DNA of 36,690 nucleotides from NCBI GenBank assembly GCA_000710935.1, contig BAYV01000017.1, positions 1-36,690 of the forward strand. Reading direction: 5' to 3'. The stretch is from Iodidimonas nitroreducens (lineage in GTDB: Bacteria > Pseudomonadota > Alphaproteobacteria > Sphingomonadales > Rhodothalassiaceae). The position numbers and the translations under genes were made by a program. Shown here piece by piece: positions 1 to 36,690 of this stretch. A model generated the notes under the pieces. That model searched no databases and was not told where the DNA came from. It saw only the letters and a program-made list of their open reading frames with translations. Every line of letters begins with the position of its first letter. Position 1 is the stretch's first letter.

Positions 1-373
1 CCGCCGCCACCGCCGCCGGGCCGTGCAAAAGCCGGGTGGCGCTGTCGGTGATTTCGGTCAATAAAGGCAGCAGCCGGGCTTCCCCCAGATGGTTCAAGGC
101 TGCCGCATAAAGTTCAGACTGAACCGTCTGTTCGCGCTGCCACCAACTTTGCGACCAATCGCTGCGCTCTGCCGCCGCCCGGGCATCCGCCCAATCGGCA
201 ATCCAAAAGAGTACGCAATCTGTGAAGCCCAAGCCCTTCAGATAGGCCAGCGCCGTTGTCGTCTCGCCCTTGGTGGGGGGCTCCCCCACAGCGGCAAACC
301 ACGAAGCCGCCTCCATATCGCTGATCAGCCCCCGCACGATTGCGTGCCCCCTCTCTGCGGCCAAAGCGTTCAT
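1..373 (-). CDS. Unrecognised protein, last visible gene of the aromatic operon (partial)
   Basis: The reading frame opens with ATG at 373 and stays open for about 124 codons to the window edge, so its C-terminus is missing. The start shares an ATGA with the stop of the upstream dioxygenase gene (4-nt overlap), which implies translational coupling. The visible part begins MNALAAERGHAIVRG and is rich in Ala, Trp and acidic residues, with a WIADWADARAAAE stretch and an SWWQRE motif. I see no signal peptide, membrane segment or nucleotide-binding loop. I do not recognise the family. Position suggests a role after or beside ring cleavage, but it does not look like a fumarylacetoacetase-type hydrolase or a GST-type maleylpyruvate isomerase in the part that is visible. 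The function is unknown. Confidence 0.75.
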   Translation of the reverse strand, partial: MNALAAERGHAIVRGLISDMEAASWFAAVGEPPTKGETTTALAYLKGLGFTDCVLFWIADWADARAAAERSDWSQSWWQREQTVQSELYAAALNHLGEARLLPLLTEITDSATRLLHGPAAVAA

Positions 374-1434
374 GGATGCGCCTCGTCCATGCGATCTTCC
401 CGCCACAGGCCCAGCTTTTGCTGCACCCCGCGATCAGAATAGCTGAACAGCACGCTGTCATCCTCGGCATGATGGGTCACCGGCACCCAGGTGGGCACCA
501 CAAACAGATCATTCGGCCCCCAATCGAAGCGCTGATCGCCGATCAGGCTGTGGCCGCGCCCTTCAACACACACAAAAACCGCACTATCGGTGCTGCGATA
601 GGGCTTGCTGGCAAAGCCGCTCGGCAAAAGCTGCAAAAAGGTGGCGATGGTGGGCATGGCAAAATCGCCGGTGCCCGGATGCACATATTTCTGCTTGATC
701 CCATGGCAGGGATCGACAACACCGGCAGCACGCAATTTTTCCAGAACCAATCGGCTGCGGGCATAGGGATAATTGAACACTGGCGAAGTGGAAAAGGCCG
801 CTGCCTCATAATCCACCGGCAAAAGACCGCTGCCAAAGCGCGCCGGGGCATCGTTTTCAGGCTTGGTCAAGGCCTGACGATCTTCGGTCCCTTGTTCGGC
901 AAAGCTTGCATTCATGAAATATACCAAAGGGATATCTAGACCATCGAGCCAGATCATCGGCTGATCGGTTTCATTGCCATGATCATGCCATGTCCAGCTT
1001 GGGGTGATCACGAAATCCCCCCGCTCCATGATCGTGCGTTCGCCATTCACACTGGTAAAAGCGCCGCTGCCCTCCAGAACAAAGCGCAGGGCCGATTGTG
1101 TATGGCGATGGGCCGGGGCCACATCACCGGGCAGCACAAGCTGAATGGCGGCATAAAGGGTGGGGGTAATCCGCGATTCCCCCGGCCAGGCCGGATTTTC
1201 AAGGATCAGGGCCCGGCGCTCGGCCTCTTTGGCGGTGATCAGATCGCCCGCTTCCATCAGATAGCGCCGCACATCGGCATAAGCCCAATGGGCCGCCGCC
1301 ATCTCCGGCCTTGGCTGGGGGGTGACAAGATCGTGCAGAACCGTCCACAGGGCAGAAATATTGCGCCCCTTCAGCCGCCCATAGAAATCTTCGCGGGCGG
1401 CGGCCAGATCATTTTTATGCGCCGAGCCGTTCAT
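370..1434 (-). CDS. Gentisate 1,2-dioxygenase-like bicupin ring-cleavage enzyme
   Basis: This 354-residue protein has the two-cupin layout and length of gentisate 1,2-dioxygenases, which use Fe(II) and O2 to open gentisate to maleylpyruvate in the cytoplasm. The N-terminal cupin shows APAHRHTQSALRFVLEG with H109 and H111, and a third ligand H150 in WTWHDHG. The 2- and 39-residue spacings match the H/H/H triad I recall for the E. coli enzyme. The C-terminal cupin (GRGHSLIGDQRFDWG, about residues 285-330) lacks a clear triad, as is usual. The ATG at 1434 follows AAGGGA at good distance, 36 bases after the oxygenase gene. Salicylate 1,2-dioxygenase and 1-hydroxy-2-naphthoate dioxygenase belong to the same family, so the substrate is inferred, not proven. 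Confidence 0.88.
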   Translation of the reverse strand: MNGSAHKNDLAAAREDFYGRLKGRNISALWTVLHDLVTPQPRPEMAAAHWAYADVRRYLMEAGDLITAKEAERRALILENPAWPGESRITPTLYAAIQLVLPGDVAPAHRHTQSALRFVLEGSGAFTSVNGERTIMERGDFVITPSWTWHDHGNETDQPMIWLDGLDIPLVYFMNASFAEQGTEDRQALTKPENDAPARFGSGLLPVDYEAAAFSTSPVFNYPYARSRLVLEKLRAAGVVDPCHGIKQKYVHPGTGDFAMPTIATFLQLLPSGFASKPYRSTDSAVFVCVEGRGHSLIGDQRFDWGPNDLFVVPTWVPVTHHAEDDSVLFSYSDRGVQQKLGLWREDRMDEAHP

Positions 1435-1470
1435 GGCACGATCCCTTTCATCACGCCGATTGACGCCAGA

Positions 1471-2184
1471 TTACGCCGCTTGTGAAACGTCGGGCAATTC
1501 CAGCCCCAATTCATCAACCAGCGCCTGCGCCCGATTGAGATAATCCGCCCGCATATCTTCATTCTTGCGTAATTTAATGCCCCATTTGCGGAAAATCTCG
1601 TTGTTTTTGGATTTATCCCGCCCAAAAAAGCCCGGCAAAACAGGGAAATAATCATTGATCGCCTGCTGAATGGCTGCTTTGCCCTCAGGCGTGCGGATCA
1701 TTTCACTGGTAAATTCCTTTCCGAAATCAGCATGAAATTTTTCTTCCGGCATGGTGGCCCGGGCCAGATTGCGCAAAGGATGGAAGGTGCAATGCAGCAG
1801 ATCTTCCACCTGCAAAATTTCCGCCAGATCGGCCAAAAGCTTGATGACGCAGAATTCCGCCCAGTTTTTCAAAGGATATTCAAAAATCGACAGGGGCTTT
1901 TTATCGCCGCCGGGCATCAGTTCAGCTTCCGACATGCCAAGCTTCTGGCCCAGTTCCTTGAACCTTACATGATGGCCATATTCTTCCATGGCCACCCGGC
2001 AGGTGAGCCATTTGGCATAGGGCGTGGGGGCAAGGGCAATGGCCGGCTCATCAAAAACCTGCGCGCCATAAAGTTCATTGATGGCATGGCTGCGGACCAG
2101 CTTTTTGATCGCGTCTTTATATTCATCGGCCTGATCGGCAAAATCTTCGATCGTTTTCACAGCAGCAATATCAGATGTGCTCAT
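1471..2184 (-). CDS. PaaA-like di-iron (ferritin-fold) aromatic-CoA oxygenase
   Basis: This 237-residue, largely helical protein resembles the PaaA/PaaC family of ring-1,2-phenylacetyl-CoA epoxidase. A complete set of di-iron ligands is visible: E37 (NELYG), the ExxH motif E68-H71 (MEEYGHH), an acidic residue around E122 and a second ExxH, E148-H151 (PEEKFH). Unlike structural PaaC it is therefore probably catalytic. Known family members activate O2 to epoxidise or hydroxylate aromatic-CoA thioesters, taking electrons from a reductase. The reductase is two genes upstream. A longer frame runs to 2322, but ATG 2184 has an AAGGA box seven bases upstream and starts 4 bases after the SDR stop, so I chose it. 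No separate PaaC, PaaB or PaaD subunit is present, so it may work alone. Substrate is inferred: a CoA ester made by the nearby ligase. Confidence 0.78.
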   Translation of the reverse strand: MSTSDIAAVKTIEDFADQADEYKDAIKKLVRSHAINELYGAQVFDEPAIALAPTPYAKWLTCRVAMEEYGHHVRFKELGQKLGMSEAELMPGGDKKPLSIFEYPLKNWAEFCVIKLLADLAEILQVEDLLHCTFHPLRNLARATMPEEKFHADFGKEFTSEMIRTPEGKAAIQQAINDYFPVLPGFFGRDKSKNNEIFRKWGIKLRKNEDMRADYLNRAQALVDELGLELPDVSQAA

Positions 2185-2188
2185 GGTG

Positions 2189-3157
2189 CTATCCTTGGAT
2201 GATGGGGTCGGTGTTGAAAGCATCGAGATCGGATTGAATGGCAAAATAATGCTCGGAAAAATTCGTGGCCGCAGCCGATGCCAGGCCCTGCTCGTCCCAT
2301 GGCTGATCCTGGGCAATGGCATGGGCGATGGGGCGCGGCTGGCTCATCAAAAACACATCGCCGCCCCGCACCCCGATCAATTGGCCACTGATACCGGCCC
2401 CCAGATCAGAGGCGAGCCAGGCACAGGCCACCGCCACCGGCTGAGCGGGAAGCTGCAGGGCCCGGGCGCGATATTCCTTTAAAAGATCGGTCACGGGCGG
2501 CAGGCTTTCGGTCACCCGGGTGGCGGCAAAGGGCATGATGGCATTTGCCGTGATGCCTGCGCGTTCAAGCTCCAGCGCCTGAACCCGGGTCAATCCCAGC
2601 AATCCCGCCTTGGCACTCGCATAGGCCGAAACGCCGAAATTGCCGTAAAATGCCGCGGATGAAACCATATTAATCAGCCGCCCGCCCGGGCGTCCGGCTT
2701 TTGCCTGTTCGCGCATTTTGGGGGTTGCGGCATGGGCCAGATAATAGGCCGCCGACAGATTGACCTGGAGCACGCGATCAAAATCCGCCGGATCGCCCTT
2801 GAAAATCATGGCATCGCGCAAGATGGCCGCATTATTCACCACAATATCAACCGCGCCAAATTGCGTGATGGCCAGATCCACCGCGCGGGCCGCAGCTTCG
2901 GGGCTGGCGATATCAATCTCCAAAGCCGCCAGCCGCGCGCCATCGGCCCCTTTGGCGATCAGGGCTTCGCGCTGCTGTTCGATCAGGCCCTTTTCAGGAT
3001 CGCGGCCATCGATGCCGGAGCCATCATCCACCAGCACAAGAGACGCGCCCAAGGCCGCAAAGCGTTCGGCCACCGCAAAGCCAATGCCCCGCCCGGCCCC
3101 GGTGATGATCGCCACACGCCCGGCTAAAAGGCCATCCGATTGCAGATCATCGGTCAT
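2189..3157 (-). CDS. Short-chain dehydrogenase/reductase (SDR), long C-terminal tail
   Basis: This is a classical SDR with the cofactor loop TGAGRGIG (19-26), NNAA (108-111) and the catalytic set S166/S167, Y179 and K183 in SAYASAK. At 322 residues it is about 60 longer than the usual 250-270. The extra length lies in the C-terminal tail and in an insert after the second beta strand (DDGSGIDGRDPEKG). Both are reminiscent of multifunctional-enzyme-type hydroxyacyl-CoA dehydrogenases. The start ATG shares its A with the stop of the reductase gene (TGATG), and GGAGA lies upstream, so the two are coupled. Sitting between the reductase and the oxygenase, it may oxidise a dihydrodiol-, enol- or hydroxyacyl-CoA intermediate. 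That role is inferred; the SDR assignment is sure. Confidence 0.9.
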   Translation of the reverse strand: MTDDLQSDGLLAGRVAIITGAGRGIGFAVAERFAALGASLVLVDDGSGIDGRDPEKGLIEQQREALIAKGADGARLAALEIDIASPEAAARAVDLAITQFGAVDIVVNNAAILRDAMIFKGDPADFDRVLQVNLSAAYYLAHAATPKMREQAKAGRPGGRLINMVSSAAFYGNFGVSAYASAKAGLLGLTRVQALELERAGITANAIMPFAATRVTESLPPVTDLLKEYRARALQLPAQPVAVACAWLASDLGAGISGQLIGVRGGDVFLMSQPRPIAHAIAQDQPWDEQGLASAAATNFSEHYFAIQSDLDAFNTDPIIQG

Positions 3158-4224
3158 CAGATCGTCTCCTTTTCGAGATCAGCCTTTTTAAGATCGGCTT
3201 CAGAATAAAAAGCATCGGCATGAATGGCATTGGGGGCGATCCCCAGATCGGGCAATAGCCGCTCCGCCGCTTCCACCATCGGCGGTGGCCCGGCCAGATA
3301 GGCGGTGAACCCTTCCAATGTGCCGCTGGGCGATAGATGCGGCAGGTCTTCTTTTACGATATCGGTAACAAGGCCAAAGCGCCGCTGCGCCGCCTTCAGC
3401 ACGGCATCAGAAGGTGCGGATAAAACCGGGGTGAAATGGAAATGGGGATGGGCCGCGCATAAGCCTTCAAAATGATCGACAAGATAAAGATCGCGTTCAT
3501 CGCGGACGCCAAAATAAAAATGCACCGGTTCGGCCCAGCCCAGTTTTGCGGCCCTATCGATGATCGATTTGATCGGCGAAAGCCCCGAACCCCCCGCAAT
3601 CGCCAAGATGGGGCCACGGCGTTCCTCGCGCAGGGCAGCGGTGCCCGATGGGCCCTTCACCCGCACCTGATCCCCCGGCTGCAGGTGATCGGCCAGATAG
3701 CGGCTGGCCCGGCCATCGGACAGAATCCGCACATAAAATTCAAGGAAATCATCATCGGGCTGGCTGGCCATCGACCAGCTTCGGGCTGGCTGATCGGGCA
3801 AGGCAACATCGGCAAATTGCCCCGGCGTAAAGGTAAAGGGCCCGCCCGAAAGGATGGAAAGGCGCAAGCTCATAATATCATGGGTGAGAGGGGTGATGGC
3901 TTTCACCTCGCAGGCCATATCGCGCATGGGATGCACCATCTGATCATCTTCATCAGCCAGTTCGATTTCACAATCGCTCCAGGGCACAGCCCGGCAGGCC
4001 AGAATGAAGCCGCGCTTTTCTTCATCGGCGCTCAAAGCAAATTCCGAAAATGGCGACATTTCCACCTCGCCCGAAAGCAACCGGCATTTGCAGGTGCCGC
4101 AATTACCCGAGCGGCAGCTATGGGGGAACGGTCCCCCGGCCAGCATGGCGGCATCCAGGATCGTGCGCCCCATCTCAACAGAGATCGGTTCATCCCGGTC
4201 CTTGATCGAAACAGTGAAATTCAT
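3157..4224 (-). CDS. Ferredoxin-NAD(P)H oxidoreductase, electron supplier for the oxygenase
   Basis: This 355-residue protein has a plant-type [2Fe-2S] domain at the N-terminus (C37-x4-C42-x2-C45-x31-C77), followed by an FAD domain with RSWS at 148-151 and an NAD(P) domain with AIAGGSGLSP at about 208-217. Ferredoxin-first order is that of BenC, XylZ and MmoC-type reductases, whereas PaaE carries its ferredoxin at the C-terminus. It passes electrons from NAD(P)H to an oxygenase, here most likely the PaaA-like protein. It is the first gene of the operon. ATG 4224 fits the family's beginning (NFTVSIKDRDEP); the open frame upstream to 4329 encodes nothing family-like. An AAAGG sits 11 bases before the ATG. 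Confidence 0.9.
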   Translation of the reverse strand: MNFTVSIKDRDEPISVEMGRTILDAAMLAGGPFPHSCRSGNCGTCKCRLLSGEVEMSPFSEFALSADEEKRGFILACRAVPWSDCEIELADEDDQMVHPMRDMACEVKAITPLTHDIMSLRLSILSGGPFTFTPGQFADVALPDQPARSWSMASQPDDDFLEFYVRILSDGRASRYLADHLQPGDQVRVKGPSGTAALREERRGPILAIAGGSGLSPIKSIIDRAAKLGWAEPVHFYFGVRDERDLYLVDHFEGLCAAHPHFHFTPVLSAPSDAVLKAAQRRFGLVTDIVKEDLPHLSPSGTLEGFTAYLAGPPPMVEAAERLLPDLGIAPNAIHADAFYSEADLKKADLEKETI

Positions 4225-4599
4225 GTGGCACACAACCTTTCGGGTGATCCGCGCAACCGGATGTGATTTTAAAATCCATCGCTTCCAAATTGCAGATGCA
4301 ACGGTGTCAGGGGATGGCGGCCCTGTCAAGCAATTGTATGGGTTACAAACAATATAATTTCACATAACTTTCTTAGGTTTCTGACAAATCATGTGCATAT
4401 ATAAAAAGTTACACATGATTTGTCCGGCGTATGATGGCGGGATATCACAAAATGTTGAACACTAGATCGCAAAGAAATGCGCGCCCCTGCCGCAAGGCGC
4501 TTGGCAAGATTATATTGTAAGGTATAATGACAAATAATGATCTGTCCAAGCGATCAGCCAAAGCCCATGAAAGCCTGACCACCAAAAGGAGCAACCGCT
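4225..4599. other. AT-rich divergent promoter region
   Basis: This 375-base gap separates the aromatic operon (minus) from the OsmC gene (plus) and holds no convincing gene. It is clearly more AT-rich than its flanks and contains a TATATAAAAA stretch and the large inverted repeat at 4384-4423. It most likely carries the promoters of both units. I could not place -35/-10 pairs with confidence. Confidence 0.7.
4384..4423. promoter_or_regulatory. Perfect 12-bp inverted repeat, candidate operator
   Basis: ACAAATCATGTG (4384-4395) is repeated in exact inverted form as CACATGATTTGT (4412-4423) around a 16-base AT-rich spacer. The half-site centres are 28 bp apart. It lies 160-200 bp upstream of both divergent start codons. 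No T-run follows on either strand, so it is not an intrinsic terminator. The local MarR protein is the obvious candidate binder, although MarR sites are usually shorter palindromes; two dimers or a looped site would fit the spacing. I saw no second copy near 6288-6454. Confidence 0.6.
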
Positions 4600-5802
4600 T
4601 TGAAATCCATTCAGACGATGAACATGCCCCTTGCCTGCCCCGTGGCGCTGCCGGTGGATGGGCTGGAGCCATGGATGAGCGGATCATCATCTGCCAGCAC
4701 CCTTCATCTCCATACCGTGGCCGGGGCGATGGAAGGGATGCAGAAACAGGCGCTGGTGGTGGATGCGGCCAGCCAGCGCATCTGGAATTTTGCCTGTGAT
4801 GAGGGCCCCTATCTCAATGGCACCGATCTCGCCCCTTTTCCTTTGGCCTATTTCAACAGCGGCCTGGGATTTTCCCTCTTTTGCGAAATCGAAAACCTTG
4901 CCCATGCCCGCGGGGTGCGGCTTGATGATCTGGAGCTTTGCCTTGATAGCTTTTACGGCATGGAGGGTTCAGCCCTTAAAGGCACCATGACCGGCAGCGC
5001 CCTGCCGCCGGTTCTGGCGATCAACGCCAAAACCGATCTGGATCGCCCTGCTTTGATGCAGCTTGTGGCCGATGCGGTTTCGGCCGCCCCCGCCAATGCC
5101 CTGCTGCGCGCGGCACTGGATAGCGAGTTTCTCGGCAGCCACAATGATCAGGCGCTGGAGGTCAAAGATTTAAACCGCATTGACGGCGCGTGCCTGCCCA
5201 ATCCCCAAGCCATCCTCGACAGCATCAAAGCCGATGATCGCGCCGATGTCCGCGATGATATCGTCACCAAGCTCAGCCAGACGGAAGCGGTTTTTGGCGT
5301 TGAGGGCGGGGCGGGCACCAGCCTTCAGGCGGATCAGAGCCGGCAATTGCATATTCGCGGGCTGATCCATCGCCGGTCCGATGGCCTGCTGGAAAACAAG
5401 GTGCAGCTTTATAAACCCATCGGCAGCGTTTTCCGCTTTTTGGGGGATAGCGCCCCGCAATTTGGCGGCACCGGTCGGGCGCCATCGGGGCTCGCCTATT
5501 TATCGGCAGGGCTGGCTTTTTGTTACCTTACCCAGATCGGGCGCTTTGCCCATATCAAGAAACTGCCGCTCAGCCATTATAGCCTGCATCAGGATACCCG
5601 CTTCAGCCTGCCCGGCGCTTCATCGGGCACAATGGAAGTGGCGAGCGCTAAAGCCGTGCAAAGCCATGTGCATATCCGATCCGATGCCCCCGATGCGGAG
5701 ATCGCCCATCTGATGATCATGGCCGAGCAAACCTGCTTTTTGCACGCCGCCTGCCGCACCGCCCTGAAGCTGAAAATCCGGGTCCAACCACTGGCCGGAT
5801 AG
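4600..5802 (+). CDS. Double-domain OsmC/Ohr-like protein
   Basis: This 400-residue protein seems to consist of two OsmC-like halves, about twice the usual 140-180 residues. OsmC/Ohr proteins reduce organic peroxides with two cysteines at opposite ends of buried helices. In the second half both are plausible: LAFCYLTQ near residue 307 and QTCFLHAACR near 377-383. In the first half I see only FSLFCEIENLA near 96 and no partner in the matching helix (LVADAVSAAPANALL), so that half may be non-catalytic. The start is a TTG preceded by AAGGAG at ideal spacing; the next ATG (4618) is too far from that box. Placed opposite the oxygenase operon, it may protect against peroxides made by oxygenase uncoupling, or handle a thioester. 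Both roles are inference. Confidence 0.75.
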   Translation: MKSIQTMNMPLACPVALPVDGLEPWMSGSSSASTLHLHTVAGAMEGMQKQALVVDAASQRIWNFACDEGPYLNGTDLAPFPLAYFNSGLGFSLFCEIENLAHARGVRLDDLELCLDSFYGMEGSALKGTMTGSALPPVLAINAKTDLDRPALMQLVADAVSAAPANALLRAALDSEFLGSHNDQALEVKDLNRIDGACLPNPQAILDSIKADDRADVRDDIVTKLSQTEAVFGVEGGAGTSLQADQSRQLHIRGLIHRRSDGLLENKVQLYKPIGSVFRFLGDSAPQFGGTGRAPSGLAYLSAGLAFCYLTQIGRFAHIKKLPLSHYSLHQDTRFSLPGASSGTMEVASAKAVQSHVHIRSDAPDAEIAHLMIMAEQTCFLHAACRTALKLKIRVQPLAG

Positions 5803-5831
5803 GGTCTTTAAGGCTCACCCCCCCCAGTTGA

Positions 5832-6287
5832 CTACCCATTGAATTTTTGCAGCAGGCTGCGCAGGCGGTCAAATTCAATGGCAGTCAGCTTTTGGGACAC
5901 ATCGGCTTCATGGGCACGGATGGCAGGGATCAACTGATCAACAAAAGCATCCCCTGCCGCCGACAGGCTCAAGGAATAAGCCCGGCGATCCCCCGGGCGC
6001 GGATTGCGCACAATGAAATCGCGGCGCACCAGCCCTTCGATGGTTTGCCCTAAAGTCGCCCGCTCAACCTGCATGGCGCGGGCCAGATCGGATTGGGAAA
6101 TACCCGGATTATCGCGGATCAAAATCAACAGCCCGGCCTGCCCCGGGGTAATCTGCAGGGGGGCCAAAGATTCGCGGAAATGTTGAAATAATTTGACCTG
6201 TGCCAAGCGCAGGCGAAAACCGAATAAATCGTCAAGACTTGAAAAATCAAGTGTCTGCGCTTTTTTCCGCACCTGTTTCGGCGGCAT
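5832..6287 (-). CDS. MarR-family transcriptional regulator
   Basis: This 151-residue winged-helix protein has the family pattern: a dimerisation helix, then ITPGQAGLLILIRDNPGIS, the recognition helix region SDLARAMQVERATLGQTI, the wing (RNPRPGDRRAYSLSLS) and a C-terminal dimerisation helix. MarR proteins of aromatic clusters often repress until an acyl-CoA or phenolic ligand binds. It is divergent from the CoA ligase with a gap of about 167 bases, the usual set-up for control of that gene and itself. A GTG at 6302 is in frame, but ATG 6287 has AAGGA six bases upstream and is preferred. Its stop lies 29 bases from the stop of the OsmC gene. Confidence 0.92.
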   Translation of the reverse strand: MPPKQVRKKAQTLDFSSLDDLFGFRLRLAQVKLFQHFRESLAPLQITPGQAGLLILIRDNPGISQSDLARAMQVERATLGQTIEGLVRRDFIVRNPRPGDRRAYSLSLSAAGDAFVDQLIPAIRAHEADVSQKLTAIEFDRLRSLLQKFNG

Positions 6288-6454
6288 TCCCGATCCTTCC
6301 ACGCCATGATCATCTCAACAACCATCATAGGCAAATGCCCAAAAGTCGCAAGCAGGCCGTGCACTGAACCCGATGTGCATCTTGCCCAAATGCTTTTATC
6401 CCCATATCGTATCCCCACCGCTTTTATTTGTAAGGGCAGGAGACAATTTTCCCG

Positions 6455-8110
6455 ATGCACGCCCGCCCCACAGCTTTGGTTGATCCTTTTATACTCGATC
6501 GCTTGCCGCGCCCCCCTTTGGCCCCCGATCTGATCTATGATCTGCCGCATCTGCACTTCCCCCAAAAATTGAATGCGGGGCGCTTTTTGCTGGATGCGGC
6601 TTTTCAAAAAGCCAAGGGCGAGCCTTTGTGCCGCAGCGATGATCTGTGCTGGACCGCTGATGAACTAAACGAAAAGGCCTGTAGCCTCGCTGCCCTGCTG
6701 CAAAAAAAATACGGCCTTTTGCCGGGCCAGCGGGTGGTGCTGCGCAGCCCCAATAGCCCCTTTTTGATGGCCGCCCTTTTAGGCATTTTTCTGGCCGGGG
6801 GGATTGCCGTGCCGGGATCGCCCCTCCTCGGCCCTTCAGAATTGCACCATGTGCTCAGCAGCACCCGGCCCGCCCTTGTTTTATGCGGATCGGATCAGGA
6901 TCCCAATCTTGATATGGCCCGGCAAAAAGCAATGGCGAACAGCGCCACACCGCCCCTGAAGCTGATCCTTGATGCGGATCTGCTGATAGAAGCGGCCGCC
7001 TTTCGCCAAGATTTCACGGCCATCAACAGCATGGGCGATGATCCCGCGCTTATTTTATTCACCAGCGGCACCAGCGGGCGGCCCAAAGGCGCCGTGCACA
7101 GCCATAAGGCCATTGTCGCCCTCGCCCGGGGCTTTGGCGATCATCTTTTCGCGGCCGGGCCGGGGGATCTGGTTTTTGGCAGCCCATCCCTTGGTTTTGC
7201 TTATGGTTTTGGGCTTTTATTTGTCTGCCCACTGGCGGCGGGGGCCTGCTGCCTGTTATCGCCCGATGGCCGCCCTGATGCCCTTCTTGATGATCTGGTG
7301 CGCTATCGCCCAACGATCCTGGTCACCGTGCCCACGGTTTATTTGCGGCTGCTCGCCTCAAAAATAAGCTTGGCCTCAAAAACACATTTGCCCACAGCCA
7401 GCTTGCGGCGCTGTTTTTCTGCGGGCGAACCCCTGAGCCAGACCCTTGCCGAAAGCTGGGAAGCCCGCACCGGGGTGCCTGTTCTCGATCTTTTGGGCTC
7501 GACCGAAATGCTGGGGCCTTATATTGCATCCGATGAAACGAGCCGCATTCCGGGCTGTGCCGGGCGGGCGGTGCCGGGCTATGAACTGAAGCTTCTTGGC
7601 AAGGATGGCGCCGCGCTTCGGCCCGGCAGCACCGGTCGCCTTGCGGTGCGCGGGCCCACAGGCGCGCAGTTCCTCGATCCCCGCGATCAGGCGGGAGTGA
7701 TCAAGGATGGCTGGACCCTGACCGGCGATCTGTGCCGCCTTGATCTTGATGGGCGCATCTGGTTCAAGGGCCGGGCCGATGACATGATCTTGTCATCAGG
7801 CCATAGCATCGCCGCCATCGAGGTGGAAAGGGCGCTCATGAGCCACCCGGCGGTGGAGATGTGCGCAGTCACCGGCCTGCCCGATGCCGACCGAGGGCAG
7901 TTGGTAGCGGCTTTGGTGGTGCTGCGGCCTGATGATAGCGATCAGCAGGGCAAAACGGATGCCCGATCCCTGATCGATCATGTAAAAGCCTCCATCGCGC
8001 CCTATAAAGCGCCGCGCCGGATCGCTTTTGTTGAAAGCCTGCCGCGCACCCCATCGGGGAAGATCCGGCGCACGGCCCTTGGCTCAATGTTCGGTGATGA
8101 CATTCAATAA
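6455..8110 (+). CDS. Aromatic acid-CoA ligase (2-aminobenzoate/salicylate type)
   Basis: This 551-residue ANL-superfamily ligase has the phosphate loop LFTSGTSGRPKG (about 199-210), the A5-type motif LDLLGSTEM, the hinge TGDLCRLDLDGRIWFKGRADDM and the catalytic lysine region PSGKIRRTAL (about 534). It activates a carboxylic acid to acyl-AMP and then to acyl-CoA. The N-terminus (YDLPHLHFPQKLNAG) and VHSHKAIVALARGFGDHLF resemble 2-aminobenzoate-CoA and salicylate-CoA ligases as I remember them, more than fatty acyl-CoA ligases. With a gentisate-type dioxygenase nearby, salicylate is the attractive substrate; anthranilate or another benzoate remains possible. AGGAG lies about 12 bases before the ATG, rather far. 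The last 27 bases overlap the 3' end of the opposing ThDP gene. Confidence 0.85.
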   Translation: MHARPTALVDPFILDRLPRPPLAPDLIYDLPHLHFPQKLNAGRFLLDAAFQKAKGEPLCRSDDLCWTADELNEKACSLAALLQKKYGLLPGQRVVLRSPNSPFLMAALLGIFLAGGIAVPGSPLLGPSELHHVLSSTRPALVLCGSDQDPNLDMARQKAMANSATPPLKLILDADLLIEAAAFRQDFTAINSMGDDPALILFTSGTSGRPKGAVHSHKAIVALARGFGDHLFAAGPGDLVFGSPSLGFAYGFGLLFVCPLAAGACCLLSPDGRPDALLDDLVRYRPTILVTVPTVYLRLLASKISLASKTHLPTASLRRCFSAGEPLSQTLAESWEARTGVPVLDLLGSTEMLGPYIASDETSRIPGCAGRAVPGYELKLLGKDGAALRPGSTGRLAVRGPTGAQFLDPRDQAGVIKDGWTLTGDLCRLDLDGRIWFKGRADDMILSSGHSIAAIEVERALMSHPAVEMCAVTGLPDADRGQLVAALVVLRPDDSDQQGKTDARSLIDHVKASIAPYKAPRRIAFVESLPRTPSGKIRRTALGSMFGDDIQ

Positions 8111-9847
8111 AGCAGGCACGCCCGCCGCCACTTTTTCCAAAGCCCGGGATAGCGCCCCCATCATCGCGGCGGGATCGCTCACCTCCTCACCATAGCCGCC
8201 ACAGGCTTTGGCGATCTCGTGAAAAGCCGGGGATGGGTCCAGCGCGGTCATCGGCATCAGATTGGCGCGCATGGCATGGCCATCGGGATAGACCGAGGCC
8301 GTCGCCGTTTTCACCGCATTCCAGCGGCGATTATTGAACACGATGGTGAGGGTGGCAATCTTATGGGCGGCGGCCACCTGATGGCAGGCCACAGGATTGG
8401 CAAACATATGGCTGCCATCGCCCAAGGTGCAGATCACCATGCGATCGGGCTGCGCCAGCTTCAGCCCCAAAGATGCAGGCAATCCCCAACCCAAACCGCC
8501 CGCATTGCTGGGGCCATAAAAGCTGCCGGGGCGGGTAAAGCGCATCACCGGGCGGATACAGCCGATTTCATTGACGATAATCGCATCTTCGGGCTTTAGC
8601 CGATCAAGGCAATGGCTGACCCATGCGGGCGTCATCCGGGCGGGAATTTCGGGCTTTTGCGGATCGCTGCCCAAAAGCCGGGCCTTCAATTCATGGCGGG
8701 CCTTTTCATGGGCAAGGCTTCGTTTTTCGCGGCGGGCATCGATAGCCTTTTGCTGGCCTTGGGCTGCCTTTGCAAAGGCCTGAGAAAGCGCGGGCAGGCC
8801 AAAAGCGGGGCGGCATAAAAGGCACAGATCGGCGGAAAAGCCCCGGATCGGAATATCCTGCGCCAAAGGATCGCTGCCCATCTGAATGACCAGCGCCTTG
8901 TGCGGCCAATCATGGCGGGCGGGCAGCCAGGGGGCCGGGGTATCGAGGACCAGAATAACATCATGATCGGCAAAATCGGCGGTGAAATCAAAGCCCGCCT
9001 GCATGGGATGATCTGAGGGCAGATTGAGATAATTGGCGCGATATTCAATCACCGGGCAAGCGGCAAGGCTGGCAAAATCCGCCAAAGCCGCCACGGCATC
9101 GGGATCGCGCCCCGACCGGCTGGTGATGATCAGCGGATTTTTGGCGGCTGCCAATATCTGCGCCGCCTGCTCGATCTGGCTGTGATCGATGCCCGTGGCC
9201 CGCGCGGGGCTGATCCGGCTATGGGGTGAAATCGCCAGCGTCGGCGCGGGTTCCGCCAATGTTTCGCGCGGCATTCCTAAATAAATCGGCCCGCCCGGAT
9301 CGCTTGTGGCCAGCGCCATGGCCCGATCCACCATCGTGTCCATCGCCGTGCCGGGGCGCAATTCATAATCCCAAACCACCGCTTCGCGCAGCATCCCGGC
9401 CTGATCATACATTTCCTGACCCCAATGGATCGACACATCGCGGCTTGATGCCGAACCGCTTTCGGTGATCGGGGTGCGGCCAGCGCCAAAAAAGATCGGC
9501 ACATTTTCCCGCGCGGCATTGAGCAGGGCACACAGGCTATTGGCCAGCCCCACGCTGACATGGACCATCGCCGCCTGCATCCGCCCGCTGCCCAGATAAT
9601 AGCCATGGGCCATCGAGACCGCAGCATTTTCATGGGGCACCAGAATGGGCTGGGGCAAGGAAAGCCCCGATTGCGGTGCCCGGGCATAGGCTTCGATGAT
9701 CGCCGGGAAATCGGTGCCGGGATTGGCGAAAAGATAATCGATCCCCCGCGCCTTCATCACCGCCAGCAGGGCTTCCGCCGTGGTTTCGACCGGCAAATCC
9801 AGCTTATCCTGAACGCCCAAATTATCATGATTTTGATCACGCATCAT
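8084..9847 (-). CDS. Thiamine diphosphate-dependent enzyme of the acetolactate synthase/decarboxylase superfamily
   Basis: This protein of about 587 residues has all three domains. The N-terminal PYR domain carries the catalytic glutamate E73 (VPHENAAVSMAHG), the middle domain is degenerate, and the C-terminal PP domain has GDGSHMFANPVACHQ closing with NN (the GDG...NN metal/ThDP motif, about residues 473-500). It resembles the poorly characterised group labelled thiamine pyrophosphate-requiring protein rather than true IlvB. Benzoylformate- or other 2-oxoacid-decarboxylase activity, or a lyase acting on a CoA ester, are possible. The frame extends to a GTG at 9883; I place the start at one of two adjacent ATGs (9847/9844), with only a GGGGG box upstream. 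It converges on the CoA ligase with a 27-base overlap. Confidence 0.8.
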   Translation of the reverse strand: MMRDQNHDNLGVQDKLDLPVETTAEALLAVMKARGIDYLFANPGTDFPAIIEAYARAPQSGLSLPQPILVPHENAAVSMAHGYYLGSGRMQAAMVHVSVGLANSLCALLNAARENVPIFFGAGRTPITESGSASSRDVSIHWGQEMYDQAGMLREAVVWDYELRPGTAMDTMVDRAMALATSDPGGPIYLGMPRETLAEPAPTLAISPHSRISPARATGIDHSQIEQAAQILAAAKNPLIITSRSGRDPDAVAALADFASLAACPVIEYRANYLNLPSDHPMQAGFDFTADFADHDVILVLDTPAPWLPARHDWPHKALVIQMGSDPLAQDIPIRGFSADLCLLCRPAFGLPALSQAFAKAAQGQQKAIDARREKRSLAHEKARHELKARLLGSDPQKPEIPARMTPAWVSHCLDRLKPEDAIIVNEIGCIRPVMRFTRPGSFYGPSNAGGLGWGLPASLGLKLAQPDRMVICTLGDGSHMFANPVACHQVAAAHKIATLTIVFNNRRWNAVKTATASVYPDGHAMRANLMPMTALDPSPAFHEIAKACGGYGEEVSDPAAMMGALSRALEKVAAGVPALLNVITEH

Positions 9848-9992
9848 CAGCCCCCGCCATCGGCCATGCCCATAAATAAGCACATCCCATTAACAACAGA
9901 CTGTATGGTGACCTAACATATTTAGGACAGCAAGGATTTTATTGATCGATCTGTGAAATCCCGGTGTCAGAACTCTGGCTCAGCCCCAAAAA

Positions 9993-11552
9993 TTACCACC
10001 AGACCGCATAGAGCGCGGCCAAAATCAACAGCACCCCAATGGTCGCCACATTAAAGCTGCCGCTGGTTTTATAATCCACATCACCCAATTCGATCTGGGA
10101 TGCCGGGGTTTTATCGGGGAAAGCCAACGAAACAACGGCAGCGATCCCAAGGCACAGCAAAAACACCAGCCCCACCCGATCGATGAAGGGCAAGGCGGGC
10201 CAGAACAGCTTCAGCCCCAGCGATAAAGCCGCCGAACCGATGGCCCCGCTGAGCGCACCTGCGGCATTGGCCCTGGGCCAGAACATCCCCAGCAAGAAGA
10301 TCACCACAATACCGGGTGTGAAAAAGCCGGTAAATTCTTGAATATACTGGAAAGCCTGATCGAACTGTCCCAGCAAAGGGCGGGCGGTGATCATGGCTGT
10401 CAGAAGGGCCGTTACGGAGACGATCCGACCGATCATCACCAGTTTTTTCTGGCTCGCCGCCTTGTGCATGGGGGCATAGATATCAAGGGTGAAAATGGTG
10501 GCGATGGAATTGGTCATCGATCCCAAAGAGGAAATGATCGCCGCCACAAGGGCTGCAAAAACCAATCCCATGATCCCGGCGGGCAGCAGGCTCATCACCG
10601 CCGGATAGGCCTGATCGGGGGTTTTGAGATCGGGGGCCAAAATCAGCGCCGCCATACCCGGCAGCACCACGATCACCGGCATCAACAGCTTGAGATAGGC
10701 GGCAAAGGCAATGCCTTTTTGCGCTTCTCTCAGGCTTTTGGCGGCCAGGGCCCTTTGGATGACATATTGATTAAAGCCCCAATAAGACAAATTCATGATC
10801 CACATGCCGCCGATCAGCACCGAAATGCCCGGAAGATCTTTGTAATTGGGATTGTCGGGCGAGAGGATCATATCGAATTTTTCGGGGAAGCGTTCGAGCA
10901 GCAGGCCAAAACCGGCCAGAACGCCCCGGCCATCGGCGATGGTATCAAGGGCGATATAGGCGATCAAAAGGCCGCCGAACACCAGCAGAACCACCTGGAA
11001 AATATCGGTCAGCGCCACCGCTTTCAACCCACCATAAAGGGAATAGGCCCCGGCAAAAATCCCTAATCCCACAAGGCTTAGCACCGGATCGGCCCCGGTC
11101 ACCGTGTGGATTGCCAAACCGCCCAGCCAGATCACGGCCGTGAGATTGACAAACACATAAACCCCAAGCCAGAACACCGCCAGAACCACCCGCACCCGGT
11201 GATCAAAGCGCTTTTCCAGAAATTGCGGCATGGTCGAGATATTATTGCGCAGAAAAATCGGCAGAAAATATTTGCCCACGATGATCAGGGTGATCGCCGC
11301 CATCCATTCATAAGAGGCAATGGCCAGCCCCAGAACATAGCCCGAGCCCGACATGCCGATGATCTGTTCCGCCGAGATATTGGCGGCAATCAAAGACGCC
11401 CCGATGGCCCACCAGGGCAGGCTTTTTCCGGCCAGAAAATAATCGCCGCTATCTTTTTGATGGCCCGCTTTTTCGCGCGAAACATATTGCGCCAGAGAAA
11501 AAATAGCGATCGCATAAACCGCCAGAACACCATAATCCAATGAGCTCAGCAT
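9993..11552 (-). CDS. Sodium/sugar symporter (SSS family, vSGLT-like)
   Basis: This 519-residue inner-membrane protein has about 14 hydrophobic helices. It matches the Vibrio galactose symporter vSGLT closely, including SLIAANISAEQIIGMSGSGY and YWGFNQYVIQRALAAKS. The vSGLT sugar ligands I recall (Q69, E88, N260, Y263, K294, gate W264) appear here as Q63, E82, N254, Y257, K288 and W258, a constant offset of six. It should therefore carry a hexose-like sugar with sodium. AAAGGA stands eight bases before the ATG. It lies 61 bases after the DUF6445 gene on the same strand, probably as the last gene of the halogenase unit. This suggests that the TonB receptor upstream imports a sugar or glycoside. 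Confidence 0.92.
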   Translation of the reverse strand: MLSSLDYGVLAVYAIAIFSLAQYVSREKAGHQKDSGDYFLAGKSLPWWAIGASLIAANISAEQIIGMSGSGYVLGLAIASYEWMAAITLIIVGKYFLPIFLRNNISTMPQFLEKRFDHRVRVVLAVFWLGVYVFVNLTAVIWLGGLAIHTVTGADPVLSLVGLGIFAGAYSLYGGLKAVALTDIFQVVLLVFGGLLIAYIALDTIADGRGVLAGFGLLLERFPEKFDMILSPDNPNYKDLPGISVLIGGMWIMNLSYWGFNQYVIQRALAAKSLREAQKGIAFAAYLKLLMPVIVVLPGMAALILAPDLKTPDQAYPAVMSLLPAGIMGLVFAALVAAIISSLGSMTNSIATIFTLDIYAPMHKAASQKKLVMIGRIVSVTALLTAMITARPLLGQFDQAFQYIQEFTGFFTPGIVVIFLLGMFWPRANAAGALSGAIGSAALSLGLKLFWPALPFIDRVGLVFLLCLGIAAVVSLAFPDKTPASQIELGDVDYKTSGSFNVATIGVLLILAALYAVWW

Positions 11553-11613
11553 CCATGATATCCTTTATATGGCTGCATAAATATGATTTTTAAACGCTGT
11601 GTATAACAATCGT

Positions 11614-12351
11614 TCATGATGATGGGAACCTCAGAAAGGATGTGATCGTAAGCCGCCCCTCCAGGGGATCGGATGAAAAGCCAAAGGCCGCACCGATATC
11701 GCCCGCATGCAAAAGGCAGCCGGGATAAACCACCGCCCGATTATAGCGCGGTGCAATCTGTGCCGTGCGCGCGAAAAGGGCGCTATCAGACCCCATATAG
11801 CCCGGCTTTGGCAGGCCGATCCGGCTGGCATCGGCGGCCAGTGCCTTTTGATAGGCGCGGGCGCGATTGCTGGTGATGGCATCATGGCCGGTGCCTTTAT
11901 GGCGATAAAAAGAGGTGCCGCCAAAATCCTGTTTGAACAGATAATGCACCACCGCGATATGGCCGGGATCGCTGCTATCGAAATGCGGGATCGATTGAAT
12001 GGGCAGCAGGCTTTCCGGCGCTTGGGTGACCAGCGAAAACAGGCATTGCACCGCCAGGGGGGGTGTATCAGGCGAAAGGCCCAAGGGTTCAGCCAGATGG
12101 TGGCTGATGAACCCCGCCAGAAAATCGCCATAAGCAGCGGGAGCCGGGGCGCGCAGGCCGGGATAATAATTGCCCGGCTCGCGATCATAAGGCCCGGCCG
12201 TGGCCGCCTCGGTCCGCATCCGGTCAGGATCATCGAGCAGATCATCAATCACCAGAACCCGATAGCCATCAAGGCTTTCATGGGCGATGATCCCGCTGAT
12301 CGCCGCCCCCCGCTGCAGGCCTGAAGATGAAGGCATGGCCATCGCCGCCAT
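11614..12351 (-). CDS. DUF6445-type protein of the halogenase locus
   Basis: This 245-residue protein is of a kind often found next to tryptophan-halogenase-like genes and SapC. It has YRVLVIDDLLDDPD near the start, IPHFDSSDPGHIAVVHYL in the middle and RYNRAVVYPGCLLHAG near the end. The H-x-D pair (HFD) and the distal histidine in LLHAG look like the metal triad of a 2-oxoglutarate/Fe(II) oxygenase (prolyl hydroxylase fold). That is my inference; no activity is established to my knowledge. A longer frame begins at 12387, but the ATG at 12351 shares its A with the stop of the SapC gene (TGATG), which argues for coupling from this start. Confidence 0.75.
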   Translation of the reverse strand: MAAMAMPSSSGLQRGAAISGIIAHESLDGYRVLVIDDLLDDPDRMRTEAATAGPYDREPGNYYPGLRAPAPAAYGDFLAGFISHHLAEPLGLSPDTPPLAVQCLFSLVTQAPESLLPIQSIPHFDSSDPGHIAVVHYLFKQDFGGTSFYRHKGTGHDAITSNRARAYQKALAADASRIGLPKPGYMGSDSALFARTAQIAPRYNRAVVYPGCLLHAGDIGAAFGFSSDPLEGRLTITSFLRFPSS

Positions 12352-13127
12352 CAGGAAGCGCTTTGGGCGGGATCGGGCTGAAACCATTGGCCAGCCTGCG
12401 CCATCATCTTGTTTTTCCGCTGCACCAAAGCAAAAATATGGCCCAGCGAAACGATCATCGCATAAAGGGCGGGCAAATGGCCCTGCTGGCGCAGTTCATC
12501 AATCACCGCAATCGGGGCCGCTTCCAGCGCATCCTCGTCGATGGTGTAAACCCCCTGCACCTTCATCTGCTCGCCATCATCGAGGGTGATTTCAAGGGCC
12601 AGACGGGTCAGCAGCTTATAGTGCACCAGCTTTTCGATGAAGGCCCGGGTGGCCGCTTCACCGGCAACAAGCTGAGCCAGAATATCCTGCATGGATTGCA
12701 GATAGGGCGTGGGCGCGCCCGCCGCATCAAACAGCGCTTCGCCTTTTTCACTGCCAAGGCTGGGGCTTTCGGGATCGATGCACAAAACGAAATCATGGCC
12801 TGTATCGGATCGATCCTTGGCACTTTGCTGAGGGCGACCAGCAAAAAAAGGCTGGCGCTGCACATTCAAAGGCACATAAAGGGCATCCCATTCCCCCTGC
12901 CGCCAAAACAGATTTTCCCCCTCCTCAAATCCACACAGAGCGATGGCAGTAAAAAAGCCGCTATCTGCATTTTTGGTGAGCAATAAGGGAAATTGCGTTG
13001 CCGCCTTCAGAAATTCCGAGATCACCACCGGCATCATCCGCACGCTGGCGCTATGGGCTTCCACCTGATCGGGATCGACCCGCAGCTTGCGATGATGCGC
13101 GGGATGAAGCGCTATGAGTTCAGTCAT
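12351..13127 (-). CDS. SapC-family protein
   Basis: This 258-residue soluble protein shows the SapC-family pattern: an N-terminal HHRKLRVDP segment, MPVVISEFLKAATQFPLLLTKN (18th residue onward of that block abbreviated in family logos), GFEEGENLFW, then a C-terminal helical region ending in KNKMMAQAG. SapC was named from a Campylobacter S-layer locus, but in proteobacteria most copies sit beside TonB receptors and flavin halogenases, as here. No catalytic motif or signal peptide is visible, and its role is unknown. It lies 28 bases after the halogenase and is coupled by TGATG to the next gene, so the three probably act together. Confidence 0.85.
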   Translation of the reverse strand: MTELIALHPAHHRKLRVDPDQVEAHSASVRMMPVVISEFLKAATQFPLLLTKNADSGFFTAIALCGFEEGENLFWRQGEWDALYVPLNVQRQPFFAGRPQQSAKDRSDTGHDFVLCIDPESPSLGSEKGEALFDAAGAPTPYLQSMQDILAQLVAGEAATRAFIEKLVHYKLLTRLALEITLDDGEQMKVQGVYTIDEDALEAAPIAVIDELRQQGHLPALYAMIVSLGHIFALVQRKNKMMAQAGQWFQPDPAQSAS

Positions 13128-13155
13128 GATCGATCATTCCCCCTCATGATCCCGT

Positions 13156-14712
13156 TCAAATCGCCTGCAGGCCGGTGCGCCTGATCTTTTCGATCAAATC
13201 GCGATTTTTAGGTAAGGCGCGCAAAACCTGATCTTTTTGTTTGGCATTTTTTCCAAAAAGGGTCATGGCATCTTTTTCCCTGTGCAGGCGATGGGCCTGA
13301 TAGCTGAAATCTGTTTCAAACCCCATGCCATACAAAACATATTGATAGCTGGCCGCCGGGAAAACTTCATTATTACTTGTGAAATCGGCATTGCCGGGCG
13401 CTTGATAGCGCCAGATCTCTAATTGCTGGCGCAGGCTTTCCGGAATGGTGGCCGGATCGCGATTATCGATCCAGAAAGCACTGTCGGTGCGCTGGCTCAG
13501 CATATAATGCAGCTTCAAAAAATCGATGATCCGATCCCAGCGATAGGCTGTTGTTTCATTGAAGCGCTTGGCTGCCAGATCCATCACATCGCGGCAGGCG
13601 GGCATGTTTTTGGCGATCATATCCGCCGATAATTCGATCAAAACCAGCGCCGAGGCTTCCAAAGGCTCCAGAAAGCCCGCCGAAAGGCCGACCGCCACGC
13701 AATTATGGCGCCAAAAGGTTTCGCGATGGCCCGAACGGATGGGAATCTGGCGCACCGAAAGCCGATCAAAAGCAGGGCCCACATAGGCGCGCAAGGTTTC
13801 GGTGGCGGCCTCTTCGCTTTGATAGCGGCTGGAATACACATAGCCCACACCCCGGCGGCTGGGGAGCCCAATATCCCACACCCAGCCCGCCGATTGCGCG
13901 GTGGAAAGGGTATGCGGCACGATAGGATCATCATCTTGGGCATAGGGCACCTGCACCGCCAAAGCCCGATCAATGAACAGCACATCATCACAGGGCTTGA
14001 AGGGCACATCATAATGCCGGCCCAGCAAAAGCGATGAAAAGCCGGTGCAATCAATGAACAGATCGCCCTCGATCCGCCCCGATGCTGCGGTTTCCAGCCC
14101 CGCAATATCGCCAGTATCCGCCGCCACCACGCCCTTCACATCATCCAGAATATGGCGCACGCCCAGCTTTTGGGTGCAATGGCTTTGCAAAAATGCGCCA
14201 AATTTCCCCGCATCCAGATGATAGGCATAATTGGCAACCGCTTCATATTCCGGCGTGGTGATCAGCTTGGGCGCCAGATTGCGCTCGCACATCGCTTCCT
14301 GGAAACACACCGCATCGGAAAAGGATATTTTTTGTTTCGTACTCGAAACGATCTTTTTCCAATAAGGGGCAAGATCAAAGGATTGAAAGCTTTGGGGCAG
14401 CATCAGGGGATGATAATAAAAATCATCATCGCGCCCGGTGACCCAGCGCTGGAATTTTGCGCCCTGTTTGAAGGATGCATCGCATTCCTTGAAAAAATCG
14501 GTTTCGGAAATGCCCAATTTAATCAGGGTCGCCCGCATGGTGGGCCAGGTGCCTTCACCAACCCCGATGGTGGGCACGGTGGGGGATTCCACCAAAGTGA
14601 CCGAAAGGCCATCTTTTTCATAAGCGCGATGCTCGGCAGCAATGAGGCCAGCGGTCAGCCAGCCCGCCGAGCCACCACCCACAATCACAATGGATCTGAT
14701 TGCCTTGCTCAT
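13156..14712 (-). CDS. Flavin-dependent halogenase of the tryptophan-halogenase family
   Basis: This 518-residue FAD enzyme has the dinucleotide-binding motif VGGGSAGWLTAG (11-22), the family signature GVGEGTWPT (50-58), the catalytic-lysine region CDASFKQGAKF (K82 is the likely equivalent of PrnA K79) and an EPLEAS motif around the expected catalytic glutamate. The halogenase signature WxWxIP appears as WVWDIG, with glycine for proline. I recall this variant from TonB-receptor-linked members, whose native substrates are unknown. It presumably uses reduced flavin from an unlinked reductase to make HOCl or HOBr. ATG 14712 follows GGGGAG by 11 bases. It heads the unit halogenase-SapC-DUF6445-symporter. 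Whether it halogenates anything in vivo cannot be judged. Confidence 0.9.
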   Translation of the reverse strand: MSKAIRSIVIVGGGSAGWLTAGLIAAEHRAYEKDGLSVTLVESPTVPTIGVGEGTWPTMRATLIKLGISETDFFKECDASFKQGAKFQRWVTGRDDDFYYHPLMLPQSFQSFDLAPYWKKIVSSTKQKISFSDAVCFQEAMCERNLAPKLITTPEYEAVANYAYHLDAGKFGAFLQSHCTQKLGVRHILDDVKGVVAADTGDIAGLETAASGRIEGDLFIDCTGFSSLLLGRHYDVPFKPCDDVLFIDRALAVQVPYAQDDDPIVPHTLSTAQSAGWVWDIGLPSRRGVGYVYSSRYQSEEAATETLRAYVGPAFDRLSVRQIPIRSGHRETFWRHNCVAVGLSAGFLEPLEASALVLIELSADMIAKNMPACRDVMDLAAKRFNETTAYRWDRIIDFLKLHYMLSQRTDSAFWIDNRDPATIPESLRQQLEIWRYQAPGNADFTSNNEVFPAASYQYVLYGMGFETDFSYQAHRLHREKDAMTLFGKNAKQKDQVLRALPKNRDLIEKIRRTGLQAI

Positions 14713-14748
14713 CGGCTTTATATCTCCCCAAAAAAGACTTTAGCTGGC

Positions 14749-14775
14749 CAAAAAAGCTTTAGCGGCCATAAAGCT
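14749..14775 (-). terminator. Probable intrinsic terminator after the TonB receptor
   Basis: On the minus strand AGCTTTA, a 7-base loop and TAAAGCT form a perfect 7-bp stem followed directly by a run of T (the A-run at 14749-14754 on the plus strand). It lies about 110 bases downstream of the receptor stop and 37 bases upstream of the halogenase start. It would separate the two transcripts or attenuate read-through. The stem is AT-rich, so efficiency is uncertain. Confidence 0.55.
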
Positions 14776-14885
14776 CTGGCGGGTTTTCCCCCTTATCCAG
14801 TGCTTATCAGGCCGACACAGGCACCCGCCCTGATGGCCGATGCCTGTGCCCGAGCAGCCCAATGGCCGCCTGATGATCAAAGCGA

Positions 14886-17800
14886 TCAGAAATTCATCCG
14901 CACGCCCAAGGCATAGCGCGGGCCGCTTTCTTCTGCCAGCAGGAACTGATTATCAAAGCGCCCATGCTTGAACAGCTTTTCATTGGTGATGTTGGTGCCT
15001 TCAAAAAACACCCGCAGATAATCGGTCACCTGCACGCCGCCGCTGATATCGACCTGCGCAAAAGAGCGCACAAAAGTCACCCCATCGCCATTGATTTGGG
15101 TCAGCGACTGCAAGAAGCTGTCGCGCCAATTATAGGCTACGCGGAATTCAAATGGGCCCTTATCATAAAAGCCCACCACATTGGCGGAATCGCTCAGGCC
15201 GGTGAGAGCAAAGATCTGGCTGACATCGCTGGGGTCGAAATCCACCGATCCGGTGACGATGGTGCCATTGAGCAGCATCCCAAAACCGCTTTCGCCAAAG
15301 GAATATTGGACGGCGGCTTCAAGCCCCCTGATCACGGCATTTTCGCCATTGATCGGGCGGGTGACGCGAAACACCGCAAGGCCATCTTGCGGATCGGGAG
15401 CAAAAACATCAGCCCCCGTCGAAGGGTCGGTGAGCAGAGCGCCCGACGCGGTTTCAACGGTTTCATCCATCTGGGCATTGACGATGAAATTGCTCACATC
15501 CTTGCGGAACAGACCGAAGGAAATATAATTCGACTGCCCGAAATAATATTCCACCGAAAGATCGAGGTTATCCGATTTGAAGGGCTGAAGATCGGGATTG
15601 CCGCTGGTGGCGGTAAAATCGCCGCCCTGCCGGGTGGTGGTGACGTTAAACACCGGCGACATGGCATCCAAGTTTGGCCGGGTGAGGGTTTGCGATGCCG
15701 CAAAGCGGGTGATCAGATTATCCCTGACTTCATAGCGCACGGCCAGATTGGGCAGCAGCGCATCATAAGACGAGCTTTCCTGGATTGGGATCACCGCCGC
15801 GCGTTCCGCCAATAATTCCGTGCGATCCAGAATGCTCAGCCGGGTGATTGGCTCATCGGTGCCGCTCACCCCCACATCGGTGGCTTCGGCCCGCACCCCG
15901 GCCACCACATCGATCGGACGGCCCATGAATTCACCGACAAATTCCATTTCCAGATAACCGGAAAAGGTTTCTTCTGAAACGGCAAAGGAATTGCCCCGGC
16001 GCACGGCATCAAAGCTCACGCCGCTTTCATTTTCCAAAAAGGCGATCAGGGCTTCGGGATCATGGACCAGGATTTCGGTAAATAATCGCTCGCTGCCATC
16101 GATCCCACCAAGGAAGCCATCACCCAGATCGAAAACGGTTTGCGATCCGGCCGGGATTTCCGGCTCATCGGGGAAGCCGCAGAAGGTGCAATGGGGTCCG
16201 AAGGTATTATCCCAGCGGGTAAGTTTTTTCGTTTGTTTGGAATAATAAAGCCCCGCGCGCAATTTGGTAAGGCCCTGACTTGCCCCTTCATCCCATTCAA
16301 AATCGGATTTCAACTGCCGGACTTTATCATCCACTTCCCAGCCGCCCCGGATCTGCACATGCGGATCGCCATTGGCCGGATCAAGGAAATTGGAGACGCC
16401 ATCCGGGGTGACCCCGGGCAGATTGGCCACGCCATCCAATTCCTGCTGACCGCTGAAGATATTGGGATTGGCGGTATCAAATTCGCTCAGGAAAGGCAGA
16501 CGTTTATCATCGGATTGAAAGCGCACACGATTGGCAAAACCGATGATCGAATTCAACTCGGCCCCGCCATTATTCGCGGCCCGTTCGGCTTTCGAGAAAT
16601 TGCCATCGACCTTGACGCGAACAGAGTCCGTGACCTGCCAATCCGCTTCCACGCCGATCAGATAGGTATCGGTGAGACGATCAAAGGTTTTGGCATTGAA
16701 ATCAGTGGAAAGACCCACTTCCTGAAAGAGATCGATCACCGTTCCATTGGCATCAAGCTGCACATTTTCAGCATTGGGGGCGGTGAACCAATGCCCCAAA
16801 GAATTGGAATCCGATTTCACATCAAAGGATGAATAAAGGCCATCGACGGTGAATTGCAGATTGTCGGTAGGCGCATATTGCAAGACGAGGCTACCGCCGA
16901 TGCGCTCGCGATCCTCGAAGGTGACGCGGGTATCCAGATTGCGCGGCGAGAAGATATTGCCATCAAAACCGGCCCCGCCATTGATCTCGGCCTGCGGAAT
17001 GCCGACATTTTCAAGCCAGCCATCAGATGCCAGCGCATCCAGCCTTGTTTCGCGCTTTTGATAGGATGCCGCCAGCAAAATCCCCAGCTTGCCATCGGCA
17101 AAGGTATTGCTGATCAGGCCCGATGCCTGCGGCGAGACTTCATCGCTGTTTTCTTCGTAATTCGCCTTCACATTGCCAACGAATTTGAAGCCGTTCACAT
17201 CAAAGGGCCGCGCCGTTTTGATATTGACTGTGGAGCCGATCCCGCCCGATTGCAGGGTTGCGGTGGAGGATTTATGCACGGTGATGCCATTCACCAGTTC
17301 GGCGGCGATGGTATCGAAGGAAAAGGCGCGCGACAGATCTTCGGACGCGATCTGACGGCCATTCACCAGAACCGTATTGAATTCGGGGCCAAAGCCACGG
17401 ACGGTGATGAACTGCCCTTCACCGCCCGAGCGATCAATGGAAACACCGGTGATGCGCTGCAAGGATTCCGCCAGATTGGCATCGGGAAATTTGCCGAAAT
17501 CTTCGGCGGCGATGGAATCGACCACGCCCGATGCATTGCGTTTGGTATCGCGGGCGCTGCGCAGGCTGCCGCGAATACCGCTGACGACGATTTCTTCAAG
17601 AACAAACCCGTCATCTGCGGTTGAAACATCCTGCGCTTCGGCCACCGATGATGAAAATAATGCCGAAAGCGTGGCAACACTGCCCAATAGCTTCGCTCTG
17701 TTTTGGTGCCTCACCTGATCTTCCTTTTTTTCTATCGGTTGGCGCCCGCCGGTCACAAGGATGACATCATATGATGTGACCTGAGCGCTCAGGCCCGTGC

Positions 17801-18113
17801 CGGACAACAGCCGGTTGAGCCCGGTTTCAACCGAAAACTCCCCAATGAGTCCGTTCGTGCGAACGTCCCCGATTACATTCTGGGAAAAAAGAAGAGACCT
17901 GTTGGTGATGGTCGAGAATTTGCGCAAGGCATCTGCCAAAGCCATGGCAGGAATATCAAAGGCGAAGACAAGGCCGGATGGCCGATCCGCGCTTTCTTTT
18001 TCCTGTGCAATCTGCGCCAAAGCAGGCCGTGCCATCAGCACATTGCCCCCCACGCACAGCATCGCACCGCCGAGCCCGACCAGAACCAACTGCCTCCCCA
18101 TTTGGTATCCCAT
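14886..18113 (-). CDS. TonB-dependent outer-membrane receptor with N-terminal STN signalling domain
   Basis: This protein of up to 1075 residues belongs to the Caulobacter/Xanthomonas-type receptor group. From the N-terminus it shows a signal peptide (LVLVGLGGAMLCVGG...ALAQ), an STN domain (about 47-122, FAFDIPAMALADALRKFS...), a linker, a second signal-peptide-like segment (134-160), a TonB box region (EEIVVSGIR, 173-181), a plug with DFGKFPDANLAESLQRITGV, and a 22-strand barrel ending in ALGVRMNF with terminal Phe. STN receptors pass substrate sensing to FecR, and FecI and FecR genes lie directly upstream. The substrate is probably a sugar or glycoside, given the SGLT-type symporter downstream. 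ATG 18113 and ATG 18101 are both possible starts with weak boxes. An internal GTG at 17714 is described separately. Confidence 0.92.
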   Translation of the reverse strand: MGYQMGRQLVLVGLGGAMLCVGGNVLMARPALAQIAQEKESADRPSGLVFAFDIPAMALADALRKFSTITNRSLLFSQNVIGDVRTNGLIGEFSVETGLNRLLSGTGLSAQVTSYDVILVTGGRQPIEKKEDQVRHQNRAKLLGSVATLSALFSSSVAEAQDVSTADDGFVLEEIVVSGIRGSLRSARDTKRNASGVVDSIAAEDFGKFPDANLAESLQRITGVSIDRSGGEGQFITVRGFGPEFNTVLVNGRQIASEDLSRAFSFDTIAAELVNGITVHKSSTATLQSGGIGSTVNIKTARPFDVNGFKFVGNVKANYEENSDEVSPQASGLISNTFADGKLGILLAASYQKRETRLDALASDGWLENVGIPQAEINGGAGFDGNIFSPRNLDTRVTFEDRERIGGSLVLQYAPTDNLQFTVDGLYSSFDVKSDSNSLGHWFTAPNAENVQLDANGTVIDLFQEVGLSTDFNAKTFDRLTDTYLIGVEADWQVTDSVRVKVDGNFSKAERAANNGGAELNSIIGFANRVRFQSDDKRLPFLSEFDTANPNIFSGQQELDGVANLPGVTPDGVSNFLDPANGDPHVQIRGGWEVDDKVRQLKSDFEWDEGASQGLTKLRAGLYYSKQTKKLTRWDNTFGPHCTFCGFPDEPEIPAGSQTVFDLGDGFLGGIDGSERLFTEILVHDPEALIAFLENESGVSFDAVRRGNSFAVSEETFSGYLEMEFVGEFMGRPIDVVAGVRAEATDVGVSGTDEPITRLSILDRTELLAERAAVIPIQESSSYDALLPNLAVRYEVRDNLITRFAASQTLTRPNLDAMSPVFNVTTTRQGGDFTATSGNPDLQPFKSDNLDLSVEYYFGQSNYISFGLFRKDVSNFIVNAQMDETVETASGALLTDPSTGADVFAPDPQDGLAVFRVTRPINGENAVIRGLEAAVQYSFGESGFGMLLNGTIVTGSVDFDPSDVSQIFALTGLSDSANVVGFYDKGPFEFRVAYNWRDSFLQSLTQINGDGVTFVRSFAQVDISGGVQVTDYLRVFFEGTNITNEKLFKHGRFDNQFLLAEESGPRYALGVRMNF
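17712..17729 (-). promoter_or_regulatory. Internal ribosome-binding site and GTG start inside the receptor gene
   Basis: Within the receptor frame, AAAAGGAAG followed by ATCAG and a GTG codon (17714-17712) precedes a full signal peptide: basic n-region (RHQNRAK), hydrophobic core (LLGSVATLSALFSSSVA) and AEA-Q cleavage site, then the TonB box. This is what the beginning of an ordinary STN-less receptor looks like. Either two products are made, or the gene is an in-frame fusion of a stand-alone STN gene to a complete receptor gene. Confidence 0.65.
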
Positions 18114-18237
18114 GTCAGTCGCGCTCGTTTTTTAAAAATTCGAACGCCGATAGCTATAATCCGCTAGCGGCGATGATCCTCTAGTCTAGCTTGAAATTTT
18201 TTTAGATATGAAATCATTTTATGAAAGAAAGCCGTGA

Positions 18238-18312
18238 TCAGGCTCAGGATACTCAGGCCCAGGAGATTCAGGCCCAGGAGATTCAGGCCCAAGAGATTCA
18301 GGCTTGGGATAC
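18238..18312. repeat. Five tandem copies of a 15-bp repeat at the fecR stop codon
   Basis: Units begin at 18238, 18253, 18268, 18283 and 18298. The central two are identical (TCAGGCCCAGGAGAT), the fourth differs by one base, and the outer two end in GATAC. The last unit holds the final codons and stop of the FecR gene, so the array looks like repeated duplication of the gene's own 3' end. Three GATTC (GANTC) sites fall at the unit junctions, 15 bp apart. Confidence 0.95.
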
Positions 18313-19341
18313 ATAAACCAAACGCTGACCGTATTTTTCGATACGCAGGCCAAAGCCCTGCTCCAAAGCATCCAAAAGCGCATCCACCTCACCCGCCTTG
18401 AAATGGCCGCTGATCGGCATATCCAGCAATTGGGGATCGGAAATCACGATCTTGATCGGCGTATAGCGGCTGATTTCATCAATCACCCGGGCCAGCGGAT
18501 CGGCATCAAACACCAATTGCCCCTGACGCCACAACAGGCGCTGTTGCAACTGCTGTGGATCAAGAACACTGATCACCTGCTCGTTTTTATTAAAGGCCGC
18601 CCGCCGCCCTGATGACAGGATAATGCCGGGCCGGGGCTGCGCATCGGAAATGGCATCGGATGGTTTTTCAATATCATGGGCGGAGAGCTCCACGGTGCCT
18701 TCTTCCACCAGCACCTCGATATCCCCTTCGCGCACGCGGACCGAGAAAACGGTTCCCACGGCCTTCACCCCACCCATCTGGGTCAAAACCCGAAAGGGCC
18801 GGTTGGGGTCTTTTGCAACATCGAAAAGCGCTTCGCCATAGATCAATTGGATGATGCGCGCCTGATCCGAATAGGCCACATCAATCCGTGTTCTGGTATT
18901 GAGGGTGATCACCGAACCATCGGCCAGATCGATCACCCGCTGCTGGCCGATATCGGAATAATAGCTTTGGCTGATGGGCGCGGGGCTTATGGGCAGATAT
19001 AAGCGCGCCACCGCCAAAAGGCATAAAATGGCAAAGGCCGGCATGGCCAGATGACGCCATGACCGCATCCCCCAACCGCCCAAAAAAGCCGCCCCCGCAC
19101 CTGACCGCGATGCGGCCACCCGCGATGTCGATTGATCCGCATCTTCATCAAAAGCCACAGAAAGCTGCAAAAAGCGCCGCGCCATCTGTTCAAAAATCTG
19201 CTTGTGCGATGGGCTGCGGCCGATCCATTCCTGCAAAGCCTTGCGATCCCCATCCGACATCGGCCCGCCATCGATCTGCGCCAGCCAGGCACAGGCCTCG
19301 CTTTCGATGAGATCGATTTCAGTTGATGACGTATCCGACAT
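18298..19341 (-). CDS. FecR-type anti-sigma factor
   Basis: This 347-residue inner-membrane protein has a cytoplasmic N-terminal DUF4880-like helix region (ACAWLAQIDGG, LQEWIGRSPSHKQIFEQM). A transmembrane segment follows (about residues 100-120, MPAFAILCLLAVARLYL), then a periplasmic FecR domain (DGSVITLNTRTRIDV...GEALFDVAKDPNRPF) and a C-terminal DUF4974-like domain (VIDEISRYTPIKIVISD). It should hold the sigma factor inactive until the receptor STN domain signals. Its C-terminal domain resembles an STN fold. The frame extends six codons to a TTG at 19359; ATG 19341 (MSDTSS) is preferred although its AAGG lies too close. It is 51 bases downstream of the sigma gene, and the 15-bp repeats begin at its stop. 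Confidence 0.92.
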   Translation of the reverse strand: MSDTSSTEIDLIESEACAWLAQIDGGPMSDGDRKALQEWIGRSPSHKQIFEQMARRFLQLSVAFDEDADQSTSRVAASRSGAGAAFLGGWGMRSWRHLAMPAFAILCLLAVARLYLPISPAPISQSYYSDIGQQRVIDLADGSVITLNTRTRIDVAYSDQARIIQLIYGEALFDVAKDPNRPFRVLTQMGGVKAVGTVFSVRVREGDIEVLVEEGTVELSAHDIEKPSDAISDAQPRPGIILSSGRRAAFNKNEQVISVLDPQQLQQRLLWRQGQLVFDADPLARVIDEISRYTPIKIVISDPQLLDMPISGHFKAGEVDALLDALEQGFGLRIEKYGQRLVYVSQA

Positions 19342-19392
19342 GCCTTGATTGTCTTTCAAAGTCGAAAAAAGCGGCCAAAGCCGGGGATGGAC

Positions 19393-19989
19393 TCAATAAC
19401 CGCATTCATTCATGTATTTTGCGCAAAGCTGCAGGGCTTTGGCAATGTGCTTTTCCACCGTACTCACAGAAATCCCCAGTGTTTTGGCGATCTCCTTATG
19501 CGACAGACCTTTCATCTGTCGCAAAATAAAAACCTGCCGACACTGAGGTGGCAGGGTTTCAACCGCTTGGGCAAACATCATCAGGCGTTTTTTTTGATGG
19601 AGCTGCTCATCAATCGCCACCACATCGTCTATAATCCCCTGGGATGCCAAATCCTCCAGAAGGCTGATCACATTTTTTTTCTGCCCCGCCCGCGCCTTAA
19701 AAGAGAGATTGCGCGCAATGCGAAACAGATAGGCTTTGGCATTCTCCAGCTTTTCCGATTTCCGGGCCGCAAAAGCCCGCAGATAAACATCCTGCATGAT
19801 GTCATCCACCTCGCTTTTATCGGTACCCTTTGGCATCAATTGCCTGACATAATGCTGCAGGATCGGCGCGGATTCAAGATAGGTGCTGTGAATATCACGC
19901 CCGGCATCCCCCGCCGGATCGGCGGGTTGGTCCGCTTCCTCTGTCGGGGCAACAGCGCCTTTGTTGCCATGGCCGGAATGATCGTCCAC
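19393..19989 (-). CDS. ECF RNA polymerase sigma factor, FecI-like
   Basis: This 198-residue protein has sigma region 2 (SEVDDIMQDVYLRAFAARKSEKLENAKAYL abbreviated; core VDDIMQDVYLRAF) and region 4 with helix-turn-helix (LPPQCRQVFILRQMKGLS, HKEIAKTLGISVSTVEKHIA). It should direct transcription of the adjacent receptor locus when released by FecR. A TTG at 20013 is in frame, but GTG 19989 has GGGGAG five bases upstream and is preferred. The first 45 residues are a low-complexity acidic extension absent from typical FecI. It is the first gene of the sigma-FecR-receptor unit. Confidence 0.92.
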   Translation of the reverse strand: MDDHSGHGNKGAVAPTEEADQPADPAGDAGRDIHSTYLESAPILQHYVRQLMPKGTDKSEVDDIMQDVYLRAFAARKSEKLENAKAYLFRIARNLSFKARAGQKKNVISLLEDLASQGIIDDVVAIDEQLHQKKRLMMFAQAVETLPPQCRQVFILRQMKGLSHKEIAKTLGISVSTVEKHIAKALQLCAKYMNECGY

Positions 19990-20086
19990 AAAAACTCCCC
20001 AAAAAAAAACCAACTCAGATTATGTCATATCACGTAAAAATAATGGAAGATTATAATCATTGCCCGCCCGCGCCTTAAAAGCCATT

Positions 20087-21151
20087 TCATCCATCACAGG
20101 CCATGCGGCAGCCTGTTTTGCTGCTTTCCTCTGCCGCCGCCAATATTGAAAGGCCTTGGCGGGCATTCAAAGGATCGACCGGCACATCCGCCCCATCAAG
20201 GATCGCTTTGGCCATGCCGCCATAAAAAGCGCCATAATGCCCCGGCACCGCCCGTTGATCCCCCGGCAATAGCCCGATGGCACCCCCCTCGGCATCAAAA
20301 AGCGCCACATCCACAAGCGGCAGATCACCCCCCCATAAAGCCCCCGCCTGATGATCATCAGGCCGCCGGCCCGCCTTCAGCCAGGCTTCCTGAGGATCGA
20401 GCCCATAGGCAAAAAAACTGCCCCCATCCCCATGGGCCATGATGGTGGGGCCGGGTTTGGGGGCAAGGGTGGTGACATGCAAAACCACCCGGCGGGGGCC
20501 GTAAAACAGAACCAGATGAAAATAATCACAAACCCGCGCCCCCGGCCTTTGCTGCTGGCAATCGGCGGTGATCGCATCCGGCTGACCAAACAGGCACAGC
20601 GCCTGATCGATCAGATGCGCCCCCAGATCATAAAGCACCCCCGCCCCCGGCGCGGGCACCTCGCGCCAGCCTTGTTTGATCTGTGGGCGAAAACGATCAA
20701 AATGCAGCTCAACACATGACACAGCCCCCAATCGGCCTTGGGCCATCGCGGATTGCAGGCTTAAAAAACCACTATCCCAGCGCCGGTTCTGAAACACCGA
20801 AAGATGCCGCTTTTCCTTTTGTGCCAGCGCGATCAGCGCATCGGCCTGCCCGGCATCCAGCGCCAGCGGTTTATCCACCACCACATGCTTTCCCGCTTCC
20901 AGCGCCTTTTGAGCATAAGTGAAATGGCTGTCATTGGGGGTGGCCACCACGATCAGATCCAGATCATCACGCCCGATCAGATCATCCGCCGATCCCATCA
21001 CCGCTGCCCCCGGGCAATCTTGGGCGATCTGCTCTGCCCGGCTGCTGTGAATGGCGGCCAGATGCATCCGGGGCTCCAGCCCGATCAGCGGGGCATGAAA
21101 AACCGATCCCGCAAGGCCATAGCCCAATAGCCCCACTTTGATCCGGTCCAT
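20087..21151 (-). CDS. Gfo/Idh/MocA-family oxidoreductase
   Basis: This 354-residue NAD(P)-dependent dehydrogenase has an N-terminal Rossmann fold (GLLGYGLAGSVFHAPLI), the VATPNDSH strand, the DKP motif (GKHVVVDKPLALD) in place of EKP and the catalytic helix DLGAHLIDQAL. The FHAPLI signature is shared with E. coli YdgJ/YhhX and IolW-type scyllo-inositol or sugar dehydrogenases, so a cyclitol or sugar substrate is likely. AAGGA lies eight bases before the ATG. It is on the same strand as the BciB-like gene (88 bases upstream) and the sigma gene downstream, but functional linkage is not clear. It could process the sugar taken up by the neighbouring transport locus. Confidence 0.88.
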   Translation of the reverse strand: MDRIKVGLLGYGLAGSVFHAPLIGLEPRMHLAAIHSSRAEQIAQDCPGAAVMGSADDLIGRDDLDLIVVATPNDSHFTYAQKALEAGKHVVVDKPLALDAGQADALIALAQKEKRHLSVFQNRRWDSGFLSLQSAMAQGRLGAVSCVELHFDRFRPQIKQGWREVPAPGAGVLYDLGAHLIDQALCLFGQPDAITADCQQQRPGARVCDYFHLVLFYGPRRVVLHVTTLAPKPGPTIMAHGDGGSFFAYGLDPQEAWLKAGRRPDDHQAGALWGGDLPLVDVALFDAEGGAIGLLPGDQRAVPGHYGAFYGGMAKAILDGADVPVDPLNARQGLSILAAAEESSKTGCRMACDG

Positions 21152-21239
21152 GGCGAAGGTCCTTATTTTTCAGTTTTCATGACAAAGCGCACGCACTGTG
21201 CCCCACAATCATGAAGCGAGATATATTTGCTTTTCATTC

Positions 21240-22526
21240 TCAAGGGGATTTGATGGATTTTTTCTCGGTCGGGCGGGGGCGAAGGCCATAAGCCGCCACC
21301 AGATCCCAAACATGGGCGGGCACCATGTTTTTCAGCCGGGCCGGATGCGCCCGGCGCAGATGCAGCACGGTTTCGATGGCTTTCATCTCAAGGCGGGCAC
21401 GGGCAAATTCCAGCCCCTTTGGCCCCAAACGCGGCTGCAGGAACGCAACAATCGGGCGCAACCAGCCGGGCATCCGGCGCAAAGGCAGGCCGCCTGCCGC
21501 ACGTTCGGTATTGTGCAGAAATCCGGTGACCGCCCCCTTCCGCCGCCCTTTATCGGCTAAAGGCCGACGCACCAGCCGATCCCCCAAAAGCGCCAGCAGA
21601 TCCGCCCCGCGCTCATTGCGGGCGATCACCCATTGATCGCCATCGCCCCCCATATAGCCCACCGTGATATCCGCAAGACGATTGGTATAATCCACACAGG
21701 ATTTGCAGGTGAGGGGGAAAAAATCGGCGGGCAGATTGCTCAAAGGCAGCTTCAAAAACGGGATGGTGCGCGGCGGGCGGCCATCATCAAAGCGCAATTC
21801 CACCCTGTAATCGGTGCGAAATTCCAGATAGCTGATGCGATCGGGATCGGGTTCGAGCAAGGACAGAAAATGATGAAAGGCATCGGTGGTGGTATTATCC
21901 GAACAGGGCGTGCCAATGACATGGATGCGCTCGAACCCCAAAGTCTGCTCCAAAGCCCGCAAGGCATAGATCTGGCAGGGAATCCCAATCACCGCCAAGC
22001 GCCGATAGCCCATCGCCTGCGCTGGCTCCAGAAGCGATAGCAAAGGCGCATAGCCCATCCGCATCCCTCGGCAATGGGCCAGCGCCGCCGGATCGGTGAC
22101 CATCACCGGCACCGGCTTCCAGCGATCATCGGGATGGGGGGCCATGGTCAGCACCGCATCCACATGCCCCTGTTCCAGTAATTGTGCGGCAAGGGCCGTG
22201 GTCAATCCGGTCCATTGGGCTTGTTCGGCGGGGGGATCGAGGCGCGCCCGGATCATAGAGTGGATCACCCCGAAAAACCGCTCATCGCCAAGGTCTGGAT
22301 CGGCAGCGCGGCCATGCACGGCTTTTTCCATGGCCGGATAATCCGGAGCGATGAACTGGCAGGCCCGCCCGCAGGCCTTGCCGCGATCCTGGCCCGCGCC
22401 CATCCGCGAAACCCCGCAATCGGTGCATAAGCCGGGGCGCGCCGCTCCCACCAAAGGCGGGCTGATGAGCCCCTTTTGGGCCAATTGGCGGGTGATGGAT
22501 GGCCTTTCTTCCTGGCTGTCGCTCAT
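21240..22526 (-). CDS. bciB: FrhB-fold ferredoxin-dependent reductase, BciB-like (divinyl chlorophyllide 8-vinyl reductase)
   Basis: This 428-residue (from ATG 22526) iron-sulfur flavoprotein belongs to the FrhB superfamily. It shows LCTDCGVSR and KACGRACQF cysteine clusters, AVHGRAADPDLGDERFFGV, AEQAQWTGLTTALA, GIPCQIYALRALE, GTPCSDNTT, TCKSCVDYTNRLADITVGYMGGDGDQW and ARNERG. This series matches BciB as I remember it from cyanobacteria and green bacteria. BciB reduces the 8-vinyl group of divinyl (proto)chlorophyllide with ferredoxin. The related 7-hydroxymethyl chlorophyll reductase is the main alternative. No other bch gene is in the window. Starts at 22556 (AAGGA too close) and 22658 are possible; the latter would overlap the ureG remnant. 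It follows that remnant on the same strand. Confidence 0.65.
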   Translation of the reverse strand: MSDSQEERPSITRQLAQKGLISPPLVGAARPGLCTDCGVSRMGAGQDRGKACGRACQFIAPDYPAMEKAVHGRAADPDLGDERFFGVIHSMIRARLDPPAEQAQWTGLTTALAAQLLEQGHVDAVLTMAPHPDDRWKPVPVMVTDPAALAHCRGMRMGYAPLLSLLEPAQAMGYRRLAVIGIPCQIYALRALEQTLGFERIHVIGTPCSDNTTTDAFHHFLSLLEPDPDRISYLEFRTDYRVELRFDDGRPPRTIPFLKLPLSNLPADFFPLTCKSCVDYTNRLADITVGYMGGDGDQWVIARNERGADLLALLGDRLVRRPLADKGRRKGAVTGFLHNTERAAGGLPLRRMPGWLRPIVAFLQPRLGPKGLEFARARLEMKAIETVLHLRRAHPARLKNMVPAHVWDLVAAYGLRPRPTEKKSIKSP

Positions 22527-22572
22527 TTTTTGCCTGTCTGCTGAGGGTCTTTCCATGATCCTTGATGGCCCA

Positions 22573-22850
22573 TCACTGTGGCAGCAATCCACCCTTCGAG
22601 ACAATGAAATCCGCCACCGTCTCAACCCCTGTGCCAGCGCGGATATTGCAAAAAACAAAAGGCCGGGCGCCCCGCATCTTTTTGCTATCGCGATCCATCA
22701 CCTCAAGGGAGGCCCCACCAATGGCGCCAGATCGATCTTCACCCCAAAAAAGGCGGGCGACCATAAAACCAGAGTTGATGGTCTATTTGGCGATAGAGCG
22801 GCGCACCCGCAGATTATCATGATCGCCGCATTCACCAGCATCAAAGGTTC
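22573..22850 (-). pseudogene. ureG: Decayed fragment of urease accessory GTPase UreG
   Basis: The last 46 codons on the minus strand ([20 protein letters not shown] then [18 protein letters not shown]...) read as the C-terminus of UreG. The matching KIDLAPLVG (22739-22713), the end of the NKID guanine-specificity motif, is one base out of frame at a G4 run (22713-22716). Further upstream in the C-terminal frame are an ECGDHDNL stretch (22833-22810), like the ESGGDNL of UreG, and in-frame stops. The segment expected between them is mostly missing, and I find no P-loop. It is therefore a remnant, not a gene. No other urease gene is in the window. Confidence 0.7.
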
Positions 22851-22995
22851 ATTGTGCAGCGCACAAGAGGCGGATGCAAGCCCAAGAGTGACGAAACATC
22901 AGCGCCCGGCACTGCACGCTATGGTAAGGGCCGGCTTGGCGGTGAGAGAAAAGAATGCGGTCTAAAACCAGTGCGATAAGGTGTTGAGTCCCAGG

Positions 22996-23019
22996 ATCCG
23001 TTTGCGAATCCGTTTGCGA
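22996..23019. repeat. Tandem duplication of a 12-bp unit
   Basis: ATCCGTTTGCGA occurs twice back to back, and a third partial copy (ATCCG) follows at 23020. No function is evident. Confidence 0.9.
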
Positions 23020-23356
23020 ATCCGACTATGCCTTCCTGCCGACTCTCCTGAACGATTCGCGCTTTTGGCGAGGGGCAGGGCCAGATTAATCGCGAATATC
23101 GGCTTTTCCACCAATAACATAGAATATATGTCAAATATCACGCTATTGTGATATATGTCCAAATATTACCAGAGCATGACAAAAGCCACTTTGACTTCTT
23201 AACAGATCATGCAGATTGTAATCATTCAAATGATGCATCGCAAAGGCAAAAGCACTAGAGTTTCATATCATTTCTCATTGAGCCGCACTCTTTTGAAACA
23301 ATCACAGATGGTTAATGTTTTTTGATGAATTTTCTTAATAAAAACCAAGCTTTTAA

Positions 23357-23368
23357 CGTTAATTAACG
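23357..23368. promoter_or_regulatory. Perfect 12-bp palindrome upstream of the DUF4402 gene
   Basis: CGTTAATTAACG is self-complementary and lies about 160 bases before the start codon, among A/T runs. It could be a regulator half-site pair, but chance in AT-rich DNA is possible. Confidence 0.3.
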
Positions 23369-23412
23369 CATTGTTAAAAAACGGAAAATTTTTAGAAAAA
23401 ATACTATTTGCC

Positions 23413-23447
23413 CGGTCCCCGGACTCTCCCTAACGCTCTGGGGACCG
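23413..23447 (+). promoter_or_regulatory. GC-rich leader hairpin of the DUF4402 gene
   Basis: CGGTCCCC (23413-23420) pairs perfectly with GGGGACCG (23440-23447). The stem can extend inward through a G-U, a G-C and an A-T pair, leaving a 13-base loop. It stands out in AT-rich surroundings 83 bases before the start codon and is not followed by a T-run. It may stabilise the mRNA of an abundant exported protein or act as a regulatory leader. Confidence 0.5.
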
Positions 23448-23529
23448 ACGGATTGCTGATCGACCGATATATCTTTTTCCCTTTCAACCCCACAGGCGAT
23501 CCGTATTCATTTTCAAGGATTGAACGATC

Positions 23530-24033
23530 ATGACCATCAAATTTCTGACTAAACTCTCTGCCGCTGCATTTGCCTTTGCTTTGGGCATTTCCAGCGCCTC
23601 TGCCCAGCAGGTCGCCAACACCAATGGTGATGCCAATGCCGAAATCGTTCGCGCCCTGAGCGTGACCCAGAATGTGGCTTTGGATTTCTCGACCATCGCC
23701 CTGCCGGTAGGCAATACCGCCGGTACGGTCGTTCTGGCCACCGATGGCACCACCAGCGGCACCTTCACCCCCACGGGCACGCCCGTAGCCGGTGCCTTCA
23801 CCATTGATGGCCCCGCCGCTGCCGTTGCCACCATCACCCTGCCTGCCACCGGCGTGAACCTGACATCAGGCGCCAATACCATGGTCCTTGATACCTTCAC
23901 GAGCAGTGCGCCCACCGTCACCCTCACGGGCGGCACCGGCACCTTCACGGTTGGCGGCACCCTTAATATCGGCGCATCACAAGCGCTCGGCGCCTATACC
24001 GGCACCTATGCCGTTCAGGTCGATATTCCCTGA
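23530..24033 (+). CDS. DUF4402 pilin-like exported protein
   Basis: This 167-residue protein has a Sec signal peptide (MTIKFLTKLSAAAFAFALG...SASA-QQ) and a mature part made almost wholly of Gly, Thr, Ala and Val beta strands. It matches DUF4402: ALSVTQNVALDFSTI near the start, TITLPATGVNLTSG in the middle and VGGTLNIGASQALGAYTGTY near the end. DUF4402 proteins are predicted Ig-like surface subunits. With a PapD-like chaperone and an usher downstream it is probably the major subunit of a fibre or surface coat. Its stop is followed at once by a strong terminator, which would make it the most abundant transcript of the locus, as is usual for a major pilin. ATG 23530 is preceded by CAAGGATTGAACGATC. 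Confidence 0.85.
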   Translation: MTIKFLTKLSAAAFAFALGISSASAQQVANTNGDANAEIVRALSVTQNVALDFSTIALPVGNTAGTVVLATDGTTSGTFTPTGTPVAGAFTIDGPAAAVATITLPATGVNLTSGANTMVLDTFTSSAPTVTLTGGTGTFTVGGTLNIGASQALGAYTGTYAVQVDIP

Positions 24034-24048
24034 TCGGCCTTAGCTTTA

Positions 24049-24100
24049 AATAAAAAATGGGTGCACTCAGGATCAGTTTCCGATGCACCCATTTTTTATT
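24049..24100 (+). terminator. Strong, bidirectional-looking intrinsic terminator
   Basis: A 17-base arm (24049-24065, ending ATGGGTGCA) is perfectly complementary to 24084-24100 (TGCACCCATTTTTTATT). The 3' arm ends in the T-run, and the matching A-run on the left gives the same structure on the other strand. The loop is 18 bases. It lies 15 bases after the DUF4402 stop. Read-through would supply the chaperone and usher at lower level. Confidence 0.9.
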
Positions 24101-24124
24101 GATGCGCCAGATGATGCGCCAGAT
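24101..24124. repeat. Tandem duplication of a 12-bp unit
   Basis: GATGCGCCAGAT occurs twice in a row immediately after the terminator. No function is evident. Confidence 0.9.
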
Positions 24125-24172
24125 AATAGGTAAGATATTGACGCAGCCTGAAATAATATGTGAAACATCTTT

Positions 24173-24964
24173 ATGAAATTTTTTCTCAACTGTCTCACAT
24201 CCCTTGGTTTTTTATCCTTCCTGCTGCTCGCCACCCCGGGCCATGCGCAGGGGGTATCGGCCTTTCCCCAAAGGGTCGAGCTCAGCCCGGAAAACCGCAT
24301 CGCCACGGTGACCCTGTTCAATCGTGGAACCGAGCGATCAACCTATCGCATCAGCTTCATCAATTATCGCCAAGGCCATGATGGTAAGATGGAAGCCATC
24401 GACACCCCGCCCGAGGGCGAAGGCTTTGCCGATGGCATGATCCGCTTTTCGCCCCGGCAGGTGATTTTGCCACCCGGCGAGCCACAAACCGTGCGGCTGA
24501 TGCTGCGCACGCCGCCGGATCTGGCGGATGGCGAATATCGCAGCCATTTGATGCTGCAAAGCATCCCCCCAAGCCAACCCATTGAAGATGATCCCGATCC
24601 TGAAGAACTCAGTGTGTCGCTCAATATCGTTTATGGCTTTTCCATTCCGATTTTCGTGCAGGTTGGCGAGCTTTCCATCGCCGGGCGGATCGAGCCTGCC
24701 GGTTTTGATGCCCAAGGACAGCCGATCATTCGTATATATAATGAAGGCAGCCGCCATTTGCGCGCCGATCTGGTTGTTTTATCAAGAACAAGCGAAGTCA
24801 CCCGGATCAATGGTCTGGCGGTTTATCTCAGCACGGGCTATCTCGATTTTCCCATTGATCTGTCATCCTTGGCCCCGGAACTCAAAAACACGCCTTTAAC
24901 ACTAGAACTGCGGATGCTGGATGATGGGCCGGTTTTATCGCAAACCCAGATCAGCGTGCCATAA
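24173..24964 (+). CDS. PapD-like periplasmic fimbrial chaperone
   Basis: This 263-residue protein has a signal peptide (cleaved near GHA-QG) and two Ig-like domains. The first shows FPQRVELSPENRIATVTLFN and the chaperone hallmark MIRFSPRQVILPPGEPQTVRL, the strand that donates to the subunit groove. SLNIVYGFSIPIFVQVG begins the second domain. Such chaperones hold pilus subunits folded in the periplasm and deliver them to the outer-membrane usher. An insert rich in Pro/Asp/Glu (PPSQPIEDDPDPEE) in the first domain is longer than in PapD. No strong ribosome-binding site precedes ATG 24173. The usher starts 48 bases after its stop. Confidence 0.85.
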   Translation: MKFFLNCLTSLGFLSFLLLATPGHAQGVSAFPQRVELSPENRIATVTLFNRGTERSTYRISFINYRQGHDGKMEAIDTPPEGEGFADGMIRFSPRQVILPPGEPQTVRLMLRTPPDLADGEYRSHLMLQSIPPSQPIEDDPDPEELSVSLNIVYGFSIPIFVQVGELSIAGRIEPAGFDAQGQPIIRIYNEGSRHLRADLVVLSRTSEVTRINGLAVYLSTGYLDFPIDLSSLAPELKNTPLTLELRMLDDGPVLSQTQISVP

Positions 24965-25012
24965 GCGCGATCATGCGTATGCGGTCCACCCAAAACAAGG
25001 TCAAGCAAGGCG

Positions 25013-28000
25013 GTGGCAAATAAAGCGCAGATAAAAGCTTTTGCTTATGCCGGTTTTCTGTGTTGTTTGCTGTTCTTCCTTGATCTTACCCTCAAACCCA
25101 TCGAAGCGGCGGCCCAAAATGCTCCCGCTGAAACGGGAACGGCTGAAGGAAACAGCCCGGATTTGATGGATCTGGTTGAACGGCCCGATGAAGAAGGGCT
25201 GATTTTCGATCTGCGTCTTGAAGATTTTCTGCTGGCACCGGGGTTTTTCATCTTTCAAGATCAAGATGATCCCGATCTTTATTGGATTCCCCTTTCGGCC
25301 TTTTTTCAAAATGTGGAATTGGCGATTGAGGTAAAGCCCGCTGAAGGCCGGGCCGAAGGCTGGGCTTTTGAAGAAAAGCGAGCCTTTCTGCTTGATCTTG
25401 ATGCCGGGATCATCCGGTTTGATGGCCGGGAAAGCCGCCTGAAGCCCGGCGATGCCGAACGCCATTTCGATGATCTTTATGTGCCCCATCTTTTGATCGA
25501 ACGCTGGCTGGGCATTCATTTCTTTTTCAATATCCGCCGCCTGAGCATCGAGCTTTCATCCCAAACGCCTTTGCCTTTGGAAATGCGGCTGGCCGCCGAA
25601 GATCGCCGCCGCACGCTTCGCCAGCGCCGGGAGATGGGCAGCCTGCCACGCTTTTATGCCGAACCCCAAAGCATCACCGTTCCCTTCATCGACAGCAATC
25701 TGGCGCTGAGCGCCCAGGACAGCGAATCGCAATCCAATCTGCGCGGCAATTATTCCATCCAGGCCACAGGCAGCCTTGCCCAGCAGGATTTATCCCTGTT
25801 CATCAATGGCGCGCTCTCTTCGGATGGGGGGGCGGAAACCCCCTCATTAAGGCTCACTTTGGGCCGGGAATTCGTTGAAGAAGGGGCCGCGCCCTTGGGC
25901 CTGCGGGCCTGGCAGGCGGGCGATATCACCACCCCCATCGCCCCGCTGGTGGGGGGATCAACCATTGGCCGGGGCCTGCGTTTATCCACCTATGGCAGTG
26001 ATCGCCGCAGCCGGGGCAATCGCATCACCCTGCGCGGTGATCTGCCCGAAGGCTGGGAGGCCGAACTCTATCGCAATACCACCCTGATCGCCTTTCAAAC
26101 CGGTGAAACCGGCAGCGGGCGCTATGAATTTACCGATGTGCCCATCGTGAGCGGCATGAATGTGTTTCGCATCGTTTTATTTGGCCCCCAAGGCCAGCGC
26201 CGGGAGCATACGGAACGATTTCTATCAAGCGCTGCCTTTGTCGAGGCTGGGGAGACCGAGATGGAACTGGCGATCAATCAGATCGACCGCAGCCTGATCG
26301 GCACCCGGCGCGAAGCCTCGATCAACCCCGATCGGGGCGATCTGCGCGGTGTTTTCCAGCTTGATCATGGCATCAGCGAACGCCTTTCGCTGGGGCTGCA
26401 AATCACCCGGGCGAGCGTATCCGAACCGGGGCAAAGCTCGCTTTTGAGCGAGACCAAAGACACCACCTTCTTTGGAACCAATCTGCTGGCAGGCATCGGG
26501 CCTTTATTGATCGAACTGAATGCGGTGGCCGATGAAAGCGGCGGAGTGGGCCTGCGTGGGGATCTGCAAACCCTTTTGGGACGAAACAGCATCAGCCTTT
26601 CGCATCAGGAATTTCGCGGGCTGGAAAGCGCCCTGAGCAATATTTCCGAATTTCGCGATTCCCTGCGGCGGATCACCGAGATTGATCTGGCCAGTAGCCT
26701 TGATCTGGGCTTTCTGGGCCATTTCCCCCTGACCTTTTCCGCAAGCCGGCGGGAAACCACCGCCGATGATCGCGATTGGCAGATTGGCGGTCGCCTCACC
26801 CGACGCATCGGACGGTTCAGCGCCACATTGGAGCAGGTCAATCGCCTGCGAACCATCGGTTCCGATCAGGGTGATCTGTTTTTTCGTGTGGGGACCCTTT
26901 TGGGGCGGACCAATCTGCGCGGCGAATTGCGCACCGAGCTTTTCCCCGATAGCCGATTGACCGAAGCCAATTTCGGCATCGATTATCGTTTGGCCAATCG
27001 CTTTGGGGTGCAGGGCACCATACGCCGCAATCTGGATAGCGATCTTACCAGTTTTTCCGCCGGTTCCTTTTATGATTTCAAACAATTTTCACTGGCTTTG
27101 AATGGCAGCCTCGATACCGATGGCGCCATTGGCGCGGGGCTGTCTTTGCGGGTTTCCAGCGGCTATAATCCCCGCGATGATCGCCTGCATTTCAGCTCTT
27201 ATCCCAATGGCACCGGGGGGGCGCTGGCGGCCTTTGTTTTTGTGGATCGCAATGCCAATGGCCGCCATGATCCCGGCGAAATCGGCCTGCCGGATGTGAA
27301 ATTCCGGCTTGAAGGGCAGGTAATGTCGGATGCCACCGATGAAACCGGGATGACCTTCATCCAAGGGGTTTCGCCTTATTTGCCCCGGCGCATGGTGATT
27401 GAAAAAATTTCCCTGCGCGATCCGTTTCTGGCCGATGTGCGCGGCGATGTGCGGGTGATGGCGCGCCCCGGACAAACCACCTTCATCGATTTTCCCATCG
27501 TGCCCACGGGGGAAATCGATGGCACGATCCGCTTTACGCGCTTCAATCGTACCGATCCCGGTCGCGGGGCCCGCCTTTTTCTGATCCCCGCCGATGCAAG
27601 CCGCATCGCCACAGGTGAGAGAATCGAACAGATTTCAGGCTTTGACGGCTATTATTATTTTGGTCAGGTGCCCTATGGCCGCTATGAACTGGTGGCCAAT
27701 GTGCCCGGCCTTGATCCCCAAAGCCGGGCGGTGGAGCTGAATGAAGACACAGAAGCCCTTTTCGGTCTTGATTTTCAGTTTGAATTCCCCATCCCGTTTA
27801 TTTTGCTGGATGATTTGCGGCCGGCCCCCGCCATCTTCGGGCGCGGCGAACCACCCCATCTGCGCTTATCTTTGGGCATTCGCGCCCCGGCGCTCGCCCC
27901 GGATCGGCTGTTCATTCCCCGGCTGAAAATCCGCTTGAAAAGCCCCCCGCCTGCGGTGGTGCCATCGATCCCCGCCTTGCGGATGATCATCCCCCCCGCG

Positions 28001-28015
28001 CCAGCCATTATCTAG
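25013..28015 (+). CDS. Outer-membrane usher-like protein with SdrD-B/carboxypeptidase-like C-terminal domains
   Basis: This 1000-residue protein has a signal peptide (AGFLCCLLFFLDLTL...AAA-QN), an N-terminal region with FLAPGFFIFQDQ-like strands, and a long beta-strand region. Around residues 340-405 lies the usher plug/middle-domain signature (GWEAELYRN, GRYEFTDVPIVSGMNVFRIV, FGPQGQRREHTERF). Near residue 743 FVDRNANGRHDPGE forms a calcium-loop-like motif as in SdrD B domains, followed by Ig-like folds. Ushers are outer-membrane pores that assemble fibres from chaperone-subunit complexes. It diverges strongly from FimD/PapC. The start is a GTG at 25013 with AAGG nearby; no in-frame ATG fits better. 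It converges on the porin gene with a 7-base gap. Confidence 0.75.
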   Translation: MANKAQIKAFAYAGFLCCLLFFLDLTLKPIEAAAQNAPAETGTAEGNSPDLMDLVERPDEEGLIFDLRLEDFLLAPGFFIFQDQDDPDLYWIPLSAFFQNVELAIEVKPAEGRAEGWAFEEKRAFLLDLDAGIIRFDGRESRLKPGDAERHFDDLYVPHLLIERWLGIHFFFNIRRLSIELSSQTPLPLEMRLAAEDRRRTLRQRREMGSLPRFYAEPQSITVPFIDSNLALSAQDSESQSNLRGNYSIQATGSLAQQDLSLFINGALSSDGGAETPSLRLTLGREFVEEGAAPLGLRAWQAGDITTPIAPLVGGSTIGRGLRLSTYGSDRRSRGNRITLRGDLPEGWEAELYRNTTLIAFQTGETGSGRYEFTDVPIVSGMNVFRIVLFGPQGQRREHTERFLSSAAFVEAGETEMELAINQIDRSLIGTRREASINPDRGDLRGVFQLDHGISERLSLGLQITRASVSEPGQSSLLSETKDTTFFGTNLLAGIGPLLIELNAVADESGGVGLRGDLQTLLGRNSISLSHQEFRGLESALSNISEFRDSLRRITEIDLASSLDLGFLGHFPLTFSASRRETTADDRDWQIGGRLTRRIGRFSATLEQVNRLRTIGSDQGDLFFRVGTLLGRTNLRGELRTELFPDSRLTEANFGIDYRLANRFGVQGTIRRNLDSDLTSFSAGSFYDFKQFSLALNGSLDTDGAIGAGLSLRVSSGYNPRDDRLHFSSYPNGTGGALAAFVFVDRNANGRHDPGEIGLPDVKFRLEGQVMSDATDETGMTFIQGVSPYLPRRMVIEKISLRDPFLADVRGDVRVMARPGQTTFIDFPIVPTGEIDGTIRFTRFNRTDPGRGARLFLIPADASRIATGERIEQISGFDGYYYFGQVPYGRYELVANVPGLDPQSRAVELNEDTEALFGLDFQFEFPIPFILLDDLRPAPAIFGRGEPPHLRLSLGIRAPALAPDRLFIPRLKIRLKSPPPAVVPSIPALRMIIPPAPAII

Positions 28016-28022
28016 ATGCGGT

Positions 28023-29498
28023 TTAATAATTCCATTGAATCTGGGTGCGGATCACATCCCCTTCGGCGCGGCCCAAACGCCGCTCATCGGCTTCCCGCCT
28101 TTTCATATGGGCATAAGCAAGGGTCAATTCCAAAGCATCCACCGCCTGCCATTCCACGCCCAATTCCAGTTCATCGGTTTCAAGCCGGGGGGCATTGGTG
28201 GCCGCCCGCCATCCCCCGCGATAGCGCTGCCAGCGACCATAGGGCATCAATTCACCCATGGGGAAATCATCGATCCTAACCATAGTCTGGATATAGCCAC
28301 CATTATTGTTTTTCTCGACGATCTGGCCTGTGGCAACATCAAATTCCGGGCCGCGCCCCCAATTCCATTCCGCCTGAAAGCCAAAGGGCTGCGGATAAAG
28401 AATGACATGAAAACCAGCGCGGGAATCCTTGAAAATCTCCTCGCTCACGCCGCCGGTGCGGATTTCCGGCTGCACCCGATTGCGCAATAGGGAAATCCCC
28501 ATTTCCAAAACCTGGCCTTCCAGAAAATCAGCCACGCCATCCAGTTCGAAGGGATAGGTCGCCATGGCCACCTGCATGGTCTTGTCATTCTGTTCAGAGC
28601 GGTTTGCCCCCTGCCCATTGAACACGCCAACCCCCAAAGCCCCATAATTGCCAAACAGCTTTTGACCATCGGCATCCAACCGATCCCAAATGCGCTGCAC
28701 ATGCACCGGCGTATAATAGGCAATCACCCCCACCTCGCGCTCACCGGGGACCGCGCTATTGATGCCATCACTGCGATCAAGGGTCAGGCGATTGGAAGAG
28801 GATTGCAGATTTTCCCAGCCAAAGGGCACTTTCGATTGCCCCAAGCGCAGCTTGAAGCGATGGCTTTTATCCAGATGCACATCCACATAGGCATCACGAA
28901 GCTGTACAAAATTCTCCCGCCGTTCCCCATTCGATTGATTATTGATGCCGGAGGCAAAATCCGACTGAAAATAAAAGGAGATATAATCGCTGAGATCGCC
29001 CTGCAGCACCAGCCGCGCGCGGCGTAGAAAGAAATTTTCCTCATCACCAACCGAACGATCATGCACGGAGCGCAAGCGCGATTGCCCGGGCTCGGCCTTT
29101 TCATCACCCGACACAATTTCATTATGGCGCAATTGGGCATAACCGCGAATTTTGATCCGATCATACCATGGCTTTGTCGCCTGCGATCCATCGGCCATCG
29201 CAGTGGGATCATCGATATCATCAGAGTCTTCAGCCGCCAATTGGGTTGGCTGGCTACGCTCGGCAGGCGAAAGCGGCGCGATATCGGGCTGGGCGGCCCT
29301 TTCCGCCTGCTCCAAATTCCGAGGCTGGGCGCTTGGGGTCGGGTCTGCCGATTGCGCCGCTTGCAGGGCCTTGATCGCCGCCTTCAGTTCATCAATCTGG
29401 GCCTGAAGCTCTTCAACGGTCTGGGCATTGGCCTGGTGTGACAACAAAACAAGCACGCTCGCCCCCAGAATATTTTTCAGTCTTCGGCCCATGATCAT
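28023..29498 (-). CDS. OprO/OprP-type phosphate-selective porin
   Basis: This 491-residue outer-membrane protein has a signal peptide (cleaved near ANA-QT), a short trimerising coiled coil (VEELQAQIDELKAAIKALQA) and a Pro/Ser/Asp linker. A 16-strand porin of the phosphate-selective O/P type follows (PWYDRIKIRGYAQLRHNE, DAYVDVHLDKSHRFKLRLGQ, KVPFGWENLQSSSNR) and ends in an aromatic residue (IQWNY). Such trimers pass phosphate, polyphosphate or other anions. ATG 29498 has AAGGGAG six bases upstream. A Pho-box-like triple repeat lies 65-93 bases upstream, which fits phosphate-starvation control. Related porins exist for other anions, so selectivity rests on this regulatory evidence. Confidence 0.85.
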   Translation of the reverse strand: MIMGRRLKNILGASVLVLLSHQANAQTVEELQAQIDELKAAIKALQAAQSADPTPSAQPRNLEQAERAAQPDIAPLSPAERSQPTQLAAEDSDDIDDPTAMADGSQATKPWYDRIKIRGYAQLRHNEIVSGDEKAEPGQSRLRSVHDRSVGDEENFFLRRARLVLQGDLSDYISFYFQSDFASGINNQSNGERRENFVQLRDAYVDVHLDKSHRFKLRLGQSKVPFGWENLQSSSNRLTLDRSDGINSAVPGEREVGVIAYYTPVHVQRIWDRLDADGQKLFGNYGALGVGVFNGQGANRSEQNDKTMQVAMATYPFELDGVADFLEGQVLEMGISLLRNRVQPEIRTGGVSEEIFKDSRAGFHVILYPQPFGFQAEWNWGRGPEFDVATGQIVEKNNNGGYIQTMVRIDDFPMGELMPYGRWQRYRGGWRAATNAPRLETDELELGVEWQAVDALELTLAYAHMKRREADERRLGRAEGDVIRTQIQWNY

Positions 29499-29562
29499 CG
29501 CCCGCTCCCTTCTTTTCCGCCTTCAGGTTCATCAGCTTTCACAAGATCGCCATGATCTTGAG

Positions 29563-29591
29563 ATGACATATCTATGACATTTTCATGGCAT
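29563..29591 (-). promoter_or_regulatory. Three-repeat Pho box upstream of the porin
   Basis: Read on the minus strand: ATGCCAT-GAAA-ATGTCAT-AGAT-ATGTCAT, that is three direct 7-mers with 4-base spacers and an 11-bp period. The PhoB consensus is two CTGTCAT-like 7-mers with an AT-rich 4-base spacer. The third copy has one further mismatch. Location before an O/P-type porin makes PhoB binding likely. Confidence 0.72.
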
Positions 29592-29772
29592 CTTTCCCCT
29601 CTTGCCGCCCCATCTTTCCAGCCGATCATGGCAAAAACGAAGAATTAAGATTGCCCGGGGAAGATGGCGGCGACAAATAACCTGACTAATAGGTCAGATA
29701 TGCTTTGATGGCAAACCAGCCAGTCAGAATCCCGGATAAGGAGGCCATGCGGCGAACCCCCTCCGCGCCCCT

Positions 29773-30054
29773 TCAGCCTTTGAAATGTTCAAAAATGCTA
29801 TAGCCCCCGATAGCGATGAAGCCAATCCCGGCAATCAGTTTGAGTGGGATATCGGCAAGAAAGCGCGATGCAAAGGTGCCAAGCAAAACCGCTATCGCCG
29901 TTGAGGCCACAAGGGCTAAAGACGCCGCCCCAAAAACCAGCCACGGATTACGCCCTTCTTCCGAGGCAAATAAAACCGTGGCAAGCTGGGTTTTATCACC
30001 CAGTTCAGCCAGAAAAACTGTGATGAAAATCGCCAGTAAAGAAGATATGGGCAT
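29773..30054 (-). CDS. Single-domain TMEM165/GDT1 (UPF0016) manganese transporter
   Basis: This 93-residue inner-membrane protein has three hydrophobic helices and the family motif E-x-G-D-K-(T/S) as FLAELGDKTQLAT (about 15-27). Most GDT1 proteins are near 200 residues with two such motifs. This one holds a single repeat and must form a homodimer or pair with another half-size protein. Members export manganese or calcium from the cytoplasm. A yybP-ykoY manganese riboswitch upstream supports manganese export. ATG 30054 follows GGAG by seven bases, and that box lies at the edge of a GC-rich stem. Confidence 0.9.
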   Translation of the reverse strand: MPISSLLAIFITVFLAELGDKTQLATVLFASEEGRNPWLVFGAASLALVASTAIAVLLGTFASRFLADIPLKLIAGIGFIAIGGYSIFEHFKG

Positions 30055-30063
30055 CTGAAGTCT

Positions 30064-30110
30064 CCGGGCCGGGCATTAATGAAAAAAACGACATCAAACA
30101 GCCGGCCCGG
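30064..30110 (-). promoter_or_regulatory. Expression platform hairpin hiding the GDT1 ribosome-binding site
   Basis: On the minus strand CCGGGCCGG (30110-30102) is perfectly complementary to CCGGCCCGG (30072-30064). The last two G of the second arm are the first two of the GGAG ribosome-binding site. The loop is 29 bases. This would block translation unless ligand binding upstream changes the fold. A T-run in the loop makes a transcriptional alternative possible. Confidence 0.6.
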
Positions 30111-30130
30111 CCATGGGGCGGCTGAAGATA

Positions 30131-30271
30131 TCGCAAGTCTCACCAAGCCAATGATCGCCGCTCACGGTCGATCAAGCCGAATGCACCACACCCATGCCGG
30201 GCAATTATGTTGATACATTCTTTCTTCTTGCAGATTTTTAGCCTGCCGGAAGAAACAGTTACTCCCCTACA
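30131..30271 (-). promoter_or_regulatory. yybP-ykoY manganese riboswitch
   Basis: The minus strand shows the conserved blocks of this class in order: GGGGAGTAAC (30267-30258), a helix region, TATCAACATA, GGCTTGATCGACC and the closing GGTGAGACTTG (near 30145-30135). Known members sense Mn2+ and turn on manganese exporters. It lies about 80 bases upstream of the GDT1 gene. The exact ends are approximate because I could not fold P1 by computer. Confidence 0.82.
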
Positions 30272-30466
30272 ATGGGCGGCAAGCTAGCATAATCATCCCC
30301 AAGCGCAAGCGCCTTTTCAAAGACGGTCGGCCGGGGAATGGCCCAAAACGCCCGAAACTCGCAAGACAGCGCTATTCCATATCTTCTTTGTCATTACTCA
30401 CGAAAAATTTACTTCTTTATATTACATTGAACAGCTGAAAATAATCTGTCATAAAGTCCCAAACTC
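30272..30466. other. Short divergent gap between riboswitch and plus-strand gene
   Basis: This stretch should contain the promoter of the riboswitch transcript (minus) and that of the 30467 gene (plus). A TTGAAA at 30317-30312 on the minus strand could be a -35, but no convincing -10 follows at the right spacing. The right part (30400-30460) is AT-rich. I see no gene here. Confidence 0.4.
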
Positions 30467-30940
30467 ATGACCCCTGCCCGCTTATCCATGCCTGCCAAAA
30501 TGTCTGATCCGGTTCAGGCTCGAATCCGATTGCCCCGACAATCCATCTGGCCTGCGCTGGGCTTTGCGCTCTTTTCCCTTCTTCTGATCGGGATCATCAG
30601 CCTGTGGCCGCCGCAAAGCGGGGCCGTGGCTGCCGGTTTTCCCCCTCATTGGAGCCTGGCGCAGCGTATGCAGGCGGTGGAAAAGGCCGAAGCCCTGGTG
30701 CTGGGGCAGCCCGGCCCCTTGCTGCTGGTGATCGGCAAACATCCCGATGCCCCCGGCCTGCCCGGTCGATTATGGGCTGCTGGCGCGATGATTGTGATCG
30801 ATCCCGCTGGTGCTACCGGCTGTGCGGGCAAACCGAAAGCGCCCTTGGCCCGCAATGTTGAAGCCTTTTCCCGCAATGAATTTATGGCCCCGGATCAATC
30901 TGCGGCCCTCTATCAAATGGAGCCCTCTCATGTCCTCTGA
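30467..30940 (+). CDS. Hypothetical membrane-anchored protein coupled to the chemotaxis receptor
   Basis: This 157-residue protein has one N-terminal hydrophobic helix ([18 protein letters not shown], about 30-48) and a C-terminal part predicted to lie in the periplasm. That part shows [22 protein letters not shown], a strand-loop pattern, then [17 protein letters not shown] do not recognise it. Its last 11 bases overlap the start of the chemotaxis receptor gene, so the two are translated together and the protein may feed a signal to that receptor. ATGs at 30467, 30488 and 30500 are all possible starts; none has a clear ribosome-binding site. Codon use is like the neighbours. Confidence 0.6.
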
Positions 30941-32522
30941 TATGCAAAGCCTTGATGGCCTGCGCGCGCAGGCTGGCAAAACCCTCATCGCTTATTTATG
31001 GGCGCATCCCCCGATCATTTTGCTGGCAGGCTATCTGGTCGGAAGCGGGCTGGCCTGGGCAGCGGCGATTGCTTCGGCCTTTTTATGCTTATGCGCCAGT
31101 CTCAGCATCACCACGGGGGCTGGTGGGCTCATTCATCGCACGATGATCGCGGTGGCCGCCGTCAGCCAGGCGGCTTTGCTGGTTTTTGCGCTGAAGGGGC
31201 ATCCCTGGCAAATTGATATGCATATGTATTTCTTTGCCGTTCTGGCCATTGTTTCGGCCTTTAATTGCCCGAAAACACTGATTGTGGCGGCAGCAGTCAC
31301 CGCAGGGCATCATCTGCTTTTGAATTTTGCGATCCCGGCCTGGGTTTTCCCCGATGGCGGCAGTTTCTGGCGCGTGGTTTTGCATGCTGTGATCGTGATC
31401 GTGGAAACCGGTGTGCTTTATTGGTTTACGGGCAAAAGCTTGGTACTCCATGCTGAAGTGGCAGATGCCTTGGGGACCGCCCAGCATTCTGCGCAAATCG
31501 CCGAACAAAATGCCCGCCGCGAAGAAGAAGCCAATCAGGATGCCCGGCAGGCTTTGGCTCGAGCCGAACAAGCCCGCATCGAAGGGGAAAAACTGCGCGC
31601 CGAACGCGCCGAAGAGCGCACCCGCCATGCCAAAGAGCAAAAGCAGCAGATGCAGGCGCTGGCCGCCACCTTTAAACAAACGGTGGGCACCATCGTTGCG
31701 GATGTGAGCGGAGCTTCAAACAGCTTTGCCGGCAATGCCGATGCCCTGGCCAAGCTGACCGGACTTGGCAATGAACGCTGCACGAAGATGGATCGGGCCA
31801 CCAAAAGCGTTCATGACTATATGGCCGCCGTGGCATCGAGCGCCGAGGAATTAACCGCATCCATATCGGAAATTTCCCAGCAGGTGGAAGGATCGCGCAA
31901 GGTTGCCCAAAAAGCCGCCGATGAATCCCAAAGCGGGATGGAGAATATCCGGAAATTGGCCCAACAGGCTTCAGGCATCGGCAATGTGGTGACCCTGATT
32001 TCCGATATTGCCGAGCAAACCAATCTTTTGGCGCTGAATGCCACCATTGAAGCCGCGCGCGCAGGCGATGCGGGCAAGGGCTTTGCCGTGGTTGCCAGCG
32101 AAGTGAAGGCGCTGGCCAATCAATCGGCAAAAGCCACCGAAGAAATCAGCCGCCGCATTCATGAAATTCAAAAAATGACCGATGGCACGGTGGGCTCCAT
32201 CGAAACCATATCCGACGTGGTGCGCGGCATTCATGAAAGCACCACCGCCATTGCCGCCGCCGTTGAAGAACAAGACGCCGCCACCCGCGAAATTGCCCGA
32301 TCCGCCCAAACCGCCCTTGCCGAAACATCGGATGCCACCGAAGCCGTGACCGGCGTAAACGATATGATCGGGCAGGTGGGAAAAGAGGCCGATCAAACCT
32401 CGCAAGCCGCAGGCACCCTATCGGAACTCGCCCGGCAATTGAACCAGCAGGTGGAGCATTTCCTGAGCGAATTGGCGGTTCAGGCTGAGAAAGACGATGA
32501 AACACGCCAAAAGGCGGCATAA
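30930..32522 (+). CDS. Methyl-accepting chemotaxis protein with multi-pass membrane sensor
   Basis: From ATG 30930 (GGAG eight bases upstream) this is a 530-residue receptor. Instead of the usual two helices flanking a periplasmic domain, the N-terminal 160 residues hold about five or six hydrophobic helices with almost no loop ([36 protein letters not shown]). A long coiled coil ([17 protein letters not shown]) replaces HAMP. The signalling domain has the hairpin tip [20 protein letters not shown] followed by [17 protein letters not shown]. It should control CheA through CheW. No CheR-binding pentapeptide is seen at the C-terminus. Intramembrane sensing is an inference. An upstream in-frame start at 30810 would run inside the preceding gene and is not preferred. 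Confidence 0.9.
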
Positions 32523-32531
32523 AGGCGGAAC

Positions 32532-33365
32532 TCAGCCTTTGCTTTGGCGGCGCTCCTGCAACAGGCGTTCCGACAGATGAAAACTGGCGGGATTATCCAC
32601 ATCGATAGGGCCATAAGCATAGGGCAGAACCACGGCCTTGGCGCTCAGGCCAAAGCCACGGCCCGTGCGCGCTGTCATATCCGCCAATGTCACCGCCTTC
32701 AGCTTATATAAAATAAAGGTGGTGAGCCCGAAAGCCTTCAGAATACGCCAATGCTTTTTGCCAAATTGGCCGCCACCACGAAAGGTTTCCACCGACGCCA
32801 GCGCTTTTTTGTTTCGCAAGCCATAAAGATTGCAGGCCGACCAGCCCCCATCCTTTAACTGGTGATAATTGAGACCCGAGCCGGGGATGGCCCGATCAAC
32901 GGTTGCCTGATCGGTGAAGGCAATCGCCACATCCTGATCAGCGGCCAAAAATTGATCGCAAAAATCGCGCACCAGTTCGGGGGTGTGCAGGGCATTATCG
33001 CCGGTGGTGATCACCAAAGGCAGGCAATCGGGCACTGCCTCTGCCGCTGCAAAAATGCTATCGGCCAATGTAGGCTGGCTCATGGCGTGAAGCACCCTGC
33101 CATCCTCAAACCATGCCTTCAGGCGCGGCGAGGATTTGAGCCAGGACGCATCTTCGATGGAAACCAGCACCCGATCAATGGCCCCGCTATCGAACAGGGC
33201 GGCGATCACCCGTTCCAGCATCACCTCGCCATCGATGGTCACAAAGCATTTATGCGAGATCTTCTGAAGCCTTGCCACACTATCTTCGGCGCCTCGGCGT
33301 CCGGCAGCCAGCACCAGCGCAGTGAACGGCGTGGCGAGGGGGGTGAGATCGATCTGCGTGTTCAT
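32532..33365 (-). CDS. MobA-like nucleotidyltransferase (NTP transferase domain)
   Basis: This 277-residue protein begins with the nucleotide-binding signature ALVLAAGRRG and KISHKCFVTIDGEVMLERVI, typical of NTP transferases that load sugars, cytidylyl groups or molybdopterin. VITTGDNALHTPELVRDF supplies the metal-binding aspartate region. The C-terminal half (GGGQFGKKHWRILKAFGLTTF) seems specific to a subgroup whose acceptor I cannot name. Its ATG shares an A with the stop of the PrpD-like gene (TGATG), with AAAGGA eight bases upstream, so they are co-translated. It converges on the chemotaxis receptor with a 9-base gap. Confidence 0.82.
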   Translation of the reverse strand: MNTQIDLTPLATPFTALVLAAGRRGAEDSVARLQKISHKCFVTIDGEVMLERVIAALFDSGAIDRVLVSIEDASWLKSSPRLKAWFEDGRVLHAMSQPTLADSIFAAAEAVPDCLPLVITTGDNALHTPELVRDFCDQFLAADQDVAIAFTDQATVDRAIPGSGLNYHQLKDGGWSACNLYGLRNKKALASVETFRGGGQFGKKHWRILKAFGLTTFILYKLKAVTLADMTARTGRGFGLSAKAVVLPYAYGPIDVDNPASFHLSERLLQERRQSKG

Positions 33366-34792
33366 CAAAGCGATCCTTTCGCGCCAAAAGATTTCACGCC
33401 AAAGGGGCGGGCAAAATGGCGTGTCATCTCGGCAATAGATGAAAGCTGGGGCAAATCGCGCAAAGCCCGGCGCAGGGCCGATGCGTCATCGGCAGGTAAA
33501 TATCCGGCAACACAGCTTTCATATTTTTCCCAATAATCGTCCATGCTGAAGGGCAAGGCGAGACTGCCTTTGGGCCATGGCCGAGTTTCCGATAAATGGC
33601 GGCCATCGTGCAAGGTGATCTCGACCCGGGTGGGGCATTCGCCTTCCAGCTTATCTATGGGATGAAGATGAATGCGCGGATAAAGCGCCCGCAAATCGGG
33701 GCGCCGGGCCGCCTGATCGGTGAAATCCTCAAGGCCGATCCGATCCTGCGCCAAACAAAGGGATAAGCAATGGGGGAAGGAAAATTTACTTTGCAGACCA
33801 TTTTGCGGATCATCATACATCAGATTATTGACATGCACCTGCGGCAGATGCACATCCACCCGCGCCACATCATCTGGCCCAAAGCCATGTTCGGCCTTCA
33901 GATCCAGAATGGCATCCATCGCCCGGTGCGATGCCCCGCAATTGGCAAAGCGTTTCACCCGAAAGCCATGATGGGTGATCAATAAAGGCTCGCCCACCGC
34001 CTGCGTTTCAAAGCGCAGCACCTGCCCATGTTCGGGATTTTGGATGGCATCGCGCAGGCTTTCATAATCGGGGCCAACCATCAGCCGGTTCATCCCGGTG
34101 CGACCATCAAGGGTCTCCATCCCCGCGGTCAGGCCATCGCGGGCAAGGCTGGCGGCCATCACCCCGGCCTTGGCGGCCAGACCCGCATGGAGCGGCTTGG
34201 TCATGGTGCCGAATTGCGACATGAACCCCGCCGCCATGGATGTGGCGATGGAAATCGCCGCCGTCGCTTTGGGCTGATCAAGCTTTAAAAGCCGGGCGCA
34301 GGCCGCTGCCGCCCCCAAAGCACCAACGGTGGCGGTGGCGTGCCAGCCGCGATTGCGATGGGTGGGGTTCACCCCCTGGCCCACCCGGCCCATGATCTGC
34401 AAACCCACGATATAGGCATCGATGATGGCCTCGCCGCTGGCATCAATCTCTTCGCCCAACGCAAAAAGGGCGGGGGCGAGAACGGTGGTGGCGTGAGCTT
34501 TGGGGGGGTCGAAATTATCATCCAGATCAAGGGCATGGCCCGCCGTGCCATTGACAAGGGCCGCAAAAGGGGCCGACAGCCTATGCTCAGAGCCGACAAT
34601 GGCGCAATCCCCCAGCCCCCAGCGGGCCATGGTTTTCAGGGCGATTTGCGTGGCGGGCTCGATTGCGCCGGGGATCATCACGGCCACGATATCGATCAAT
34701 TCGCGATGCGCCGATGCCCGGGCTTCGGCGTGCCAATCATCGGATGTCGTCGCCACCCATGCGCCAAAGGCTTCCAAAGGATTATGAGACAC
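33365..34792 (-). CDS. MmgE/PrpD-family protein
   Basis: This 475-residue protein has the family's conserved regions: VNGTAGHALDLDDNFDPPKAH near residue 80-100 (substrate-loop histidine and DD pair), GVNPTHRNRGWHATATVGALGAA and KRFANCGASHRAMDAI. Members include 2-methylcitrate dehydratase, itaconate-type decarboxylases and many of unknown role. The frame extends 27 codons further, but a GTG at 34792 preceded by GAGGGAAG and followed by SHNPLEAFGAW gives the proper family N-terminus. It is coupled to the nucleotidyltransferase. Nothing nearby belongs to the methylcitrate cycle, so the substrate is open. Confidence 0.85.
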   Translation of the reverse strand: MSHNPLEAFGAWVATTSDDWHAEARASAHRELIDIVAVMIPGAIEPATQIALKTMARWGLGDCAIVGSEHRLSAPFAALVNGTAGHALDLDDNFDPPKAHATTVLAPALFALGEEIDASGEAIIDAYIVGLQIMGRVGQGVNPTHRNRGWHATATVGALGAAAACARLLKLDQPKATAAISIATSMAAGFMSQFGTMTKPLHAGLAAKAGVMAASLARDGLTAGMETLDGRTGMNRLMVGPDYESLRDAIQNPEHGQVLRFETQAVGEPLLITHHGFRVKRFANCGASHRAMDAILDLKAEHGFGPDDVARVDVHLPQVHVNNLMYDDPQNGLQSKFSFPHCLSLCLAQDRIGLEDFTDQAARRPDLRALYPRIHLHPIDKLEGECPTRVEITLHDGRHLSETRPWPKGSLALPFSMDDYWEKYESCVAGYLPADDASALRRALRDLPQLSSIAEMTRHFARPFGVKSFGAKGSL

Positions 34793-34858
34793 GATTGCAG
34801 CTTCCCTCAATTTTTCTGGCTGCTTTTTATGACGCCTGACCGGCCCTGTAAAACCTTT

Positions 34859-34896
34859 TTGTCGGCACATCACAGGGTTGTCGGCACATCACAGGG
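34859..34896. repeat. Tandem duplication of a 19-bp unit
   Basis: TTGTCGGCACATCACAGGG occurs twice back to back between the uppP stop and the PrpD-like start. It lies in the presumed leader of the PrpD-like gene. It may be a simple slippage duplication or a repeated binding site. Confidence 0.92.
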
Positions 34897-34910
34897 GCGC
34901 CTGAAAGTGT

Positions 34911-35741
34911 CTAGATCACCCCGATGAGCAATAAAACAGCCAGCACCCCCGCCAGAAACAGGCGATAAAGAACGAACGGCATAAAGCTCGCCCGCCGCAG
35001 CCAGGCCATCAGGCCGGCAATCGCCAAAAGGGCACTGAAAAAGGCCAGAACGCCCGCGATCAAAGCATCGGATTGCAAGGCGGCATTGCCCGATTGTACC
35101 AGATCATAAAGCCCCAAAAGGCCCGCCGCAGCGGTGGTGGGGATCGATAAAAGCAGGGAAAAACGTGCCGCATCCGGGCGTTTCTGGCCCAAAAACAAGG
35201 CCGCTGTCATGGTAATGCCGGATCGGCTGACCCCGGGCACCAGCGCCAAAGCCTGCGCCAGCCCGATGATCAGCACATCGCGCCAGCGCAAATCGGCCAT
35301 CTCGCCTTTCGCCTGATCGGCGCGGCGATCCGCCAAGCCTAAAACAACCCCAAAAAGCGCCGTAGTCACCATGATCAGCACGGGGCTGCGCCAATCATTG
35401 GCGATAATATCTTTCAACAAAAAACCCGCGATCACCACCGGCACCGTAGCCGCGATGATCTGTTGGGTGAGGCGGGCATCAGGGGTTTTCGCCCCGCGCA
35501 GGCTATCGAAAAAGCCGCGAAAAAGCCGGACCACATCGGCACGGAAATAAAGCATCACGGCCAAAAGCGTGCCGATATGCATGGCCACATCGATGGCCAG
35601 CCCCTGATCGCTCTGGCCGGTTAAAACCGGGGCCAGGATCAGATGCGCCGATGAACTGATCGGCAAAAACTCGGTGATCCCCTGAATGATCGCCAGAAAA
35701 ATCAGGTATAATAAGGGGATATCTGTGATCAGTCCCGGCAT
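34911..35741 (-). CDS. uppP: Undecaprenyl-diphosphate phosphatase UppP (BacA)
   Basis: This 276-residue polytopic inner-membrane protein has both UppP signatures: EFLPISSSAHLIL (24-36), with the catalytic glutamate and serines, and PGVSRSGITMTAALFLG (about 170-186), with the catalytic arginine. It hydrolyses undecaprenyl diphosphate to the monophosphate, recycling the lipid carrier for peptidoglycan and surface glycans, and confers bacitracin tolerance. The length is normal. ATG 35741 has no clear ribosome-binding site. It lies upstream of the PrpD-like gene with a 118-base gap holding the 19-bp repeat. Confidence 0.96.
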   Translation of the reverse strand: MPGLITDIPLLYLIFLAIIQGITEFLPISSSAHLILAPVLTGQSDQGLAIDVAMHIGTLLAVMLYFRADVVRLFRGFFDSLRGAKTPDARLTQQIIAATVPVVIAGFLLKDIIANDWRSPVLIMVTTALFGVVLGLADRRADQAKGEMADLRWRDVLIIGLAQALALVPGVSRSGITMTAALFLGQKRPDAARFSLLLSIPTTAAAGLLGLYDLVQSGNAALQSDALIAGVLAFFSALLAIAGLMAWLRRASFMPFVLYRLFLAGVLAVLLLIGVI

Positions 35742-36034
35742 GAATAGACCATAGCTATCAGGATTTCCCTCAAATACGGCACGGTTTTGCGGAAGATTTG
35801 GTGGCAGGCTTATGAGAAGATTTTACGGAAGGCTTAGTGGAAGATGTCTTGGCCAGCAAGGCCCGCAGATTAAGCCGCGATTACCCTTGCGTCCAGTCTC
35901 TCATCAATCATGCTTGGCCATGGGTTCGATGCACTAAGAACAAGGAAGCCTTGTGGAGCGTCGCATCCACGATCATTGCTCCCATCAATGGCTCTAACAG
36001 TCTTATTATCAAAAACTATGTGAAAATCGTACCG

Positions 36035-36328
36035 CTAAATACGTCCGGCTACCCAGTCGGTTTTATTGACCACATCCCAGCCCAGCCTGTGAAGGCAATC
36101 CGCTATGGCGAAACGATGGCCGCTGGCGCCATAGCGCGTCTGGGCAAATTGCTCTTGGCATGTTTGCCATGCATATTCATAAGATAGAGAATCCACCGGA
36201 GCATCAGTTGCCCGCACCGCTTCCGGAGGCTGCAAGTCATAGACGCTGTGAGAGCAGCCAGAGACCAGAAATGCCAACAAAAATATTGAAATTGGAAAGC
36301 TCGTGGAGCCATAAACTGATCGTCTCAT
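36035..36328 (-). CDS. Small lipoprotein of unknown function
   Basis: This 97-residue protein has a type II signal peptide (MRRSVYGSTSFPISIFLLAF) and a lipobox LVSGC, giving a lipidated Cys at position 25. The mature 73 residues contain YEYAWQTCQEQFAQTRYGA and IADCLHRLGWDV. The two further cysteines could form a disulfide. I do not recognise the family. It follows a small membrane protein gene by 12 bases and is probably co-transcribed with it. An opposing plus-strand frame across the region (35837-36187) lacks such features and is taken as a shadow. Confidence 0.75.
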   Translation of the reverse strand: MRRSVYGSTSFPISIFLLAFLVSGCSHSVYDLQPPEAVRATDAPVDSLSYEYAWQTCQEQFAQTRYGASGHRFAIADCLHRLGWDVVNKTDWVAGRI

Positions 36329-36340
36329 AGCAAGCCCCTT

Positions 36341-36667
36341 CTAATTAGCAGCAAGCAACAAGGCGTCAAAAAAAGCCAAGGCCGATTGAACTGAGCTATA
36401 AACCCAAGCGGGGAGGACGACGAGTATCTCCGGGATCGTGCCGAGCAGCACACCGAATATAAGGAAGGCCAGTCCCATCAACTCTATATGTATACCACCA
36501 ATCACCGCCTCTTTCATCATAGCGTCAAGCTTCTGATCTTCCTCCTTCCGCTGTTGCTCCTCCGTGCTCAAGCCCGTTTTCAGGTCATTTTTGACATTCC
36601 GGACTCTGGCAAGTAAATAATTTTGCCGCTCATGTAGTCCTTCGATTTCTCTAGGCCGTAAACTCAT
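36341..36667 (-). CDS. Small inner-membrane protein with N-terminal coiled coil
   Basis: This 108-residue protein has a charged helical N-terminal half (REIEGLHERQNYLLARVRN, STEEQQRKEEDQKLDAM) followed by two hydrophobic helices (ELMGLAFLIFGVLLGTIPEI and WVYSSVQSALAFFDALLLA). I do not recognise it. ATG 36667 (MSLRPRE) has GGGA nine bases upstream; an in-frame TTG at 36682 is near the window edge. The gene pairs with the lipoprotein downstream. Base composition here is more AT-rich than in most of the window, which may point to a different origin. Confidence 0.65.
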   Translation of the reverse strand: MSLRPREIEGLHERQNYLLARVRNVKNDLKTGLSTEEQQRKEEDQKLDAMMKEAVIGGIHIELMGLAFLIFGVLLGTIPEILVVLPAWVYSSVQSALAFFDALLLAAN

Positions 36668-36690
36668 AAACGGGATTCCCAAAGCGTTGC

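What the first reader, a model, noticed from the sequence alone, without database searches (positions are those of the whole stretch)
1..8110. CoA-dependent gentisate-type pathway with a PaaA-like di-iron oxygenase instead of a flavin hydroxylase
Seen: reductase, SDR, PaaA-like protein with a full di-iron ligand set, gentisate-type dioxygenase and an unknown protein in one coupled operon, opposite a 2-aminobenzoate/salicylate-type CoA ligase. Known: salicylate via salicylyl-CoA and gentisyl-CoA uses a flavoprotein 5-hydroxylase; PaaA and BoxB epoxidise aryl-CoA esters but feed hydrolytic ring opening. Inferred: here a lone PaaA-like subunit with a BenC-type reductase hydroxylates an aryl-CoA, the SDR rearomatises or oxidises the product, and the gentisate-type enzyme cleaves the ring. 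I know of no characterised pathway with this combination.
Basis: partly seen in the sequence, partly recalled or inferred. Interest (0 to 1): 0.72.

Follow-up and report, generated by a model that had tools for sequence, protein, structure and literature searches.

The report
Di-iron oxygenase route to gentisate
A conserved bacterial gene set pairs an oxygenase related to those that attack phenylacetate and benzoate with the enzymes that break the ring of gentisate, which suggests a way of degrading aromatic acids that has not been tested at the bench.

Summary
The minus-strand operon (4224 to the contig edge) encodes a BenC/MmoC-type reductase, a CoA-ester-type SDR, one PaaA-like di-iron protein ("PaaAL"), a gentisate 1,2-dioxygenase (GDO) and an unknown protein cut by the contig end. 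Its continuation on another contig supplies FAH-family and MaiA-type enzymes, as a lower gentisate pathway needs. In 80 related loci the SDR adjoins PaaAL in 80 and the reductase in 76; the other 4 loci begin at or just before the SDR. In 385 alphaproteobacterial genomes GDO is present in 23 of 23 with PaaAL and 38 of 362 without. PaaAL is its own clade outside PaaA and BoxB, keeps all six iron ligands and lacks PaaA's bridge lysine. In the host genome searches found no Rieske alpha subunit, BoxB, second PaaA/PaaC-type protein or aromatic-type FAD_binding_3 hydroxylase. Best reading: a new aerobic aryl-CoA route in which a di-iron oxygenase and an SDR make gentisyl-CoA, which is hydrolysed and ring-cleaved by GDO. 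The substrate is unresolved: redox balance favours benzoyl-CoA, frequent co-occurrence with BoxB speaks against it. My literature searches listed no such pathway.

The parts
3157..4224 (-). NADH-type reductase: 2Fe-2S, FAD and NAD domains in the BenC/MmoC order (the ferredoxin domain comes first, unlike PaaE as described in PMC4498308)
   Evidence: upstream of SDR and PaaAL in 76 of 80 loci, the other 4 beginning at or up to 235 bases before the SDR match
2189..3157 (-). SDR of the (3R)-hydroxyacyl-CoA dehydrogenase type; catalytic Ser, Tyr and Lys and a beta-2 Asp (NAD-type by the usual rule, recalled) conserved; inferred to dehydrogenate the oxygenase product
   Evidence: best PDB match 2et6; residues in 80 rows; adjacent in 80 of 80 loci
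1471..2184 (-). PaaAL: PaaA-like di-iron protein, 237 aa, inferred catalytic component acting on an aryl-CoA
   Evidence: PF05138; AlphaFold pLDDT 94.8; Foldseek to PaaA, TM 0.88; ligand positions invariant
370..1434 (-). gentisate 1,2-dioxygenase
   Evidence: TIGR02272 524 bits, cut-off 442; 2d40 397 bits
2..373 (-). conserved unknown protein, N-terminal part only (contig edge); a C-terminal part lies at G000:C81:58914-59117
   Evidence: follows PaaAL in 73 of 80 loci; no Pfam match for this part
4600..5802 (+). double OsmC-like protein, divergent from the operon; role unclear, seen in 1 of 83 compared loci (I. muriae)
5832..6302 (-). MarR-family regulator, likely of the cluster
   Evidence: a MarR within the fetched locus in 63 of 80
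6455..8110 (+). AMP-forming CoA ligase nearest to the benzoate-CoA ligase family; inferred to activate the acid substrate
   Evidence: TIGR02262 269 bits, below cut-off 375; 2v7b
8084..9883 (-). thiamine-diphosphate enzyme (PRK08327 type), neighbour; membership of the pathway uncertain
   Evidence: a relative also stands in loci L008 and L010

Best explanation
The operon encodes an aerobic aryl-CoA pathway that ends in gentisate. An aromatic acid is activated to its CoA ester. PaaAL, fed with electrons from NADH by the reductase, oxygenates the ring at its di-iron centre. The NAD-dependent SDR oxidises a ring hydroxyl that stands beta to the thioester, giving gentisyl-CoA. A thioesterase releases gentisate, GDO opens the ring, and the GST-type isomerase and FAH-family hydrolase give fumarate and pyruvate. 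Shown by sequence: the families, gene order, conservation, iron ligands, the presence of lower-pathway families, and the absence from the host genome of the other ring-hydroxylase families that were searched. Inferred: every reaction of the upper part and the exact activities of the lower part. My committed substrate guess (about 0.35) is benzoyl-CoA: BoxB-like 2,3-epoxidation, water entering at C5, and SDR oxidation of the C2 hydroxyl account exactly for benzoyl-CoA + O2 -> gentisyl-CoA and give the SDR a job. The confidence below is for the core claim (aryl-CoA in, gentisyl-CoA out), not for this substrate.
For: GDO over cut-off in 23 of 23 genomes with PaaAL against 38 of 362 without (Fisher p 6e-21, not corrected for relatedness). 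Of 48 genomes picked because the fetched PaaAL locus had no GDO beside it, 42 have a GDO over the cut-off somewhere. Self-contained operons: L217, from a proteobacterium outside this class, has reductase-SDR-PaaAL-GDO-unknown-FAH-thioesterase-isomerase-CoA synthetase with ATP-grasp in a row; L075, L077 and L083 have reductase-SDR-PaaAL-GDO-unknown-AMP ligase-thioesterase. A thioesterase lies within the fetched locus (up to 8 kb each side) in 53 of 80 and a CoA ligase of one of three kinds in 47 of 80. Host genome (98.7% complete): no Rieske alpha subunit; 1 PF05138 protein; no BoxB; the two longer FAD_binding_3 matches are UbiH and geranylgeranyl-reductase types, the other three being stretches of 32-35 positions not examined further. 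SDR nearest to a (3R)-hydroxyacyl-CoA dehydrogenase, with the Asp in 78 of the 78 rows that have the position. Fold and ligands as in PaaA and BoxB.
Against: No activity or expression data exist here. BoxB occurs in 10 of 12 PaaAL genomes of the 190 searched, against 22 of 178 without PaaAL, so benzoyl-CoA already has a route in most of them. No enzyme is assigned to the proposed water addition. In the Iodidimonas cluster (L008) neither thioesterase type was recognised, and the CoA synthetase beside it in the host is an alpha half without ATP-grasp. GDO directly follows PaaAL in only 28 of 80 loci, and 6 of 48 genomes without one beside PaaAL have none over the cut-off. GDO also occurs in 38 genomes without PaaAL, so it often serves other routes. 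Two of 4 other PaaAL genomes tested, G108 and G197, carry strong FAD_binding_3 proteins (235 and 230 bits), so a flavin hydroxylase is not always absent; G235 and G472 reach only 104 and 97 bits. The isomerase scores as maleylacetoacetate isomerase and the hydrolase only to family level. P450s and two-component flavin hydroxylases were not searched.
Confidence: 0.66

Rival explanations
1. PaaAL is a plain monohydroxylase of a hydroxybenzoyl-CoA (3-hydroxy-, salicyl- or, with acyl migration, 4-hydroxybenzoyl-CoA), doing with di-iron what flavin enzymes do in the gentisyl-CoA routes I recall; the SDR has an accessory role.
For: One oxygen insertion gives gentisyl-CoA directly. Co-occurrence with BoxB in 10 of 12 genomes leaves non-benzoate substrates free for PaaAL. 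The ligase of L075 scores best against a 3-hydroxybenzoate-CoA ligase model, 280 bits, though far below its cut-off of 1000 and barely above the benzoate-CoA ligase family, 268. PaaAL has invariant polar residues next to the ligands that PaaA and BoxB lack (H73, K116, E123).
Against: It leaves an SDR that is adjacent in 80 of 80 loci without a necessary step.
Confidence: 0.3
2. The substrate is 2-aminobenzoyl-CoA: 5-hydroxylation, then oxidation and loss of ammonia lead to gentisyl-CoA.
For: The best PDB match of the L075 ligase is an anthranilate-CoA ligase, 186 bits, hardly ahead of benzoate-CoA ligase, 177.
Against: A quinone-imine route with a hydroxyacyl-CoA-type SDR has no precedent that I know; the window's own ligase matches a benzoate-CoA ligase best.
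Confidence: 0.08
3. The four-gene unit acts on some other CoA ester, and GDO is only a frequent companion.
For: In 52 of 80 loci GDO does not directly follow PaaAL. In one sister-clade locus, L182, the PaaA-like gene sits beside a reductase, an aldehyde dehydrogenase and a thiolase-like gene.
Against: GDO in 23 of 23 PaaAL genomes; self-contained operons with GDO and neighbours of the gentisate path in distant taxa.
Confidence: 0.12
4. The oxygenase works on free acids and the CoA ligases and thioesterases are incidental.
For: No thioesterase of the two types sought was recognised in the Iodidimonas cluster.
Against: PaaA and BoxB, the relatives described in PMC4498308, act on CoA esters (passages and section 7); the SDR is of a CoA-ester type; ligases and thioesterases are frequent in the loci.
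Confidence: 0.05

Closest known systems
Box pathway (BoxA/BoxB benzoyl-CoA 2,3-epoxidase)
   Same: Di-iron PF05138-related oxygenase that needs no structural subunit (PMC4498308, passages), aryl-CoA chemistry, same six ligands, Val at the PaaA bridge-lysine position
   Different: BoxA-type reductase and BoxC/BoxD ring opening replaced by a BenC-type reductase, an SDR and O2-dependent gentisate cleavage; BoxB is a separate clade
Phenylacetyl-CoA epoxidase PaaABCE
   Same: PaaA fold (TM 0.88) and ligands
   Different: No PaaC-type protein in the host genome, no Lys68 bridge (Val in 18 of 18 tree rows), reductase domains in another order, TIGR02156 94 bits against a cut-off of 280
Flavin-dependent salicylyl-CoA / 4-hydroxybenzoyl-CoA to gentisyl-CoA routes (recalled); gentisyl-CoA thioesterase in a Bacillus halodurans gentisate cluster (passages of PMC516016)
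   Same: CoA ligase, hydroxylation, thioesterase, GDO logic
   Different: The hydroxylase is a flavoprotein there; no aromatic-type FAD_binding_3 hydroxylase was recognised in this genome
Early proposal of aerobic benzoate oxidation via benzoyl-CoA, 3-hydroxybenzoyl-CoA and gentisate in a denitrifying Pseudomonas, 1993-1995 (recalled only, not seen here)
   Same: Benzoyl-CoA to gentisate
   Different: Proposed with a flavin monooxygenase and, as I recall, later superseded by the box pathway
BenABC + BenD (benzoate dioxygenase and dihydrodiol dehydrogenase; recalled)
   Same: BenC-type reductase plus oxygenase plus dehydrogenase
   Different: Rieske oxygenase on free benzoate giving catechol; here a di-iron protein and a hydroxyacyl-CoA-type SDR

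Membership tests
PF05138 PaaA/PaaC superfamily | profile match over the curated cut-off and ferritin-like di-iron fold | tested here: met
   100.6 bits, cut-off 28.5; Foldseek E 1.2e-11 to PaaA
PF05138 PaaA/PaaC superfamily | six iron ligands Glu42, Glu72, His75, Asp126, Glu155, His158 of PaaA | tested here: met
   A1 positions E38, E69, H72, D120, E149, H152 invariant in 60 rows and shared with 7 PaaA and 8 BoxB rows; ligand list from PMC4498308 section 7
PaaA of phenylacetyl-CoA epoxidase | TIGR02156 over cut-off 280 | tested here: not met
   93.6 bits
PaaA of phenylacetyl-CoA epoxidase | PaaC structural partner | tested here: not met
   only one PF05138 protein in the host genome, PaaAL itself
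PaaA of phenylacetyl-CoA epoxidase | PaaB bridging partner | not tested
   no search with a PaaB model was run
PaaA of phenylacetyl-CoA epoxidase | Lys68 lysine bridge | tested here: not met
   Val in 18 of 18 PaaAL tree rows, Lys in 7 of 7 PaaA rows
BoxB | TIGR03225 match and BoxB clade | tested here: not met
   no TIGR03225 match in the host genome; separate clades, 100/100 each
Gentisate 1,2-dioxygenase | TIGR02272 over cut-off 442 | tested here: met
   524.4 bits
Gentisate pathway | GDO, maleylpyruvate isomerase and fumarylpyruvate hydrolase together | tested here: inconclusive
   GDO met; an FAH-family protein and a GST over the cut-off of the maleylacetoacetate isomerase model stand on contig C81 and close to GDO in I. 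muriae; their maleylpyruvate/fumarylpyruvate specificity is inferred
Aerobic hybrid aryl-CoA pathways | oxygenase acts on the CoA thioester | not testable with these tools
   needs an enzyme assay

The most novel reading that the evidence does not exclude
A further aerobic hybrid pathway for benzoate: a BoxB-like di-iron enzyme epoxidises benzoyl-CoA, the epoxide takes up water at C5 instead of being opened by a BoxC-type enzyme, and a hydroxyacyl-CoA-type SDR oxidises the resulting 2,5-dihydrodiol-CoA to gentisyl-CoA. Coenzyme A chemistry is thereby joined to oxygenolytic ring cleavage, possibly with the unknown helical protein as partner subunit or hydration factor.
Probability: 0.3. Interest if true: 0.8.

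Novelty: new variant of a known kind. Interest (0 to 1): 0.62.

Why it matters
PaaA and BoxB, the characterised relatives, feed ring opening that does not use oxygen (PMC12521323, passages). This clade appears to feed gentisate cleavage in many uncultured and cultured Alphaproteobacteria (record titles include Reyranella, marine bins and Iodidimonas). If true, genes that match the 'phenylacetic acid catabolic protein' family mark a further substrate class, aromatic degradation in these genomes is being misread, and a new di-iron reaction becomes testable with a handful of proteins.

Tried and rejected
Flavin or Rieske hydroxylase elsewhere in the host genome as the real source of gentisate: rejected for the two families searched; in two of four other PaaAL genomes strong FAD_binding_3 proteins do exist. 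PaaAL as a PaaA or BoxB orthologue: rejected. Unknown protein as a PaaC-like subunit: its confident model (pLDDT 93.9) finds no PaaA/PaaC fold; the best PDB hit is weak, to the immunity protein RhsI2 (E 0.027), and 2 of 55 family members weakly match Pfam Imm5_like (best E 4e-4). It is also not PaaAL-specific. Substrate from the ligase or the TRAP binding protein: inconclusive. Promoter and terminator scan upstream of the operon: 2 of each found, against 1.0 and 0.6 expected from shuffles; nothing made of it. First tree had three BoxB rows taken from wrong reading frames; it was replaced, from which two further unassigned rows were dropped. In alignment A1 the window row begins one codon before the true start at 2184, so A1 numbers are one higher than in the protein; row 2 of A2 likewise starts one codon early. 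Of 180 relatives only the best 80 were returned and studied; counts of 83 also include three short loci, two of them second copies of L008 and L010. A1 and A2 used 60 and 55 rows, a part of the sequences available. The class comparison used the 385 genomes drawn by the tool; the genome-wide GDO check covered 50 of the 80 loci.
Full report
What is there. The window is contig C92 of a 3.08-Mb genome, 98.7% complete, and begins at the contig's first base. The genome is inferred to be an Iodidimonas: the match in a genome of the same genus (G001:C5:53206) falls at the same position as in the named record of I. muriae JCM 17843, with PaaAL 89% identical. On the minus strand lie, in order, a reductase, an SDR, the PaaA-like protein (PaaAL), a gentisate 1,2-dioxygenase (GDO) and an unknown protein, with overlapping or closely spaced ends. 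The unknown gene runs off the contig. A C-terminal part of such a gene is at the end of contig C81, followed there by an FAH-family hydrolase (PF01557), an acyl-CoA synthetase alpha half and a GST over the cut-off of the maleylacetoacetate isomerase model (271 bits, cut-off 171). In I. muriae these genes stand together after GDO. So the families of the lower gentisate pathway are all there. Beyond them on C81 come a MarR regulator, a TonB-dependent receptor, a DUF3179 protein and a TRAP-type binding protein. No FAD_binding_3 match lies on C81 or C92.

Families. GDO passes its equivalog cut-off and aligns with a solved GDO over residues 11-348 of 354. PaaAL matches PF05138 but falls far short of the cut-offs of the PaaA and PaaC models. 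Its model (pLDDT 94.8) superposes on PaaA with TM 0.88. The SDR's best solved relative is a (3R)-hydroxyacyl-CoA dehydrogenase; in 80 sequences the catalytic Ser, Tyr and Lys are invariant and an Asp closes the second strand in all 78 that have the position, which by the usual SDR rule (recalled) means NAD. The reductase has the BenC/MmoC domain order but scores below those models' cut-offs.

Conservation. A genome scan confirmed 180 relatives; the best 80 were returned. In these 80 loci the SDR adjoins PaaAL in 80, the reductase is upstream in 76 (the other 4 begin at or up to 235 bases before the SDR match), and the unknown protein follows in 73 (3 of the 7 misses end within 1.1 kb of PaaAL; in L017, L058, L063 and L084 it was not found although there is room). 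Within the fetched stretch, up to 8 kb each side and on either strand, a MarR regulator is present in 63, a hotdog thioesterase of two types in 53, a CoA ligase of one of three kinds in 47, GDO in 32 (28 directly after PaaAL), the FAH protein in 17 and the isomerase in 4. The three clusters L075, L077 and L083 hold reductase, SDR, PaaAL, GDO, unknown, AMP ligase and thioesterase. A proteobacterium outside the class (L217) has in one row reductase, SDR, PaaAL, GDO, unknown, FAH, thioesterase, isomerase and a full-length synthetase with ATP-grasp, divergent from a MarR gene. In a sample of 398 genomes of the phylum, 3 have PaaAL at E 1e-60 or better; one of the three is outside this class, and how many of the 398 are outside it was not told.

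Genome-level link to gentisate. In 385 alphaproteobacterial genomes PaaAL (over 400 bits; the next genome scores 146.5) is in 23. GDO over its cut-off is in 23 of those 23 and in 38 of the other 362. The genomes are related, so the p-value of 6e-21 is only a guide; but the implication runs one way, and GDO clearly also serves other routes. Of 48 genomes picked because no GDO stood beside PaaAL in the fetched locus (one of them, L045, has a match about 8 kb away at the locus end), 42 have a GDO over the cut-off, one has a truncated match, one a lower-scoring full-length one, and four have nothing convincing (two further genomes were positive controls and rang). In the 14 named control genomes none passed the GDO cut-off.

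Elimination in the host. One PF05138 protein, no Rieske alpha subunit, no BoxB, and among FAD_binding_3 proteins a UbiH-type hydroxylase and a geranylgeranyl-reductase type as the two longer matches, three other places being partial matches of 32-35 positions. PaaAL is thus the only candidate of these classes to make GDO's substrate, unless gentisate is simply imported. This does not hold everywhere: of four other PaaAL genomes, G108 and G197 have FAD_binding_3 proteins of 235 and 230 bits, G235 and G472 none above 104. P450s and two-component flavin hydroxylases were not searched.

Phylogeny. In a 49-row tree PaaAL is one clade (100/100), next to a small sister group of PaaA-like proteins (99/96) of which two of three loci show a reductase beside the gene (L182, L183), and apart from PaaA, BoxB and PaaC (deep joins involve long branches and are unsure). 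PaaAL keeps all six ligands, has Val like BoxB where PaaA has the bridge lysine, and has its own invariant residues near the ligands (R64, K116, E123; H73 is shared with the sister group).

Mechanism. The SDR is as constant as the oxygenase. A mere hydroxylation of a hydroxybenzoyl-CoA would not need it. Epoxidation plus water plus dehydrogenation takes benzoyl-CoA exactly to gentisyl-CoA, and the oxidised hydroxyl, at ring C2, is beta to the thioester, as a hydroxyacyl-CoA dehydrogenase expects. This is inference. Against it, BoxB is present in 10 of 12 PaaAL genomes of a 190-genome sample (22 of 178 others).

The unknown protein. No Pfam match for the window's part; in 55 members, 2 match Imm5_like weakly (best E 4e-4) and the other hits are single and weaker. 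The model is mostly helical with a C-terminal hairpin and its best structural hit is a weak one to an immunity protein. The family is found in 79 of 385 genomes, in 22 of 23 with PaaAL and 57 of 362 without. By the coordinates it lies within about 215 bases of GDO in eight genomes without PaaAL (G007, G050, G193, G209, G287, G301, G365, G379). In 11 of 19 loci examined, this genome's second copy included, it lies between a LolA-family and an exonuclease-III-like (Exo_endo_phos) gene. In a tree 16 of 17 such stand-alone relatives fall with both GDO-linked rows and one operon row (100/98), the other operon forms and L127 lying outside; the bootstrap had not settled and the root is uncertain.

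Literature. Searches for gentisyl-CoA (7 papers), PaaA + gentisate + diiron (none), epoxidase/gentisate combinations, salicyl-CoA and related terms (15 of 60 listed), hydroxybenzoyl-CoA + gentisate, 'phenylacetic acid catabolic protein' + gentisate (none) and benzoyl-CoA + gentisate listed no paper whose title or abstract start describes such a pathway. Of the papers only passages of PMC4498308 (plus its section 7), PMC9765128, PMC516016 and PMC12521323 were seen; the rest are listings. The 2025 review PMC12521323 describes hybrid pathways as CoA thioesterification, epoxidation and oxygen-independent ring cleavage. The library holds open-licence papers only, so a subscription paper may exist.

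Noticed in passing
L119:8130-8747 and L120-L137: The unknown protein has stand-alone relatives in many Alphaproteobacteria; in 11 of 19 loci examined they lie between a LolA-family and an exonuclease-III-like gene.
   Followed up: partly
L120, L131 and six further genomes by coordinates: GDO directly beside a relative of the unknown protein in eight genomes without PaaAL, so the unknown protein seems tied to gentisate metabolism more widely.
   Followed up: partly
L182-L184: Sister clade of PaaAL, beside a reductase in two of three loci; in L182 also an aldehyde dehydrogenase, a thiolase-like protein and a CoA ligase: perhaps another uncharacterised di-iron CoA-ester oxygenase.
   Followed up: partly
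genomes: BoxB co-occurs with PaaAL in 10 of 12 genomes against 22 of 178 without; the host genome is one of the two exceptions.
   Followed up: partly
window 12351-18113: SapC-like protein, tryptophan-halogenase-family flavoprotein and a TonB-dependent receptor in a row on the minus strand.
   Followed up: no
G000:C102:52406-53257: A protein over the cut-off of the bacteriochlorophyll-type geranylgeranyl reductase subfamily (496 bits, cut-off 343): the genome may carry photosynthesis genes.
   Followed up: no
window 4600-5802: Double OsmC-like protein between the operon and the regulator; of the 83 loci compared only I. muriae shows it.
   Followed up: no
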